Of a stretch of 64,000 bases of DNA, positions 1 through 64,000 are shown piece by piece (the first letter of the stretch is position 1; each line of letters opens with the position of its first letter). The notes beneath the pieces were generated by a model. That model saw only the letters and a list, made by a program, of their open reading frames with translations, was not told the DNA's origin and did no database searches. The position numbers and the translations under genes are program-made. Origin of the DNA: Burkholderiales bacterium (lineage in GTDB: Bacteria; Pseudomonadota; Gammaproteobacteria; Burkholderiales; Ga0077523); assembly GCA_022843925.1 (NCBI GenBank), contig JALHMS010000010.1:1-64000 (forward strand). Direction: 5' to 3'.

Positions 1-74
1 AATGTCGATACCGCGGCGACGATGCCCGGCCGGTTGGGGCAGGACAGTTTCAGGGTGAAGGTGTCTTCGGACAT
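1..74 (-). CDS. purU: Formyltetrahydrofolate deformylase, N-terminal fragment (partial)
   Basis: Only the first 24 codons are inside the window; the gene continues past base 1. The minus-strand reading starts at ATG 74-72 and gives MSEDTFTLKLSCPNRPG followed by IVAAVSTF, which matches the start of the N-terminal ACT domain of PurU. PurU hydrolyses 10-formyl-tetrahydrofolate to formate and tetrahydrofolate. It lies 88 bases downstream of the XRE-cupin regulator on the same strand, at the end of a cluster whose dehydrogenase delivers one-carbon units to tetrahydrofolate, so a role in draining one-carbon units as formate fits. The call rests on a short N-terminus plus context. Other ACT-domain proteins are possible but less likely. 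Confidence 0.7.
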   Translation of the reverse strand, partial: MSEDTFTLKLSCPNRPGIVAAVST

Positions 75-162
75 GCTGGGGACTCGACAGGACGCCGCGC
101 GGTCCGCTGACCGGTGGCGAAGTACGGTGGATCGGGGAGGAGATGCCCGGCGACGGCCCCGC

Positions 163-780
163 TCATTCGAGCTCGCCGGCACCGTAGACGATCATCGAGA
201 CCAGTCGGATCGGAACCTCGAGCAGGCGCTCGGGACCGTGCGGGATGTCGCCGCGGAAAGTCAGCGAATCGCCGGGTTCCAGCAGGTAGGTGTGACGACC
301 ATGGCGGTACTCGATGCGCCCCTGCAGGAGGTGGATGAACTCGGTGCCCGGGTGTTCGAAGCTCGGAAACACTTCCGTCTCGTCGTTCATGGTCACGAGG
401 AAGGGCTCGAAGCTGCGGCGCGGCCCTTTGTCGTACGCGAGCAGGTTGTAGGTGTAGCCGCGCTGGGTGCCGCCGCGGACGACCTCCATGCCCTCGTCGC
501 TGCGTACGAGGCGCGCACCGCCTGCCGGAAGATCGTAGGCACGGAAGAGATCCCCGACGGGAACGCCGAGCGCGCGGGCCACGCGCTCGAGCGTGTCGAG
601 GCTCATGGCCGCCTGGCCGTTCTCTATCTTGGAAAGCATGCCCTGGCTGATGCCGGCCTGGGCGGCCACTTCGCCGATGGTGAGGTGGTTCTTGTAGCGA
701 TAGGCGCGGATCGTGTTGCCGAGATGCCGCTCCATCGAGCGCTCGCCGTTGCCACCGGGCTTGCGCTGATCGACACTCAC
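163..780 (-). CDS. XRE-family transcriptional regulator with C-terminal cupin domain
   Basis: The protein has 205 residues when started at GTG 780. This start gives the N-terminus VSVDQRKPGGNGERSMERHLG, typical of the family; a longer frame to 852 adds unrelated residues. Residues about 20-75 form a helix-turn-helix (AAQAGISQGMLSKIENG) and residues about 125-200 form a cupin barrel with the HPGTEF / LEPGDSLTF / DIPHG pattern. Proteins of this architecture usually repress or activate nearby catabolic operons, sensing a small metabolite in the cupin. It sits between mgsC (115-base gap) and purU, in the same direction, so it is the likely regulator of the N-methylglutamate cluster. The ligand cannot be read from sequence. 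Confidence 0.88.
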   Translation of the reverse strand: MSVDQRKPGGNGERSMERHLGNTIRAYRYKNHLTIGEVAAQAGISQGMLSKIENGQAAMSLDTLERVARALGVPVGDLFRAYDLPAGGARLVRSDEGMEVVRGGTQRGYTYNLLAYDKGPRRSFEPFLVTMNDETEVFPSFEHPGTEFIHLLQGRIEYRHGRHTYLLEPGDSLTFRGDIPHGPERLLEVPIRLVSMIVYGAGELE

Positions 781-895
781 CGGGCGCCTCTTCCGGAGGC
801 TCCCGGGGATGCGGCCTCCCCAGGGATCACCGGCGCCTGCGCTGCTCCACACTTTCCCATCGTCGTGATCCGCGCTGGCCGTTCGCGGACATCGA

Positions 896-2257
896 TCAGA
901 GGTGGCCCACGCCGGGGATCCAGTTCGTTCCGGCGAGCGGCAGCTTCGCCATCGCTGCCGCCTCGATCGTGAGCGCGACGAGATCCTCCCGCTCCAGATG
1001 GTGCACGTTCGACTTGCCGCACGCGCGGGCCACGGTCGTGAGTTCCATGGTCATCGTCTTGAAGTAGTTCTTCAGATGGCGCGCGGCCATCGTCGGATCG
1101 AGGCGCAGCTCCAGCTCGGCATCCTGCGTCGTGATGCCGACGGGACACTTACCCGTGTGACAGTGATGGCAGAAGCCGGGGGCGGTGCCGATGGCGGCGT
1201 AGTCCGCGGTCGCATCATGGTGTGCGCCACCGCCGAACCACGAGCTGCCGTTGCAGCCCATGGCCATCAACGCGCCCTGCCCGATCGACACGGCGTCTGC
1301 GCCCATGGCGAGCGCCTTGGCCACATCGGCACCGGTGCGGATGCCCCCGGAGACGATGAGCTGCACCTTGCCGCGCATGTCCATCTCTTCAAGCGCCTCG
1401 ACGGCCTGGCGCAGCGCTGCGAGCGTCGGGATACCCACGTGCTCGATGAACACCGTCTGCGTCGCGGCGGTACCGCCCTGCATGCCGTCGACCACGACGA
1501 CGTCGGCGCCGGAGTGCACCGCAAGCTTCACGTCGTTGTAGGTCCGCGTGGCACCGACCTTCACGTAGACCGGCTTCTCCCAGTCGGTGATCTCGCGCAG
1601 TTCCTCGATCTTGATCGTCAGGTCGTCGGGGCCGGTCCAGTCCGGATGCCTGCACGCCGAGCGCTGGTCGATGCCTTCCGGCAGCGTGCGCATCCTCGCG
1701 ACGCGGGGATTCACCTTCTGGCCGAGCAGCATGCCGCCGCCACCGGGCTTGGCGCCCTGTCCGATCACCACCTCGATGGCGTCCGCGCTGCGGAGATCAT
1801 CGGGATTGAATCCGTAACGAGAAGGCAGGCACTGGTACACGAGCGTCTTCGAGGAACGGCGCTCCTCCTGCGTCATGCCGCCGTCGCCGGTGGTCGTCGA
1901 CGTGCCGAGTTCCGTGGCAGCGCGTCCCAGGGACTCCTTCACGCGCGCCGACAGCGATCCGAAACTCATGCCCGCGAACGTGATCGGGATGTCGAGGACG
2001 ATCGGCTTCTTCGCGTAGCGCGTGCCGAGCACCGTCTTCGTCGTGCACTTCTCGCGATAGCCCTCCAGCGGATACCGTGTGGCCGAGCCCGCGAGAAACA
2101 CGAGGTCGTCGAAACTGGGCAGGGCGCGCTTCGCACCGAGGCCGCGGATCTCGTAGAGACCGTGGGCTGCCGCGCCGCGGATGTAGTCGAGGACCTTGCG
2201 GTCGTAGCCTGCGCTCTCCTCGCGGGAGAGAGGACGGTCGGGATGGGATGCGCTCAT
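896..2257 (-). CDS. mgsC: N-methylglutamate synthase subunit C (FMN-binding glutamate synthase domain)
   Basis: The 453-residue protein resembles the FMN-binding central domain of the large glutamate synthase subunit (GltB). A (beta/alpha)8 barrel is followed by the iron-sulfur segment FCHHCHTGKCPVG near the C-terminus, equivalent to the cysteine cluster of GltB. The start chosen is ATG 2257 (MSASHPDRPLSREESAGYD); the same frame runs on to 3148, but that part overlaps mgsA and mgsB out of frame. In the N-methylglutamate pathway this subunit forms N-methylglutamate from glutamate and methylamine or gamma-glutamylmethylamide with MgsA and MgsB. Directly upstream is mgsB, 29 bases away. Split GltB-like proteins (GlxD) exist in other pathways; the flanking mgd and gmaS genes favour MgsC. 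Confidence 0.87.
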   Translation of the reverse strand: MSASHPDRPLSREESAGYDRKVLDYIRGAAAHGLYEIRGLGAKRALPSFDDLVFLAGSATRYPLEGYREKCTTKTVLGTRYAKKPIVLDIPITFAGMSFGSLSARVKESLGRAATELGTSTTTGDGGMTQEERRSSKTLVYQCLPSRYGFNPDDLRSADAIEVVIGQGAKPGGGGMLLGQKVNPRVARMRTLPEGIDQRSACRHPDWTGPDDLTIKIEELREITDWEKPVYVKVGATRTYNDVKLAVHSGADVVVVDGMQGGTAATQTVFIEHVGIPTLAALRQAVEALEEMDMRGKVQLIVSGGIRTGADVAKALAMGADAVSIGQGALMAMGCNGSSWFGGGAHHDATADYAAIGTAPGFCHHCHTGKCPVGITTQDAELELRLDPTMAARHLKNYFKTMTMELTTVARACGKSNVHHLEREDLVALTIEAAAMAKLPLAGTNWIPGVGHL

Positions 2258-2286
2258 GGTCGGTGCTCTCCGGGACGGACCCGTGA

Positions 2287-3006
2287 TCAGTATTCCTGGT
2301 CCGCGTCGGCGTTCCAGTGATAGAGGCTGCGGGCCGAGGCCACGCGCTTGAACTCGGAAGGGGCGTACGGGAATCCGGCGCGGCCGAGCAGTTCGGCGAC
2401 GGCCGCGAGATCGACGGCAGTCATCGGTTCCTCGCGCGCGTCGGCGCCCAGCGACTTGATGCGGCCGCGCACGTAGATCACCGCTTCGTAGAGCGAATCG
2501 CCCAGGGCGTCGCCCGCGTCGCCGCACACGACGAGCCGGCCGGCCTGCGCCATGAACGCCGAGTAGTTGCCGATGCTGCCGCCCACCACGATGTCGATGC
2601 CCTTCATCGAGATGCCGCAACGGAGACTCGCGTCGCCCTCGATGATGAGCGTGCCGCCGTGCCCCGTGGCGCCCGCGGCTTCCGAAGCGAAGCCCTTCAC
2701 GCGGACGGTGCCCGACATCATGTTCTCGGCGACACCCCAGCCCACGTTGCCGTGGACGGTGACGTTCGCGTGCTTGTTCATCCCCGCGAGGTAGTACCCG
2801 CCGTGGCCGAGGACCTCGACGTCCACCGGATGGTCGATGCCCGCAGCGATCGCGTGACGGCCGCCGGGATTCTCGACGTCGACGCGCGTCACGCCGCTGC
2901 CGGGCAGCTCGCGGTGCAGGAAGTGGTTCAGGTCGCGCACGGTCGCGTGCGCGAGATCGAAGCGGCGCGTTGCGACGGCGGCGCGGTCGGCGGTCACACT
3001 TTCCAC
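2287..3006 (-). CDS. mgsB: N-methylglutamate synthase subunit B (GXGXG domain)
   Basis: The 239-residue protein matches the C-terminal GXGXG beta-helix domain of GltB. Repeated glycine turns are visible, for example HGNVGWGVAENMMSG, ATGHGGTLIIEGDA and VVGGSIGNYSAFMAQAG. It is expected to be a structural partner joining the amidotransferase subunit (MgsA) and the synthase subunit (MgsC). The GTG start at 3006 overlaps the 3' end of mgsA by 13 bases. It is preferred over the GTG at 2997 because a strong GAGGAG ribosome site lies 8 bases upstream of 3006. Order and spacing indicate one transcript with mgsA and mgsC. Confidence 0.87.
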   Translation of the reverse strand: MESVTADRAAVATRRFDLAHATVRDLNHFLHRELPGSGVTRVDVENPGGRHAIAAGIDHPVDVEVLGHGGYYLAGMNKHANVTVHGNVGWGVAENMMSGTVRVKGFASEAAGATGHGGTLIIEGDASLRCGISMKGIDIVVGGSIGNYSAFMAQAGRLVVCGDAGDALGDSLYEAVIYVRGRIKSLGADAREEPMTAVDLAAVAELLGRAGFPYAPSEFKRVASARSLYHWNADADQEY

Positions 3007-3890
3007 GAATAGATCTCCTCGGGCATGGGCTCGAACAGCTTCGCGTGATCGATGCCGGGCAGATGCGCCAGGGCACGGAACTCGGAGGCCACGGCCACGT
3101 AGTCGTCGGTCTCCGCCACGATGGCGGGCTTGCAGGCGAAGGCATCACGCACCAGCGCGAGCTTGTCGCCGGTGCCGATCAGGAAGGTGTAGAAGCCGTC
3201 GAGTTCCTCGAAGCCCTTCTGCAGGGCGGTCTCGAGATCGTCGCCCTCGCGCATGCGCCATTCGAGGTAGCGGCAGGCGGCCTCGGTGTCGTTGTCCGTC
3301 TCGAAACGGATGCCGCGATGCTCCAGCTTGCGGCGGATCATGTAGGGGTTCGAGATCGTCCCGTTGTGCACGAGGCAGAAATCCTCGCCCGCGGTGAACG
3401 GGTGGGCGCGATCGGGCGTCACGGCGGACTCCGTCGCCATCCGCGTGTGACCGACCAGGTGCGTGCCCGTCAGCGACGAGAAATCGTAGCGGTCGGCCAC
3501 GGCCGCCGGATGCCCGATGTCCTTGTAGATGTCCATCGCCCGGCCCGCTGCCAGCATGTGGAGCTGCGGGAAGGTCGCGGCGAGCCATGGCTTCACCCGC
3601 GCGGCGGACTCGTCGCATTCGAGCACCGCGTGATTGCCGCAGATGTCGATCGACGCATGGGTGCCGAAATGCCGGATGAACGCCGCCTCGAAACCCGCCC
3701 AGTCGTAGCTCCACGAGGGGGCGTACAGGCTGAACTTCCGCCGATCGGCGCCGATCGGCCCGGTGAAGACGGCGAGGCCGGCGGACTCCGGGCCGCGCGC
3801 GGCCATCTCCACCAACATCGGCACCATCATCCGCCCGAGCGACTCACGCAACTCGGGCTTCTTCACGAGAAGTCCCACGATTCCACACAT
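2994..3890 (-). CDS. mgsA: N-methylglutamate synthase subunit A (class II glutamine amidotransferase)
   Basis: The 298-residue protein starts MCGIVGLLV, so Cys2 would be the N-terminal nucleophile of an Ntn-type class II glutamine amidotransferase after methionine removal. Conserved amidotransferase segments follow: RGPESAG, HTRMATES, HPFTAGEDFCLVHNGTISN and a tail similar to the GltB amidotransferase domain. In the N-methylglutamate pathway it probably handles the amide side of gamma-glutamylmethylamide or glutamine and passes the amine to MgsC. It lies 41 bases after gmaS and overlaps mgsB. A free-standing GltB-like amidotransferase could serve other synthases; the cluster decides the name. 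Confidence 0.87.
   Translation of the reverse strand: MCGIVGLLVKKPELRESLGRMMVPMLVEMAARGPESAGLAVFTGPIGADRRKFSLYAPSWSYDWAGFEAAFIRHFGTHASIDICGNHAVLECDESAARVKPWLAATFPQLHMLAAGRAMDIYKDIGHPAAVADRYDFSSLTGTHLVGHTRMATESAVTPDRAHPFTAGEDFCLVHNGTISNPYMIRRKLEHRGIRFETDNDTEAACRYLEWRMREGDDLETALQKGFEELDGFYTFLIGTGDKLALVRDAFACKPAIVAETDDYVAVASEFRALAHLPGIDHAKLFEPMPEEIYSWKV
3015..3020 (-). promoter_or_regulatory. Ribosome binding site that decides the mgsB start
   Basis: The minus strand reads GAGGAG here, 8 bases before the GTG at 3006. This places mgsB initiation inside the end of mgsA and argues against the alternative GTG at 2997, which would be 17 bases from the site. Confidence 0.7.
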
Positions 3891-3931
3891 GTCTCACGCT
3901 CCATTGCACCGGCCGCTCGCGGCCGGCGCGA

Positions 3932-5266
3932 TCAGAAGAACTCCAGGTACCGCTCCACTTCCCACGCGGACACGTGCCGCTGGTACTCGATCCATTCCAT
4001 GCGCTTCAGCCGGATGAACTCGGCCGCGAGGTCCTTGCCCACAGCGTCGACGATCACCGGATCGGCCTCGAACTCGTTCAGTGCCTCTCCGAGGTTCTGC
4101 GGCAACACACCGATGCCGGCCTTCGCGAGCTGATCGGGCGACCACTCGTAGAGGTTCGTGTTGTTCGGCTCGCCGGGATCCAGTTCGCGCGCGACACCGT
4201 CCATGCCCGCCGCCAGGATCGCGATCGTGGCGAGGTACGGATTCACGGCGCCGTCGGGCAGACGCATCTCGAGACGCCCGTAGGGCACGCGGACCATGCA
4301 CGTCCGGTTGTTGTTGCCGTACGTGATGTAAGCCGGCGCCCAGGTGGCGCCCGACAGGGCACGACCCACGACGAGGCGCTTGTACGAGTTGACGGTCGGG
4401 GCGCACAGCGCGGTGAGGCCGCGCGCATGGGCGAGCAGACCGCCGAGGAAGTGATAGCCCATCTTCGAGAGGCCGAGCCCGCGCGGATCGGAGGCGTCGT
4501 GGAACAGGTTCTTCGACGTCGCACTGCCGATGGAGAGATGGAAATGCGTCCCCGTGCCGGTGCGGTTCGAGAAGGGCTTCGGCATGAACGTGGCGACGAG
4601 CCCCAGCTTGTGGGCGATCTCGGAGGCCGCCATGCGGACGAAGATCAGCCGGTCGGCCGACTTCATCGCGTCGCCGAAGGTGTAGTTCACCTCGAACTGG
4701 CCGTTCGCGTCCTCGTGGTCGATCTGGTACACGTCGATGCCGACCGCGCGTGTCGACTGCGTGAGCTGATCGAGGAACTCGGACTGCCGCGCCAGGCCCT
4801 TGTAGTCGTAGCAGGGCTTCTCGAGCGTGTCGGTATCGTCGCCGGGCACGATGCGCCCATCGGGGCCGCGCTTCAGCAACATGAACTCGGGTTCGATCCC
4901 GGTGAAGAGCGTCATCCCCTTCGCGGCGAGCGCATCGAGCTAGCTCTTCAGCGCAGTGCGGCAGTCGAACGCGTACGGCTTGCCGTTCACGTGACCCCAG
5001 GTGCACATGCGGGCGTAGCCAGGCATCCACGGAATGGCCGTCAGCGTGTCGAGATCGCCGACCGCCATGTAATCGGGGCCGTGCGGGCCCATGCCGAAGC
5101 CCCACAGGGCGAAGCCGGCAAAGCCCGCACCGTCGGTCAGCACCATCTCGAGGTGCTCCACCGGCACGGCCTTGGCCTTGGCGGCGCCGTGGATGTCGAC
5201 GAACTGGGCAAGGATGTAGCGTATCCCGTGCTTCTCGAAGAACTGCTTCGCCTCTGCTGGCGTCAT
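3932..5266 (-). pseudogene. gmaS: Gamma-glutamylmethylamide synthetase with an in-frame amber stop at codon 109
   Basis: The reading frame from ATG 5266 to the stop at 3932 would encode 444 residues of a glutamine-synthetase-family enzyme, full length for GmaS. GmaS joins methylamine to glutamate using ATP, the first step of the N-methylglutamate pathway. N-terminal residues ([20 protein letters not shown]) form the beta-grasp domain. The catalytic domain shows [24 protein letters not shown] and TGTHFHLS. Codon 109 is TAG (4942-4940) between ALKS and [11 protein letters not shown] at this place would give Gln, so one C-to-T transition explains it. No frame shift accompanies it. Restart at ATG 4915 would give 327 residues lacking the N-terminal domain that completes the active site between subunits, so that product is unlikely to work. 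The ATG overlaps the mgdD stop by 4 bases. Real nonsense mutation, readthrough and base error cannot be told apart from sequence alone. Confidence 0.85.
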
Positions 5267-5961
5267 GGCCTCCCTCCTTGCGTACCTGCAACTGGTTGCG
5301 AGATATCCCCGTGAAGCACGCGGACGCCCATCGGCCCGCCACCATGTTCGGCAGCGATGCTCGTGAGCGTCTCCCATAGATACGGGCCCGAGGTGCCATC
5401 GCACCACAGGCGCCAGCAGGGCCGCCCCTGCACATCCCGACGCAGCACCGTCACGCCGACCCCCACCATCGTGGTGAGGGTGACGATGCGCGCCTCCGGC
5501 GGGTCGAGCGCGAACGGGACAGCGCAGGTCTCGGCGAAGAGATCCGGCGCGTTGGCGCCGCAGATGTCGATCGCGCAGTCCTGACGGGGCACCGGATACA
5601 CGCCGGGGGCCGTGGTCCGCAGCGCGGCGGCGAGACGCGCCACGGGACCGCCGGCCCAGCCGTCCTCGATCAGGAACTCGGTACGCGCGAGCCGCGCGAC
5701 GAGTCCGCCTTCGGGGAGCGGGACCCAGCGGTTGAAGCCCTGGGGGACGGGAATTTCCTGCGCTTCGAGCCACCGGACGGCGCCGGGGCCCTTGAGGCCG
5801 GTGCGCACGAGGGACGAGACATCGGTGAGCGCAAGTGTGTCGACGTTGGCGGCATTCTCGGCGCGCAGTCGCAACGCGACGCGCATGCCGGCGTGCTCGC
5901 CCCACTCCGGCGAGTGCGCCTCGAGAGCGGTGAAGATCGGGCTGGTGCGCAGGGCGGCCAT
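5263..5961 (-). CDS. mgdD: N-methylglutamate dehydrogenase subunit D (sarcosine oxidase gamma-like)
   Basis: The 232-residue protein resembles the gamma subunit (SoxG) of heterotetrameric sarcosine oxidase, a small GcvT-like subunit. The start at ATG 5961 gives [20 protein letters not shown]; the frame continues to 6096 but that part overlaps mgdC out of frame. The segment DIAKSL is not present here, while [19 protein letters not shown] and the C-terminal [20 protein letters not shown] look family-typical. It follows mgdC after 4 bases and shares ATGA with gmaS. Gamma subunits diverge quickly, so identity rests partly on order B-D-A-G. Confidence 0.83.
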
Positions 5962-5965
5962 GGCG

Positions 5966-8866
5966 TCAGTCCGGGAGCTTCTGCCGGTCGCCGGCAGGAT
6001 CGTAGAAGGGAAGCGGCACGACCCGCGCCGCGGCGTAGGCGTTGTCGACGCGGATCGGCAGCGCCGTGCCTTCCGCCGTGATGTCGGGGGCGACAAGCGC
6101 GAGGCCGACGTGATGACCGAGCGCTTCGCTGAAGCCGATGCTCGTGACGCGCCCCTTGATGGCGCCGTCGATGATGACGAGGTGGCATTCCTTCGGTACC
6201 ACGGAGGCGCCGGGTTCCAGCGCGAACCCGACGAGCTTCTGCCGCGGCCCGCGCTTCTTCAGGATGGCGAGGCTGCGCTGACCCACGAAGAAGGGCTTGT
6301 CCATCTTCACCGCCCATTCAAGCGCGGCCTCGTCGGGCGTCGTGAGTCCGTCGGTGTCCTGACCCACGATGATGTGTCCCTTCTCGAGCCGCAGCATGCG
6401 CTGGGCCTCGACGCCGAACGGGCGGATGCCCTCGGCGCGCCCGGCTTCCATAAGGGCGTCCCACACGTGCAGCGCGTACTCGGCGGGCACGTGGATCTCG
6501 TAGCCGGTCTCGCCCACGAACCCCACGCGCATCAGGCGCACCGGCGCGCCGGCCACCTCCGTCTCGCGAAGCCCAAGGTACGGAAACGCGGCGTGCGTGA
6601 GATCGACACTGGTGAGGCGTCCGAGCACCGCGCGCGAATGCGGGCCCGCGAGGTTGAGCGCGGCGAAGGCACCGGTCGCGTTCACGATGCCGATCTCCAT
6701 GTTCCATTCGGCGTTCAGCCGCTGCAGTTCGCGGTAGACGGTCGCCGAGCCCGTCGTGGTCGTCGTGAAGTAGAAGTGCTCGTCTGAGAGGCGCGCGATC
6801 ACCCCGTCGTCGATGACGACGCCGGACTCGTCGACCATCACGCCGTAGCGCGTCATGCCGGGCTTCAGCCCCGCGAACTTGCCGACGTACACGCGCTCGA
6901 GGAACTTCGCCGCGTCGGGCCCGCGCAGCTCGAGCTTGCCCAGCGTGCCCACATCGATGAGACCGACGCCCGAGCGCACGGCGCGGACCTCGGCGCGGAT
7001 GCAGGCCTCGCGCGATTCGCCCGCGACTTCGTAGTACTCCGGACGCAGCCAGATGCCCGCCTGCATCCACTTCGCGCCAAGCGCGACGTGCCGCGGGTGG
7101 AAGGGCGTCTCGCGGTGCGGATGGAAACCGCGCCCGGCGAGGTGCGACAGCGGCACGGGATGGAAGAACGGTCGCGCGGTCGTGGTGCCCACCTCACCGG
7201 GCTGCATCCCGCGCAGCTTCGCGAGGATGCGGATCGCGTTCATGTTCGAGTGCTTGCCTTGCGACGGCCCCATGCCGACGGTGGAGTAGCGCTTCAGCAA
7301 CTCGATGTTGTCGAAGCCTTCCTGCACGGCGTTCGCGAAGTCCTTCGCCTGCAGGTCCTCGTCGAAGTCGACGAAATCCTTGCCGGACGGATGTGCGACG
7401 AACGGCCACGGGTGCGACGGCGCTGCGGTCTCGGCCGGCACGGCGGGCATCGGGACGTCAACAGTGCGTCCGGCGTGACGCGCGGCTTCGAGTCCGGCGC
7501 GCGTGCCGTCGAGGAAACGCGCCTCGATGTCATGGACGCCGTTCACGCGACCCGCCGCGAAGATGCCATCGCCGAGCTTTTCGGGGACGAACTGCTGCGT
7601 GACCGCATCGAAGCGCATCCGCGTGCCCGCCTGATAGAGCATGGCCGCCGCGGGGGCCCATCCGACGCTCATCACGAGTCCGTCGCACGGAATGCGGGTG
7701 ACCTTGCCGGTGACGGCGTTGCCGGCCGCGTCGAGCGGGCACACCAACGCGGCTGCCAGGCGGTCGCCCTCGGCCACGGCTTCGTAGACGCCATGACCTG
7801 CGAGGACGCGCACTCCGCGGTCCCGGACCGCAGCGCCGAACGGGCCGGGCTCGCCGGCGGGCCGCAGGTCCACGACGGCCGCGACGGTGACGCCGGCCGC
7901 GAGCAGATCGAGCACGGCGCGATAGCCGTCCGCGTTGCCGACGAGCGCCACGGCGGTGTTCATGGGCTTCACGGCGTGGCGATAGACCAGCCGCTGCGCG
8001 GCGGACGCGAGCATCACGCCGGGAAGATCGTTGCCGCGGAACACCGCGGGCTGCTCGAACACGCCACCCGCCACGACGACGGCGCGGGCGCGCAGCTTGG
8101 TCATGCGGGTCGCGTCGATGAGCGGCACCCAGTGATCGGTGTACCACCCGGCCGCAAGCGTGGCGGGTCGCAACGACACGTTCGGCATCGCGCGAAGCTC
8201 CGCCTCCAAGGCGCGCAGCTGGTCGAGCGTCGCCGCGGCGCCGCCCCGCTGATACACGAGGCTGCCACCGATGCGGGCGTTCTCGTCGACGACGACAACC
8301 TGCGCGCCGGTGCGGGCGGCGGCGAGCGCGGCGGAAAGCCCCGACGGACCGGCACCGACCACGAGAACGTCGGCGTAGTCGTAACGCTTCGGGGTGCGGA
8401 TGTGCGGCGTGGAGAAGTCGAGCCGACCGAGCCCGGTGAGCCGTCGGAAGACGCGCTCCCAGAAGGCCGCCAGCGCCTTCGGACGATGGAACGCCTTGTA
8501 GTAGAAGCCGACCGGGAGGAAACGGCCGAGCGAATTCAGGATGCGGAGGCGATCGGACGCCACGCCGCCTTCCGTGTTGATCGCGTCGAGCACCATGCCG
8601 TCGACGAGCGCTTCCACGTCGGCGCGCGTGTTGAGTCTCTGCCCCCACTGCACCATCGCATTGATGTCGTGGTTCGCGGCGGAGAGCAGGCCGCGCGGCC
8701 GGTGGTACTTGAAGCTGCGGCCGAGGGTGCGTACGCCGGCAGCCCACAGCGCGCTGGCCGGGGTGTCACCCGCAAAGCCGGTGAAGTCGCGGCCCTCGAA
8801 CCGGAAGCCGAGGGACTTCGTGCGGTCGATCCATTCGCCATCGACCGGCGGCAGGCGCGTCGTCAT
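5966..8866 (-). CDS. mgdC: N-methylglutamate dehydrogenase subunit C (sarcosine oxidase alpha-like)
   Basis: The 966-residue protein has the length and domain order of the alpha subunit of heterotetrameric sarcosine oxidase. An N-terminal 2Fe-2S-fold-like region (about 15-100) comes first. A dinucleotide-binding domain with VVGAGPSGLSAA at about 169-180 follows, and the C-terminal part from about 590 is a GcvT-like folate-binding domain (RMLRLEKGHIIVGQDTDG; MDKPFFVGQRSL). In the Mgd complex it takes the methyl-derived carbon as formaldehyde or 5,10-methylene-tetrahydrofolate while N-methylglutamate is oxidised back to glutamate. ATG 8866 shares 4 bases with the mgdB stop. Sarcosine oxidase (soxA) is the alternative; the adjacent gmaS-mgsABC genes favour the N-methylglutamate role. 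Confidence 0.88.
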   Translation of the reverse strand: MTTRLPPVDGEWIDRTKSLGFRFEGRDFTGFAGDTPASALWAAGVRTLGRSFKYHRPRGLLSAANHDINAMVQWGQRLNTRADVEALVDGMVLDAINTEGGVASDRLRILNSLGRFLPVGFYYKAFHRPKALAAFWERVFRRLTGLGRLDFSTPHIRTPKRYDYADVLVVGAGPSGLSAALAAARTGAQVVVVDENARIGGSLVYQRGGAAATLDQLRALEAELRAMPNVSLRPATLAAGWYTDHWVPLIDATRMTKLRARAVVVAGGVFEQPAVFRGNDLPGVMLASAAQRLVYRHAVKPMNTAVALVGNADGYRAVLDLLAAGVTVAAVVDLRPAGEPGPFGAAVRDRGVRVLAGHGVYEAVAEGDRLAAALVCPLDAAGNAVTGKVTRIPCDGLVMSVGWAPAAAMLYQAGTRMRFDAVTQQFVPEKLGDGIFAAGRVNGVHDIEARFLDGTRAGLEAARHAGRTVDVPMPAVPAETAAPSHPWPFVAHPSGKDFVDFDEDLQAKDFANAVQEGFDNIELLKRYSTVGMGPSQGKHSNMNAIRILAKLRGMQPGEVGTTTARPFFHPVPLSHLAGRGFHPHRETPFHPRHVALGAKWMQAGIWLRPEYYEVAGESREACIRAEVRAVRSGVGLIDVGTLGKLELRGPDAAKFLERVYVGKFAGLKPGMTRYGVMVDESGVVIDDGVIARLSDEHFYFTTTTTGSATVYRELQRLNAEWNMEIGIVNATGAFAALNLAGPHSRAVLGRLTSVDLTHAAFPYLGLRETEVAGAPVRLMRVGFVGETGYEIHVPAEYALHVWDALMEAGRAEGIRPFGVEAQRMLRLEKGHIIVGQDTDGLTTPDEAALEWAVKMDKPFFVGQRSLAILKKRGPRQKLVGFALEPGASVVPKECHLVIIDGAIKGRVTSIGFSEALGHHVGLALVAPDITAEGTALPIRVDNAYAAARVVPLPFYDPAGDRQKLPD

Positions 8867-9126
8867 CGCGCGGACTCCTCGCCGGGCATCCAGGTGCGCA
8901 GGACGCGGTCGGCCGTGACGTCGCGCTCGGCGTGGAACCAGACGCCGCTCGGCAGGTGGTACCACCACTCGATCTTCACGCCGGGGATGCCGGAGCGGTT
9001 GAAGACGTGGTCCGCCCACTGGTCGTCCGTGCAGGTCGCAGGGTCGGGCATCGCGCGGACCTCGCCACCGTAGGCGAACTCGGACACGGGCCGCAAGCCG
9101 TTCACGGGGCAGCAGAGGAGCTTCAT
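8863..9126 (-). CDS. mgdB: N-methylglutamate dehydrogenase subunit B (sarcosine oxidase delta-like)
   Basis: The 87-residue protein matches the small delta subunit (SoxD) of heterotetrameric sarcosine oxidase. It begins MKLLCCPVNGLRPVSEFAYGG and carries the family signature VFNRSGIPGVKIEWWYHLPSG. The delta subunit binds zinc with a few Cys/His residues; C5, C6 and C32 are candidates. It starts 24 bases after mgdA and overlaps mgdC by ATGA, so the three are co-translated. Confidence 0.9.
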   Translation of the reverse strand: MKLLCCPVNGLRPVSEFAYGGEVRAMPDPATCTDDQWADHVFNRSGIPGVKIEWWYHLPSGVWFHAERDVTADRVLRTWMPGEESAR

Positions 9127-9150
9127 GCGCGGCCTCCGCGGTGGAGGATG

Positions 9151-10392
9151 TCAGTGTCCGACACTGGCCGCCCCCTTCTCGCCGGTGAGCTCGTAGCGCG
9201 CGAACCGCGACAGGTTGAACGCGCCGATGAGATCGTGATCCCGGCCGGTGGCGACTGTGTGGGCCATGGTCATGCCGCACACCGGCGTTGCTTTGAAACC
9301 CCAGGTGCCCCACCCGGCGTCCAGGTAGAAGCCTTCGACCGGGGTCGTGCCCATCACGGGCGCGAAGTCGGGGGTCATGTCGGCCATCCCGGCCCACTGC
9401 CGGTTGACCTTTGCGTGCGAGAGGAACGGGAACATGTCGAGCATGTGGGCCGCGAGGCCCTCCACGAAATCGAGGCTGGATCGGGTGGAATGGAGTTCGT
9501 ACGGATCGAGCGAAGCCCCCATCACGAGTTCACCGCGGGCCGACTGGCTGACGTAGATGTGCAGGCTGCCGGACACGAGGATCGGATCGAGCCAGGGCTT
9601 CATGGGCTCGGTGACCATCGCCTGCAGCGGGTGTACGTAGATGGGGGTGCGCAGACCGACCATGTGGGTGATCCGCGGCGTGAAGCCGGCGACGGCGGAA
9701 AGCACCCGCGGCGTCGAGATGTATCCCTTGGACGTCTTCACGCCTTGGACGCGCCCGCCCACCACATCGATGCCCAGCACTTCGGTCTGCTGATGGATCT
9801 CGACACCCCGCTGATCCGCGCCGCGCCCGTAGCCCCACGCCACGGCGTCGTGCCGGGCGATGGCGCCGGGCGCGTGGTACAGCGCGCCGAGGATCGGGGC
9901 ATTGCCGCCGCAGGAGAGGTCGATCTGCGGGCAGGCGGCCTTCACGGCCTCGGGGCCGACCAGCTCGCTGTCGACGCCGAGATGCTTGTTGACCTCGGCG
10001 CGCCACCGCATCGTCCGCACGGCGGAATCGGTGTGCGCGAGCGTGAAGTGGCCGCGGGTCGAATAGAAGAGGTTCAGGTCGAAGTCGGTGGCGAGGTCCT
10101 GCCACAGGCGCACCGACTGGTCGTAGAACGCGACGCCCTCGGGCGTAAGGTAGTTCGACCGGATGATCGTGGTGTTCCGGCCGGTGTTGCCGCCGCCGAT
10201 GTACCCCTTCTCGAGCACCGCGACATTCCGCATGCCGTGGTCGCGGGCGAGGTAGTAGGCTGCGGCCAGGCCATGCCCGCCGGCACCGATGATCACTGCG
10301 TCGTAGCTGCCCTTAAGCCGTTCCGGCGTCCGGAACATGCGGGGTTCCGGATGCTTCGAGGAGAGCGCGAACCGCAACAGCTGAAAGGGCAC
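9151..10392 (-). CDS. mgdA: N-methylglutamate dehydrogenase subunit A (sarcosine oxidase beta-like)
   Basis: The 413-residue FAD-dependent oxidase/dehydrogenase subunit carries the dinucleotide motif VIIGAGGHGLAAAYYLA at about 33-49 and the DAO-family C-terminal pattern MADMTPDFAPVMG...GWGTWGFK. It corresponds to SoxB, which carries the catalytic flavin for amine oxidation. GTG 10392 is used as the start; GAGAGAA lies 7 bases upstream. It is the first gene of the long minus-strand operon mgdABCD-gmaS-mgsABC. The upstream region faces gshA. Sarcosine as substrate cannot be excluded by this protein alone. Confidence 0.87.
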   Translation of the reverse strand: MPFQLLRFALSSKHPEPRMFRTPERLKGSYDAVIIGAGGHGLAAAYYLARDHGMRNVAVLEKGYIGGGNTGRNTTIIRSNYLTPEGVAFYDQSVRLWQDLATDFDLNLFYSTRGHFTLAHTDSAVRTMRWRAEVNKHLGVDSELVGPEAVKAACPQIDLSCGGNAPILGALYHAPGAIARHDAVAWGYGRGADQRGVEIHQQTEVLGIDVVGGRVQGVKTSKGYISTPRVLSAVAGFTPRITHMVGLRTPIYVHPLQAMVTEPMKPWLDPILVSGSLHIYVSQSARGELVMGASLDPYELHSTRSSLDFVEGLAAHMLDMFPFLSHAKVNRQWAGMADMTPDFAPVMGTTPVEGFYLDAGWGTWGFKATPVCGMTMAHTVATGRDHDLIGAFNLSRFARYELTGEKGAASVGH

Positions 10393-10470
10393 GACGAAGT
10401 TCTCTCAATGAATATTGTGTGCATATGATGAATCTTCGTGGTCCGCGCGTCAACCCCGGAGAACACAACA

Positions 10471-10490
10471 TTCACCAGGTGAAACTTTAC
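10471..10490. promoter_or_regulatory. Palindrome TTCACCAGGTGAA with overlapping imperfect repeat, candidate operator
   Basis: Bases 10471-10483 read TTCACC-A-GGTGAA, a perfect 13-base palindrome. Bases 10479-10490 read GTGAAACTTTAC, a second imperfect inverted repeat overlapping it. The element sits about 18 bases upstream of the possible mgdA -35 box and 186 bases from gshA. Binding by the XRE-cupin protein is an inference from location. Confidence 0.4.
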
Positions 10491-10573
10491 GCGCTTCGAC
10501 CGCGACGAGCACCTGCCGCGAGCGGGTCCGGCACCGTATCCCTGCACCGAAAACGGGAGCCCGGACCCCCGAG

Positions 10574-10579
10574 GCTATA
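10574..10579 (+). promoter_or_regulatory. Consensus -10 box upstream of gshA
   Basis: TATAAT occurs 95 bases before the gshA ATG. No TTGACA-like element is seen 16-18 bases upstream, so the promoter assignment is partial. Confidence 0.4.
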
Positions 10580-10668
10580 ATCCGACGCTTCCGCACCGCA
10601 GGCCGGCGCTTCGAGCATGGTCGCGCCGGCGCAGTTCCATCCGAGGTCCGCACCATGAGACACGCCCC

Positions 10669-11961
10669 ATGACCGTTCCGCATCTCACCACCGCACTCTC
10701 CGGCCCCCTTCTTTCGCTCGAGCGTCAGATCCTGGATGCGCAACCGACCATCGAGCATTGGCTGCGGACCAAATGGCAGGAGCACGCGGCGCCGTTCTAC
10801 GCCTCGGTCGATCTGCGCAATGCGGGCTTCAAGCTCGCCCCGGTGGATACGAACCTGTTCCCGGGCGGCTTCAACAACCTGGCACCCGAGTTCATGCCGC
10901 TGTGCGTGCAGGCGGTGATGGTGGCCGTCGAGAAGATCTGTCCCGACGCCCGCGGGATCCTGCTGGTCCCCGAGAACCACACCCGCAACACCTTCTATCT
11001 CCAGAACGTCGTGACGCTGCAGGCGATGCTCCGCCAGGCGGGCATGAAGGTGCGCATCGGGTCGCTGAACCCCGAGGTGACGGCGCCGACCACGCTGGAA
11101 CTCCCGAGCGGCGCGAAGCTCCTCGTGGAACCCATCGTTCGCAACGGACGGCGCGTCGGGCTGCCGGACTTCGATCCGTGCACCGTGCTGCTGAACAACG
11201 ACCTGTCGGCCGGCATTCCGGCGATCCTGCAGGGCATCGACCAGCCCATCCTCCCGCCGCTCCACGGCGGCTGGGCGACGCGGCTGAAGTCGAACCACTT
11301 CACGGCCTACGACGAGGTCGCCAGCGAGTTCGCGAAGCTGATCGACATCGACCCCTGGCTGATCAACCCGTACTTCGGCGTGTGCGGCGAGATCAACTTC
11401 CACGAGCGCACCGGCGAGGAATGTCTCGCGCGCTGGGTGGACGGCATCCTCGGCCAGATGCGCGAGAAATATCAGGAGTACGGCATCACGCAGGACCCCT
11501 TCGTGATCGTGAAGGCGGACGCCGGGACGTACGGCATGGGGATCATGTCCGTGAAGAGCGCGGACGAGGTCGTGAGCCTCAACCGCAAGCAGCGCAACAA
11601 GATGGCGGTGGTGAAGGAGGGCCTCGAGGTGAGCCACGTGATCGTGCAGGAAGGGGTGCCGACGTTCGAGAGCGTGAACGATGCCGTCGCCGAACCCGTC
11701 GTCTACATGATCGACCACTTCGTGGTGGGCGGCTTCTACCGCGTGCACACCGACCGCGGCATCGACGAGAACCTCAACGCCCCCGGCATGCACTTCGTCC
11801 CCCTCGCGTTCGAGTCGAGCTGCTCGCAGCCCGACCCCGACGGTCATCCCAACGCGACCCCCAACCGCTTCTACGCGTACGGGGTGGTGGCCCGGCTGGC
11901 GCTGCTGGCGGCTGCGCTCGAACTGGAGCGCACCGACCCCGCGGCGCTGGTCGCCGCGTGA
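10669..11961 (+). CDS. gshA: Glutamate-cysteine ligase, Acidithiobacillus type
   Basis: The 430-residue protein catalyses ATP-dependent joining of glutamate and cysteine, the first step of glutathione synthesis. It belongs to the proteobacterial family first described from Acidithiobacillus ferrooxidans, not to the E. coli GshA fold family. Recognisable segments include VDTNLFPGGFNNL, LLVPENHTRNTFY, LPPLHGGWATRLKS and KADAGTYGMGIMSV. The start is ATG 10669. gshB follows at once, with gshA's TGA lying 11 bases before its ATG. The pair supplies glutathione in the cytoplasm and faces a methylamine operon that releases one-carbon units. Confidence 0.92.
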   Translation: MTVPHLTTALSGPLLSLERQILDAQPTIEHWLRTKWQEHAAPFYASVDLRNAGFKLAPVDTNLFPGGFNNLAPEFMPLCVQAVMVAVEKICPDARGILLVPENHTRNTFYLQNVVTLQAMLRQAGMKVRIGSLNPEVTAPTTLELPSGAKLLVEPIVRNGRRVGLPDFDPCTVLLNNDLSAGIPAILQGIDQPILPPLHGGWATRLKSNHFTAYDEVASEFAKLIDIDPWLINPYFGVCGEINFHERTGEECLARWVDGILGQMREKYQEYGITQDPFVIVKADAGTYGMGIMSVKSADEVVSLNRKQRNKMAVVKEGLEVSHVIVQEGVPTFESVNDAVAEPVVYMIDHFVVGGFYRVHTDRGIDENLNAPGMHFVPLAFESSCSQPDPDGHPNATPNRFYAYGVVARLALLAAALELERTDPAALVAA

Positions 11962-11972
11962 GCGGGGTTCCC

Positions 11973-12932
11973 ATGGCTGCCCTGGACATCGCGTTCGTCG
12001 TCGACCCGCTGACCTCGCTGAAGGCCTACAAGGATTCCACCGTGGCCATGATGCGCGAGGCCGCCCGGCGCGGGCATCGCGTGTTCGCCATGGAGCAGTC
12101 CGATCTGGTCTGGAAGGATCGCCGGGTCGTGGCCCGGACGTGTCGGCTGGAAGTGGGCGCCGACGAGGACGCGTGGTACCGGATCACCAGCGAAGCCGAG
12201 ACCGACCTCGCATCCTTCGACGCCGTGCTGATGCGCAAGGATCCGCCGTTCGACATGGAGTACGTCTACAGCACGTACCTGCTCGAGCGCGCCGAGGCGC
12301 TGGGCGCGAAGGTCCACAACCGCCCGCGCAGCCTGCGCGACTTCAACGAGAAGTTCTCGATCGCGCGCTTCCCGCAGTTCACCGTGCCGACCATCGTGAC
12401 GCGGCGGGAGGACGTCGTGCGGGCGTTCCTCGCCGAGCATGGCGACATCGTGATCAAGCCGCTCGACGGCATGGGCGGAAGCTCCGTGTTCCGCGTGCGT
12501 CGCGACGACCCGAACATCGGCGTCATCATCGAGACGCTCACGGCGCTCGGCACGCACATGGCGATGGCGCAGCGGTTCATCCCGGAGATCGCCCAGGGCG
12601 ACAAGCGCATCCTGGTGATCGATGGCCACCCGGTGCCCTATGCACTCGCCCGCATCCCGAAGCAGGGCGAGACGCGCGGCAACCTCGCGGCGGGAGGCCG
12701 GGGCGTCGCCCAGCCGCTGACGCCGCGCGACCGCGAGATCGCCGAGACGCTCGCCCCCGACCTCGTGGCGGCCGGGCTGCTCATCGTCGGACTCGACGTG
12801 ATCGGCGATCACCTGACGGAGGTGAACGTCACGAGCCCGACGTGCATGCGCGAGATCCTGGACCAGACGGGGTTCAACGCGGCAGCGATGGTGATCGAGG
12901 CGCTGGAGCGCGCGGGGCGCGTCGGCAATTGA
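11973..12932 (+). CDS. gshB: Glutathione synthetase
   Basis: The 319-residue ATP-grasp enzyme adds glycine to gamma-glutamylcysteine. Family segments are IAFVVDPLTSLKAYKDST, RKDPPFDMEYVYST, IKPLDGMGGSSVFRV, ARIPKQGETRGNLAAGG and the C-terminal EVNVTSPTCMRE. ATG 11973 is chosen because MAALDIAFVVDP matches the usual N-terminus. GTG 11958, which shares GTGA with the gshA stop, is an alternative five codons upstream. Length is normal for the family. Gene pair and direction indicate co-transcription with gshA. Confidence 0.95.
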   Translation: MAALDIAFVVDPLTSLKAYKDSTVAMMREAARRGHRVFAMEQSDLVWKDRRVVARTCRLEVGADEDAWYRITSEAETDLASFDAVLMRKDPPFDMEYVYSTYLLERAEALGAKVHNRPRSLRDFNEKFSIARFPQFTVPTIVTRREDVVRAFLAEHGDIVIKPLDGMGGSSVFRVRRDDPNIGVIIETLTALGTHMAMAQRFIPEIAQGDKRILVIDGHPVPYALARIPKQGETRGNLAAGGRGVAQPLTPRDREIAETLAPDLVAAGLLIVGLDVIGDHLTEVNVTSPTCMREILDQTGFNAAAMVIEALERAGRVGN

Positions 12933-12996
12933 GAAGACTCTGATTCGTTGGTACGGACCGCAGGGGTGACCGCCGTCTGCTTGGCCCCGCCACGCC

Positions 12997-15726
12997 TCAG
13001 GCCGCGTCCCTCGCGCCACCGGTGGGGAACCGCAGGTCGCGGCGCACCAGCTCCTCGAACTCCGCGGCCGGCACGGGACGGCTGAACAGGAAGCCCTGGA
13101 TCTCGTCGCAGCCGAGTTCCCGCAGGAAGCCCAACTGCGCTTCCGATTCCACACCCTCCGCCACGACCTTGAGCCGCAGGCTGTGCGCCAGGGCCACGAC
13201 CGCGCGCGTGATGGATTCGTCGTCCGGGTCCCCGGGGACGTCGCGGATGAAAGACCGGTCGACCTTCAGCGAATCGAGGGGCAGGCGCTTCAGGTAGGCG
13301 AGGGAGGAATAGCCCGTGCCGAAATCGTCGACGGCGACGTGCACGCCCAGCTTCTGCAACTCACCGAGCACGGTCGCGACCTGCTCGACGTCCTGCATCA
13401 TGACGCTCTCGGTGATCTCCATCTCCATCGCGCCGGCCTGCACGCCGCTCTCCAACAGGATGCGCCGCACCGTGTCGAGGAATCCGGGGCTGTAGAGCTG
13501 ACGGGCCGAGAGGTTGACCGCCACGCGCAGCGGCGGCATGCCCTTGCGGGCCCATGCGGCGGCCTGCTCGCAGGCGGTCGCGAACACCCATTCGCCGATC
13601 GCACCGATGAGCCCCGTCTCCTCGGCGAGCGGGATGAACTCTACGGGTGGCACCAGACCGCGATCCGGACTCATCCAGCGCACGAGCGCCTCCACCCCGA
13701 CGATGCGTCCATCGGCGACCGACACCTTCGGCTGGTAGTGCAGCACGAACTGATTCTGCTCCGTCACCGCGCGCTTCAACCGCGACTCCAGCGACAGGCG
13801 GTCCATGCTCGTGGCGTTCATTCCCGAGGAGTACAGCTCGAAACAGTTCTTGCCCTTCTCCTTCGCGCGATACATCGCGATGTCCGCGTGCTTCAGCAGC
13901 GACTGCTGGTCCCGCCCGTCCTGCGGATAGACGGCGATGCCGATGCTGGCCGAGAGGGAGAACTCCTGCTCCTGGTGCTGCACCGGCTGCTCGATCGCGA
14001 GCAGGAGCTTGCGGGCCACGTCCTCGACGACCTCGATACCGTCGACCTCCTCCACCACCACCATGAACTCGTCGCCCCCGAGCCGTGCAACGAGATCGGC
14101 GGCGCGCATCTGCTCCCCGAGGCGGCGGCCGATCGTCTCGAGCACGCGGTCACCGGTGTCGTGCCCGAGCGTGTCGTTGATGATCTTGAAGCGGTCGAGA
14201 TCGATGAACAGGACGGCCAGCTGCTTGCCGTAGCGCTCGGCGCGCGACAGGGCGTGGGCGAGGTGGTACGTGAACAGGTTGCGGTTCGGCAGCGCCGTGA
14301 GATCGTCGTAGTGCGCGAGGCGCCGGATGCGCTCGTCGGCCCGATGCCGCTCGGTGACATCCTGCACGGCACCGAAGAGCTTCACCGGTGCGCCGGTCGG
14401 GCCGGTCTCGACGACCCCGGTCGCGCGGACCCACGCGTGGCGTCCCTTGGCGGTCACGAGCTGCAGTTCGAGATCCCAGCTCTGCCCGCTGCGCATCGAC
14501 TTCTCCAACGCCTCGCGGACAAGCTCCCGGCTCGCCGGATCGTAGAAGTCGAGAGCGGCCTCGACGGAGGGCTGGTAGTCGTCCGGCAGCACTTCGTGGA
14601 TGCGGTACGTCTCCTCGGTCCAGTACAGACGACCCGTCGGGATGTCGACCTCCCAGCCGCCGACGTGGGCGGCGCGCTGGGTCTGGGACAGCAGTCCGGA
14701 CTGCCGCCGCAGTTCACTGTCCTGCTCGCGCAAGGTCGCGGTGGCGACGTCCATCTCGGTCTCGCGCTGCCGCTGCTGACGATGGGACCACGCCGCAGCG
14801 AACGACATGCCGGCGAAGGCGAGGGCAAAGACCAGGAGTGGGATGCGCACCCGTTCGAACCACGCCGCCCAGAGGGCCGAATGGGGTAGGCCCGCGAACA
14901 CTGTCACGGGGCGACCGTCCACCCGGTGGAAGGCCTGGGTCCGGGCTGCGCCGTCCAGCAGGCTGCCGGTGCTCGCGATGCCGTGGCCCGGGAATCCGAG
15001 CGCCCGGATCGCCTTCCAGACCGGCCCCTCGTGCCCCTCGGCGACCGCGTCGCCTCGGGCGATGAGCAGGTCGCCGCGGTCGGCGATCAGCCCCGCTGCC
15101 GTCCGTGCGGGAAGGCGGATCTCGAACCAGAGGGACGCCTCGTCGAGTCGGACATGTCCGACCAGGATGTAGGTGGTGCGGCCGGTGGAGGCTTCGAGGA
15201 CCCGCATCGCGAGCGGGAGCCACTCGTGTCCGTCCGCATCGCGCCAGGAATGCGGTCCGACCTGGGGACCGTCGTGCGTCCTCGCCAGCGAGAGCACGCC
15301 GAGCACGGCGCGATCCTTCGCGGCGGGAAGTCTGGCTGCGGGTGGCGTGAGCCCGCTCGAAACGAGGACGGTGCCGTCGGCCGCGTGGAGGTCCAGGCGC
15401 TCGAAACCGGGGGCCGTCCGAAGATAGCGGCGGAGCACCTTCTCGACGACGGCAGGCTGGGCGATACCGCCCGCCTCGGCGATCTCGTCGACGAGCACCG
15501 GGAAGATGCTGTCATGGTCCTGGAGCAGGTGGAAGGCCGCGCGGGACATCGCGTGCGCAAGCCCTTCGAGTTCCGTCTGACGCTCCCGCACGACGGCCTG
15601 CCACGCGTAGAGCCCGTAGAAGACGGAGAGAACGAAGATCGCGGCCGCCAGCAGGCCGAACGCCTGCGCGATCGGCCGGATGCTTTCCCGGGCCACGGTT
15701 TCCTGGGGAGAGACGGAGGTAGTCAT
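12997..15726 (-). CDS. Membrane sensor with PAS, GGDEF and EAL domains
   Basis: This 909-residue protein is anchored by transmembrane helices at about 20-42 and 295-313, which enclose a periplasmic sensor region of about 250 residues that I cannot assign to a named fold. A PAS domain (about 350-465), a GGDEF domain with an intact GGDEF motif at 550-554 and an EAL domain (EALVRWMSP, DDFGTGYSS) follow. The DLDRFKIINDTLGHDTGD helix is also intact. Both cyclase and phosphodiesterase signatures look complete, so it may make or degrade cyclic di-GMP. It is last in a co-directional run after dsbB (43-base gap) and shares architecture with the protein at 17522-21481. Confidence 0.93.
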   Translation of the reverse strand: MTTSVSPQETVARESIRPIAQAFGLLAAAIFVLSVFYGLYAWQAVVRERQTELEGLAHAMSRAAFHLLQDHDSIFPVLVDEIAEAGGIAQPAVVEKVLRRYLRTAPGFERLDLHAADGTVLVSSGLTPPAARLPAAKDRAVLGVLSLARTHDGPQVGPHSWRDADGHEWLPLAMRVLEASTGRTTYILVGHVRLDEASLWFEIRLPARTAAGLIADRGDLLIARGDAVAEGHEGPVWKAIRALGFPGHGIASTGSLLDGAARTQAFHRVDGRPVTVFAGLPHSALWAAWFERVRIPLLVFALAFAGMSFAAAWSHRQQRQRETEMDVATATLREQDSELRRQSGLLSQTQRAAHVGGWEVDIPTGRLYWTEETYRIHEVLPDDYQPSVEAALDFYDPASRELVREALEKSMRSGQSWDLELQLVTAKGRHAWVRATGVVETGPTGAPVKLFGAVQDVTERHRADERIRRLAHYDDLTALPNRNLFTYHLAHALSRAERYGKQLAVLFIDLDRFKIINDTLGHDTGDRVLETIGRRLGEQMRAADLVARLGGDEFMVVVEEVDGIEVVEDVARKLLLAIEQPVQHQEQEFSLSASIGIAVYPQDGRDQQSLLKHADIAMYRAKEKGKNCFELYSSGMNATSMDRLSLESRLKRAVTEQNQFVLHYQPKVSVADGRIVGVEALVRWMSPDRGLVPPVEFIPLAEETGLIGAIGEWVFATACEQAAAWARKGMPPLRVAVNLSARQLYSPGFLDTVRRILLESGVQAGAMEMEITESVMMQDVEQVATVLGELQKLGVHVAVDDFGTGYSSLAYLKRLPLDSLKVDRSFIRDVPGDPDDESITRAVVALAHSLRLKVVAEGVESEAQLGFLRELGCDEIQGFLFSRPVPAAEFEELVRRDLRFPTGGARDAA

Positions 15727-15769
15727 CTAGCCGGTTTACGACCGCCAGCAGGATGAATTGAGTGCACGG

Positions 15770-16285
15770 CTATGCCCGATGCAAGGGCGGCCGGCCCGCC
15801 GTCGCCGCGGCGATGACACTGGCGATCAGGATTCCCGCGAAGGCCACCAGCGCCCATTCGGCGATGGCGAGGCCGAGAAAGCTCCATTGCACCTTGGAGC
15901 AGTCACCCGACCCCTGGAAGATCATGGGGAGCGCTTCGGTCAGCGGGAACTGCTCCACCATGAACTCCAGCCCGGGGCCGCACTCCGCCACCGGTGGCGG
16001 GTTGTGGATCAGCCATGTCTGCCAGGTGGCCACGCCGCCGCCCGCAAGGGCGACCAGCCCGACGAGAGACGCGTAGATCCGACTCCCGAGCCTGGCCGGA
16101 CCGTGGACCGCTGCGAAGAGCGCGACGATGCCGGCGACGACGAACGCGTACCGCTGCAGGATGCACATCGGGCACGGCTGGAGATCCAACGCATGCTGGA
16201 GGTACAGGCCGAATCCGATGAGCCCCGCACAGCCCGCGAAGACCGCGAGAAAGAGCGGCCGGGGTCGGAGGAATCGCGCGAGCAC
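15770..16285 (-). CDS. dsbB: Disulfide bond formation protein B
   Basis: The 171-residue inner-membrane protein reoxidises DsbA and passes electrons to quinone. Four hydrophobic helices are visible. The first periplasmic cysteine pair is CPMC at 38-41 and the second is Cys102 (ECGPG) and Cys129 (GDCSK), the usual spacing. The start at 16285 is GTG (MLARFLRPRPLF). It begins 12 bases after the transsulfuration gene upstream, so the two are probably co-transcribed. No dsbA is in the window. Confidence 0.95.
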   Translation of the reverse strand: MLARFLRPRPLFLAVFAGCAGLIGFGLYLQHALDLQPCPMCILQRYAFVVAGIVALFAAVHGPARLGSRIYASLVGLVALAGGGVATWQTWLIHNPPPVAECGPGLEFMVEQFPLTEALPMIFQGSGDCSKVQWSFLGLAIAEWALVAFAGILIASVIAAATAGRPPLHRA

Positions 16286-16297
16286 GGTGTCTGTCCC

Positions 16298-17467
16298 TCA
16301 GATCGCGGCGAACGCGGCGTCGAGATCTCGCTTCAGGTCGGCGATGTCCTCGATGCCCACCGACAGCCGCACGAGGTTGTCGGTGATGCCGAGCGCCTCG
16401 CGCCGGGCCGCGGGAAGCGACCCGTGGCTCATGAGTCCGGGGTGGCTGATGAGGCTCTCCACCCCCCCGAGGGACTCGGCGAGCGTGAACAGCTCGCAGC
16501 GTTCCAGGAATCGCTTGGTCCCGGCGAGATCGGTGCGCAGGAACATCGAGATCATCCCGCCGAAGCCGTGCATCTGGCGGCTGGCCAGCGTGTGCTGCGG
16601 ATGCTTGGGAAGGCCCGGGTAGATCACCTGCGCGCTCTTCGGGTGCGCGTCCAGCCAGTGGGCGAGCTCGAGCGAATTGGAGCAGTGCGCCGCCATCCGC
16701 AGGGGCAGGGTCTTCACTCCGCGCAACGCCAGGAAGCTGCCGAACGGGTCGGCGACCGCACCGACAGCGTTCTGCAGGAAGGAAAGCCGCTCGCTCGTCT
16801 CGTCCGCCCGGGCCGCGACGACCATGCCGCCGATGACGTCGGAGTGCCCGTTGATGTACTTCGTCACCGAGTGCACCACGAAATCGAAGCCGTGCTCGAT
16901 GGGCCGCTGCACGTACGGCGATGCGAAGGTGTTGTCGCACACGGTGATGATGCCGCGCTCGCGGGCCAGCTTCGCGACCGCGACGAGATCGGTGAGCTTC
17001 AGCATGGGGTTCGACGGCGTCTCGACCCAGATCATCCGGGTGTCGGGGCGCAGCAACCGCTCCAGACTGGCGGGATCGTTCGGATCGCAGTAGTCGACCC
17101 GCAGACCCATCGTCCGTGCACGCACGCGCTCGAACAGGCGCCAGCTGCCCCCGTACATGTCGTCGACCGCCACCACGTGGCTGCCGGCGTCGAGCACTTC
17201 GAGGAGCGTCGACATCGCGGCGAGCCCGGAGGCGAAGGCCCAGCCCTGCACGCCACTTTCCAGGTCGGCGACGCAGCGCTCGAAGGCCATCCGGGTCGGG
17301 TTCTGGCTCCGCGCGTACTCGAAGCCGGTGTGCTCGCCGGGCGAGGTCTGGCGGAAGGTCGATGTGGCGTAGATCGGCTGCATCACCGCCCCGGTCGATG
17401 GATCGGGACTCTGACCGGCGTGGATGGCCCGGGTGGCAAAGCCGTGGGACTGGCTGGAATCGGACAT
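16298..17467 (-). CDS. Cystathionine gamma-synthase / gamma-lyase family PLP enzyme
   Basis: The 389-residue protein belongs to the Cys/Met metabolism PLP family (fold type I). Visible landmarks are YARSQNPTR at 51-59, the PLP-phosphate site ASGLAAMST near 79-87, the aspartate region CDNTFASPY and the Schiff-base lysine in SVTKYINGHSD (Lys203). These catalyse gamma-replacement or gamma-elimination on homoserine esters, cystathionine or methionine, so exact specificity (MetB, cystathionine gamma-lyase or methionine gamma-lyase) is not decided by sequence here. It lies 54 bases after a GGDEF/EAL gene and 12 bases before dsbB. Confidence 0.9.
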   Translation of the reverse strand: MSDSSQSHGFATRAIHAGQSPDPSTGAVMQPIYATSTFRQTSPGEHTGFEYARSQNPTRMAFERCVADLESGVQGWAFASGLAAMSTLLEVLDAGSHVVAVDDMYGGSWRLFERVRARTMGLRVDYCDPNDPASLERLLRPDTRMIWVETPSNPMLKLTDLVAVAKLARERGIITVCDNTFASPYVQRPIEHGFDFVVHSVTKYINGHSDVIGGMVVAARADETSERLSFLQNAVGAVADPFGSFLALRGVKTLPLRMAAHCSNSLELAHWLDAHPKSAQVIYPGLPKHPQHTLASRQMHGFGGMISMFLRTDLAGTKRFLERCELFTLAESLGGVESLISHPGLMSHGSLPAARREALGITDNLVRLSVGIEDIADLKRDLDAAFAAI

Positions 17468-17521
17468 GCGCGGGGACTTCCTGGGAAGGTGTGGCGTGGG
17501 ACGGATGAGGCAGGCCGAAGT

Positions 17522-20500
17522 TTACACGCCGGACCCGGCGTGCCCGACGCCCGCGCTGACGCGGGCCGGCATGTCGAGGTGCCGTGCGAACACCTCGAAG
17601 GCGTCGGCGGCGAGCGGCGGGGCGATCGAGAACCCCTGGGCGAAATCGCATCCGTGGGCCGCCAGGAACACCAGCTGGCGGGGCCTCTCGACGCCCTCGG
17701 CCACCACGCGCAGGCGGAGACTGCGGGCCAGTGCCAGCACGGCCTGGGTGATGGCGACGTCCTCGGCGTCCTCGGGAAGGTCCTGGATGAACGAACGATC
17801 GATCTTCAGCGTGTCGACCGGGAAGCGCTTGAGGTAGGCGAGCGACGAGTAGCCGGTGCCGAAATCGTCGATGGCGATGCCGACCCCGAGATCGTCGAGC
17901 GCCGCGAGGAGCGCCGCCGCGTGGGCGGGATTGCGCATGACCGTGCTCTCCGTGATCTCCAGCTCGATGCTGCCCGGCGCGACCCCCGCGCACTCCAGGA
18001 TCGCGATGACGTCCTGCACGAGGCGGCCCTGGGCGAACTGGCGCGCGGACACGTTCACCGCCATGGTGAGGTCGCGCAGGCCGGCCTCGTGCCACGCCCG
18101 CAGCTGCCGGCTCGATTCGGCGAGCACCCAGTTGCCCAACTCGGTGACCAGCCCCGTCTCCTCGGCAATCGGAATGAACTGCGACGGCAGGAGCAGCCCC
18201 CGCTCGGGGTGATCCCAGCGCACCAGCGCCTCGGCACCGGCCACCACGCCGCCGGCGATCTCCAGCTTCGGCTGATACAGGAGTTGCAGCTCGCCGCGCT
18301 CCACGGCGCGCTTCAACGCCGTCTCCATCGACAGGCGCTCCGGCGGATGCGTGGCGAGGTGCGGCGCGTAGAACTCGAAGCGGCTGCGGCCGGACTCCTT
18401 CGCCCGGTACATCGCGATGTCGGCGGTCTTCAACAGCGTCTCGATGTCGATGCCGTCGCCGGGGTAGGTGCTGATGCCGATGCTGCCCGAGAGCGCGAAC
18501 TCCTGATCCTCGATCACGAACGGCTCCGCGCACGCATGGAGCAGCTTCGCGGCGACACCGGCAAGATCGGCCTCGGTCGCGTAGTCCTCGACGATCACGA
18601 CGAACTCGTCGCCGCCCTGCCGTGCGACGAGGTCGACGCTGCGCAGACAGCGTTCCAGGCGCCGGGCGACATCGCGCAGGACGACGTCGCCGGCACTGTG
18701 GCCGAGCGTGTCGTTCACCAGCTTGAATCGGTCGAGGTCGATGAACATGACGGCGAGGCGCCTGCCATGCCGTCGCATCCGCTCCAGCGCGCCCACGAGC
18801 GCGAGCTGCAGGGAGATGCGGTTCGGAAGGCCGGTGAGCCCGTCGTGCTGCGCCAGATAGCGGATGCGCTCCTCGGCGGCCTTGCGCTCGGTGATGTCGC
18901 GACCCGTGCCCCGGTAGCCGACGAAGTTGCCCTGGTCGTCGAACACGGGCTTGCCGCTGATCGATGCCCAGCGGACGCCGTCACGGCCGCGGAAGGAGAA
19001 GACGAAGTCGCGGAACGGGCGACGGGCCGCCAGCAGCCGGCGATGCTCGTCCCACTTCGGATCGTCGAGGTCGAGGATGACTTCCTGCTCCCATCGCTGC
19101 CGGCCCATCGCACCGTCGCGCCAGTTCTCGGCAGCACCGGGCGGCGCGGTGGTGACGCCCGTGAAGCGCAGATCGGCGTCCTGCTCCCAGAACCAGTCGG
19201 AGGACAGTTCCGAGAGATCGCGGAACCGTTGCTCGCTGTGCCGCAGCAGCGCCTCCGCATGCTTGCGTTCGCTGACGTCCGCCACGCGCACGAGGTGCAT
19301 CGGGCCCTGGGGCACGTCGAGCCGCGCGACGACGGTCTCGCCCCAGAAGGCGCGGCCGCGGCAGGTGCGGAATTGCAGATCGCGCCGCACGCCGAGACCC
19401 TGCCCGAGGCGGGCGAGGCCGCGGGCGAGTTCGCGCCCGGGTAGCCGTCCCGCGAGCAGGTCGGGCCCGCGCACGGCGACGAGCTGCTCCCGGTCGTCCG
19501 CCTCGAACAAGGTCACCGCGCGCGGATTGCAGTCGATGATACGGCCCGTCGCGACATTGCCGAGGAAGAGCGCATCGCGCGATCCGGCGAAGACCGCGCT
19601 GAAGACGGACTCGCTCGCGCGGAGGGCCTGCTCGGCACGCTTGCGCAGCGTGATGTCCCGGCCCAGGCCGCGATAACCGGCGAATCGACCCTCCACGTCG
19701 AACACCGGCGTCCCGCTCACCGTGAGATGGTGGATCTCGCCGTCCCCCACGTCGCGCTCGTACTCGAGATCGCGGAAGGGCTCGCGGGCGTCGAGCTGGG
19801 CGCGGTGCTGGCGCAGGACCTCCGGATCGAACCGGTTGCCGGGGGTCTCCCATCGGCGCAGCCCCCCGGAGCGATCGAACGCGAGCCGCGTGTACGCGGG
19901 GTGCCAGGCACTCTCGTCGTTCCAGCGGAAGCGGTGCTCGGCATCGGTCTCCCAGAACCAGTCGGACGAGATCTCGGCAAGTCGCCGGTAGCTGTCCACA
20001 CGGCTGCGCAACCGGGCCTCCGCGGCCGCCCGCAGGGTCTCGGCGTGGTCGTTGCGGCAGGCCATCGCGAGCTGCGAAGCGGTCTCGCGCAGCGTGTCCG
20101 CCTCCTCCTGGATCCAGGCACGCGGGCCGGACGCTTCGAGGCACAGCACACCGGTGCGGTCCTCGGGCAGCGCCACCGGTGCGAGCAACCACGCCCCGTC
20201 CAGCCCGCCGCCGCGGGGGACCTCCGGGAACATGAGCAGGCGGCCGGTCGCCAGCGCCGACACCAGGTCCGACCCGATGGGGGTCGTGCCCTCGACGGCC
20301 TCGCGATTCCCGTCGCGGACTGACGCCGCGAACGAGAGCGCGTCGCCATCCAGCAAGGCATAGCTCACCCGGAGCCCGGGGTAGCGCTGCGACAGTTCGT
20401 GGAGGGTCGTCTGCAGCACTTCCGGGGCGTCCCGGGCGTCGATCACGTCTGCGGCAATGCGGTGGAGCAGTTCCAGACGCGACTGCCGGATGCTCACCTC

Positions 20501-21481
20501 GGCCGTGTGCCGGCGCTGCTGCGCGTCGAGCCGCCGATGCACCCACAGGCCTCCGATGGCGAGCAGCAGGAAGAGTGCGACGGGAAGCCGCATGCGGTCG
20601 ACCCAGGCCCACCAGAGCGACTCCTGCGGGATCGAGACGAACATGTGGAAGGGATAGTCCGCGACCCGATGGAACACGAAGACGCGGTTGTGGCCATCGA
20701 CGGGGCTCACACCGACCACGGTGCCCGTCCGCAGCCCGGGGCGCTCCGCCAGGGCGCGTGCCAACGGCCCCGGGAGCGATCGGCCGAACGTCGCCGCCGG
20801 ATCCGGCGGCATCGGCCACCGGGCCTGGAGGCTCGCGTCGTCGCGACGCATGCCGATGACCCAGCCCTGCGGCACGACGAGATCGCTGAGGAGGCGCCAC
20901 TGATCGTCGACGGCCGTGGCGGCGAGCAGCGAGAACCGCCGTTGCTCGGGCTCGCCCTCGAGCGCGAGCCGCATCGGTACGACCCACGGGCCGCCGGGAT
21001 GGTCGGGCACCGGCCGACCCACCTCGAGCCTGGACCCGGAGGCGCGGACGGCGTCGGGCGCGATCGGACCGACGCCCGACACACCGGGCTCGACGACGGC
21101 GGCAATGACCCGTCCGCGGGCATCCACGAGGCACAGTGCATGGAGCCCCTGGACGGCCGCGGCGGTCCGCTCGAGGGCCCGTCGCGCGCCGCGCGGATCG
21201 TCGAGCAGCCGCTCATCGACGATCTCGCTGGACAGGCTGTCGAGGGTGTCCTCGAACTGGCGGTAGAAGAGCCGGACCGACCGCGCGGCGAGACTGGTGA
21301 TCGTCGTGCCGCGCGTGGTGAAGTCGTCGTTGACGTCCTCCCATGCGGCGAGGCCGTAGACGACCATCACGAGGCCGGTGAGGAAAGCAACGGCTGCGAT
21401 CGCGCGGCCCGGGTGTCCCGACCGGGCTGCGGCGTCGTTGGACGAGGCGACCTTCGACGGCGTGGGCGGTCTCGGGGGCAT
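17522..21481 (-). CDS. Large membrane sensor with GAF, several PAS, GGDEF and EAL domains
   Basis: The 1319-residue protein has transmembrane helices near 25-48 and 310-328 around a periplasmic region. A GAF-like segment (about 345-490) and three PAS domains follow, two ending in PAC-like GYRGLGRDIT and GYRGTGRDIT. GGDEF begins at about residue 956 (ARQGGDEF) and EAL at about 1084 (GAEALVRW), both with intact signature residues. It is built like the protein at 12997-15726 and carries the same RDR/DDFGTGYSSLAYLKRFP type EAL core. It starts 49 bases after livF, so it may be read through from the transporter operon. Confidence 0.93.
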   Translation of the reverse strand: MPPRPPTPSKVASSNDAAARSGHPGRAIAAVAFLTGLVMVVYGLAAWEDVNDDFTTRGTTITSLAARSVRLFYRQFEDTLDSLSSEIVDERLLDDPRGARRALERTAAAVQGLHALCLVDARGRVIAAVVEPGVSGVGPIAPDAVRASGSRLEVGRPVPDHPGGPWVVPMRLALEGEPEQRRFSLLAATAVDDQWRLLSDLVVPQGWVIGMRRDDASLQARWPMPPDPAATFGRSLPGPLARALAERPGLRTGTVVGVSPVDGHNRVFVFHRVADYPFHMFVSIPQESLWWAWVDRMRLPVALFLLLAIGGLWVHRRLDAQQRRHTAEVSIRQSRLELLHRIAADVIDARDAPEVLQTTLHELSQRYPGLRVSYALLDGDALSFAASVRDGNREAVEGTTPIGSDLVSALATGRLLMFPEVPRGGGLDGAWLLAPVALPEDRTGVLCLEASGPRAWIQEEADTLRETASQLAMACRNDHAETLRAAAEARLRSRVDSYRRLAEISSDWFWETDAEHRFRWNDESAWHPAYTRLAFDRSGGLRRWETPGNRFDPEVLRQHRAQLDAREPFRDLEYERDVGDGEIHHLTVSGTPVFDVEGRFAGYRGLGRDITLRKRAEQALRASESVFSAVFAGSRDALFLGNVATGRIIDCNPRAVTLFEADDREQLVAVRGPDLLAGRLPGRELARGLARLGQGLGVRRDLQFRTCRGRAFWGETVVARLDVPQGPMHLVRVADVSERKHAEALLRHSEQRFRDLSELSSDWFWEQDADLRFTGVTTAPPGAAENWRDGAMGRQRWEQEVILDLDDPKWDEHRRLLAARRPFRDFVFSFRGRDGVRWASISGKPVFDDQGNFVGYRGTGRDITERKAAEERIRYLAQHDGLTGLPNRISLQLALVGALERMRRHGRRLAVMFIDLDRFKLVNDTLGHSAGDVVLRDVARRLERCLRSVDLVARQGGDEFVVIVEDYATEADLAGVAAKLLHACAEPFVIEDQEFALSGSIGISTYPGDGIDIETLLKTADIAMYRAKESGRSRFEFYAPHLATHPPERLSMETALKRAVERGELQLLYQPKLEIAGGVVAGAEALVRWDHPERGLLLPSQFIPIAEETGLVTELGNWVLAESSRQLRAWHEAGLRDLTMAVNVSARQFAQGRLVQDVIAILECAGVAPGSIELEITESTVMRNPAHAAALLAALDDLGVGIAIDDFGTGYSSLAYLKRFPVDTLKIDRSFIQDLPEDAEDVAITQAVLALARSLRLRVVAEGVERPRQLVFLAAHGCDFAQGFSIAPPLAADAFEVFARHLDMPARVSAGVGHAGSGV

Positions 21482-21530
21482 GCGAGACGGGCCGCAGGCG
21501 GGGTCTGCGCGGGGACCGGTCGGGTTCCGA

Positions 21531-22175
21531 TCAGGCCGGCGTCACCGCCCCGCGATCGATGAGATAAGTCCGGTCGAGCATGTCGGCCGAGTGGGAGACG
21601 TCGGACTCGGTGAGGATGATCGAGAACCCCTCCGCCTTCAGACCGGCGATCACCTCCGCGAGGCGTCTCGCGAGCACCGGCGCCACCCCTTCGAAGGGCT
21701 CGTCGAGCAGCAGGAGCTTCGTACCCGACATGAGCGCGCGCGCGAGGGCCACGAGCTTCTGCTGTCCGCCCGACAACTGCAACCCCTTGCGGGCGCGGAA
21801 GGTCTCGACCTCGGGAATCATGCGATAGACCCGGGCGAGTCTTTCCTCCGCGTCTGCGCGGGAGGCGGCCCACGCGGGCACCAGCACGTTCTCCTCGACG
21901 GTGAGCGTCGGGATGAGACGCCGATCCTCGGGCATGTAGCCGATGCCGCCGCGGGCCCGCAGGTGCGTGGGCATCCGATCGACGGCCTTGCCGAGGAACG
22001 TGATGCCGCCCGCCTTCGCCGGCAGGATGCCCATGATGGCGCGCATCAACGTGGTCTTGCCGGCCCCGTTGCGACCGATCAGGCCCACGAACTGACGCTC
22101 GCCCACGGTCATGTTCACGTCGCGAAGGATCGTGACCGAACCGATCGACACATCCAGCTTGCTGATCTCAAGCAT
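21531..22175 (-). CDS. livF: Branched-chain amino-acid-type ABC transporter, ATP-binding protein
   Basis: The 214-residue ATPase has Walker A GRNGAGKTT, signature LSGGQQKL and Walker B LLLLDEPFEG. It is slightly short for LivF but no core motif is missing. It is the second ATPase of the importer, working with LivG under the LivH/LivM channel in the inner membrane. Its ATG overlaps the end of livG by 8 bases. Confidence 0.92.
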   Translation of the reverse strand: MLEISKLDVSIGSVTILRDVNMTVGERQFVGLIGRNGAGKTTLMRAIMGILPAKAGGITFLGKAVDRMPTHLRARGGIGYMPEDRRLIPTLTVEENVLVPAWAASRADAEERLARVYRMIPEVETFRARKGLQLSGGQQKLVALARALMSGTKLLLLDEPFEGVAPVLARRLAEVIAGLKAEGFSIILTESDVSHSADMLDRTYLIDRGAVTPA

Positions 22176-22947
22176 GACTCGCGGCTCCTGCCGGGGCAGC
22201 GTGGCTGCCGATCACGAACCTGCGCACCTCCACGTCGTCCAGGACCGTCGCGGGCGCGCCGTCGGCGATGATCCGACCCTCGTAGAAGGCGAGCACCCGG
22301 TCGGTGTACCGCGCGACGACGTCCATGTCGTGCTCCACGAACAGGACCGTCACCTTGTGTTCCTTCACCGCCGCCATGACCATGTCCATGAGCACGAACT
22401 TCTCGTCCGCGGAAACGCCGCTCGTGGGTTCGTCGAGCAGCAGGATGCGCGGGCGCACCACCATCGCCATCGCGATGTCGAGAAGCTTCCGCGTACCCTC
22501 GGGCAGCAGGCCGGCCTGCCGGTTGCGGTAGCTGCCGAGTCCGAACTGATCGAGCATCGTGTCGACGGCCTTCACCGGATCGTCGTACGCGCTGTTGCGC
22601 GCGCCCCACTTCGACCCGGCCGCGGCGACGATGCCGACGCCGACCAGGAGGTTGTCGAGCACGGTCATCGTGTTGAAGAGCTGCGGGATCTGGAACGACC
22701 GGCAGATGCCGAGCCGCGTGATCTCGCGCGGCGCGAGCGGCGTGATGTCGCGCCCTTCGAAGTGGATCGTCCCGGCCGAGGGCTTCAGATAGCCCGTCAC
22801 CATGTTGAGGAACGTCGTCTTGCCGGCACCGTTGGAACCGATGAGACCCACCACGGCATCCTGCTCCACGGCCACGTTGATGTTCGATGCCGCCGTGACC
22901 GCACCGAAGCTCTTCTCGAGCCCCCTCGCGTCGAGAATCACTGCCAT
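22168..22947 (-). CDS. livG: Branched-chain amino-acid-type ABC transporter, ATP-binding protein
   Basis: The 259-residue ATPase has Walker A GSNGAGKTT, the signature-region segment LLPEGTRKLLDIAMAM and Walker B ILLLDEPTSGVS. The long insertion between Walker A and signature (SFQIPQLFNTMTVLDNLLVG) is typical of LivG. The signature motif LSYG-type reads LPEGTRK, a departure from the usual LSGGQ seen in many ABC ATPases but common in this subfamily. It begins 1 base after livM ends. Confidence 0.92.
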   Translation of the reverse strand: MAVILDARGLEKSFGAVTAASNINVAVEQDAVVGLIGSNGAGKTTFLNMVTGYLKPSAGTIHFEGRDITPLAPREITRLGICRSFQIPQLFNTMTVLDNLLVGVGIVAAAGSKWGARNSAYDDPVKAVDTMLDQFGLGSYRNRQAGLLPEGTRKLLDIAMAMVVRPRILLLDEPTSGVSADEKFVLMDMVMAAVKEHKVTVLFVEHDMDVVARYTDRVLAFYEGRIIADGAPATVLDDVEVRRFVIGSHAAPAGAASHA

Positions 22948-22948
22948 C

Positions 22949-23884
22949 TCAGCCCTCCCGCTTGCGGGTGAACAGCGACCACAGGCCGCCGGGCAGGAAG
23001 ATCATCACGAGCAGCATCGTGATGCCGAGGACCATCTGCCAGGTGTTGGGGGAGTACTCGTAGGCGAAGCTGCGGATCGCCTCGAACACCAGGGCGCCGC
23101 CCAGCGGGGCGAACACGCTGCCGGTGCCGGACAGGATGGCTACGAAAACGAACTCGCCGGACTGCGGCCAGTACGTCATCTCGGGGTCGATGTGGCCGAT
23201 GTTGACGGCCATCAGCGCACCACCGATGCCCGCGAGCACCGCGGAGATCACGTAATTGCGATGCACCGCCCGCATGACCGAGGCGCCCATGTACTCGACG
23301 CGCAGTTCGTTGTCCTTGATGGCGCCCGCGAGGCGCCCCTGATGGGACGCCAGATAGCTGTGCAGGAAGAAGGCGGAAACCGTGGCGAACACGACGGCGA
23401 GGCTGTACACCATGAGCCGCTGGGATTCGGGCGCCACGGCGAAACCGGCCACCGTCTTGGCCGCCACGTTGAACCCGTCCGTGGACCCGAGCGATGCCGT
23501 CTTCACGAGCAGGCCGTAGAGGATCATCGAGAACGCGAGCGAGAGCATCGCGAAGAAGATGTCCCGGTACTTGGCGAGCAACAGACCGAGAATGGCGGAC
23601 ACGACACCCGTGACGACGACCGCGGCACCGACCATCAGCAGCATGTCGGGCATCTTCAGCATCTGATCGAGGAGACCTGCCGCGTAGGCCCCCAGGCAGA
23701 AGTAGAGCCCGTGCCCGAACGAGACGATGCCGTTCCGCATGAGCAGCATCATGCCGAGCACGACGGTGCCGTAGCAGAGCGACACGTTGAGCATCGAGAC
23801 CATCCAGCTCGGCAGCGCCGGACCCGCGATCAGCAGGATGGCGCCCATCGCGAGGATGGCGAACGACGTGCGATCGAGTTTCAT
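22949..23884 (-). CDS. livM: Branched-chain amino-acid-type ABC transporter permease
   Basis: The 311-residue membrane protein has about nine hydrophobic helices and the LivM-type motif MLLMRNGIVSFGHGLYFCLGAYAAG, here near residue 48. It pairs with LivH to form the channel. It overlaps the livH stop by ATGA. Confidence 0.92.
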   Translation of the reverse strand: MKLDRTSFAILAMGAILLIAGPALPSWMVSMLNVSLCYGTVVLGMMLLMRNGIVSFGHGLYFCLGAYAAGLLDQMLKMPDMLLMVGAAVVVTGVVSAILGLLLAKYRDIFFAMLSLAFSMILYGLLVKTASLGSTDGFNVAAKTVAGFAVAPESQRLMVYSLAVVFATVSAFFLHSYLASHQGRLAGAIKDNELRVEYMGASVMRAVHRNYVISAVLAGIGGALMAVNIGHIDPEMTYWPQSGEFVFVAILSGTGSVFAPLGGALVFEAIRSFAYEYSPNTWQMVLGITMLLVMIFLPGGLWSLFTRKREG

Positions 23885-24792
23885 ATCTTGCGCACCTCCG
23901 CGCCGCTGAAGAGGCCCTTCGGACGGAGGATGAGCACGACGGCCATCACGAAATAGATGCTGAAGAGTTCGACCTCGGGCAGATAGTGCACGGCAGCCGC
24001 CCGCACCAGCCCGACGATCAGCGCACCGAGCGCGGCGCCCGGCAGACTGCCCAGACCGCCGATCACCACGACCGCGAACGCGAGGACGATGACCTCGGCG
24101 CCCATCCCCGTCACGACCGACACCGTGGGTGCGGTCAGCGCGCCGCCGACCCCGGCGAGCATCGCGCCGATGGTGAACGTCACGAAGTAGATGCGGCCCA
24201 CGTTGATGCCGAGGGCCGCGCTCACTTCGCGGTCATGGATGACGGCGAGCAGCAGCTTGCCCGACCGCGTCCTGGCGAGGGCCCAGGCGAGCGCCCCGCC
24301 GGTCGCCACCGCGACCGCGATGAGCACCAGGTTGTAGTTCGGATACGTGAGCCCAGCCACCTCGAAGTTGCCGAGCAGGCTGTACGGGCTCTCGCCGCCG
24401 GGACCGGTGATGAAGAGCGGGTCCACGCCCCAGATCAGCTTGATGAGGTCCTCGAGGATGAGGAAGAGCGCATAGGTCACCAGCACCAGCACGACCTCGT
24501 CCTTGCCGTACATGAAGCGCAGCAGCCCGCGCTCGATCACGGGGCCGGCCACCAGCCCGACGAGGATCGCCGAGAGGAGCAGCATGAGATAGCTGCCCAT
24601 GGGCGGCAGGCCTGCGTTGAACCACAGGCCGCACAGCGTGACCGACGTGAACGCCCCCAGGGCGTACAGACTGCCGTGGGCGATGTTCAGGATCTTCATC
24701 ACGCCGTAGATGAGGGTGAGACCCACGGCGATGATGAAGAGCCACGACGAGTAGACGATGCCGTCGACGAGGACGGCGATGAATTGGCTCAT
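23881..24792 (-). CDS. livH: Branched-chain amino-acid-type ABC transporter permease
   Basis: The 303-residue membrane protein has the LivH landmark LTLIYGVMKILNIAHGSLYALGAF and several further transmembrane helices. The C-terminal GLFSGAEVRKI is family-typical. It starts 57 bases after the binding-protein gene, leaving room for a small intercistronic structure, and shares four bases with livM. Confidence 0.92.
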   Translation of the reverse strand: MSQFIAVLVDGIVYSSWLFIIAVGLTLIYGVMKILNIAHGSLYALGAFTSVTLCGLWFNAGLPPMGSYLMLLLSAILVGLVAGPVIERGLLRFMYGKDEVVLVLVTYALFLILEDLIKLIWGVDPLFITGPGGESPYSLLGNFEVAGLTYPNYNLVLIAVAVATGGALAWALARTRSGKLLLAVIHDREVSAALGINVGRIYFVTFTIGAMLAGVGGALTAPTVSVVTGMGAEVIVLAFAVVVIGGLGSLPGAALGALIVGLVRAAAVHYLPEVELFSIYFVMAVVLILRPKGLFSGAEVRKI

Positions 24793-24849
24793 GGAAGGTC
24801 ACCGGTACCGGCGTCTCGGGCGCCGTCCTGCTGTGCGAATCTCACTGGA

Positions 24850-26193
24850 TCAGCGCTTGAATCCCGACCGGATCCAGTCGAGGGAGGACACGCCCTCGGG
24901 CGGGGTCACGCGGTCGGCGTCGTAGTACTTGATGTTGCCGACCTTCACCACGCCGTTCTCGAGGCGCGTGGTGCCGTACGCAGTGCCCGTCACTGCCTGG
25001 TGACCCTTGCCGAGCGTCATGTGGACCTTGCCGGACGGGGTGTCGAAGGTGCTCTTCTCGAACGCCGCGATCACCTCTTCCTGTGTGGGCGGCTGGTACG
25101 CCTTCTCCATCTCTTCCTTCACGTTCTTCGCGGCCCCCATCGGGATGGCCGAGCCGACCTTCTTGGCAGCCGCCCTCTCCCACGCCGCCTTCACTCCCAG
25201 GAAGGCCTGGGCCGTGCTGTAGGCGGGATAGTTGGGATCGACGCCGCCGGACTTGCCCTTGTAGGTTTCGACGAGCCAGCGCTTCAGCGGCGAATCGGGC
25301 GCGAAGACGCCATTGGTGCCGCGCGCGCCGACGATGGTGCCGTCGGGGATCTTGCCGGGCAGGCGGTGCAGGTAGGGCTCGCCGGCCACCAGCACGAGCA
25401 CGCTCTTCTTGAAGAGATCGCGCGGCTGCGCCTGGAGCATGAAGGCCTCCAGATCGCCGCCCCACAGGCTGCTGTGGACGACGTCGGCGTTGGCCGAGTG
25501 CAGGGCGGAGATCTCGGAACCGTACTGGCCCGCGCCGAACTTCGGCATCTGGGACGTCACGATGTCGACGCCGGGCTTCATCACCTGGATGGTCGCCTCG
25601 AAGTCGTTCCAGGAATCCTGACCGTAGGCGTAGTTCTGATTGATGCCCGCGATGCGCTTCACCGCGGGCCGGTTGTCGAGCAGGTACATGGTCGCCGCGA
25701 CGGCGTCCATGGTGGCGTGGGGCCGGGTGCGGAAGAGGTACTTGTAGCTGCCCTCCTCGAAGACCCGCGGGGTGCCGCAGTCCAGGAGCACGGTGAGCTT
25801 CTTGAGTTCCTCGGCGACCGGTGCGATCGCGAGGCAGTCGCCGCTGCCGATGTAGCCGATGACGATGTCGACATCCTGGCGCTGCACGAGCGTGCGGTAC
25901 TCCGACACCTGCTTGGTGGCGCCCCCGGCTTCGTCGATCACGACGAGTTCGATGGGCAGACCGCCGATGCCCTTGATCTGATAAGGCGCGGGCGCCTTGC
26001 CCGCGTTCAGGGATTCCACGATCGCCTCGGCGGCGATCCTGGCCGGCACGCCGAACGGGCCGGATGCGGGACCGGAGAGGAACGTGACGAAACCGACCTT
26101 CACGCTCGCCTTCTGCTGCGCGACGGCCGGCGCAGCCGCGATGGCCGCCAGCGCGATGCCGGTCAGCATGGTTCCAAGAGCTTTCGCGATCAT
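24850..26193 (-). CDS. Periplasmic substrate-binding protein of a branched-chain amino-acid-type ABC transporter
   Basis: The 447-residue protein starts at ATG 26193 with a signal peptide ending in APAVAQQ. GAGGGGGAG lies 6 bases upstream of this start; a longer frame to 26304 is not used. The mature part is a Peripla_BP_6 (Leu/Ile/Val-binding) fold with VGFVTFLSGPASGPFG and INQNYAYGQDSW. It captures the ligand for LivHMGF. Members of this family bind amino acids, amides, urea or aromatic acids, so the substrate is unknown. It is the first gene of the operon behind the promoter at 26277-26304. Confidence 0.9.
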   Translation of the reverse strand: MIAKALGTMLTGIALAAIAAAPAVAQQKASVKVGFVTFLSGPASGPFGVPARIAAEAIVESLNAGKAPAPYQIKGIGGLPIELVVIDEAGGATKQVSEYRTLVQRQDVDIVIGYIGSGDCLAIAPVAEELKKLTVLLDCGTPRVFEEGSYKYLFRTRPHATMDAVAATMYLLDNRPAVKRIAGINQNYAYGQDSWNDFEATIQVMKPGVDIVTSQMPKFGAGQYGSEISALHSANADVVHSSLWGGDLEAFMLQAQPRDLFKKSVLVLVAGEPYLHRLPGKIPDGTIVGARGTNGVFAPDSPLKRWLVETYKGKSGGVDPNYPAYSTAQAFLGVKAAWERAAAKKVGSAIPMGAAKNVKEEMEKAYQPPTQEEVIAAFEKSTFDTPSGKVHMTLGKGHQAVTGTAYGTTRLENGVVKVGNIKYYDADRVTPPEGVSSLDWIRSGFKR

Positions 26194-26276
26194 GGTGTCT
26201 CCCCCTCGTTCGCCGATGCGATTCCGGCTGATGTCGCCCATGCCACGGCGGCATGAGTGCCCTGCACAGCCGCCGG

Positions 26277-26304
26277 AATCTAGCACCTCACGCCCGATTG
26301 TCAA
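26277..26304 (-). promoter_or_regulatory. Sigma-70-type promoter of the liv operon
   Basis: On the minus strand a perfect TTGACA (26304-26299) is followed after 16 bases by TAGATT (26282-26277), which matches four of six -10 positions. Transcription would begin near 26270, giving an untranslated leader of roughly 75 bases. Confidence 0.65.
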
Positions 26305-26309
26305 TCGAC

Positions 26310-26326
26310 GCCGCCCGGCGGGCGGC
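26310..26326. other. GC-rich hairpin between argH and the liv promoter
   Basis: The bases form a 7-base-pair stem, GCCGCCC and GGGCGGC, with a 3-base loop. It lies downstream of argH and just upstream of the liv -35 box. No T run follows on either strand, so it does not qualify as a standard intrinsic terminator but could slow polymerase. Confidence 0.35.
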
Positions 26327-26443
26327 CAGGCCGCGCCGGGCGCCGCAACGCGACGGCGCGGATTCTAGTGGCACTGCCGCGCAGGACAATCGCGCCGCCC
26401 TTCGAATTTCGCGATGCCCCCTTGAAGCCCCGGGAGCTGTCGC

Positions 26444-27868
26444 TCAGGCGAGGTCGTCGCGCGCGCGCGCGACGGCGGCGCGCACCTGGGCCGGCGCGGT
26501 GCCGCCGACGTGGGAACGACTTGCGAGCGACCCGTCGAGGGTCAGCACCGAATGCACGTCGTCCCCGACGAGCGGCGAGAAGGCGCGCAGCTCCTCGACG
26601 GAAAGGTCGGCGAGGTCGACGCCGCGGATGGATGCGGCGCGCACGGCGCGCGCAACGGCTTCGTGCGCCTCGCGGAACGGGAGGCCGCGCTTGACCAGGT
26701 AGTCGGCGAGATCGGTGGCGGTGGCGAAGCCCTCGGCGGCGGCAGCCCGCATCCGGGCCGCGTCCACCCGCACGCCCCGCATCATCTCGGCGTAGATCAC
26801 CAGGGTGTCGACCAGCGTGTCGACCGTGTCGAACAGCGGCTCCTTGTCCTCCTGGTTGTCCTTGTTGTACGCGAGCGGCTGGCCCTTCATCAGCGTGAGC
26901 AGCGCGACCAGATGGCCGTTCACGCGCCCGGTCTTGCCGCGCACGAGTTCCGGCACGTCGGGATTCTTCTTCTGGGGCATGATCGAGGAGCCGGTGCAGA
27001 AGCGATCGGCGAGATCGATGAACCCGAAGCGCGGGCTCATCCAGAGGATCAGTTCCTCGGAAAGCCGGGACAGGTGCGTCATGATCAGCGCCGCCGCCGC
27101 GGTGAATTCGATGGCGAAGTCCCGGTCGGAGACGGCGTCGAGCGAATTGCCGCAGACGGCATCGAAACCCAGTTCCCGGGCGACGCGCTCGCGGTCGATC
27201 GGATAGCTCGTTCCGGCGAGCGCCGCGGCGCCGAGCGGCAGGCGGTTCAAGCGGCGGCGGCAATCGACGAGGCGCTCACCGTCGCGGGAGAGCATCTCCT
27301 GGTACGCCATGAGGTGGTGACCGAACGTCACCGGCTGGGCCACCTGGAGATGGGTGAAGCCGGGCATCACGGTATCGACATGCTGCTCGGCCAGATCGAC
27401 GAGGGATCGGCGGAGGTCCTTCAGATGCCCCCCGATCCGGTCGATGGCATCACGCAGCCACAGGCGCACGTCGGTCGCGACCTGGTCGTTGCGGGAACGG
27501 CCGGTGTGCAGACGCTTGCCGGCATCGCCGACGAGGTCGGTGAGCCGCCGCTCGATGTTGAGATGGACGTCCTCGAGATCGAGCGACCACCGGAACTCGC
27601 CGCGCTCGATCTCGCCCAGGATATGCGCCATGCCGCGGCGGATATCCGCGAGGTCCTGCGCCGAGATGACGCCGACCGCCTCGAGCATGGCGGCGTGGGC
27701 GAGCGAGCCCTGGATGTCGAAGTGCGCGAGGCGATGGTCGAAGAACACGGAGGCCGTGAAGCGCTTCACGCGCTCGTCGACGGGTTCGTCGAAGCGACCG
27801 GACCAGGTCTTGGCGGATTCGGCATCGGCGGTCGATTGCACGGCGCGGGGGGGTTGTTCAGAATTCAT
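26444..27868 (-). CDS. argH: Argininosuccinate lyase
   Basis: The 474-residue enzyme splits argininosuccinate into arginine and fumarate. The fumarase/aspartase-superfamily signature [12 protein letters not shown] is present, as are [16 protein letters not shown] and the substrate segment [10 protein letters not shown]. The ATG at 27868 is used ([11 protein letters not shown]); the open frame continues to 29110, but that overlaps algZ antisense. Length is normal. The gene diverges from algZ-algR, an arrangement widespread in beta- and gammaproteobacteria. Confidence 0.96.
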
Positions 27869-27906
27869 CGTCGTGTGGGCGGTACGGCGGGAGACGCCGG
27901 AGTGGA

Positions 27907-27939
27907 GTCGCAGTGGGATCGCAGTGGGGTCGCAGTGGC
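27907..27939. repeat. Three tandem 11-base repeats GTCGCAGTGGG upstream of argH and algZ
   Basis: Units are 27907-27917, 27918-27928 and 27929-27939 and differ at only one or two bases. Each contains CGCAGTG. The period of 11 bases is about one helical turn. They lie 38-71 bases upstream of argH and about 100-130 bases upstream of algZ, outside both genes. Confidence 0.75.
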
Positions 27940-27986
27940 GCCTGGAGCGCATCCGTCGCCACTTTCGGAGGCCGCTGGAAGGGCGA

Positions 27987-28022
27987 CGCAATCCGCGGTG
28001 AGGACGCCGCAATCCGCAGTGA
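27987..28022. repeat. Two direct 15-base repeats, 21 bases apart, upstream of algZ
   Basis: CGCAATCCGCGGTGA (27987-28001) and CGCAATCCGCAGTGA (28008-28022) differ at one base and are 21 bases apart. They share CGCRGTG with the 11-base repeats. The second copy ends 18 bases before the algZ ATG. The two-turn spacing fits the paired direct repeats bound by LytTR-type regulators, which is the family of the adjacent AlgR, but the motif itself is not a known site. Confidence 0.6.
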
Positions 28023-28039
28023 AACGGTTCGGAAAAGGC

Positions 28040-29059
28040 ATGCCGAGTATAAATCAGCACCACCGCCATCCCGACCGCCTGCCGGACTTCGCGAACATGG
28101 GCGTCTGGCTCCGCACGTTCCTGATTGTGACGGCACTCTCGTTCGCCGCCACCGTCGCGATCGCGCCCGGCTGGCGCGCCGTCCCGGAGGAGTTCTCCAT
28201 AGTGTCGATGCACACGCAACCGGTGACGGTGCTGGCACTCGCCGCACTCGCGCTGGCGGCCCCGCTCCTGCGAAGAGTGTCCTACGTCCTCGGCATCGCC
28301 GTCGTCCTGCTCGTGGCCGCGGGCGGCGCCATCGCCCTGGCCGGCGTCTCGGCCGCGCTCTTCCGCATCGACGCGGGCCCGCTCGACCGGCAGGTGTTCT
28401 TCGCGACCGTGGGCGCGGGCGTGGCGCTCGTCTATTTCCATCTGCGGGGCCGCGCGCTGTCCCCCGCACTCAGCGAGGCACGCCTGCAGGCGCTCCAGGC
28501 ACGCATCCGTCCGCACTTCCTCTTCAACAGCCTGAACGCCGTGCTTTCGCTCGTGCGGACCGACCCGCGGCGTGCGGAGACGGCCCTGGAGGACATGGCG
28601 GACCTCTTCCGCGTCTTCATGGCCGACAACCGCGATCTCGTTCCGCTGGAGCGCGAGGTCGAGCTTTGCCGGCAGTATCTCGACATCGAGCAGCTCCGGC
28701 TGGGTGAACGCCTGCGGGTGGAGTGGCACGCCGACAACATGCCGCGCGACGCGCTCGTCCCGCCGCTGCTGCTCCAGCCGTTGCTGGAGAACGCGGTCTA
28801 CCACGGCATCGAGCCCTCCACCGAACCCGGCACCGTCGTCGTCAACATCTTCCGGTCGCGCGGCGAGGTCCACATGGTCCTCCGCAACCCGTACCGCGCC
28901 GCCGCACCCCATCAGAGCGGCAACCGGATGGCGGTCGGCAACATCCGCGAACGCCTCGCCCTGCACTTCGACGAGGAGGGGCGGCTCGACACCCAGGTGC
29001 GCGATGGCGCCTACCAGGTGCACATCCGCATCCCGTACCGCACGGAACCGCGCCCGTGA
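28040..29059 (+). CDS. algZ: LytS-type sensor histidine kinase, AlgZ/FimS-like
   Basis: The 339-residue protein has several hydrophobic helices (about 25-130), then the His_kinase box [17 protein letters not shown] with the phospho-accepting histidine and the ATPase N-box [15 protein letters not shown]. It lacks a standard HisKA dimerisation domain, as in the LytS/AlgZ family. The start is ATG 28040; an upstream GGAAAAGG is very close to it, so ATG 28097 (MGVWLRTF) is an alternative. It probably controls AlgR, whose GTG overlaps its stop. In pseudomonads the pair governs alginate and pilus genes; the target here is unknown. Confidence 0.88.
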
Positions 29060-29826
29060 ACGCCCGCACCATCCTGCGCGTCGTGATCGTGGATGACGAA
29101 CCCCCGGCACGGAAGCGGCTGCGCGATCTCCTGTCGGATGCCGCCGCCGAGCATCCCTCCACGGTCGTGGGCGAGGCCTCGAACGGCCGTGAACTGCTCG
29201 ACCTGCTGCCGGACTGCCCGTGCGACCTCGTGCTGCTCGACATCCGCATGCCCGGGATGGACGGCCTGGAGGCCGCGCGACACCTGCGGTCGCTCCCCGC
29301 GCCGCCCGCCGTCATCTTCACCACTGCGTACGACGACTACGCGGTGAAGGCCTTCGAGCTGCATGCGCTCGACTACCTGATGAAGCCGATCCGCGGGCGC
29401 CGCCTCGCCGAGGCGCTGTCGCGGGTGCCGTCGTTGCGGGCACCGACGCTCGAAGTCCTGCGCGAGATCGCGCCGGCGCCGCGCACGCACATCTCGGTGC
29501 CGGAGCGGGGGCGCGTCATGCTCGTACCCGTGGCCGACATCCTGTATCTCCGCGCGGAGCTGAAGTACGTGTCGATCCGCACGGCGAACCGCGAGCATCT
29601 GCTCGAGGAATCCCTCGCGCGATTGGAACAGGAGTTCGCCGACCGTTTCGTGCGCATCCACCGCAGCTGCCTGGTGGCGAGGCATCGCATCGCCGGCTTC
29701 GAACGCGTCCCCGGGGAAGGTCACGAGGGACAGTGGGTCGCGCTGCTGGACGGCTGCGACGAGCGCCTGCCGGTATCCCGCCGGCAGAACCACATCATCC
29801 GGGAGTTCGGGCGCCAGGAACCGTGA
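29056..29826 (+). CDS. algR: LytTR-family response regulator, AlgR-like
   Basis: The 256-residue protein has an N-terminal receiver domain ([14 protein letters not shown]; phospho-acceptor Asp in [26 protein letters not shown]) and a C-terminal LytTR DNA-binding domain (residues about 150-250, [15 protein letters not shown] and [15 protein letters not shown]). GTG 29056 overlaps the algZ stop as GTGA. Proteins of this type bind pairs of short direct repeats. hemC follows 103 bases downstream. Confidence 0.93.
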
Positions 29827-29893
29827 AGCGGCGACCCCGGCCGAAGGAGCCGGCGCGCCCGCGAATGCCCGCGTCCCGCCCGGGCTTCCGGGC

Positions 29894-29899
29894 TAGAAT
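29894..29899 (+). promoter_or_regulatory. -10 box upstream of hemC
   Basis: TAGAAT lies 30 bases before the hemC GTG. No convincing -35 is seen. The GCTAGAAT context recurs in front of other genes in this lineage. Confidence 0.45.
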
Positions 29900-29929
29900 C
29901 CCGGCTCTTCCACTGCCCCTCGAACCGCT

Positions 29930-30874
29930 GTGCCAAACACTCCGAGTCGCCTCGTCATCGCCACCCGCGAAAGCGCACTCGCGCTCTGGCAGGCGGAACA
30001 CGTGAAAGCCTCCCTCGAGGCGCTCCATCCCGGGCTCACGGTGGATCTCCTCGGCATGACGACCGAGGGGGATCGCCGGCTCGGCACGACGCTCGCCAAG
30101 ATCGGCGGCAAGGGTCTCTTCGTGAAGGAACTGGAAGAGGCGCTGCTCGATGGTCGCGCCGATCTCGCAGTCCATTCCATGAAGGACGTGCCCGTGAACC
30201 TGCCGCCGGGCTTCATCCTCGCCGCCATCCTCGACCGCGAGGATCCGCGCGACGCCTTCGTCTCCGGGCGGTATGCCGACCTCGACAGCCTGCCCGCCGG
30301 CGGTCACGTGGGCACATCGAGTCTGCGGCGCGAGTCCCAGCTTCGCGCGCGCCGCCCCGATCTCCGGATCTCGCCGGTGCGCGGGAACGTGCAGACCCGC
30401 CTGCGCAAGCTGGACGAAGGCCAGTACGACGCCCTCCTGCTGGCGGCCGCCGGCCTCAAGCGCCTCGGCCTGCAGGACCGCATCCGCAGCGTCATCCCAC
30501 CCGTCGAGAGCCTGCCCGCCGTGGGTCAGGGTGCCCTCGGCATCGAGTGCCGGGCCGACCGGCTGGATGTCGTCGCGGCGCTCGCGCCCCTCGTCGATGC
30601 CGACACGACCTGGTGCGTGCACGCCGAGCGGGCGTTGAGCAGGGCGCTCGCCGGCAGCTGCACGGTCCCTCTGGGCGGCTACGCACGCATCGAGAACGGC
30701 CGCGCCACGCTGACGGGCCTGGTCGCGACGCCCGACGGTCGTCGCGTGGCCCGCGCCGAGGAAGCCGCATCGATCGCCGACACCCCGCCGGAAGTGCTGG
30801 GCCGCGCCGTCGCCGATCGCCTGATCGCCGACGGCGCCCTGGAGATTCTCGCCGCCGCGGAGGCCGCCTCTTGA
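29930..30874 (+). CDS. hemC: Hydroxymethylbilane synthase (porphobilinogen deaminase)
   Basis: The 314-residue enzyme condenses four porphobilinogen units in tetrapyrrole synthesis. The start is GTG 29930 ([21 protein letters not shown]). Conserved elements include [34 protein letters not shown] and the dipyrromethane-cofactor cysteine in GSCTVPLGG (Cys244). It is the first gene of hemCDXY; its TGA overlaps the hemD TTG. Confidence 0.96.
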
Positions 30875-31680
30875 GCGACGGTGCGCCGCTCACCGGGAAC
30901 GCGGTGCTGGTGACCCGCCCTGCCGGGCAGAGCGCGGCACTGGCGGCTGCGCTCTCCGCCGAAGGGGCGGAACCCGTGCTGTTCCCGACGATCGGCATCG
31001 AGGCGCTCGCCGATCACCGCGCACTCGACGATGCGCTCGATCATCTCGCCACGACGCGGCTCGCCGTGTTCGTGAGCGCCAATGCCGTCGCCCACGCCAT
31101 GCCGGCCATCGCGGCGCGGGGCGGGTTCGACGCTGCGACGCTCGTGGCCGCCATCGGCCCGGGCACGGCGCGGGCCCTGGCGCGGTTCGGGATTCCCACG
31201 GCGTTGCGGGCACCCGATGGCGCCGACAGCGAGGCGCTGCTCGACCTCCCGGAACTGGCGGAAGTCGCCGGCACCGACGTCACCATCTTCGCCGGCGAAG
31301 GCGGCCGCACGCTGCTGCGCGATGCGCTTGGCGACCGCGGCGCCCGGGTCAGGGTCGCACCCTGCTACCGCCGAGTGGTGCCGGCCGTACCCCCGATGCC
31401 GGTGGAGGCGCGCCTCCGCGAAGGCACCCTGCACGCCGTCACGATCACCAGCAGCGAAGGACTGCGCAATCTCCAGACGATGCTCGCCGCCGACGTGCTG
31501 CCCCGCCTCCACGGCCTGCCCCACGTCGTGCCGCATCCCCGCATCGCGGAGGCCACCTCGGCCCTGGGCGTGGGCGACGTCATCGTGTGCGGTGCCGGCG
31601 ATGCGGCGATCGTCGATGCCCTCTGCGCGAGGCTGGGCCGCGGCATCCGGTCGGAACAGGTCCGGCACACGACACCATGA
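30871..31680 (+). CDS. hemD: Uroporphyrinogen-III synthase
   Basis: The 269-residue protein cyclises hydroxymethylbilane into uroporphyrinogen III. It starts with [17 protein letters not shown], has the middle [10 protein letters not shown] and the C-terminal [12 protein letters not shown], all typical of HemD. The likely start is TTG 30871, which overlaps the hemC stop as TTGA; no ATG lies nearby in frame. The stop overlaps the hemX ATG by four bases, so translation is coupled along hemC-D-X. Confidence 0.9.
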
Positions 31681-32768
31681 GCGAAGAACCGCAGACACCC
31701 GAGACCCCCGCGGCGGGCATCGCCCCGGCAACCCCGCCGGCTGCCCCTGCGCCTGCGCCCGCCCCCGTCGAGCAACCCTGGACGCGCGTCGCCCGATCGC
31801 TCAGCCCGGCCATGGTCGTCGCCGTCATCGCCCTCCTGCTGGGCGTGTGGCAGTGGAGCACCGCGCAGCGGGACGCCACCCGCCTGCAGACCGACCTCGC
31901 ACGGCGTCTCGCCGAGATGGAAACCTCCAGCAGGGAGACCCGCCTGATCGCCGACCAGGTGCGCAACACCGTGCGCGATCTCGAAAGCCGCTCGGGCCTC
32001 ATGGAGGCGCGCCTCATCGAGACGCAGAACCAGCGCATCGCCCTGGAGACGCTGTACCAGGAACTCGCGCGGAATCGCGACGAATGGGTGCTGGCGGAGA
32101 TCGAGCAGATCCTCATCACCGCGAATCAGCAGTTGCAGCTCGCCGGCAACATCACCTCCGCCATCATCGCGCTGGAAGCCGCGGACAAGCGCCTCGCCCA
32201 CGCGAACCGGCCGGGACTGCTCGCCCTCCGGCGCACCGTCAACCGCGATCTCGAACGGCTGAAGGCGACCACGAGTGCCGATGTGCCGGGCCTCACGCTG
32301 AAGCTCGACAACCTGATCGCGGCCATCGACGGGTTCCCGCTGGCCGCCGAGCATCGCCCGGTGGCCCGCGCGACGGCCCGCACCCGCGAAGGCGACACAT
32401 CCGCCCGCCTCACGCGCGAGATCTGGCAGGACGTGAAGGATCTCCTCCGCATCCGCGTGGCCGAAAGCCGCGACGTGCCCCTGCTCGCGCCGGACCAGGC
32501 CTACTTCGTCCGCGAGAACCTGAAACTGAAACTACTCTCCGCGCGCATCGCGCTGCTCGGACGCGACGAGCTGACCTTCCGCGGCGACATGAAGGCGGCG
32601 TCGCAATGGCTCGGCCAGTACTTCGACACCACGCAGAAGCCCGTGGGGAACGCACTGGGCCTCATGCGCCAACTCTCCAACGCTGAACTGGCCATCCAGC
32701 TCCCGGACATCGGCGACAGCCTGCAGGCGGTGCGCACGCACGGCGTCGGCCACGGCGGCCCCCGATGA
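31677..32768 (+). CDS. hemX: HemX-family membrane-anchored protein
   Basis: The 363-residue protein begins with a Pro/Ala-rich tail, one transmembrane helix (residues about 45-63, AMVVAVIALLLGVWQW) and a long coiled-coil domain (about 65-150) followed by a helical C-terminal part. It has no SAM-dependent methyltransferase motif despite the historic name uroporphyrinogen methyltransferase for some HemX proteins. Function is not established in general; it is regularly found between hemD and hemY. ATG overlaps the hemD stop. Confidence 0.88.
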   Translation: MSEEPQTPETPAAGIAPATPPAAPAPAPAPVEQPWTRVARSLSPAMVVAVIALLLGVWQWSTAQRDATRLQTDLARRLAEMETSSRETRLIADQVRNTVRDLESRSGLMEARLIETQNQRIALETLYQELARNRDEWVLAEIEQILITANQQLQLAGNITSAIIALEAADKRLAHANRPGLLALRRTVNRDLERLKATTSADVPGLTLKLDNLIAAIDGFPLAAEHRPVARATARTREGDTSARLTREIWQDVKDLLRIRVAESRDVPLLAPDQAYFVRENLKLKLLSARIALLGRDELTFRGDMKAASQWLGQYFDTTQKPVGNALGLMRQLSNAELAIQLPDIGDSLQAVRTHGVGHGGPR

Positions 32769-32787
32769 CCAGGATCCCCGGGGCGCG

Positions 32788-33996
32788 ATGAAAGTCTTCT
32801 TCTGGGTCCTGGCGCTGTTCGCGATGGCGGTGGGGACCGTCGTGGCAGCGCGCTACAACTCCGGCTACGTGCTGCTCGCTCTCGGCGGGCAGCGCCTCGA
32901 ACTGTCGGTCAACTTCGCCGTGTTCCTGCTGGTGGCCGGGTTCGCCATCCTGTACTTTTTCGTGCGGGCCGTGGCGGCAGGTCTCTCCCTCCCGTCCGAG
33001 GTCCGGCAGTTCCACGAGAACCGACGCATCGAGGCCGGTCGCACCGAGTTCATGACCGCCCTGCACGCCTACTTCGAGGGGCGCTATGGCCGCGCCGAGA
33101 AGGCGGCCGCCAAGGCCCTCGAACTGGGACACGCGCCCGCCCTGTCGGCAGTCGTGGCGGCGCGGGCGGCACACGAGACACGCGCATTCGCTGCCCGCGA
33201 CCGATATCTCTCGACCATCGAGGACCTCGACGCCGACGAGGACTACCTCCGCCGGATCACGCAGGCCGAACTGCTCCTGGAGGAGCACCGGTACCTCGAC
33301 GCGCTGGCGGTGCTGGGCCAGATCCGCGAAGGCCACACGGCTGCGCTTCGCCTGGAACTGAAGGCGCAGCAGTTGGCGCGCAACTGGGACCGCGTCGAGG
33401 CGCTCCTGCCCCAACTCGACAAGCGCCGGGTCTATGATCCGGTGGTGCTCGCCCAGTTGCGGCGGACGGCCACCGCGGAACTGCTGAAGAGGCAGGCACT
33501 CGATGTGCCGCGCCTGGGCGCCGCCTGGCAGCGGCTTCCCGAGGATCTGCGTCGCGACGATCTCGTGGCGCGCACGGCGGCCGAGCGCTACCTCGCCCTC
33601 GGCGCACCGGCCGAGGCGCACCGCATCCTCGAGGCGGCGCTCGACGCGCAGTGGGATCCGCAGGCCGTCCTCCTTTATGCCGAGACGCCCGGGGACGAAG
33701 CCGTGGCGCGGATCCAGAAGGCGGAGGGCTGGCTGCCGACGCACTCGCGGGACGCCGCCCTCCTGCTCAGCCTCGGCCGCCTGTGCGCGCACGCCGGACT
33801 CTGGGGCAAGGCGCGCAGCTATTTCGAGGCGAGCCTCGCCGTCGAGCCCTCGCACTCGAGCCACCTCGCGCTGGCCGAGCTGGCGCGCCGCGATGGCCGC
33901 GAAGACGATGCCCGCGCGCACGAGAGCCGCGCGCTGACGCTGGCCCTGGCGCAGCTCGACGAAGTGTCGGGCGGGCGGCGCCGCCATCTGTTGTAG
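32788..33996 (+). CDS. hemY: HemY-family protein with TPR repeats
   Basis: The 402-residue protein has an N-terminal hydrophobic pair (residues about 1-25 and 40-65), then the HemY N-terminal region EVRQFHENRRIEAGRTEF and tetratricopeptide-type helices (for example LSLGRLCAHAGLWGKARSYFEASL). This is the proteobacterial HemY of the hem operon, unrelated to the Bacillus protoporphyrinogen oxidase with the same name. It begins 19 bases after hemX. Role in haem synthesis is unproven. Confidence 0.92.
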   Translation: MKVFFWVLALFAMAVGTVVAARYNSGYVLLALGGQRLELSVNFAVFLLVAGFAILYFFVRAVAAGLSLPSEVRQFHENRRIEAGRTEFMTALHAYFEGRYGRAEKAAAKALELGHAPALSAVVAARAAHETRAFAARDRYLSTIEDLDADEDYLRRITQAELLLEEHRYLDALAVLGQIREGHTAALRLELKAQQLARNWDRVEALLPQLDKRRVYDPVVLAQLRRTATAELLKRQALDVPRLGAAWQRLPEDLRRDDLVARTAAERYLALGAPAEAHRILEAALDAQWDPQAVLLYAETPGDEAVARIQKAEGWLPTHSRDAALLLSLGRLCAHAGLWGKARSYFEASLAVEPSHSSHLALAELARRDGREDDARAHESRALTLALAQLDEVSGGRRRHLL

Positions 33997-34131
33997 GCAG
34001 TCCCGCAGCACCGGAACCACCGGACGTCGTCCGACAGAGGCGACGCGATCGAACAGGCAACATCGCCCGGCCGAACAACCGCCGGTCCACACCACGGAGG
34101 GCCGCGTCCGATCCCACCCAAGGAGCCGCCC

Positions 34132-36906
34132 ATGCATGCCGCCCCGAACGAGAACCACCGCGATGACGCGGACGATCTGTTGCGCGAGGACATCCGTCTC
34201 CTGGGTCGCATCCTCGGCGACACCCTCCGCGAGCAGGAAGGCGACGCCGCCTACGACCTGATCGAGCGCATCCGGCAGAGCGCGATCCGCTTCCGCCGCG
34301 ATCACGACGACGAAGCGAAGCGCGATCTCGAAGCGACGCTCGATCTCCTCGACCCCGAACGCGTGAACGCCGTGGTGCGCGCGTTCAGCTACTTCTCGCT
34401 GCTTGCGAACATCGCGGAGGACATCCAGCACAACCGCCGCGCGCGGCAGCGCGCGCTGGCCGAGGCCGCGCCCGAGACCGGCTCGCTGATGGCGGCCCTG
34501 CACCAGGCCCGCGATCGCGGACTGGACGGTCCCCGCATCACGGCCTTCCTGGACAGCGCACTGATCTCGCCGGTGCTGACGGCCCACCCGACCGAGGTGC
34601 AGCGGAAGAGCATCCTGGACTGCCAGCTCGCGATCGCCGCGCTGCTCACCCGCCGGGACCGCCTGCGCCTCACGCGCGACGAACAGGCGGCGCTGGAGGA
34701 AGACCTCCGCCGCCTCGTGCTCACCCTCTGGCAGACGCGCATGCTGCGCGAACTGAAGCTCACGGTCTCCGACGAGATCGAGAACGGTCTCGCCTACTAC
34801 CGCTACACGTTCCTGCGCGAGCTGCCGCGGCTCTACGCCCGGGTCGAGGATGCCGTGCACACGCTCTGGCCTGGCACCCGGGTCACCGGCAACGCCTGGC
34901 TGCGTCTGGGCAGCTGGATCGGCGGCGACCGCGACGGCAATCCGTTCGTGACGGACGAGGTGATGCGTCACGCCCTGCGACGGCAGAGTTCGGCGGCCAT
35001 GGACCATTATCTCGAGGAGGTGCACATGCTGGGCAGCGAGTTGTCGCAGTCCGTGCGCTTCGTGGAGATCAGCCCGGAGCTGGAAGCCCTGGCCGACCGC
35101 GTGCCGGACACGACGGGTCATCGGCGCGACGAACCCTATCGACGCGCGCTGATCGGCATCTACAGCCGGCTCGCGGCCACGTCGGTGACGCTCGACCAGC
35201 ACGTGCCGGATCGCCGCGCCGTCGTGGAAGCCGAACCCTATCGGGACTCCGCGGAACTGTCGGCGGAGCTCGACGTCATCCGCGCGTCGCTCGAACGCTT
35301 CGGTGCCTCGCGCGCCGCCCGCGGGCGCCTGCGCCAGCTGCGGCACGCCGTGCGCATCTTCGGCTTCCATCTGTCACCCCTCGACATGCGCCAGCACAGC
35401 GGCATCCACGAGCAGGTGGTGGCGGAGCTGTTCCGCCTGGGCACGCGCCGCGGCGGCTACGCAGCGATCGACGAGGAGGAGCGCCGCCGCTGGCTGCTGG
35501 AGGAGCTCGAGATGCCGCGCCTGCTGCGCTCGCCCTATCTGCAGTACAGCGATCTCGCGCGCGGCGAACTCGCGATCCTCGACACCGCGGCGCGGGAGCA
35601 GAAGCGCTACGGCGAGGCCGCCCTGCCCAACTACATCATCTCGAACACGAACAGCGTGAGCGACATGCTGGAGGTGGCGCTGCTCGCGAAGGAAGCGGGC
35701 ATGCTCGAACCCGGCAACGTCGCGCGGGTGCGCGTCAACATCATCCCGCTCTTCGAGACGATCGCGGATCTCCGCGGCTGCGGCCCGATCATGGACGAGC
35801 TGTTCTCGCTGCCCTACTACCGGCGCCTCCTCGCGTCGCGCGGCGACGTGCAGGAGGTGATGCTGGGCTACTCCGACAGCAACAAGGACGGCGGCTTCCT
35901 CACGTCGAACTGGGAGCTGTACAAGGCGGAGCTTGCGCTGGTCGAAGTGTTCGCGAAGCACCGCGTGAAGCTGCGCCTCTTCCACGGCCGGGGCGGCTCG
36001 GTGGGTCGGGGCGGCGGCCCGAGCCACCAGGCCATCCTCGCGCAACCCCCGGGATCCGTGGCGGGCCAGATCCGCATCACGGAGCAAGGCGAGGTCATCG
36101 CCTCGAAGTACTCCGACCCGGACATCGGGCATCGCAATCTCGAGACGCTCCTCGCCGCGACGCTGGAAGCCACGCTGCTCGGCCCGCAGCAGGCGCCGGC
36201 GCGGCACGACGACTGGCTGCAGGCCATGGACGCGATGAGTGCCACCTCGTTCGCGGCGTACCGGGATCTCGTCTACGAGACGCCGGGCTTCGTCCAGTTC
36301 TTCCGCGCGGCGACGCCCGTCACCGAGATCGCCGACATGAACATCGGCAGCCGTCCGGCGGCGCGCAAGAAGTCCGATCGCATCGAGGATCTCCGCGCCA
36401 TCCCGTGGGTGTTCTCGTGGTCCCTCGCGCGGATCATGCTGCCCGGCTGGTACGGCTTCGGCACGGCGGTGACCGCGCTGACGGACGCACGCGGCGAGGC
36501 CGGTCTCCAACTGCTGCGCGAGATGCATCGCGAATGGCCGTTCTTCCGCGCACTGCTCTCGAACATGGACATGGTGCTCGGCAAGAGCGACATGGGCATC
36601 GCGTCGCGCTATGCCGAACTCGTCCCGGACGAGACGCTGCGGGCCGCCATCTTCGGCCGCCTGCGCGAGGAGTGGCAGCGGACGGTCGACAGCCTCCGCG
36701 CGATCACCGGCCAGCGCGACCTGCTGGAGGGCAATCCGGAACTGCAGAAGAGCTTCCGCAACCGCTCGCCGTACATCGATCCGCTCAATCACCTGCAGGT
36801 GGACCTGCTGCGGCGCTGGCGGGCCGGCGGGACGGACGACAAGGCGAAGCGCGCGATCCTCGTCACGATCAACGGGATCGCGGCCGGGCTGCGGAACAGC
36901 GGCTGA
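34132..36906 (+). CDS. ppc: Phosphoenolpyruvate carboxylase
   Basis: The 924-residue enzyme makes oxaloacetate from phosphoenolpyruvate and bicarbonate. The catalytic histidine segment VLTAHPTEVQRKS, the glycine-rich loop FHGRGGSVGRGGGP, and the C-terminal RNRSPYIDPLNHLQ are all present, and length is normal. ATG 34132 has AAGGAG 6 bases upstream. It follows hemY after 135 bases with no feature that I could support between them. It replenishes the citric-acid cycle and could feed serine-cycle-like one-carbon assimilation, but no other such gene is here. Confidence 0.97.
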   Translation: MHAAPNENHRDDADDLLREDIRLLGRILGDTLREQEGDAAYDLIERIRQSAIRFRRDHDDEAKRDLEATLDLLDPERVNAVVRAFSYFSLLANIAEDIQHNRRARQRALAEAAPETGSLMAALHQARDRGLDGPRITAFLDSALISPVLTAHPTEVQRKSILDCQLAIAALLTRRDRLRLTRDEQAALEEDLRRLVLTLWQTRMLRELKLTVSDEIENGLAYYRYTFLRELPRLYARVEDAVHTLWPGTRVTGNAWLRLGSWIGGDRDGNPFVTDEVMRHALRRQSSAAMDHYLEEVHMLGSELSQSVRFVEISPELEALADRVPDTTGHRRDEPYRRALIGIYSRLAATSVTLDQHVPDRRAVVEAEPYRDSAELSAELDVIRASLERFGASRAARGRLRQLRHAVRIFGFHLSPLDMRQHSGIHEQVVAELFRLGTRRGGYAAIDEEERRRWLLEELEMPRLLRSPYLQYSDLARGELAILDTAAREQKRYGEAALPNYIISNTNSVSDMLEVALLAKEAGMLEPGNVARVRVNIIPLFETIADLRGCGPIMDELFSLPYYRRLLASRGDVQEVMLGYSDSNKDGGFLTSNWELYKAELALVEVFAKHRVKLRLFHGRGGSVGRGGGPSHQAILAQPPGSVAGQIRITEQGEVIASKYSDPDIGHRNLETLLAATLEATLLGPQQAPARHDDWLQAMDAMSATSFAAYRDLVYETPGFVQFFRAATPVTEIADMNIGSRPAARKKSDRIEDLRAIPWVFSWSLARIMLPGWYGFGTAVTALTDARGEAGLQLLREMHREWPFFRALLSNMDMVLGKSDMGIASRYAELVPDETLRAAIFGRLREEWQRTVDSLRAITGQRDLLEGNPELQKSFRNRSPYIDPLNHLQVDLLRRWRAGGTDDKAKRAILVTINGIAAGLRNSG

Positions 36907-37043
36907 TCCCGGGGGCGCCGTCGGCGAACCGCGGGGATGCGGTCGGCATGGCCCATGCTAGAGTCCGCCGCGTTCCCGCTCGGCGGCCCGCGCCTCGCCC
37001 GCAGGCCTTCGAACGCCATCGCTCTCCCTGCCGAGGTGACCCC

Positions 37044-37781
37044 ATGAGCCGCTTCAACGACGCCGACGATCCCCGCCGCCGACTCCTCATCCAGGCGCTC
37101 GCCGCCGGGGCATTCGGCGGCGGATGGGCCACCGAAGCCCTCGCGGACATCTTCGGGACGCCCCCCTCGAAGCTGCCTCCGGGGCAGTCCATCTACCGGC
37201 TCTCCGGCACGGTGACGGTGAACGACAAGCCCGCGACGATGAAGACGCAGATCGGCCCGAGCGACACGATCGTGACCGGGAAGGGCAGCGAGATCGTGTT
37301 CGTGTCGGGTGTGAACTCCTACATCGTGCGCGACAGCAGCCGCCTGCAGCTGCAGGGGCGGCAGGACGGCGGTTCCGTCATCACCAGCGCGCTGCGTCTG
37401 CTGACGGGTCGACTTCTCGCCGTGATGGGCAAGGCGCCCAATGGCCTGCGCATCGAATCGACCACGGCCACCATCGGGATCCGCGGCACCGGGGTGTACA
37501 TGGAAGCCGACCCCGAGGAGACCTACTTCTGCACCTGCTACGGCGTCGCCGACATCGCCTCAGCGAAGGACCCCTCCAGCAAGGACACCGTCGTGGCCAC
37601 GCATCACGACAAGCCGCTGTACATCCTTGCCGACCCCAAGGCCGCCGGCAACAACATCCGCCGCGCGCCGTTCAAGAACCACACCGATCAGGAACTCATG
37701 CTGATCGAAACCCTGGTCGGCCGCACGCCGCCCTTCGTCTTCCCCGGTCAGGACTACGACGCGCCGCGGCGGGACTACTGA
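37044..37781 (+). CDS. Secreted FecR-domain protein with twin-arginine-like leader
   Basis: The 245-residue protein begins MSRFNDADDPRRRLLIQALAA, an Arg-rich segment before a hydrophobic stretch, resembling a Tat or Sec leader. The mature part is a FecR-type domain (about 45-170): a glycine-rich beta fold with ITSALRLLTGRLLAVMG and TATIGIRGTG, the signature of FecR proteins. A Cys pair (FCTCYG) sits near residue 155-160. FecR-domain proteins without a sensor-kinase or sigma factor beside them usually have unknown roles in the envelope. The neighbours are ppc and a type II secretion cluster; no TonB receptor or sigma factor is adjacent. Confidence 0.78.
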   Translation: MSRFNDADDPRRRLLIQALAAGAFGGGWATEALADIFGTPPSKLPPGQSIYRLSGTVTVNDKPATMKTQIGPSDTIVTGKGSEIVFVSGVNSYIVRDSSRLQLQGRQDGGSVITSALRLLTGRLLAVMGKAPNGLRIESTTATIGIRGTGVYMEADPEETYFCTCYGVADIASAKDPSSKDTVVATHHDKPLYILADPKAAGNNIRRAPFKNHTDQELMLIETLVGRTPPFVFPGQDYDAPRRDY

Positions 37782-37802
37782 GCGGGCACTGCACGCACCC
37801 GC

Positions 37803-39005
37803 CTACCGTACCGACTGATTGATCTCGATGATCGGCAGCAGCACGGCCAGGACGATCGCCAGCACCACCGCCCCCATCAGCAGCACGAGCGCGGGTTCCA
37901 GGAGGCCCGCAGCGGCCGTCGCGCGGCGCTCCACCTCGCGCGCCTGATCGCGGGCCGCGTGGCCCAGCATCCGCGGGAGGTCACCGGTGGCCTCGCCCAC
38001 TTCGATGAGGCGGACGAGGACCGGTGGAAACGCCCGCGTCTGCCCCAGTGCCCGTCCGAGACCCACGCCCTCGCGCACCTGATCGAGCGCACTGCGGACC
38101 GAGGCGCGCAGGATCGTGTTCGAGAGCGTCGCCTCCGCCCCGGCCAGTGCGCGCAGCATCGGCACACCGGCTTCGGCAAGCATCGCCAGGGTCGACGCGA
38201 AGCGCGCGGTGTCGATCCCGCGCAGCAGTCTTCCGAGCACAGGCAGCCGCAGCAGCGCGCCATCCCACGCGGCCCGCGGACCCGACCGCTTCAGAAGCGC
38301 CCGCAGGCCGAACCCGGCGGCGATCAGCATCGCCAGCATCGGCAGGCCCGCGACGCGCAACGCGCCCGACACCGCGAGCAGCGCCCGCGTCGGCCACGGC
38401 AGCACCTGCCGCGTGTGCTCGAACACCTGCACCACCTGCGGCACGACCGAGGTCATGAGGAACAGCACGATCACCACGGCGAGGCCCGTGACGATCGCGG
38501 GATACGTGGCCGCGGCGATCAACCGTCCGCGCAGCGCCTGGCGATCGTCGAGGTACTGCGCCAGCCGCTCCAGCACCTTCCCGAAATCGCCGGCCTCCTC
38601 GCCGGCGGCAACGGTGGCGCAATACACGCGGGGGAAGGCACGCGGATGGCGGGCGAGGGCATCCGCGAGCCGCTCCCCGGCCACGACGTCGGCCCGCACG
38701 GCGCGGAAGAGATCGCGCTGCCGCGGGTCCTCGGTCTGTTCCGCGAGCGTAGCCAGCGCGGCGTCCAGTGGAAGCCCCGCGGTGAGGAGGCTCGCGAGCT
38801 GACGCGTCGCCATGGCCAGCACGGACTCGGCCAGCGCAACGCCGCGCGCATGGGTCGACCGGGTGCCGTCGATCGCCTCGACGTGGATCGCCGCAAGTCC
38901 GCGCGTGCGCAGTTGCGCCCGGACGGCGCGGGCGGTGTCGGCATCGACCACACCCTTCTCGATGCGGCCGGAGTCGTGGGCGGCCTCGTAGCGGAACGTC
39001 GGCAT
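37803..39005 (-). CDS. gspF: Type II secretion inner-membrane platform protein
   Basis: The 400-residue protein has two GspF cytoplasmic domains and three transmembrane helices (for example IVTGLAVVIVLFLMTSVVPQVV and the C-terminal ALVLLMGAVVLAIVLAVLLPI). The conserved VAAGEEAGDFGKVLERLAQYL and LIEVGEATGDLPRML repeats mark the two halves. The start ATG 39005 gives MPTFRYEA. It is the last gene of the gsp run and begins 19 bases after gspE. Confidence 0.95.
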   Translation of the reverse strand: MPTFRYEAAHDSGRIEKGVVDADTARAVRAQLRTRGLAAIHVEAIDGTRSTHARGVALAESVLAMATRQLASLLTAGLPLDAALATLAEQTEDPRQRDLFRAVRADVVAGERLADALARHPRAFPRVYCATVAAGEEAGDFGKVLERLAQYLDDRQALRGRLIAAATYPAIVTGLAVVIVLFLMTSVVPQVVQVFEHTRQVLPWPTRALLAVSGALRVAGLPMLAMLIAAGFGLRALLKRSGPRAAWDGALLRLPVLGRLLRGIDTARFASTLAMLAEAGVPMLRALAGAEATLSNTILRASVRSALDQVREGVGLGRALGQTRAFPPVLVRLIEVGEATGDLPRMLGHAARDQAREVERRATAAAGLLEPALVLLMGAVVLAIVLAVLLPIIEINQSVR

Positions 39006-39024
39006 GGGTGCGGGGACCGGACGG

Positions 39025-40449
39025 TCAGTCCTCGCGGGTGACGCGGGCCAGCTCGGCGGCGGATGTCGCCCCTGCGACGACGAGACGCTCGCCGTCCTCG
39101 CGCAGCGTGCGGAAGCCGCGGGCGATCGCGAGGCCGCGCAGCACGTGCTCGCCCGAAGCCGCGTGGATCGCCTCGCGCAGCGGGTCGTCGACCTCCAGCA
39201 GTTCATAGATGCCGGTCCGGCCGCGATAGCCCGTGTCGCCGCACGCGGCGCAGCCCGCCGGCTGCCATCGCCCATGCGCGTCCTGCCGACGACATTCCGT
39301 GCACAGACAGCGCACGAGACGTTGCGCAAGCACGCCGAGCAGGGAGGACGACAGCAGGAAGGGCTCGATACCCATGTCGATGAGGCGCGTGACGGACGAG
39401 ACGGCATCGTTCGTGTGGAGCGTCGCCAGCACGAGATGCCCCGTGAGCGATGCCTGGACGGCGATCTGCGCGGTCTCCAGATCGCGGATCTCGCCGATCA
39501 TGATGACGTCCGGGTCCTGTCGGAGGATCGCGCGGAGCGCCCGCGCGAAGGTCATGTCGATGCGCGCGTTCACCTGGGTCTGGCCGACGCCGGGCAGGTC
39601 GTACTCGATGGGGTCCTCGACGGTCATCACGTTCGTCGTGGCCGCGTCGAGCTGCGACAGCAGCGCATACAGCGTGGTCGTCTTGCCGCTTCCCGTGGGG
39701 CCGGTCACGAGCACGATGCCGTGGCTCAGCCGCGCGAGCCGCTCCAGCGCGACGCGCGTGTCGGACGCCATGCCGAGCGCTTCGGGCGTGAGACGGCCGT
39801 GCTCCTTGTCGAGCAGCCGCAGCACGACGCGCTCGCCGTGACCCGCAGGCAGCGTCGACACCCGCACGTCGATGGGCCGGCCGCCGAGCCGCAGCATGAT
39901 CCGCCCGTCCTGCGGCAGGCGCTTCTCGGCGATGTCGAGGTCCGCCATGATCTTGATGCGCGAGACGAGCGCGGCGTGCAGGCCGCGGCCGGGATGCACG
40001 ATGTCGCGCAGCGTCCCGTCGACGCGGTAGCGCACGACGGAGTGCGACTCGTAGGGCTCCACGTGGATGTCCGACGCGCCCTCGCGGAGCGCCTGGGACA
40101 GCAGCGCGTTCAGCATGCGGATGACCGGCGCGTCGTCCCGGGCGTCGAGGAGGTCCTCGACTTCGGGAATGTCCTGCATCAGCCGCTGGAGGTCGGTCTC
40201 GCTCTCGACCTCGCCCACCACGGTCGCCGCCTGGTCCGTGCCGTTCAGATACGCGGCCCGGAGCGCGGTCTCGAAGCGTTCCTCCGAGACCAGCACCGGC
40301 TCCACCGCGGATTCCGTGCACCGGCGCACCTCGGCGATCGCGTGCACGGGCGTGCGATCGGTCACCCACAGCGTGACACGACCCGCGTCGCCACCGGCCG
40401 CGAGCACGCGATGCGTACGGGCGAAGCCGAAGGGCAGGCGCGGTGTCAT
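39025..40449 (-). CDS. gspE: Type II secretion ATPase
   Basis: The 474-residue ATPase drives pseudopilus assembly. It has Walker A GPTGSGKT at 250-257, Asp box and Walker-B-type PDVIMIGEIRDLETA, and a tetracysteine zinc motif (CLCTEC ... CAACG) in the C-terminal domain. ATG 40449 overlaps the gspD stop by four bases. The N1 domain is short compared with E. coli GspE. Confidence 0.96.
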   Translation of the reverse strand: MTPRLPFGFARTHRVLAAGGDAGRVTLWVTDRTPVHAIAEVRRCTESAVEPVLVSEERFETALRAAYLNGTDQAATVVGEVESETDLQRLMQDIPEVEDLLDARDDAPVIRMLNALLSQALREGASDIHVEPYESHSVVRYRVDGTLRDIVHPGRGLHAALVSRIKIMADLDIAEKRLPQDGRIMLRLGGRPIDVRVSTLPAGHGERVVLRLLDKEHGRLTPEALGMASDTRVALERLARLSHGIVLVTGPTGSGKTTTLYALLSQLDAATTNVMTVEDPIEYDLPGVGQTQVNARIDMTFARALRAILRQDPDVIMIGEIRDLETAQIAVQASLTGHLVLATLHTNDAVSSVTRLIDMGIEPFLLSSSLLGVLAQRLVRCLCTECRRQDAHGRWQPAGCAACGDTGYRGRTGIYELLEVDDPLREAIHAASGEHVLRGLAIARGFRTLREDGERLVVAGATSAAELARVTRED

Positions 40450-42473
40450 CGCGGCGCTGTCACCGGATTCGGTGCGGCCGGCACGGGCTTCGGATCCAGC
40501 GACGGTTGGAACTCCGGCAGCACCGCCCCTTCCAGGTCCGGCAGGGGGAAGCGCCTCTCGGTGGGCGTCGTCGCCCGCTGCTCCCGCTGCATGTAGTCGT
40601 AGCGGTCGACGGTGAGCACGCGGGTCTGCGCATCGTCGCGGATCACGTGCGGCCGCAGGAACAGCATGAGGTTGGTCTTCTGACGGCGGCGCGAGTCGTA
40701 GCGGAACAGGCTGCCGAGGAACGGGATGTCGCCGAGCCAGGGCACCTTCTGCGCGTTGCTGTCGAGCTGATCCCGCACGAGACCGCCCAGCACGACGATG
40801 TTGCCGTCGTCCACCACGACGTTCGTGTCGAGCGAGCGCTTGTTGGTGATGATCCCCGCCGGCGTGGAGATGTCCTGAACGCTCGACACTTCCTGGTAGA
40901 TGGTGAGCCTGACCGTGCCGCCCTCGCTGATCTGCGGCTTCACCTTGAGCGTGAGACCCACGTCGCGGCGCTCGATGGTCTGGAACGGATTCACCGTCGC
41001 GCCGGCCGAGGCCTGGTTCAGGAACTGGCCGGTGATCAACGGCACGTTCTGGCCGACGACGATCCTGGCCTCCTCGTTGTCGAGGGTGAGGATGTTCGGC
41101 GTCGAGAGGATGTTGCCCTTCACGTTGGTCTCGAGCGCCCGGGCGAGCACCGCCAGGTTCGTGATGGCGCCCAGCCCCGGCACGGTGACCTGCCCGCGCA
41201 CGATGCCGATGTTGAGACCTGGCCCCAGGCTCCCGAGGTTGCGGGCACCGCCCACGATGTTCTGCGTCGCCGTGCCGAAGTTCGTGCCGCCGGCCACGGC
41301 AGTGCCGGCACCGGCAGTGATCCGGTCGAGGCCCCCCAGCCACTGGATCCCGAACTCGGCCGCCTGGTCGCTCGTCACCTCGACGATCAGGCACTCGATG
41401 AACACCTGCGCCCGCCGCACGTCGAGCCGGTCGATCACGCCGCGCAGCGTGCGATAGGCGCTCTCGGAGCCCGTGATGACCAGCGAGTTCGACGCGTTGT
41501 CCGCGACGACCGTGAGCCCCTGCGCCTCTGCCGACGGCGCCCCGGCCGCGCCCGCCGGGCCCATCGCGCGCGCGGCGCCCCCTTCGGTCAGGCGGATGGT
41601 CGACAACGTCTTCGCGAGCACCGCCGCCTCGGCATTGCGCAGCGGCACGACGTACACGCCGCTGCCGCGCGACGACGGCTTGTCGAGCGTCGCGATGATC
41701 GACTTCGCGAGGCGGACCCGCGCGGCCGAACCCGCCTGCACGACGACGCTGTTCGTGAGCGGATCGGCCAGCACGATCACCTTCTGCTGCGGATCGGTGA
41801 CCGCGGTGCCGCCGTCAGTGAACCGACCGACCATCGCTGCGACGTCGGTGGCGATCGCGTGCTCCAGTCTCACGATCTCGACGTTCGGTGCCGGCGGCAC
41901 GTCGAGCGCGGCGATGACCCGCTCGATCCGGCGCAGGTTCTCGGCATAGTCGGTGACGACGATCGCGTTGGTGCCCGGGTACGTGTTCACCGGATTGCCG
42001 GCGGGCACGAGCGGTCGGACCACCGACAGCACGTTGGCGGCGGACTCGAACTGAAGCCGGAATACCTGCGTGAGCAACTGGTCGCCGCGGGCGCCGGCCG
42101 GGACGGTCGTGTTGCCCACCGCGCCGCCCTGGAACTTCGCATCGGCCTCGGGGACGACGCGCCAGACGCCGCCCGTGTCGACGATCGCGAAGCCCTGCAG
42201 GCGCAGCGCTGCGCTGAGGGCCGCGACCGCCTGGTCGTTGGTCATCGGCCGCTCGGACGACAGCGTGAGCGTGCCTTTCACGCGCGGGTCGACCACGAAG
42301 GTGCGCCCCGTGTAGTGACCCACCGCGCGCACCACGGCGTCGAGGTCGGCATTCGTGAAGCGCAGCGTCACCTTCTCCGGCGCCTTCCCGGCCGGATGCG
42401 CCGCCGGCAGTCCCGCCAGGGCCGCACACAAAGCCCAGCGCACGATCCCGCCGCCCCGCCTCTTCGTCACCAC
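40446..42473 (-). CDS. gspD: Type II secretion outer-membrane secretin
   Basis: The 675-residue protein has a signal peptide (about 1-28), N0 to N3 periplasmic domains (VTLRFTNADLDAVVRAVGHYTG and repeated LDVP-AQVFIEC motifs) and the C-terminal secretin domain (VGLTLKVKPQISEGGTVRLTIYQEVS; LGGLVRDQLD). The start is GTG 42473 with GGGAGG 4 bases upstream, inside the gspN 3' end. It forms the outer-membrane pore for folded substrates. Confidence 0.96.
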   Translation of the reverse strand: MVTKRRGGGIVRWALCAALAGLPAAHPAGKAPEKVTLRFTNADLDAVVRAVGHYTGRTFVVDPRVKGTLTLSSERPMTNDQAVAALSAALRLQGFAIVDTGGVWRVVPEADAKFQGGAVGNTTVPAGARGDQLLTQVFRLQFESAANVLSVVRPLVPAGNPVNTYPGTNAIVVTDYAENLRRIERVIAALDVPPAPNVEIVRLEHAIATDVAAMVGRFTDGGTAVTDPQQKVIVLADPLTNSVVVQAGSAARVRLAKSIIATLDKPSSRGSGVYVVPLRNAEAAVLAKTLSTIRLTEGGAARAMGPAGAAGAPSAEAQGLTVVADNASNSLVITGSESAYRTLRGVIDRLDVRRAQVFIECLIVEVTSDQAAEFGIQWLGGLDRITAGAGTAVAGGTNFGTATQNIVGGARNLGSLGPGLNIGIVRGQVTVPGLGAITNLAVLARALETNVKGNILSTPNILTLDNEEARIVVGQNVPLITGQFLNQASAGATVNPFQTIERRDVGLTLKVKPQISEGGTVRLTIYQEVSSVQDISTPAGIITNKRSLDTNVVVDDGNIVVLGGLVRDQLDSNAQKVPWLGDIPFLGSLFRYDSRRRQKTNLMLFLRPHVIRDDAQTRVLTVDRYDYMQREQRATTPTERRFPLPDLEGAVLPEFQPSLDPKPVPAAPNPVTAPR

Positions 42474-43216
42474 GCGACCTCCCAGTCGAGAACCGCCTTG
42501 TCACCGGCGCGGCGACCCAGGACGCTCAGCAGCGCCCCCAGACCCGGCCGGAACTCGGGTGCGGCGTCGGCCGTGCCCGTGAACTTCAGCTTCCGCGCAT
42601 CCATCGCTCCCCGGCCGGTCAACTGCAGCGGACCGCGCAGCGTCGCGACCGACAACTCGGCGCTGCCGCCGTTGCCCTCGAGCGCGAGCCGGAAGCTGCC
42701 GAGCGGCACGACCGGGGACAGTGCGGAGCGCGCGTCGGCCCAGGCCACGTCGACGCGGCCCGCGAGATCCCCGCCGGCGAATCGGAGCGCCGACCAAGAC
42801 ACATCGAGATCCCCGCCGGGACGAACGGTGTTGAACGGAGCCCCGAGCGCCGCAAGCACGGCCGCAGGCAACCGTACCCGGCCCGGCGCCACCGAGAACC
42901 CGGAGCGCGTCCACGCCACCGGCACCGGATTGTCCATGGCCGGATGCTCCAGTGAAAGGGCGATGCGACCCGCGAGCCACTCGTCCGGCATGACCCGCCA
43001 TGCGAGGCGTCCCGGCAGCAGGCGGATGACGCCATGGTCCTCGATGCCCACGGATGCCGAGCCGCGCCAGAACGTCCCCTCCGCGTGGACGAGACGCCAC
43101 GCGCCGTGCCCGGTGATCCATCCGTGCATCCAGCGCGCCGGCGCGGCGACGACGAGCACCGCGAGGACCGTCGCCGCGATGAGGATCGTCACGATTGCCG
43201 GGCGTCCCACGGGCAT
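42467..43216 (-). CDS. gspN: Type II secretion protein N
   Basis: The 249-residue protein has one N-terminal transmembrane segment (about 8-28) and a periplasmic beta-rich region typical of GspN (RLLPGRLAWRVMPDEWLAG; RGAMDARKLKFTGTADA). It is a poorly understood accessory of some type II systems. Its ATG at 43216 overlaps the gspM stop by one base and it overlaps the gspD start by seven. Confidence 0.85.
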   Translation of the reverse strand: MPVGRPAIVTILIAATVLAVLVVAAPARWMHGWITGHGAWRLVHAEGTFWRGSASVGIEDHGVIRLLPGRLAWRVMPDEWLAGRIALSLEHPAMDNPVPVAWTRSGFSVAPGRVRLPAAVLAALGAPFNTVRPGGDLDVSWSALRFAGGDLAGRVDVAWADARSALSPVVPLGSFRLALEGNGGSAELSVATLRGPLQLTGRGAMDARKLKFTGTADAAPEFRPGLGALLSVLGRRAGDKAVLDWEVAW

Positions 43217-43698
43217 CAGCGCGCAGGTGCGGCGAAGCGCACGTCGGCGTCGACGAGGCCGGGCGCGGACGCGCTCGCGATGCGGGCACTGGCGATGCGC
43301 AGGCGGGCATCCCGGGCGAAGGCTTCGAGCCAGGGCAGCCACGCGGCCGCCGGGACCGCGCGCGCGGTCACGACCAGCGCACCCTCCGGGGTGAGGTCGG
43401 CCTCTGCGGTGATCGCGGCCCGGGCGAGGGCGGCCCGCGCGGCTTCACGCATCGCCGCTCCCGATTCGACCCCCTGCCCGCGATTCCGCAGGGCCGTCGC
43501 GGCGTCCCGGAGGCCCTCGACCTTCGCAGCGGCATCGCGCAACGCCGGAAGCTCGGCCGACCAGCGCGCGCGGTCCCGCCACGCCGGTTCGATCGCCACG
43601 ACGAACACCAGCACGGCAATGACGAAGCCACCGCCGACCGCGAGAAAGAGGCGCTCGCGGCGCGCAAGACCGTTCCAGCGGGTGCGCCAGTCGCTCAT
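43216..43698 (-). CDS. gspM: Type II secretion inner-membrane protein M
   Basis: The 160-residue protein has a short cytoplasmic N-terminus, one transmembrane helix (LFLAVGGGFVIAVLVFVVAI) and a small periplasmic domain, matching GspM, the GspL partner. ATG 43698 gives MSDWRTRWNGLARRER. It overlaps gspL by four bases. Confidence 0.88.
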   Translation of the reverse strand: MSDWRTRWNGLARRERLFLAVGGGFVIAVLVFVVAIEPAWRDRARWSAELPALRDAAAKVEGLRDAATALRNRGQGVESGAAMREAARAALARAAITAEADLTPEGALVVTARAVPAAAWLPWLEAFARDARLRIASARIASASAPGLVDADVRFAAPAR

Positions 43699-44840
43699 GG
43701 TTCGGGTCTGCGGCGCAGCTGCACGGCATCCCCACCGGCATCGGCAGCGAATCCGGCCGCGGCGGCGCGGGCGACGAGCGCCGCGCGCTTCGCGTCGCGC
43801 TCCGCCGGCGGCCATCGGAACGTGACGGACAGCGTGCCCTCCCGGTAGTCGATGACTTCGACAGGCTCCCCCGCGGCGATCTGCGCGAGTGCCGCGGCGA
43901 GGTCGACGAACCCGCCGCGATCGGCGCCGGGATCGAGATCCGCCACGAGCCGCTGCATCTGCAGGACCGGATCGAGCACGACGGGCACCTCGGGAAAGGT
44001 GGCGGTCACGACGCCTGCCATCCTCGCACGGAGCGCGTGCGCCTCGCTGCGCAGCCGCCAGGCGTCGAGTTGCAGCCCGCCGACGAAGACGAGTCCGAGC
44101 AGCGCAGAGAGGATCACCGTCGGCCGCCAGGCCGCCGGGTCGGCGATGCCTGCGGCGAACCCGTACTGGAGGAGATCGAGCGCGGCGACCGGTACCCCGT
44201 CGGGCGGCGGCACCGGACGCACCGGCACCGGCAGCGCGAGACTCCAGGCGGACGCATCGCAGGCGCCGCTCGCGTCGATGCCGGCCGGCGGGCCTGCCTG
44301 GGCGAGCAGCAGCGCGAGCTCCCGCGGCGGAGCGTCCGATGCGGGGAAGGCGGCGCCGGCACACGCCCCCGTGCGCACGACGGCCACGTCGTCCTCGACG
44401 TGCAGGCGCCACCGCCCCGGAACATGCGGAAGCGCGAGCGGCGCGGGCGTCGCGGCGACCACGCGAAGGCCCGCGCGCGACAGCAGGGCGAGTGCCCGCG
44501 CGAAGTGCGGCCGGTCCACCACGGCCGCGGTCGCCTCGCCTCCAGCGCCGCGCGGAGTCGCGACGACGTGCGCGTGTTCGGCTTCGCCCGCCAGCCTGTC
44601 CTCGACGAGCCCGGGAAGGGCGGCACCCAGCTTCGCTCCGGCCAGCTTCGGGAGGCGCACGGGCACCAGCAGCACGTCGAACGGATGCAGCACCATTTCG
44701 CAGCGGTCGGCACGCGGAAGCGCTGCCGGCACGGCTTCGCCGCGCTGCGTGACGCGGCGCTGGCCGTCGATCACCTCGAAACGCAGCACGCTGTCGGCGG
44801 CGAACGTCGCAAGACGCGGAAGATGCACGCAAAGCGTCAT
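43695..44840 (-). CDS. gspL: Type II secretion inner-membrane protein L
   Basis: The 381-residue protein has an actin-like cytoplasmic domain (about 1-230), one transmembrane helix (about 240-258, TVILSALLGLVFVGGLQL) and a periplasmic ferredoxin-like domain. It links the GspE ATPase to the membrane platform. ATG 44840 overlaps the gspK stop. Confidence 0.9.
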   Translation of the reverse strand: MTLCVHLPRLATFAADSVLRFEVIDGQRRVTQRGEAVPAALPRADRCEMVLHPFDVLLVPVRLPKLAGAKLGAALPGLVEDRLAGEAEHAHVVATPRGAGGEATAAVVDRPHFARALALLSRAGLRVVAATPAPLALPHVPGRWRLHVEDDVAVVRTGACAGAAFPASDAPPRELALLLAQAGPPAGIDASGACDASAWSLALPVPVRPVPPPDGVPVAALDLLQYGFAAGIADPAAWRPTVILSALLGLVFVGGLQLDAWRLRSEAHALRARMAGVVTATFPEVPVVLDPVLQMQRLVADLDPGADRGGFVDLAAALAQIAAGEPVEVIDYREGTLSVTFRWPPAERDAKRAALVARAAAAGFAADAGGDAVQLRRRPEP

Positions 44841-45769
44841 GTGCGGACCTCGGGAACGATCGCCTCCTCGCGCACCCAGAGGATTTCCACGCGCTCGCCG
44901 TCCCGCCGCAGAAGCGCCTGCCCCGCCACCCGCGCGCGGCCGACCTCCACGGTGCCGCGCAACAGGAAGAAGCGCGAGTTCACGGCGACGCGTCCCGCAT
45001 CCCCGAGAACCCGCAGGCCGGGCCGGCGCCGATGGATCTCCTCGGGGTCGCGGAACCAGCCGCGTTCGCGGTCGGTGACGATCTGCCTGGCATCCGCGAG
45101 GGAAAGATTGGCGAAGCGCGCCGCGATGACCTCGGCCGGGGCGGTGTTGAGGTTGACGGACGTCGCCACCGGAAGCAGCGTGATGAAGGGAGCGAGACGC
45201 TGCAGGGCGATGCGGTCGGCGGGTTCGACGAGCACCAGCCCGTCGATCGTGGCGGGCTGCAACGCGACGCCGCGATGGCGTTCCGCCTGCAGGGCCGCGT
45301 GGAGGCGCAGCGCGAATGCCCCTGCACCGGCGCCATCGAGTCCCACGAGTTCCAGCAGCCGCGCGAGCACCGCGACCTCGGCGGCGACCGGACCCGCGGG
45401 ACCGGCGAGATTGCGGAGGTTGAAGCGCGACTGCGCATCCTCCACGCGCCCCGAAACCCAGGCCTTCCCGCCGCGGACGCCCTCGATGCGCGTGAGTTCG
45501 AGCGGCGCGGCCCAGGGTTCGCCGGCATGGTCGACCATGGTGCCTCGGCCGTCCTCGCGCAGGACGACACGGACCCAGTCGATGGCGCCGGTGAGCAGCC
45601 AGCGCGCCTGGGCGGCGGCCGCATCGTTCCCGACCTGCCTCACCATCACGCTCTGCCGCAGGAACGCACCGCTCACGAGCAGCACGCCGAGGGTCATGAC
45701 GAGGAGCGCGAGGATCACCGCGGCGCCACGCTGACGGTCGCGCGCGCCGCGCTCCGGGCGGCGGCGCAT
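44837..45769 (-). CDS. gspK: Type II secretion minor pseudopilin K
   Basis: The 310-residue protein has a prepilin-like N-terminus with a hydrophobic helix RQRGAAVILALLVMTLGVLL and the large GspK globular domain (VNLNTAPAEVIAARFANLS). It starts at ATG 45769, one base overlapping the gspJ TGA; the TTG at 45772 is not needed. GspK caps the pseudopilus tip with GspI and GspJ. Confidence 0.92.
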   Translation of the reverse strand: MRRRPERGARDRQRGAAVILALLVMTLGVLLVSGAFLRQSVMVRQVGNDAAAAQARWLLTGAIDWVRVVLREDGRGTMVDHAGEPWAAPLELTRIEGVRGGKAWVSGRVEDAQSRFNLRNLAGPAGPVAAEVAVLARLLELVGLDGAGAGAFALRLHAALQAERHRGVALQPATIDGLVLVEPADRIALQRLAPFITLLPVATSVNLNTAPAEVIAARFANLSLADARQIVTDRERGWFRDPEEIHRRRPGLRVLGDAGRVAVNSRFFLLRGTVEVGRARVAGQALLRRDGERVEILWVREEAIVPEVRT

Positions 45770-46353
45770 CAAAGCTCCACCACCTGCACGTACCGTTCGC
45801 CGCCGGATCGCTCGATGCTCATCTCGAGCGCGGCGACACGGCCACCCGCGAGTCCGGCGTCGAGATAGGCGCGCAGGTCGGTCCAGCCGGCAGCGAGCAG
45901 CACGCGCAGACCGAAGACGCGCACGCCGTCGACGAGTACGACCCGGGCGGGCTCGCCGCCGGTCGCGGCCGGTGTGGCGACGCGCGCGAGGACATCGCCG
46001 TCGACCGCGTACGTGACGCGCTCGGCACCCGGCACGTCCGCGCGGGTGCGAAGGACGGCAAGGCCCGGTCGCCCCGATGCATCGATCGCGAGTTCGAGCG
46101 CGATCGGCAGCCGGTCGCCATGCGTCCCGCCACCACCGAAGAGCGCGTCGGGCACCCGTCGATCGAGATCGACGCGCATCTGCGCGAGGGTTCGGACCAC
46201 GCGCTCGGTGTCGCGGGTCTCGGCATCGATGCGGGCACGCGCGTGTACCAGCGCGTCGATCCCGCGCCAGGCGAGCACGCCGAGGATGGCGAGAATCGCG
46301 AGGGCGACGAGCATCTCGACGAGCGTGAAGCCGCGGGCATGCGAACGCTTCAT
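45769..46353 (-). CDS. gspJ: Type II secretion minor pseudopilin J
   Basis: The 194-residue prepilin-like protein has the cleavage and methylation motif RGFTLVEMLVALAILAI. ATG 46353 overlaps the gspI stop by four bases. The globular part (DLDRRVPDALFGG) is typical of the tip complex. Confidence 0.93.
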   Translation of the reverse strand: MKRSHARGFTLVEMLVALAILAILGVLAWRGIDALVHARARIDAETRDTERVVRTLAQMRVDLDRRVPDALFGGGGTHGDRLPIALELAIDASGRPGLAVLRTRADVPGAERVTYAVDGDVLARVATPAATGGEPARVVLVDGVRVFGLRVLLAAGWTDLRAYLDAGLAGGRVAALEMSIERSGGERYVQVVEL

Positions 46354-46721
46354 CGCACCGGCTCCAGGGGCAGCAGGCCCGCGAGTTCGGCCAGGGCGAA
46401 GTCGGGCGCGCCCTCGAGGTGCACGCGCACCTCGACCCGGCGGAAGGCCGCGTTGGGCGTGGTCTTCACTTCCTGGCGACAGACCAGCGCGAGCGCACCC
46501 TGGGGACAGGGTTCGCTCGTGACGCCGGCGGCGGGAAAGCTGCGGGTCGCATGCAGCCACGCAAGACGATTCCGTGCGGAGAGATCCGCGAGGAGGCGTT
46601 GGCGCAATTCGACACCACTGCCCGCCATCACGCCCATGGCGCGGGTCGAGGCCAGCAGCGCGATGGCGACGATCGCAAGCGCCACGAGAACCTCGACGAG
46701 CGTGAAGCCGCGGGCGCTCAT
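46350..46721 (-). CDS. gspI: Type II secretion minor pseudopilin I
   Basis: The 123-residue protein starts MSARGFTLVEVLVALAIVA, a prepilin peptidase site directly at the N-terminus. Length and the ATRSFPAAG / CRQEV region agree with GspI. It shares four bases with gspH and with gspJ. Confidence 0.93.
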   Translation of the reverse strand: MSARGFTLVEVLVALAIVAIALLASTRAMGVMAGSGVELRQRLLADLSARNRLAWLHATRSFPAAGVTSEPCPQGALALVCRQEVKTTPNAAFRRVEVRVHLEGAPDFALAELAGLLPLEPVR

Positions 46722-47170
46722 GGCTTCACCGCCGCATCGCCCAGCGCATCGATCGCGAGGGTCAGCGTGCGGCCGGGCGTCGCGATGCGGATGTCGACGG
46801 CCGTCAGCAGCGGCTCGCGCCCGAACCGCACCTCGCCGGGCGTGACGGCATCGACGGCGAAGGGCCACGCGCGGGGTCTCAGGGGATCATCGTTTCCGCG
46901 CGCTGCTTCGACACCCGCGACGTCGAAGCGGTAGCCGCGGCGATCGGCCCGCCAGACGACTTCGCGCGAACGCAAGCGGGACTCGTCCTGCGCCAGCCGG
47001 AACAGGGCGGCGAGACGCGCGCCCTCCTCGTCGACGCGCCGGGTCTCGGCCGGCGCGAGCGACACCATCACGGTGCCGACGACGACGCCGAGGATGGCGA
47101 GCACCACCAGAGTTTCGAGCAGCGTGAAGCCGCGGGCGCGATCAGAGATCCCAGGAACCGAGGTCCGCAT
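46718..47170 (-). CDS. gspH: Type II secretion minor pseudopilin H
   Basis: The 150-residue protein has the prepilin motif RARGFTLLETLVVLAILG and a GspH-type globular domain (VWRADRRGYRFDV). The start ATG 47170 lies inside the 3' end of gspG, giving a 29-base overlap; GTG 47176 two codons upstream is an alternative. Confidence 0.9.
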   Translation of the reverse strand: MRTSVPGISDRARGFTLLETLVVLAILGVVVGTVMVSLAPAETRRVDEEGARLAALFRLAQDESRLRSREVVWRADRRGYRFDVAGVEAARGNDDPLRPRAWPFAVDAVTPGEVRFGREPLLTAVDIRIATPGRTLTLAIDALGDAAVKP

Positions 47171-47588
47171 CCGCACCGGCGCCTCCGGGCTGCGCGTCGG
47201 CGCCGAGGCTGAAGACGTCGATCTCGCCGCGCGCGCCGGGGTTCAGGTAGAGGTACGGCCTGCCCCAGGGGTCCTTCGGCAGGCGTTCGAGGTAGGACTT
47301 CCAGTTCGTCGGCACGGGATCCATCGCGGGGCGCGCGACGAGGGCCTCGAGGCCCTGCTTCGCCGTGGGGTAGCGGCCGTTGTCGAGGCGATAGAGCTTG
47401 AGGGCCTGCATGACGGCAGCGATGTCCTGCCGCACCGCCACCGCGCGGGCGTCATCGGTGCGCCCGACGACGCGCGGCACCACCAAAGCGGCAAGGATGC
47501 CCAGGATCACGACGACGACCATCACCTCGATGAGCGTGAAGCCGCGGAGGCGAAGCCGGGCGCGTGCGCGGGCGGAGGACCGCTGCAT
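47142..47588 (-). CDS. gspG: Type II secretion major pseudopilin G
   Basis: The 148-residue pseudopilin has the leader RLRGFTLIEVMVVVVILGIL, the loop LYRLDNGRYPTAKQGLEAL and the calcium-site region DPWGRPYLYLNPG...DVFSLGAD. It polymerises into the secretion pseudopilus. It is the first gene of the minus-strand gsp run and diverges from gspC. Confidence 0.96.
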   Translation of the reverse strand: MQRSSARARARLRLRGFTLIEVMVVVVILGILAALVVPRVVGRTDDARAVAVRQDIAAVMQALKLYRLDNGRYPTAKQGLEALVARPAMDPVPTNWKSYLERLPKDPWGRPYLYLNPGARGEIDVFSLGADAQPGGAGADADLGSWDL

Positions 47589-47673
47589 GGGTGTCCTTGT
47601 GCGGGTGGGTTGCCGTGGTCGGTGGCGCTGACGCACACTCGTGGTCCGTCGTCGCCGATCGCTTGCCGCCTGC

Positions 47674-48123
47674 ATGAAACCACGAACCCGGTCCGCTCTC
47701 AACCTCGCCCTGCTGCTCGGCATCGCGGCATCGGTCACGGGGTGGGCGCTGCCCTGGATCGGTGTCGAAGCGCCGGCGGAGCGCGTCGTCGCTGTCTCGA
47801 CTTCCGATCCGCTGCAGCGCCCTCGGCCCGTCGACATGACGGCCGCGGCGCGCCTGTTCGGCACGGCGGTCGATGGGCCGGCGGCCCGACCGTCGACGCG
47901 ACTGTTGGGCGTCATCGCGGAAGGAGGTCATGGTCGGGGGGTCGCGGTGCTCGCGACGGACAACCTGCCGGCCCAGGCCTATCGGGTGGGGGAGTCCGTC
48001 ACGGCAGACCTCACGCTGGCGGCGGTGCGCGCGGATGGCGTCACGCTCGCCGGCAAGACGCGCACCGAGAACCTCGCGCTGCCTCCGGTGGCCGCGCCGT
48101 CGGGAATCGCGCCGCCCCCCTGA
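47674..48123 (+). CDS. gspC: Type II secretion inner-membrane protein C, short form
   Basis: The 149-residue protein has a transmembrane helix (about 8-28, LNLALLLGIAASVTGWALPW) and a homology-region domain (ARLFGT ... LLGVIAEGGHGRGVAVLATDN) that contacts the secretin. There is no C-terminal PDZ or coiled coil, so it is a minimal form. ATG 47674 is chosen; GTG 47641 would add 11 residues. It points away from the other gsp genes, an arrangement also seen in burkholderias. Confidence 0.88.
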   Translation: MKPRTRSALNLALLLGIAASVTGWALPWIGVEAPAERVVAVSTSDPLQRPRPVDMTAAARLFGTAVDGPAARPSTRLLGVIAEGGHGRGVAVLATDNLPAQAYRVGESVTADLTLAAVRADGVTLAGKTRTENLALPPVAAPSGIAPPP

Positions 48124-48145
48124 GGCCGCGCCCCGGCCACCGACC

Positions 48146-51100
48146 TCACGGCGGGGTGCCGCCGATGATCCAGTTCAGGAACAGGTTGTAGTTGCTGAAG
48201 TCGATGGGGCCGAACCCGACGTGTCCGGCACCCATCGTGCGGCAGCCGTTGGCCGGGCAGTCGATGAGCAGGCTGGCCGCCGGATTCGTGGGATCGCCGC
48301 GGGCCGACACGCGTGCGTGAAGGGAGTTGCCGCCGAGATCACTGATGTCGGTGAAGGAGGGCTGCCCGCCACCGACCGGGACGAAGGCCGTGGCGCCGAG
48401 GTCGTGGCAGGCATTGCAGCCCGCGGGATCGGTCACCACCGCCCTCACCGCCGCGAACGAGCGGGAGGCCACCGGCACGAGCACGTTGATGGTCCTGGTG
48501 GCGACGGCAGCGCCCGTGCCGTTGTCGACGGACAATTGGAGGTCGTAGCTGCCGGCGCGGCGCACGGTAAGGGTCGGATTCGCCGCGGACGTGCTCGACA
48601 GCGTCCCGACATAGCTGCCGGTGGCGTTCCCGGGCTGCGACGTGATCGACCATGTGTAGGTGACGCCACCGCCGCTGGAACTGCCGGTGCTGTCGAGGCT
48701 GATGGTCCCGGCGGGGATCCCGGCCGTCGACGGCGCGGACGGATTCGTGAACGAGACCGTCTGCGAGGCCGCCGTCGCGATGACGGCCGTGGAGGCAGCC
48801 GTCGCGCTCCCGATGGTGAACGTGTTGATCGCCGACGAAGTGTTGGCAGGGTCGACCAGACCGTTCACGGTGAAGCTGATCTGCACGGGCGAGCCCACGT
48901 TCGCGAAGGCGACGTTCAACGTGACGGCCGAGCACGTGTTGGTGGCGGAAAGCGTCCCGGGGCCGCTCAGCTTTGCCCACGTACAGGTCGCGGGGCTGCC
49001 GACGTTCGTGGGCGTGAGCGTGACGTCGCCCACCCCTCCCGAGAAGTTCACGAGCGGGGTCGTGCCGTCGCCGGGCGTGAAGCTCGTGGTCACCGCCGTC
49101 TCGGCGATCGTGATGACGCGCGTGTCGGTGGAGGTCACCGTGCCGTCGCTCACCGCGAGCTGGACCGTGTAGGCCCCGACCTTGTCGAGGCTCATCGTCG
49201 TCGTGACGGACGACGGACTCGCGATGACCGCGTTCGCGCCGGCGGGCTGGGAAAGGACGGTCCACGCGTATGTCGAGATGCTTCCGAGGCTCGCGCTGCC
49301 GTTCAGGCTCACACTCGCCGTGGGTCCGGCCGAGAAGGTCACCGTGTTCGTGGAATCCGCGCCGGCATTCGCCGCGACGCCGCCGGCGGGCATGCCGGCG
49401 AGGATCCAGTGGTAGAGCTTCGAGTAGTTCTCGCGCCCGGCGAGGGTGGTGAGGTCGAGGGCGTTCGATCCGTTGTGGTGATGGCCGCTCGGCTTGCGAA
49501 GCAGCGGGCTCGCGGTGATCTCGGTCAGATTGACCCGCCCGACCACCTCCTTGTAGAACCATTCGTCGTCCGTGGCCGTGATGCTGCCGCTGTTGTCGCG
49601 GTCGATCGCACTGTAGAAGACCGGCGGCACGGGCGACCCGCTCGCGGCGTGGCAGCTCTGGCAGGTCTGGCCGGCCGTGTGCGCGACGTTCTGCAGGAGG
49701 TCCTTCACGTTCAGAAAGCGCAGGCTCGCCGGATCGGGGAACGTGCTGCTCACTTCGATCGAGATGGTGCGTGCCCGGTCGGCGTTGCCGCCGCCGTTCA
49801 CCGCCAGCCGGACGGTGTAGGTCCCGGTGACCGTGGCGCGGAACGTGGCGTTCGCGGACGTGGCGCCGGTGATCGTGGCGTCGCCACCGCCGGGCTGCGA
49901 GACCACCGTCCAGAGATAGCTCGTCGCGAAGAGGCTGTCGGCGCCGTGGAGCACGGCGTCCGCCCCGGCGCGCACCACGCGATCCGGCCCGGGATCGGCG
50001 ATGGGCCGCCCGGGGCGCAACGGGGCACCGGCACTGTCGGTGGCGGTCTGCGCGCCCAGCACGCCGTCGAGGTAGTTGGCGAGGGTCTGCACGGCCGCGG
50101 TGTCGCGCCAGAAGGCCTCGTAGACGAGTGTGGCGAGCGGCATGTTCCCGCGATCGAAGACGTGCGTCCGGATCCGCGCCGCGTACGCCTGGAACTTGGC
50201 GAGGGTGTGCAGATCGATGTCGCTCTGCGCGCCGCTGCCACGCACGATGTGGCACGTGCGGCAGTAGGGCACGACGACCGTCCGGTAGAGGGTCGGGTTG
50301 CCCGACCAGCCCGCCGGCACGTACGTGTCGTCGTACGCGGCGTTCCCCATGCCGGTGCCGCCGTACCAGGCCTTGATCATCTCGGCTCCGGTGCCCTGCC
50401 ACTCGGCGGTGGTGGCGACGCGGCGCGACACCCCGGCGCAGACGTCCTCGGGGTTGCCGGTAGGTATGGCCGTGCCGGTGGGCAGCGGATAGCTGCACAG
50501 CACCCACTTGTTGAAGTCCTTGAGCTTCGCTTCCTGGTCTGCGCGGGTCCAGTTGGTCGAGGTGGCGAATCCGAACGTGTCGATGCGGAACGGCTGCAGG
50601 CGGGCCAGGGTATCGCCGCGCTTCCGCGAGGCCGAACTGGCGACATCGGCGAAACGGGTCTGGGACGCCCCGTCCGGCGGCGTCAGCGGATCCCCCCGGC
50701 CACCATGGCAGCTCACACAGGGCCCGGGCATCGCCTTCGCACCCTTCTCGTCGAGATCGACCGAGAGCTGGCGCTCGCCGGTGGTGGGCGAGTAGTTGTA
50801 GAACTTCGCGAACTTCACGTTGGGGTCGCACGCCGCAGGATCCGTGGCAGGGTCGCACGGCGTGGCGCTGTACTCGATGGCGTTCACGCCCGCATGCCAG
50901 CGCTGGTCGCGCGCGACGGCGGCATCGACGTTCAGACTCGAATAGGTGCCGGGCACGACGGAGACTTCGTAGTTCTCGACGACGAAGGCGATGCTGCCGT
51001 CGGTGTTCAGACGGCCGGTCATGCGGCGGCCGTATCCGAGGTCCTGGACGTCGCGGAAGACGACCGTGTGCTGGGTGCCGGTGCCGCTGTCGAACCCGTT

Positions 51101-51370
51101 CACCGCCTTGAAGCCCGCGAGCGTGGCCCGCTGTCCCGAGGGATCGACCGCCCGGTAGTAGGCCGCGGCGTAGTCGGTCGTGTTGGTCTCGAAGGCGCTG
51201 CCGCTTTGGACGGGATTCGGGAACAGCAGGAACCGTTCGATGCCTACGGGAACGGCGACGCCTCCGGCGGCCGCATTGGTGGCCCCATCTCCGGTGTTGC
51301 CCTGGGAACAGGCTCCGAGGAGCAAGGCCAGCGCAGGGAGCAGGCCGGTGAGCGAGGGGCGTGAGTTCAT
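48146..51370 (-). CDS. Lipoprotein with four c-type haem motifs and PKD-like domains
   Basis: The 1074-residue protein starts with a lipoprotein signal (LLPALALLLGAC, lipid on Cys21), so it is probably anchored in the outer membrane. Four CXXCH haem motifs are visible: CVSCH at 218-222, CRTCH at 370-374, CQSCH at 570-574 and CNACH at 985-989. Between them are Ig/PKD-like beta-sandwich repeats (LWTVVSQPGGGD, YAWTVLSQPAGAN, YTWSITSQPGNA) at about 455-545, 665-755 and 870-965, and a calcium-loop-like DRDNSGSIT near 590. The haem motifs are hundreds of residues apart, not a compact haem wire. Length, haem count and domain order do not match a named enzyme I know. An outer-membrane beta-barrel gene lies immediately upstream on the same strand, 10 bases away. 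Confidence 0.85.
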   Translation of the reverse strand: MNSRPSLTGLLPALALLLGACSQGNTGDGATNAAAGGVAVPVGIERFLLFPNPVQSGSAFETNTTDYAAAYYRAVDPSGQRATLAGFKAVNGFDSGTGTQHTVVFRDVQDLGYGRRMTGRLNTDGSIAFVVENYEVSVVPGTYSSLNVDAAVARDQRWHAGVNAIEYSATPCDPATDPAACDPNVKFAKFYNYSPTTGERQLSVDLDEKGAKAMPGPCVSCHGGRGDPLTPPDGASQTRFADVASSASRKRGDTLARLQPFRIDTFGFATSTNWTRADQEAKLKDFNKWVLCSYPLPTGTAIPTGNPEDVCAGVSRRVATTAEWQGTGAEMIKAWYGGTGMGNAAYDDTYVPAGWSGNPTLYRTVVVPYCRTCHIVRGSGAQSDIDLHTLAKFQAYAARIRTHVFDRGNMPLATLVYEAFWRDTAAVQTLANYLDGVLGAQTATDSAGAPLRPGRPIADPGPDRVVRAGADAVLHGADSLFATSYLWTVVSQPGGGDATITGATSANATFRATVTGTYTVRLAVNGGGNADRARTISIEVSSTFPDPASLRFLNVKDLLQNVAHTAGQTCQSCHAASGSPVPPVFYSAIDRDNSGSITATDDEWFYKEVVGRVNLTEITASPLLRKPSGHHHNGSNALDLTTLAGRENYSKLYHWILAGMPAGGVAANAGADSTNTVTFSAGPTASVSLNGSASLGSISTYAWTVLSQPAGANAVIASPSSVTTTMSLDKVGAYTVQLAVSDGTVTSTDTRVITIAETAVTTSFTPGDGTTPLVNFSGGVGDVTLTPTNVGSPATCTWAKLSGPGTLSATNTCSAVTLNVAFANVGSPVQISFTVNGLVDPANTSSAINTFTIGSATAASTAVIATAASQTVSFTNPSAPSTAGIPAGTISLDSTGSSSGGGVTYTWSITSQPGNATGSYVGTLSSTSAANPTLTVRRAGSYDLQLSVDNGTGAAVATRTINVLVPVASRSFAAVRAVVTDPAGCNACHDLGATAFVPVGGGQPSFTDISDLGGNSLHARVSARGDPTNPAASLLIDCPANGCRTMGAGHVGFGPIDFSNYNLFLNWIIGGTPP

Positions 51371-51380
51371 GGTGACGACC

Positions 51381-52352
51381 CTAGAAACGCAGCAGATACG
51401 CGGCCGAGAGCTGATTCACTCGATACTCGATCGCGCCGGAATAGAGGGTGGACTGGCCGGTGGGCGTGGTCTGGATCCAGCGCCATGCGAAGTCCAGCGA
51501 GTGGCGATTGCCGAGCGGCCAGTTGTATCCGACCGTCGCGATGACGGTGTCCGCCTCGAAGCGGTAGGCGAACCGGGAACGCTCGGTGAAGACGTCGTCC
51601 TGCACCAGGGACTTGGCGATGTCGATCATCGCGAGCCACGGCACGCCGATCGAGACGGCATCACCGCGGCGGTACTCGCCCCCTGCGTACAGCGTGTGCC
51701 GGCCGAAGAGCGTGTAATCGGCATTGAGGCGTACCGACCAGTCGGACCCGTCGAACACCGTGCTGCGGCCGTCGCGGCGGTTGTACTGCACCGTGCCCGA
51801 CAACTCGATGCGGTCCGTGACCGGCTGACGCATCGTCAGGCCGAGGGCGTACCGATAGCCGTCCCGCAGGTTGGATTCGTAGCGATCGGCAAGCCAGCGG
51901 GCGAACAACGTGAAGGTGGGCGCTCGGAAATCTCCCGAGGCCCGGTACTGCAGGCCGAGATTGCCGCCGTACGTGAGCCGCGTCAGCCCGTCGAATCGGA
52001 CGAATTTCTCGCCTCCGCCCTGGAGGCCGAGCGTCACGCGGAACTTGTTGCCGAGCGGTCGCACGAACGTCTTGGTGGCGTTGACTGCGTAGACGCTGTC
52101 GGAGAGGACATCGCTGCTTCCCCGGCGCCCGCGGGTGACGTTGTCATCGTGGGTATAGCCGGCCTCGAAGCGCAGACCGAGACCCTGGGCCTGCGCGGCC
52201 GTCGGGGTGAGGGCGCCGGCCAGGCATGCCGCCAGCACGAGAGTCCGGGCACGACGGACGGAAGAATCGGATCGCAGAACCGGCAGCCCGTCGGGCGACC
52301 GGCGGCACGGGAAACTACCGGCGGAGTGGTGTGGCTCGTGCGGCTCGTTCAC
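51381..52352 (-). CDS. Predicted outer-membrane beta-barrel protein
   Basis: The 323-residue protein has a signal peptide region (ARTLVLAACLAGALTPTAAQAQ) and a mature part of alternating hydrophobic and polar strands (LRFEAGYTHDDNV, FRVTLGLQGGGEK, RIELSGTVQYNRRDG, HTLYAGGEYRRGD) ending in Phe (AAYLLRF), the usual C-terminal signature for insertion into the outer membrane. The N-terminal 35 residues before the signal are atypical, so a later start is possible. It precedes the tetrahaem lipoprotein by 10 bases on the same strand and is likely co-transcribed. Function unknown. Confidence 0.8.
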   Translation of the reverse strand: MNEPHEPHHSAGSFPCRRSPDGLPVLRSDSSVRRARTLVLAACLAGALTPTAAQAQGLGLRFEAGYTHDDNVTRGRRGSSDVLSDSVYAVNATKTFVRPLGNKFRVTLGLQGGGEKFVRFDGLTRLTYGGNLGLQYRASGDFRAPTFTLFARWLADRYESNLRDGYRYALGLTMRQPVTDRIELSGTVQYNRRDGRSTVFDGSDWSVRLNADYTLFGRHTLYAGGEYRRGDAVSIGVPWLAMIDIAKSLVQDDVFTERSRFAYRFEADTVIATVGYNWPLGNRHSLDFAWRWIQTTPTGQSTLYSGAIEYRVNQLSAAYLLRF

Positions 52353-52445
52353 GTGATCGTCCGGGCAAGCTGTCCGGTCCGATGGTACGTAGAGTCACCC
52401 CGTTATGCCAACATCGTCCACATGGCGCCCCGGAAAAACCTGCAC

Positions 52446-53477
52446 TCAGGCGGGCGCTTTGGCAGGGTCCACCGACGGGGTGAAGGCATCCGAGTAGAAC
52501 TCGTCGTCGGGCAGTCCGCACTGCGTGGTGAAGTCCCGATGGGCGGCCTCCACGACCACCGGCGCCCCGCAGGCATAGACCTGGTGCCCGGAAAGATCGG
52601 GGAAATCCTCCATGACCGCCCGATGCACGAATCCGGTCCGACCGCTCCAGGCGTCGTCGGGCTCGGCGTCGGAGACGACCGGCACGTAGCGGAAGTTGGG
52701 GTGCTCGCGCTGCCAGCCCTCGGCGAGCGACGCGAGGTAGAGATCCGCCGGCCGTCTACCGCCCCAGTAGAGGACCATGGGGCGTTCGATGCCGACGTGG
52801 AAGGCATGCTCGATGATCGCCTTGATCGGCGCGAATCCGGTGCCGCTCGCGACGAGCACCATCGGCTTGTCGGAGTCCTCCCGCAGGAAGAAGGTGCCGA
52901 GAGGCCCTTCGAACCGCAGGATGTCCTTTTCCTTCATCGCGTTGAAGACGTACTCGGTGAAGGCGCCCCCCTTCATGTTGCGAACGTGCAACTCGACGAT
53001 CGCGTCGACGTGGGGCGGGTTCGCCATCGAGTAGGCGCGGCGCTTGCCATCGCGCATGATGATCTCGACGTACTGTCCGGCGAGGAACTGGAGCCGCTCG
53101 TTTGCCGGGAGCTTGAGTTCCAGCACCGCGACGTCCGGCGCCGGCCGGGTGATCGACTGGACGCGGGCGGGCAGCTTCTTCACCTGGATCTCGCCGACAC
53201 CACCGATCTCGCGGGCGTCGATCACGAGATCGGACAGGGGCTTCGCGCAGCAGAAAAGCGCATGTCCCGACTGCTTCTCGCTCTCGGTGAGCGTATAAGG
53301 CTGGTGAGCACCGTAGTCGACGGTGCCTTCCACGATCTTGCCCTTGCAGGCACCGCAGGCACCGTTGCGGCAGCCGTACGGCAACGTGAGACCGGCGGCG
53401 AGCGATGCCGCGAGAACGGTATCGCCGTCGGGAACGTCGAACGTGTGGCCGGATTTCTGGATCGTGACTTTGAACAT
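52446..53477 (-). CDS. Ferredoxin-domain NAD(P)H oxidoreductase, CDP-glucoseen reductase-like
   Basis: The 343-residue protein has an N-terminal 2Fe-2S ferredoxin domain (CRNGACGACKGK with a fourth Cys in HALFCC) and a C-terminal FAD/NAD-binding reductase (GQYVEIIM; RAYSMANPP; VLVASGTGFAPIKAIIEH; YACGAP). It transfers electrons from NAD(P)H through flavin to the iron-sulfur centre. Families with this order include AscD-like CDP-6-deoxy-D-xylo-4-hexulose-3-dehydrase reductases. The substrate partner is not visible here. ATG 53477 is preferred; the frame extends to 53501. Confidence 0.88.
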   Translation of the reverse strand: MFKVTIQKSGHTFDVPDGDTVLAASLAAGLTLPYGCRNGACGACKGKIVEGTVDYGAHQPYTLTESEKQSGHALFCCAKPLSDLVIDAREIGGVGEIQVKKLPARVQSITRPAPDVAVLELKLPANERLQFLAGQYVEIIMRDGKRRAYSMANPPHVDAIVELHVRNMKGGAFTEYVFNAMKEKDILRFEGPLGTFFLREDSDKPMVLVASGTGFAPIKAIIEHAFHVGIERPMVLYWGGRRPADLYLASLAEGWQREHPNFRYVPVVSDAEPDDAWSGRTGFVHRAVMEDFPDLSGHQVYACGAPVVVEAAHRDFTTQCGLPDDEFYSDAFTPSVDPAKAPA

Positions 53478-53533
53478 GGCTCGCGTGAGTACCGGAGGCA
53501 TCGGCCCGTCGCCGGGGCAACGACTCCCTCCAT

Positions 53534-53539
53534 TAGAAT
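53534..53539 (+). promoter_or_regulatory. -10 box immediately upstream of the epimerase gene
   Basis: TAGAAT lies 9 bases before ATG 53549, so transcripts would begin only a few bases before the start codon and the message would be almost leaderless. No -35 is clear. Confidence 0.4.
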
Positions 53540-53548
53540 TCGGGACGT

Positions 53549-54427
53549 ATGAGAAGACTTCTGATCGTTGGCTGCGGGGATGTGGCCCTGCGAATGGTGC
53601 CGGCCCTGGCCGGGCGTTACAGGATCTACGCCCTCACCCATTCCGCCTCGCGCCTGGGTCTGCTGCGCAATCGCGGCTTCGTGCCCATCCCCGGAGACCT
53701 CGACGAACCGGAGTCACTGGGGCGGCTGGCAGGCCTCGCCCACGAGGTCGTGCACATGGCTCCACCCCCGAACTCCGGCCTGCGGGACACGCGCACAGCG
53801 GCATTGGTACGAGTTCTCGGACGCGGGCCGAGCGTACCACAGCGACTCGTTTACATGAGCACGAGCGGGGTGTACGGCGACTGCGCCGGCGACCTGGTGC
53901 CCGAGACCCGTCCGCTCAATCCTGAATCCACCCGCGCCGTACGCCGGGCCGATGCCGAAGCACGGCTTCGCGAGTGGGGCCGCACGTCGGGTGTCTGCGT
54001 GTCGATTCTCCGCGTCCCCGGCATCTACGCCGACGACCGCCTGCCGCTCGACCGCTTGCGCAAGGGCACTCCCACGCTCGCGACGGAGGCCGACCCTTAC
54101 ACCAATCACATCCACGCCGACGACCTCGCCCGCATCGTGGTCGCCGCACTGCTGCGGGGTCGGTCGGGCCGCATCTACAATGCGTCGGACGACAGCGACA
54201 TGCGCATGGGCGAGTATTTCGACCTGGTCGCCGACCACCACGGGCTGCCACGCCCGCCGCGATTGCACTGGCCGGAGGCCGTGGCCGCCCTGCCGGAGAA
54301 CCTGCTCTCCTTCATGCGCGAATCCCGGCGCCTCGTGAACGACCGCCTGAAGCGCGAACTCCGGGTCCGGCTGCGCCACGCGACCGTCGCCGACGCGCTC
54401 GCCCACTCGACCGGCGGAGGTCGCTAG
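53549..54427 (+). CDS. NAD-dependent epimerase/dehydratase-family protein
   Basis: The 292-residue short-chain-dehydrogenase-type protein has an N-terminal nucleotide-binding motif (LLIVGCGDVALRMVPAL) and the extended-family segments YMSTSGVYGDCAG and ILRVPGIYADDRLP. Related proteins (YeeZ-like) have no well-defined substrate. It is divergent from the reductase at 52446 and about 61 bases upstream of cutA. Confidence 0.85.
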   Translation: MRRLLIVGCGDVALRMVPALAGRYRIYALTHSASRLGLLRNRGFVPIPGDLDEPESLGRLAGLAHEVVHMAPPPNSGLRDTRTAALVRVLGRGPSVPQRLVYMSTSGVYGDCAGDLVPETRPLNPESTRAVRRADAEARLREWGRTSGVCVSILRVPGIYADDRLPLDRLRKGTPTLATEADPYTNHIHADDLARIVVAALLRGRSGRIYNASDDSDMRMGEYFDLVADHHGLPRPPRLHWPEAVAALPENLLSFMRESRRLVNDRLKRELRVRLRHATVADALAHSTGGGR

Positions 54428-54488
54428 TGCTGCCGCTGTCTCGACAGGTCAGTCCTCCACCAATCATCGCCGTCACGGTGTCGCGTCC

Positions 54489-54818
54489 ATGAACCCGGAC
54501 GACTGCCTCGTGGTGATCACCAATCTGCCGGACCGGCAAAGCGCCGACCGGGTGGCAAGACACCTGGTCGAAACGCGGCTGGCCGCCTGCGCGAACATCC
54601 TCCAGCCGTGTCGCTCGATCTACCGATGGGACGGCAAGGTGGAGACGGCCGAGGAGATCCCTGTGTTGCTCAAGACGACGCGCCGCCACTACCCCGCCCT
54701 GGAATCCAGCCTCCGCGACGCGCACCCGTACGACGTACCCGAGATCCTGGCGGTGGCGGCGGCCGGTCTTCCCGCCTACCTCGACTGGGTCGTGGCGGAA
54801 ACCGGGGGGCGGGGATGA
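54489..54818 (+). CDS. cutA: Divalent-cation tolerance protein CutA
   Basis: The 109-residue trimeric protein has CutA landmarks: VVITNLPDRQSADRVARHLVE, LAACANILQPCRSIYRWDGKVE and the C-terminal YLDWV. CutA is linked to copper tolerance in E. coli but its precise role is debated. It overlaps the next gene by ATGA, in the common cutA-dsbD order. Confidence 0.94.
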   Translation: MNPDDCLVVITNLPDRQSADRVARHLVETRLAACANILQPCRSIYRWDGKVETAEEIPVLLKTTRRHYPALESSLRDAHPYDVPEILAVAAAGLPAYLDWVVAETGGRG

Positions 54819-55321
54819 TCGGGCCCCGCAACCGCGCGTTCCTGCTGTTTGCCGCAGTGCTCGGCCTCGCCGACCTGCCGGCGACGGCAGCCGATCTCCT
54901 GCCGGCCGGGCAGGCTTTCGCGCTCGCCGGGCGCCTCGACCAGGGCCGTGCGGTCTTGCGATACCGCATCGCGGACGGCTACTACCTCTATCGGGACAAG
55001 CTCCGTTTCACCGTCGCGCCGACGGCAGCCCTGACGGGCAAGCCGACCCTGCCCAAGGGGCGGATGAAGGACGACGAGTTCTTCGGGCGCGTCGAGATCT
55101 ACCGGGGCGAGGTGGTGATCCGACTGCCGGTCCGGACGCCGGCACCGACCGAACCGATCGTCGTGACTGCAGTCTCGCAGGGTTGCGCTGACGCCGGCGT
55201 TTGCTATCCCCCCCAGCAGGTCAGCCTCACGCTGCGACCAGGGCAACCGGAAACGGCCGCGGATTCGCCGGCGCCCCAAGGGCGCAGGTCTCTTCTGGAT
55301 GCGCTGGACGGGAAACCCTGA
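54815..55321 (+). CDS. Stand-alone DsbD N-terminal (alpha) domain, periplasmic
   Basis: The 168-residue protein has a signal peptide (RAFLLFAAVLGLADLPATAAD) and the DsbD alpha domain: AVLRYRIADGYYLYRDKLRF, the DEFFGRVEIYRGEV region and the redox pair in GCADAGVCYPPQ (equivalent to Cys103-Cys109 of E. coli DsbD). Full-length DsbD has about 560-600 residues with eight transmembrane helices and a C-terminal thioredoxin domain; here translation ends normally after the N-terminal domain. The next gene encodes a thioredoxin-like protein. It probably passes reducing power in the periplasm, but its own electron source is not in the window. Confidence 0.87.
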   Translation: MIGPRNRAFLLFAAVLGLADLPATAADLLPAGQAFALAGRLDQGRAVLRYRIADGYYLYRDKLRFTVAPTAALTGKPTLPKGRMKDDEFFGRVEIYRGEVVIRLPVRTPAPTEPIVVTAVSQGCADAGVCYPPQQVSLTLRPGQPETAADSPAPQGRRSLLDALDGKP

Positions 55322-55369
55322 TCCGCGCGACATACAGATCCAGTTCCTACATTTTTCCCGAGGTGATTC

Positions 55370-55915
55370 ATGCAGAAGGCGAAGCAGGGCTTCCTGTTCG
55401 CGGCCGTCGCCATGGCGGCCCTGGCCGCCGGGCTGTTCTTCCGGTCGTCGGACGAGCACGTGACGACGACGGTCCAGCCGGCACCGGCCGGCGTCATGGC
55501 AACGGCCCTGTCCACGACCGAAGGCGGCAAGGCGAAGCTGGACGACTGGAAGGGCAAGGTGCTCGTCGTGAATTTCTGGGCGACCTGGTGCGCGCCGTGC
55601 CGGAAGGAGATCCCGGAGTTCGTCAGGATGCAGTCGCGCCTCGGCGGTGACGGGCTGCAATTCATCGGGATCGCCATCGACGAGATGGACAAGGTCCAGG
55701 CCTACGCGCGCGAGGCCGGCATCAACTACCCGCTGCTCGTGGGCGAGATCGACGCCGTGGAAGTCTCCCGGGCCTTCGGCAACGAGATGGGGGCGCTGCC
55801 CTTCACGGTGATCATCGACCGGACCGGACAGGTGGTCCGCACCGAACTGGGCGGCACGAACGAGGCGCGTCTCGCTCCGGTGGTCGAGGCGCTCCTGAAG
55901 ACGCCAGCCAGTTGA
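55370..55915 (+). CDS. TlpA-family membrane-anchored thioredoxin-like protein
   Basis: The 181-residue protein has an N-terminal membrane anchor (GFLFAAVAMAALAAGLFF) and a thioredoxin/AhpC-TSA domain with the active-site WCAPC and the cis-proline region GALPFTVI. It works as a periplasmic reductant, for example in cytochrome c maturation. Immediately upstream (48 bases) is the lone DsbD alpha domain, which would normally deliver electrons to such a protein. Confidence 0.93.
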   Translation: MQKAKQGFLFAAVAMAALAAGLFFRSSDEHVTTTVQPAPAGVMATALSTTEGGKAKLDDWKGKVLVVNFWATWCAPCRKEIPEFVRMQSRLGGDGLQFIGIAIDEMDKVQAYAREAGINYPLLVGEIDAVEVSRAFGNEMGALPFTVIIDRTGQVVRTELGGTNEARLAPVVEALLKTPAS

Positions 55916-56190
55916 AACCTGCCCGGCAGAGGGCGGAATCCGGTCGAAAACCCGCCAACTGTCGCCAACGCCGACGATCGCAAGGCCAATGTCCGAGGTT
56001 CGGCATCCAGGCGTCCCGGTCCGGATCGACGCACCGCTGATCGATACGAATCGGCTGCGGACCGGTTGACGAAGAACCTCACAAACCGGCCAATTCTCGG
56101 GATCTTCTGGACAACCGCGGAAAAACTGCGGCAAACTCCTTCGATATTGCCCAGTCGAGATCGGGCACAGGCACTGTGGAGATCGCATCG

Positions 56191-56628
56191 ATGGCGCGAA
56201 AGGTTCTGGTCCTGCACGGCCCCAACCTTAACCTCCTCGGGCGGCGCGAGCCGGAGAAGTACGGCTCGACAACCCTGGACGAGATCAACCACGGCCTCGT
56301 CGAAAAGGGGCGCCAGTCGGGTGCCTTGGTGGAGACCTTCCAGAGCAACAGCGAGGCCGACCTCGTGGAGCGGGTGCAGCAGTTGATGGATGCGCCCGTC
56401 GATTTCGTCATCATCAATCCGGCGGCCTTCACCCACACCAGCGTCGCCATCCGGGATGCCCTTGCTGCCGTGCGCGTGCCTTTCATGGAAGTGCACCTCA
56501 GCAACGTGTTCGCCAGGGAGCCGTTCCGGCATCACTCCTATTTCACCGATCTCGCGGTGGGCATGATCTGCGGCCTGGGGCCGCGCGGCTACGAACTGGC
56601 ACTCGAGTACGCACTCGGGCGCCCCTGA
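56191..56628 (+). CDS. aroQ: 3-dehydroquinate dehydratase, type II
   Basis: The 145-residue enzyme dehydrates 3-dehydroquinate in the shikimate pathway. Type II signature [17 protein letters not shown] is at the start and VEVHLSN-type [20 protein letters not shown] follows. ATG 56191 matches the usual N-terminus ([12 protein letters not shown]) and has GGAG 9 bases upstream. The frame can be extended to GTG 56176. The 275-base gap before it holds a small hairpin, CCGC...GCGG, but no clear promoter. Confidence 0.95.
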
Positions 56629-56644
56629 ATCCGAGGAGCTTCCC

Positions 56645-57145
56645 ATGGATCTTCGCAAGGTGAAGGCCCTGATCGACCTGGTCGAGAAATCCGGCATCTC
56701 CGAACTCGAGATCACCGAGGGCGAGGAGAAGGTGCGCATCTCCCGCGCGCCTCTCGCCCAGACCGTGCAGATGACCCACATGCTTCCCCAGCACATGGCG
56801 CAGATGCAACCGATGGCGCTTCCGCCTGCCGCGCCGGCCGCGTCCGCAGCAACGCCCGCGGAACTGGAAGCCCGGATCACTGCCGCCGAAGCGGCTGCCG
56901 TGGAAGCCGAGGGGCACCCGGTGAAATCGCCGATGGTCGGGACGTTCTACCGATCCGCGTCCCCGGGCGGAAAACCGTTCGTCGAGGTAGGTCAGACGGT
57001 CTCCGAGGGCGACACGCTGTGCATCATCGAGGCCATGAAGCTGTTGAACGAGATCGAGTCCGACAAGAGCGGCGTGGTGAAAGCCGTGCTGGTCGAGAAC
57101 GGTCAGCCGGTCGAGTACGGCGAGCCGCTGGTGATCATCGGCTAG
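56645..57145 (+). CDS. accB: Biotin carboxyl carrier protein of acetyl-CoA carboxylase
   Basis: The 166-residue protein carries biotin on Lys132 in [11 protein letters not shown] proline/alanine-rich linker (about 55-80) follows an N-terminal helical domain and the C-terminal biotinyl domain has [14 protein letters not shown]. With AccC it carries out the first half of acetyl-CoA carboxylation for fatty-acid synthesis. It starts 16 bases after aroQ and lies 111 bases before accC. Confidence 0.96.
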
Positions 57146-57256
57146 CAGGCCGGACGCCGGATCGCCGCCTCCGGGCGTGCGCTCCCGCCCGACCCGACCG
57201 CCGCTGAGCCCCACCAGGCCCCGTCGCCCCGTCCTCCACGCGCGGAACCCCGACCC

Positions 57257-58612
57257 ATGTTCGAAAAGATTCTCATCGCCAACCGGGGCGAGATCGCCCT
57301 CAGGATCCAGCGCGCCTGCCGCGAACTGGGCGTGAAGACCGTGGCAGTCCACTCCGAGGCCGACGCCGACGCCAAATACGTCCGGCTCGCCGACGAATCC
57401 GTCTGCATCGGCCCCGCCCAATCGTCCGCCAGTTACCTCAACGTGCCGGCGATCATCAGCGCGGCCGAGGTCACCGATGCCGAGGCGATCCATCCCGGCT
57501 ACGGATTCCTGTCCGAGAACGCGGACTTCGCCGAGCGCGTCGAGAAGAGCGGATTCGTGTTCATCGGGCCACGTCCGGAGACGATCCGGCTGATGGGCGA
57601 CAAGGTGAGCGCGAAGAACGCGATGCTGAAGGCCGGCGTGCCTGTGGTACCTGGCGTCGACGGTGCCCTGCCGGATGATCCCCAGGAGATCATCCGGATC
57701 GCGCGGTCGATCGGCTACCCGGTGATCATCAAGGCCTCCGGCGGCGGTGGCGGCCGCGGGATGCGCGTGGTGTACACGGAAGCGGCGCTCCTCAACGGCG
57801 TCAACACGACCCGTGCGGAGGCCGGCGCCGCCTTCGGCAACCCCACGGTCTACATCGAGAAGTTCCTCGAGAATCCGCGCCACATCGAGGTCCAGGTGCT
57901 GGCGGACGAGTACCGCAACGCGGTGTCCCTCGGCACGCGCGACTGCTCGATGCAACGCCGCCACCAGAAGGTCGTCGAGGAGGCGCCTGCGCCCGGACTC
58001 ACCGCACGCGAAGTCGCCAGGATCGGTGATCGCTGCGCCGAGGCCTGCCGCAAGATCGCGTATCGGGGCGCCGGCACGTTCGAGTTCCTGTACGAGAAGG
58101 GCGAGTTCTTCTTCATCGAGATGAACACCCGGGTGCAGGTGGAGCACCCCGTCACCGAGATGATCACCGGCATCGACATCGTCCAGTCGCAACTGCGGAT
58201 CGCGGCCGGCGAGAAACTGCCCTTCAAGCAGCGGGACATCCAGTCCCACGGCCATGCCATCGAGTGCCGCATCAATGCGGAACACCCCTACAAGTTCACC
58301 CCATCGCCCGGGCGCATCACATCGTGGCACGTGCCTGGCGGGCCGGGCATCCGGGTCGATTCGCACGCCTTCGCGAACTACATCGTCCCGCCCTACTACG
58401 ATTCGCTCATCGGCAAGCTGATCGCCTACGGCGACACGCGCGAACAGGCCATCGCGCGCATGCGCATCGCGCTGTCCGAGATGGTGGTCGAGGGGATCCT
58501 GACGAACCTCCCGCTGCACCAGGAGATCATGCTGGACGGCGAGTTCGTGCGTGGCGGCACCAGCATCCACTACCTGGAGCAGAAGCTCGCCCAGGCCAGT
58601 CGGGGCGAGTGA
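57257..58612 (+). CDS. accC: Biotin carboxylase subunit of acetyl-CoA carboxylase
   Basis: The 451-residue ATP-grasp enzyme carboxylates biotin on AccB. Markers include [22 protein letters not shown], the glycine-rich loop [11 protein letters not shown], the catalytic [16 protein letters not shown] and the C-terminal YDSLIGKLI. Length is normal. prmA begins 10 bases after its stop. Confidence 0.97.
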
Positions 58613-58622
58613 GCGCAGCTCC

Positions 58623-59507
58623 ATGACCTGGCGTCGCGTCCTGTTCGTCGTGAGTGCGGCAGACGCCGAGCGGGTCTCCGATGCCCTGATGGATGCGGGC
58701 GCACTGTCGGTCGACGCCGCCGACGCGGCCGCCGGCACCGCGGACGAAGAACCGATCTTCGGGGAGCCAGGCTCCGCCGCCACCCCGTGGCCCGAGACGC
58801 GGCTCGCGGCCCTCTTCTCCGACGACGCGCCGGCGGAAGCGCTCGCCCGACGGGCGTGCGGGTCCGCGGGTGTTCCGGCGCCGGCGATGACTCTGGAAGT
58901 CGTCGACGACGAGGACTGGGTGCGTCTCACCCAGAGCCAGTTCGCCCCGATCCGCATCTCCGACCGCCTGTGGATCGTACCCACATGGTGCGATCCACCC
59001 GAACCGGGTGCGATCTCCCTGCGGCTGGATCCGGGTCTGGCCTTCGGGACGGGCAGTCATCCGACCACGCGCCTCTGCCTGGGCTGGCTCGACCGGCATC
59101 TGCCACCCGGCGCGACCGTCATCGACTACGGCTGCGGGTCCGGCGTCCTCGCCGTCGCGGCCGGATTGCTGGGCGCGGGTCGGGTCGTCGGCATCGACAT
59201 CGACCCCCAGGCGGTGACGGCAAGCCGGGACAACGCGCTCGCCAATGGCGTGGCCGCCGAGTTCCACGACGCGCGTCCGGTGGCCCTGCCGCCCGCCGAC
59301 GTCGTCGTGGCGAACATCCTCGCAAACCCGCTGCGCGTGCTGGCCCCCCTGTTGATCGGTCTCGTGAAACCCGGCGGACACATCGTGCTCTCCGGCATCC
59401 TCGAGGGACAGGCCGACGCCGTCATGGACGCCTATTCCCCGGCGATCGCCTTCGAAGCACCAGCCCGCGAGGACGGCTGGATCTGCCTTCAGGGCGTCCG
59501 CCGCTGA
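58623..59507 (+). CDS. prmA: Ribosomal protein L11 methyltransferase
   Basis: The 294-residue SAM-dependent enzyme trimethylates L11 lysines. A small N-terminal domain precedes the Rossmann core with GTGSHPTTRLCL and VIDYGCGSGVLAVAA, then the NILANPL motif. ATG 58623 (MTWRRVLFVV) is used. It follows accC and precedes the zinc-ribbon protein, an order common in this class. Confidence 0.95.
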   Translation: MTWRRVLFVVSAADAERVSDALMDAGALSVDAADAAAGTADEEPIFGEPGSAATPWPETRLAALFSDDAPAEALARRACGSAGVPAPAMTLEVVDDEDWVRLTQSQFAPIRISDRLWIVPTWCDPPEPGAISLRLDPGLAFGTGSHPTTRLCLGWLDRHLPPGATVIDYGCGSGVLAVAAGLLGAGRVVGIDIDPQAVTASRDNALANGVAAEFHDARPVALPPADVVVANILANPLRVLAPLLIGLVKPGGHIVLSGILEGQADAVMDAYSPAIAFEAPAREDGWICLQGVRR

Positions 59508-59517
59508 GACCTCCGCC

Positions 59518-60573
59518 ATGAGCATGCACACCCGCTGCACGCACTGCGAAGCCGTGTTCCGGGTGACGTTGCTCCAGTTGCAATCCTCGAGCGGGCGGGT
59601 GCGATGCGGGGTCTGCCGCGAGGTCTTCGATGCGTTCGTGCACCTCCGCGCAGCCGACCCGCCCCCGCCGGAAACCGCCCCGCTTCCGCGGATCGATGTC
59701 CCGGACGAACCGTCTCCGCCGGGCGATCCCGGGGGGGAATCCCCGGTCGTCCGGGATGCAGAGCCCCGAGACGATCCGGAGGCCTGCGCGGATGGACTGG
59801 AAACGCCGGCGGAGCAGCCCCCCGCGATGGCGGGTGACACCGCGGCGGCGGAGACACCGCCCGGTGACCGCGACGCGTTCGTCATGGAGGAGATCGGCGG
59901 ATCCGCACCGCCGGAGGGTGAACCGGTCATCGTCCCGGTCGAAGACACGCCGGGGGAAGCCGAAGGATGGCCATCCGACGACGAGGCTGAAGGCGACCCG
60001 TCCGGGACCGTCGCGCATGGCGCGGGCATCGACAGCGCAGCCGCTGCCGACATCCTCGCACCCCGGCTGGCGGTTCCCCCGCCGCCGGCGCGGCGGCAAC
60101 GCTGGCCGCTCATCGCAGGGGTCTCTGCCGCCGTGCTCCTGCTGGCCGGTCAGGCCACGTACCGGTTCCGTACGCCGATCGCGACGTCGCTGCCGGCGCT
60201 GAGGCCGGCACTCGAGAGGGCATGCGCGGTGGCCGGATGCGAGATCCCCCTTCCCCGACTTCCCGAACGGCTCGTCATCGAGACCTCGGACCTGCAGGCC
60301 CTCGATCCGTCGCGTCCGAACCGGGTCGTCCTTGCGATGACCGTGCGCAATGCAGCAACCATGGCCCAGGCCTACCCGATGCTGGAGCTGTCGTTGACCG
60401 ATGCGCGCGACAAGCTGACCGCGCGCAAGGTGTTCGGCCCGGACGAGTACCTCGATCCGCCGCCGGCGAAGGGCAGTGGCCTGGGTGCGGATGCGGAGTT
60501 CTCCGTCAGGATGCAACTCGACATCGGCGACATCGAGGCGTCCGGCTACCGCCTCTACCTCTTTCACCGCTGA
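59518..60573 (+). CDS. Zinc-ribbon and DUF3426 membrane protein
   Basis: The 351-residue protein starts with an MJ0042-type zinc ribbon (CTHCEAVFRV ... VRCGVCREVFDA; four Cys at residues about 6-39), a long acidic, proline-rich linker (about 50-185), one transmembrane helix (about 196-216) and a C-terminal DUF3426 domain (RPNRVVLAMTVRNAA; VFGPDEYLDPP). Function is unknown; it is found after prmA throughout betaproteobacteria. Confidence 0.9.
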   Translation: MSMHTRCTHCEAVFRVTLLQLQSSSGRVRCGVCREVFDAFVHLRAADPPPPETAPLPRIDVPDEPSPPGDPGGESPVVRDAEPRDDPEACADGLETPAEQPPAMAGDTAAAETPPGDRDAFVMEEIGGSAPPEGEPVIVPVEDTPGEAEGWPSDDEAEGDPSGTVAHGAGIDSAAAADILAPRLAVPPPPARRQRWPLIAGVSAAVLLLAGQATYRFRTPIATSLPALRPALERACAVAGCEIPLPRLPERLVIETSDLQALDPSRPNRVVLAMTVRNAATMAQAYPMLELSLTDARDKLTARKVFGPDEYLDPPPAKGSGLGADAEFSVRMQLDIGDIEASGYRLYLFHR

Positions 60574-60750
60574 TCCCCTGTCTGCCGCAGACGCGGCCAT
60601 CCGCGCGCGCAGACCACCGTCGTCGTCTTCGTTGTCGCACCGCGGCACGCTTGGCATACTCGGTAGCCGGACTGCACAGCGATGCATGCACCGATCCTCC
60701 GGTCGCCCCGGATTCCCCACCTCGAATCACCCCACCAGGAGAGCCCATCC

Positions 60751-61251
60751 ATGGCCACCGTCACCTTGAAAGGCAGCCCCGTCCCCGTTGCAGGCACGCT
60801 TCCCGGCACCGGCAGCATCGCGCCCGACTTCAGTCTCGCCGGGAAGGACCTCGCCGATGTCTCGCTGGCCGCCTGGGCCGGCAAGCGGAAGGTGCTGAAC
60901 ATCGTACCGAGCCTGGACACGCCGACCTGCCAGAAGTCGACGCGCGTGTTCAACGAGAAGGCGTCCTCCATGGGCAACTCGGTGGTCCTCGTGATCGCGG
61001 CCGACCTGCCGTTCGCGATGGCCCGTTTCTGCGGCGCCGAGGGACTGTCCAATGTCGTCACCCTCTCGACGTTCCGTGACAAGGGCTTCCACGGGAAGTA
61101 TGGCGTCGACATCACCGACGGTCCGCTGCGGGGCCTCACGGCGCGCGCCGTGGTGGTCCTCGACGAAAACAACAAGGTGCTGCACTCGCAGCTGGTTCCC
61201 GAGATCGCCGACGAGCCGGACTACGACGCGGCGCTGCAAGCGCTGAAGTGA
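60751..61251 (+). CDS. tpx: Thiol peroxidase
   Basis: The 166-residue peroxiredoxin removes peroxides with thioredoxin. The peroxidatic Cys is in [12 protein letters not shown] and the resolving Cys is in RFCGAEGL, as in 2-Cys Tpx proteins. ATG 60751 has AGGAGAG upstream; an extended frame starting 60682 is not used. The 177 bases before it hold no supported gene. Confidence 0.95.
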
Positions 61252-61363
61252 TCCGCGGGCGCCGGGAGCTTTTCAGCGCGCACCCGGCGCATCGACCGCA
61301 TCGGTGCGATACGGCCGACTTGCGCTCGCCAACATCCAAGCCAAAGTCATCGAAAACACCCCC

Positions 61364-61660
61364 ATGCCCGCCTATTTCATAGCGAACATCGACATCACGG
61401 ACCCTGTGGGCTTCGAAACCTACCGCTCGCTCGTCGCGCCGACGATCAACGCAGCCGGAGGACGCTACCGGGTACGCGGCGGCACCGTCCAGGTGCTGGA
61501 AGGCCAGTGGCAGCCGAAACGCCTAGTGATGCTGGAGTTCGAAACGATGGCGGCCGCGCTGCAATGGTACGAATCGGATGCATACGCTCCGGTGAAAGCG
61601 ATCCGGCAACGCACCGCCATCAGCGATGTAGTCATCGTCGAGGGCCTGCCCCCTGCCTGA
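61364..61660 (+). CDS. DUF1330 family protein
   Basis: The 98-residue protein has the DUF1330 pattern: AYFIANIDITDPVGFETYRS, YRVRGGTVQVLEG and MLEFETMAAALQWYES. These are small ferredoxin-fold (dimeric alpha-beta barrel) proteins of unknown biochemistry. ATG 61364 is used; the frame extends to 61304. Confidence 0.9.
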   Translation: MPAYFIANIDITDPVGFETYRSLVAPTINAAGGRYRVRGGTVQVLEGQWQPKRLVMLEFETMAAALQWYESDAYAPVKAIRQRTAISDVVIVEGLPPA

Positions 61661-61806
61661 GGCCTGACCGGGCGACCCTGATTTCCGGGCGTATTGCGCC
61701 GCTGGCACGATCGGCGCTTTCCCCACCCAAGCTTGGCCGTCCACACGGGCTGACGGGGCGTGTTTCGGAAAACAATCATAGACTTTCGAATGAATTGTCG
61801 TAACAT

Positions 61807-61822
61807 GTCGAAGTCTTTCGAC
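61807..61822. repeat. Perfect inverted repeat upstream of the CHASE2 kinase gene
   Basis: GTCGAA and TTCGAC are separated by GTCT. A related direct copy, GACTTTCGA, lies at 61781-61789. The surrounding 61661-61863 gap is richer in A and T than its neighbours and is probably the control region of the kinase gene. Confidence 0.45.
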
Positions 61823-61863
61823 TAACTGCCTAAAAGAGAATGAAATAAGGCGGCGCATCCAGG

Positions 61864-64000
61864 ATGTCTAAGCTCGGAATCTGGAAGTCGGACTGGTTTC
61901 TGGCGACGGTGATCACCGTCGTCATGTTTGCGTTCGTCCAGAGCGAATGGATCCAGGGCCTGGAACGCAAGGCCTACGACGTGGGTCTCCGCGCCACCGG
62001 CGGCGCCCCCAGCGACCGCATCGCGGTCATCGCCATCGACGAACAGAGCATCGCGAACATCGGGCGCTGGCCCTGGCCCCGCGATGTTCACGCCCGGATG
62101 ATCGATGCCCTGGCCCAGGCCAAGGCCAAGGTCGTCGCCCACACGGTGCTCTTTTCGGAACCGCAGCTCGACCCCGGCCTGGCGTACGTCAACAAGCTGG
62201 TCGAGGCATACCAAGCCCTGCCAGACGCCACCAAGGAGTCTCTCGTCTCCATGGCGGGTGTCCTGGCCGAGGCCGAACAGAACCTGAACACCGACCGCCG
62301 GCTGGCCGCATCGATCGCTTCGGCCGGCAACGTGGTGCTGCCGCTCGCGTTCCAGCTGGGCGAGCCGCGCGGGAATCCCGACCAGGCACTTCCCGAGTTC
62401 GTACTGAAGAGCAATCTCGCAAACGTCGAGGACCGCATCGGCGCCGCTGGCGCAGGCAACTACCCCCCCGCCACGAACAACGCGCTGTTCCCCCTCGACA
62501 TGCTCGGCAAGGGCGCCGCTGGCGTCGGCCACGTGAACGTCTCCCAGGACGTCGACGGCAGCATCCGCTTCGAGCCGCTCGTACTGCGCTACTACGACAA
62601 CTTCTTCCCGTCCCTTTCCCTCATGGTGGCAGCCCGCAGCCTCAACCTGCCGCCCAAGGACATCCAGATCCGGCTGGGCGAGGGCGTGCAGCTCGGCAAG
62701 CTCGAGATCCAGACCGATCCGGCGCTGCAGATGTACACGTACTTCTACAAGGACACGGACGGACGACCCGCCTTCCAGGTGGATTCGTTCTACGACGTGA
62801 TCAGCGGCAAGATCCCCCTCGACAAGTACCGCGACAAGATCGTGCTGATCGGCGCGACGGCCCTCGGCGTGGGCACGGCCCAGGTGACGCCGGTCTCCAA
62901 CGCGATGCCGCCGGTGCTCTCGCTGGCGCACTCGGTGTCGAGCATCCTCCAGGAGAACTTCTTCGTCGCGCCTTCGTGGGGCATCGCGGTGACCCTGGGA
63001 CTCTTCGTGGCAGTGGGCGCGTATCTCGCGCTGCTGCTTCCCCGGATGAAGGCGGCCCTCGCCGCGATCGTGACGGCAGGCCTCGTGGTGGCCCTGGTGG
63101 TCGTGCACTTCGTCCTCATGACGAGCCAGCAGATGTGGATCCCGCTGATGGCGCCGGTCGTCCTGCTCATCGTCGGCCACCTCGCGCTCACGACGAAACG
63201 GTTCCTGGTGACCGAGCGCGGCAAGGCGAAGTCGGATCTCGAATCGGCGGAGTCCAACCGGATGCTGGGTCTCGCCTTCCAAGGTCAGGGCCAGCTCGAC
63301 ATGGCCTTCGACAAGTTCCGCAAGTGTCCGCTCGACGACATGTTGATGGACAACCTCTACAACCTCGCGCTCGATTTCGAACGCAAGCGTCAGTTCAACA
63401 AGGCCCAATCCGTGTACGAATACATGGGCGGCCACAATCCCAAGTTCCGCGATCTGGAGCAGAAGCTGTCCCGCGCCAAGCAGATGTCCGAGACGGTCAT
63501 CCTCGGCGGGTCGAGCGGTCGCACGAACGCCTCGATGCTCACAGGGGAAGGGCAGGTGGAGAAGCCGATGCTCGGTCGCTACCAGATCGAGAAGGAACTC
63601 GGCAAGGGCGCGATGGGCGTGGTCTACCTCGGCAAGGACCCCAAGATCGGCCGCGTCGTGGCCATCAAGACGATGGCGCTGTCTCAGGAGTTCGAGGCGG
63701 ACGAACTGCAGGACGTGAAGGAACGGTTCTTCCGCGAAGCCGAGACCGCCGGCCGACTGAATCACCCGCACATCGTCACCATCTACGACGCCGGCGAGGA
63801 GCACGACCTCGCCTACATCGCGATGGAGTTCCTGACGGGTCGAGACCTCGCGCCGCACACGAAGGCGGCGTCGCTGTTGCCGCTGCCGAAGACCATGAGC
63901 ATCATCGCCAGGGTGGCCGAGGCCCTCGACTATGCCCATCGCCAGAACGTCGTCCACCGGGACATCAAGCCGGCGAACATCATGTACGACCCGGCGACCG
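61864..64000 (+). CDS. CHASE2-domain serine/threonine protein kinase (partial, 3' end missing)
   Basis: The first 712 codons are in the window. One N-terminal transmembrane helix (about 11-27) is followed by a periplasmic CHASE2 domain (about 28-365, with IAVIAIDEQSIANIGRWPWPR near 56-76), then three helices (about 372-393, 397-420, 427-445). A tetratricopeptide-like stretch (about 465-535) follows, then a Hanks-type kinase domain: glycine loop GKGAMG at 580-585, ATP-binding Lys602 in VAIK and the catalytic loop HRDIKPAN at 698-705. The DFG motif and the rest of the domain lie beyond base 64000. The enzyme would sense an envelope signal and phosphorylate Ser/Thr in the cytoplasm. It starts at ATG 61864. 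Confidence 0.92.
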   Translation, partial: MSKLGIWKSDWFLATVITVVMFAFVQSEWIQGLERKAYDVGLRATGGAPSDRIAVIAIDEQSIANIGRWPWPRDVHARMIDALAQAKAKVVAHTVLFSEPQLDPGLAYVNKLVEAYQALPDATKESLVSMAGVLAEAEQNLNTDRRLAASIASAGNVVLPLAFQLGEPRGNPDQALPEFVLKSNLANVEDRIGAAGAGNYPPATNNALFPLDMLGKGAAGVGHVNVSQDVDGSIRFEPLVLRYYDNFFPSLSLMVAARSLNLPPKDIQIRLGEGVQLGKLEIQTDPALQMYTYFYKDTDGRPAFQVDSFYDVISGKIPLDKYRDKIVLIGATALGVGTAQVTPVSNAMPPVLSLAHSVSSILQENFFVAPSWGIAVTLGLFVAVGAYLALLLPRMKAALAAIVTAGLVVALVVVHFVLMTSQQMWIPLMAPVVLLIVGHLALTTKRFLVTERGKAKSDLESAESNRMLGLAFQGQGQLDMAFDKFRKCPLDDMLMDNLYNLALDFERKRQFNKAQSVYEYMGGHNPKFRDLEQKLSRAKQMSETVILGGSSGRTNASMLTGEGQVEKPMLGRYQIEKELGKGAMGVVYLGKDPKIGRVVAIKTMALSQEFEADELQDVKERFFREAETAGRLNHPHIVTIYDAGEEHDLAYIAMEFLTGRDLAPHTKAASLLPLPKTMSIIARVAEALDYAHRQNVVHRDIKPANIMYDPAT

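Follow-up and report, generated by a model that had tools for sequence, protein, structure and literature searches.

The locus considered here carries gmaS, a gene predicted to encode gamma-glutamylmethylamide synthetase, with an amber codon inside its reading frame, which raises the question of whether the function has recently been lost, the assembled sequence is wrong, or the codon is read in some unusual way. On the evidence set out below, gmaS has probably lost its function through a recent and ordinary mutation; a sequencing error is the less likely alternative, and a novel reading of the genetic code is not favoured. The window, by which we mean the whole stretch of 64,000 nucleotides that was analysed, comes from a genome (G000) of 5.57 Mb in 64 contigs that is 99.15% complete. 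On the minus strand the gmaS frame runs from an ATG at 5266 to a TGA at 3932, spans 444 codons and contains no frameshift, and the TAG read at 4942-4940 is codon 109, with LKS before it and LDALAAKGM after it, in agreement with the initial annotation. A six-frame search of the organism's own genome returned the gene with one TAG inside and no other stop, which confirmed that a point change without insertion or deletion is involved. With the stop entered as X, the 444-residue reading scored 636.4 bits against the TIGR03105 profile (cut-off 469.6) over model positions 2-435 of 435, and since this is above the cut-off we regard the frame as a gene and not as a chance opening. The nearest solved structure was 9qur ('Glutamate--methylamine ligase', E 2e-209), and the gene in the closest relative (G006) was collinear and gapless with it at 96.6% identity. 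In its full-length score and its best solved relative the gene thus resembles the GmaS proteins of TIGR03105; it differs from them in that the frame, which should be uninterrupted, is broken by one TAG at codon 109. A literature search found no paper on a premature stop codon in gmaS together with methylamine.

The genetic context agrees with the family assignment, with Sox-family subunits encoded upstream of gmaS and an amidotransferase, an FwdC-like protein and a glutamate-synthase-like protein encoded downstream, all of them scoring below the model cut-offs (Table 1). The names mgdABCD and mgsABC were assigned by order and family. The order gmaS-mgsA-mgsB is the same as that given for Methyloversatilis universalis in the consulted excerpt of PMC5023235. 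When compared with the closest relative, the remaining genes of the operon were intact, as the initial annotation had also stated. The divergent neighbour of the operon (window 10669-11961) encodes a glutamate--cysteine ligase of the TIGR02049 (gshA_ferroox) type (644.8 bits), and the next ORF after it resembles, by eye, a glutathione synthetase.

Table 1. Features of the gmaS locus, with window coordinates and the basis of each assignment.
Feature	Coordinates	Strand	Basis
gmaS, interrupted (type III glutamine-synthetase family, gamma-glutamylmethylamide synthetase)	3932..5266	-	TIGR03105; solved relative 9qur
In-frame TAG, codon 109 of gmaS	4940..4942	-	Sequence reading and six-frame genome search
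Codons 1-108, piece from normal start: N-terminal domain and first half of helix 102-115	4943..5266	-	Translation; AlphaFold2 model
Catalytic-domain ORF (codons 118-444), open from Met118; translated only upon re-start	3932..4915	-	TIGR03105, 488.6 bits
Helix-turn-helix regulator, intact	163..780	-	Matches below cut-off
mgsC-like (glutamate-synthase large-subunit domain), intact	896..2257	-	Matches below cut-off; name inferred
mgsB-like (FwdC-like), intact	2287..3006	-	Matches below cut-off; name inferred
mgsA-like (glutamine amidotransferase domain), intact	2994..3890	-	Family matches below cut-offs; name inferred by order
mgdD-like, stop overlaps gmaS start	5263..5961	-	Position only; no NCBIfam match; collinear with closest relative
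mgdC-like (SoxA family and aminomethyltransferase domain), intact	5966..8866	-	Below TIGR01372 cut-off
mgdB-like (SoxD family), intact	8863..9126	-	Below TIGR01374 cut-off
mgdA-like (SoxB family), intact	9151..10392	-	Below TIGR01373 cut-off

In all 11 other genomes of the genus gmaS is uninterrupted (76-97% protein identity), and codon 109 specifies Gln in six of them and Ala in five, being CAA in the closest relative and CAG in the next two. Codon 109 was then compared across 87 distinct orthologous sequences including the interrupted gene (at least 60% identity, de-duplicated, drawn from searches of the own genome, the genus and wider genome sets, the wider ones contributing the best 80 of 420 matches), where CAG was found 68 times, CAA 12 times, an Ala codon six times and TAG once. 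With CAG or CAA in 80 of the 86 other sequences and an Ala codon in six, Gln is the ancestral state, and the Gln codon that had been anticipated in related strains was indeed present there. Broader surveys with TIGR03105 (E ≤ 1e-100, up to four candidates scored per genome) gave 81 matches in 58 of 399 genomes of the order, 50 in 40 of 369 genomes of the class and 55 in 50 of 398 genomes of the phylum. Pooling of the three surveys left 176 distinct matches by hand count, and two of these contained any stop, namely gmaS of the window and a paralogue in another genome of the genus, G011; both stops were TAG.

The G011 stop sits in the paralogue rather than in gmaS itself, and that genome is a 64% complete draft. 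Within the stretch G011:C733:14000-17500 the ORF, starting at about contig position 15063, contains a single in-frame TAG just before LMLGIEPEF, which a gapless by-eye alignment on GIEPEF places about ten codons beyond the TAG of gmaS. At the corresponding site the four paralogues that were read (from G000, G006, G007 and G009) have an Arg or Lys codon; those of G002 and G003 and two of G005 were left out of this reading, and among these the G003 stretch and one of the G005 stretches represent a further type. By our own arithmetic the chance of two stops falling this close in a 444-codon protein is about 1 in 20, and a TIGR03105 gene in G011 with a TAG near the same place is something that a purely chance event in gmaS would not predict.

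Amber is an ordinary stop in this genome. The release factor 1 gene prfA is intact, and among 37 genes of the window, hand-picked for clear conservation in the closest relative, 30 end in TGA, six in TAG and one in TAA, with five of the six TAG ends being TAG in the relative as well. A reassignment of the amber codon was rejected in view of the intact release factor 1 and of TAG as the end of six of the 37 compared genes. The locus shares with the known cases of amber recoding (pyrrolysine, TAG-to-Gln codes and suppressor tRNAs) an in-frame TAG in a conserved gene, and differs from them in that release factor 1 is present, TAG is a normal terminator, no CUA tRNA was found among the 37 tRNAs named and the site is not conserved. 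The amber-suppressor tRNA that had been raised at the outset was looked for among the 37 tRNAs that exceeded the cut-off in an RF00005 search, in which one further, weak match fell below it. ARAGORN assigned the anticodon CUA to none of the 37; this set is itself incomplete, being without Trp, Ile, Thr-GGT and Leu-TAA, so that the absence of a suppressor is weak evidence. Two of the 37, tRNA-Gly and tRNA-Tyr, are located at the extreme end of contig C27 (1-600), which suggests that some gaps in the tRNA set are assembly breaks; some of the missing tRNAs, e.g., Thr-GGT and Trp, were perhaps lost through a break at a repeated gene.

The initial annotation had envisaged a synthetase deprived of its first 108 residues. 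Translation from the normal start instead yields residues 1-108 and then stops, and the catalytic part without these residues requires that ribosomes re-start, the first in-frame start being Met118. The native start of gmaS has a strong Shine-Dalgarno match (-11.9 kcal/mol), whereas Met118 has a Shine-Dalgarno-like AAGGGG that touches the ATG (spacing 0, -6.7 kcal/mol), a poor site at which re-start looks weak. The Pfam Gln-synt_C match begins at residue 101, and the Pfam beta-grasp model scored 22.5 against the N-terminal piece, below its cut-off of 33.4. In an AlphaFold2 model (mean pLDDT 86.1) based on an alignment of 33 sequences that we selected, residue 109 lies in the middle of helix 102-115, and therefore the stop would break the first helix of the catalytic domain. 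On the same model, a split at a clean linker was rejected in view of the position of residue 109 within this helix. According to the consulted part of PMC7948447, RhGmaS is a dodecamer whose methylamine site includes Lys30' from the adjacent subunit. By a by-eye match on the alignment to 9qur, the counterpart of this residue is K32 of gmaS, which is invariant in all 33 aligned sequences and is located in the N-terminal piece, and hence absent from the catalytic piece. Given the predicted break of the helix and the lack of K32 in the catalytic piece, loss of activity is expected. The truncated ORF alone scored 488.6 bits against TIGR03105, i.e., above the cut-off of 469.6, which calls for caution when the presence of gmaS is used as a marker of methylamine use, since a truncated ORF too passes the family cut-off in a profile search.

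The age of the stop was approached through the constraint on either side of it. In its first 37.8 kb the window is 92% identical at the DNA level to the closest relative, and the dN/dS of gmaS between them was 0.033 before the stop (codons 1-108) and 0.052 after it (codons 110-444). Changes were polarised with three outgroups. Downstream of the stop, the branch leading to the interrupted gene shows amino-acid changes at codons 248 and 378 and, besides these two, 19 silent changes, the stop codon being excluded, and the branch of the relative shows seven amino-acid and 28 silent changes, with one amino-acid and 11 silent changes assigned to neither. Under a rough binomial model that rests on these two non-synonymous changes, finding at most two amino-acid changes among 21 has P = 0.009 if the part beyond the stop had been unconstrained for 10% of the branch and P = 0.04 if for 5%. 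Judged from these substitutions, the constraint on gmaS beyond the stop matches that in the relative, and there is no decay and no relaxed constraint yet. Therefore, either the stop is young, or it is absent from the cells as a consensus error, or full-length protein is still being made.

We think it likely that the stop is young and that gmaS carries an ordinary, recent nonsense allele; as a mechanism the interruption is ordinary. A recent mutation would have turned the Gln codon 109 into TAG in the sampled lineage, and ribosomes starting at the normal ATG would stop after 108 residues, with release factor 1 reading the TAG. The N-terminal piece thus released would be inactive, the catalytic part would be made little or not at all, and there may be polarity on mgsABC. 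On this account gmaS would be a young loss-of-function allele within an otherwise intact N-methylglutamate operon. It has in common with young nonsense pseudogenes and polymorphic null alleles of bacteria, as a class, that there is one nonsense codon and no other damage, that purifying selection acted until recently and that the relatives are uninterrupted, and it departs from that class in no respect that we observed.

The TAG might also be a wrong consensus base, or a minority allele picked up in a mixed metagenomic assembly, with most cells carrying an intact gmaS. The lack of decay in gmaS fits such an error equally well, and the eleven named records of greatest similarity all carry the label of a metagenome-assembled genome (most of them that of Betaproteobacteria or Burkholderiales), so the source of the window may be metagenome-assembled too. 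Against this, the comparison of the 37 genes with the closest relative, covering 14,915 codons, contained no frameshift and no internal stop other than that of gmaS: 36 genes were without an internal stop, and all 37 aligned in one piece across 98.5% or more of their length (two with in-frame gaps), which speaks for a consensus of good quality. Moreover, counted per gene, genuine nonsense alleles outnumber consensus substitutions that create a stop. A general damage of the consensus was also rejected, as the stop-flagged comparison rows for 51384-52439, 60613-61248 and 81445-82413 reflect an ORF of the relative that is extended upstream, the stops falling at residues 15, 18 and 22; the other stop-flagged rows were taken for antisense or shadow ORFs. 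We consider an assembly-level origin possible but unlikely, and infer that the TAG base is real in the cells.

It is very improbable, in our assessment, that gmaS now works in two pieces, a 108-residue N-terminal chain and a catalytic chain of 327 residues that arises by coupled re-start at Met118, the two joining in the oligomer. The cut does fall near the border of the N- and C-terminal domains as marked by the start of Gln-synt_C, the methylamine site of RhGmaS does take a residue from the adjacent subunit (PMC7948447, in the excerpt consulted), and a Shine-Dalgarno-like motif does precede Met118; the TAG ten codons further on in the G011 paralogue is a weak lead in the same direction. However, the stop falls amid a predicted helix, the motif ahead of Met118 has no spacing and falls short of the native one in strength, all 11 other members of the genus have the gene in one piece, and residues 109-117 would belong to neither chain. 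Even less probable is that an amber-suppressor tRNA or leaky termination allows codon 109 to be read through to an extent that supplies enough full-length enzyme. Purifying selection does continue on either side of the TAG, and the tRNA set found is incomplete, but no CUA anticodon was seen among the 37 tRNAs, release factor 1 is intact, no other internal TAG occurs in the 37 compared genes, and several conserved neighbours naturally end in TAG and would be extended by a strong suppressor. Least credible of all is the broader idea, built on gmaS of the window and the G011 paralogue, that the genus tolerates type III glutamine-synthetase-like ligases as two chains that reassemble in the oligomer.

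Taken as a whole, a recent nonsense allele that is tolerated in an otherwise intact N-methylglutamate operon is thus what we hold to be the probable explanation, and the genome offers several ways in which the loss might be borne. The initial annotation had concluded that the stop cuts the pathway at its entry step. In the consulted excerpt of PMC5023235, GMAS is indeed called the predicted first enzyme, but its exact role is said to be not well defined, and N-methylglutamate synthase is said to be able to make N-methylglutamate from methylamine itself. In the same genome as the window, an intact second TIGR03105 gene, 46% identical to gmaS, was found on contig C3, where it adjoins a Rieske-type gene according to our reading of the sequence. 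Contig C4 (7611-10768) carries a mau-like cluster, in which the light chain scored 212 bits (cut-off 196.85) and MauD was over its cut-off, and in which the heavy chain was under its cut-off (278.8 versus 454.45); because of this low heavy-chain score, the substrate of the amine dehydrogenase may be another amine. Of the genus's 12 genomes, nine have such a light chain that exceeds the cut-off. A second, more distant cluster resembling tryptophan-tryptophylquinone amine dehydrogenases lies on contig C23 (4455-6342, with a light chain at C23:15988-16488), and its heavy and light chains are below cut-off.

Given the paralogue, the mau-like cluster, the ill-defined role of GMAS and the direct N-methylglutamate synthase route, the statement that the pathway is cut at its entry is too strong. 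The loss of gmaS is probably tolerated by way of other methylamine routes, and methylamine may be handled by the methylamine-dehydrogenase-like cluster, by the paralogous ligase, or by N-methylglutamate synthase directly. If the allele is real, the locus would show a lineage in the act of losing the ATP-dependent ligase of its N-methylglutamate route, with an amine-dehydrogenase-like route still in place.

Elsewhere in the window, a 13.5-kb stretch (37848-51342) was unmatched in the collinear 80 kb of the closest relative, and a comparison of this stretch with plasmid records gave no match. By eye, the ORFs in it resemble a type II secretion (gsp) cluster, accompanied by one for a protein of 1074 residues that has PKD-like repeats and CxxCH motifs.
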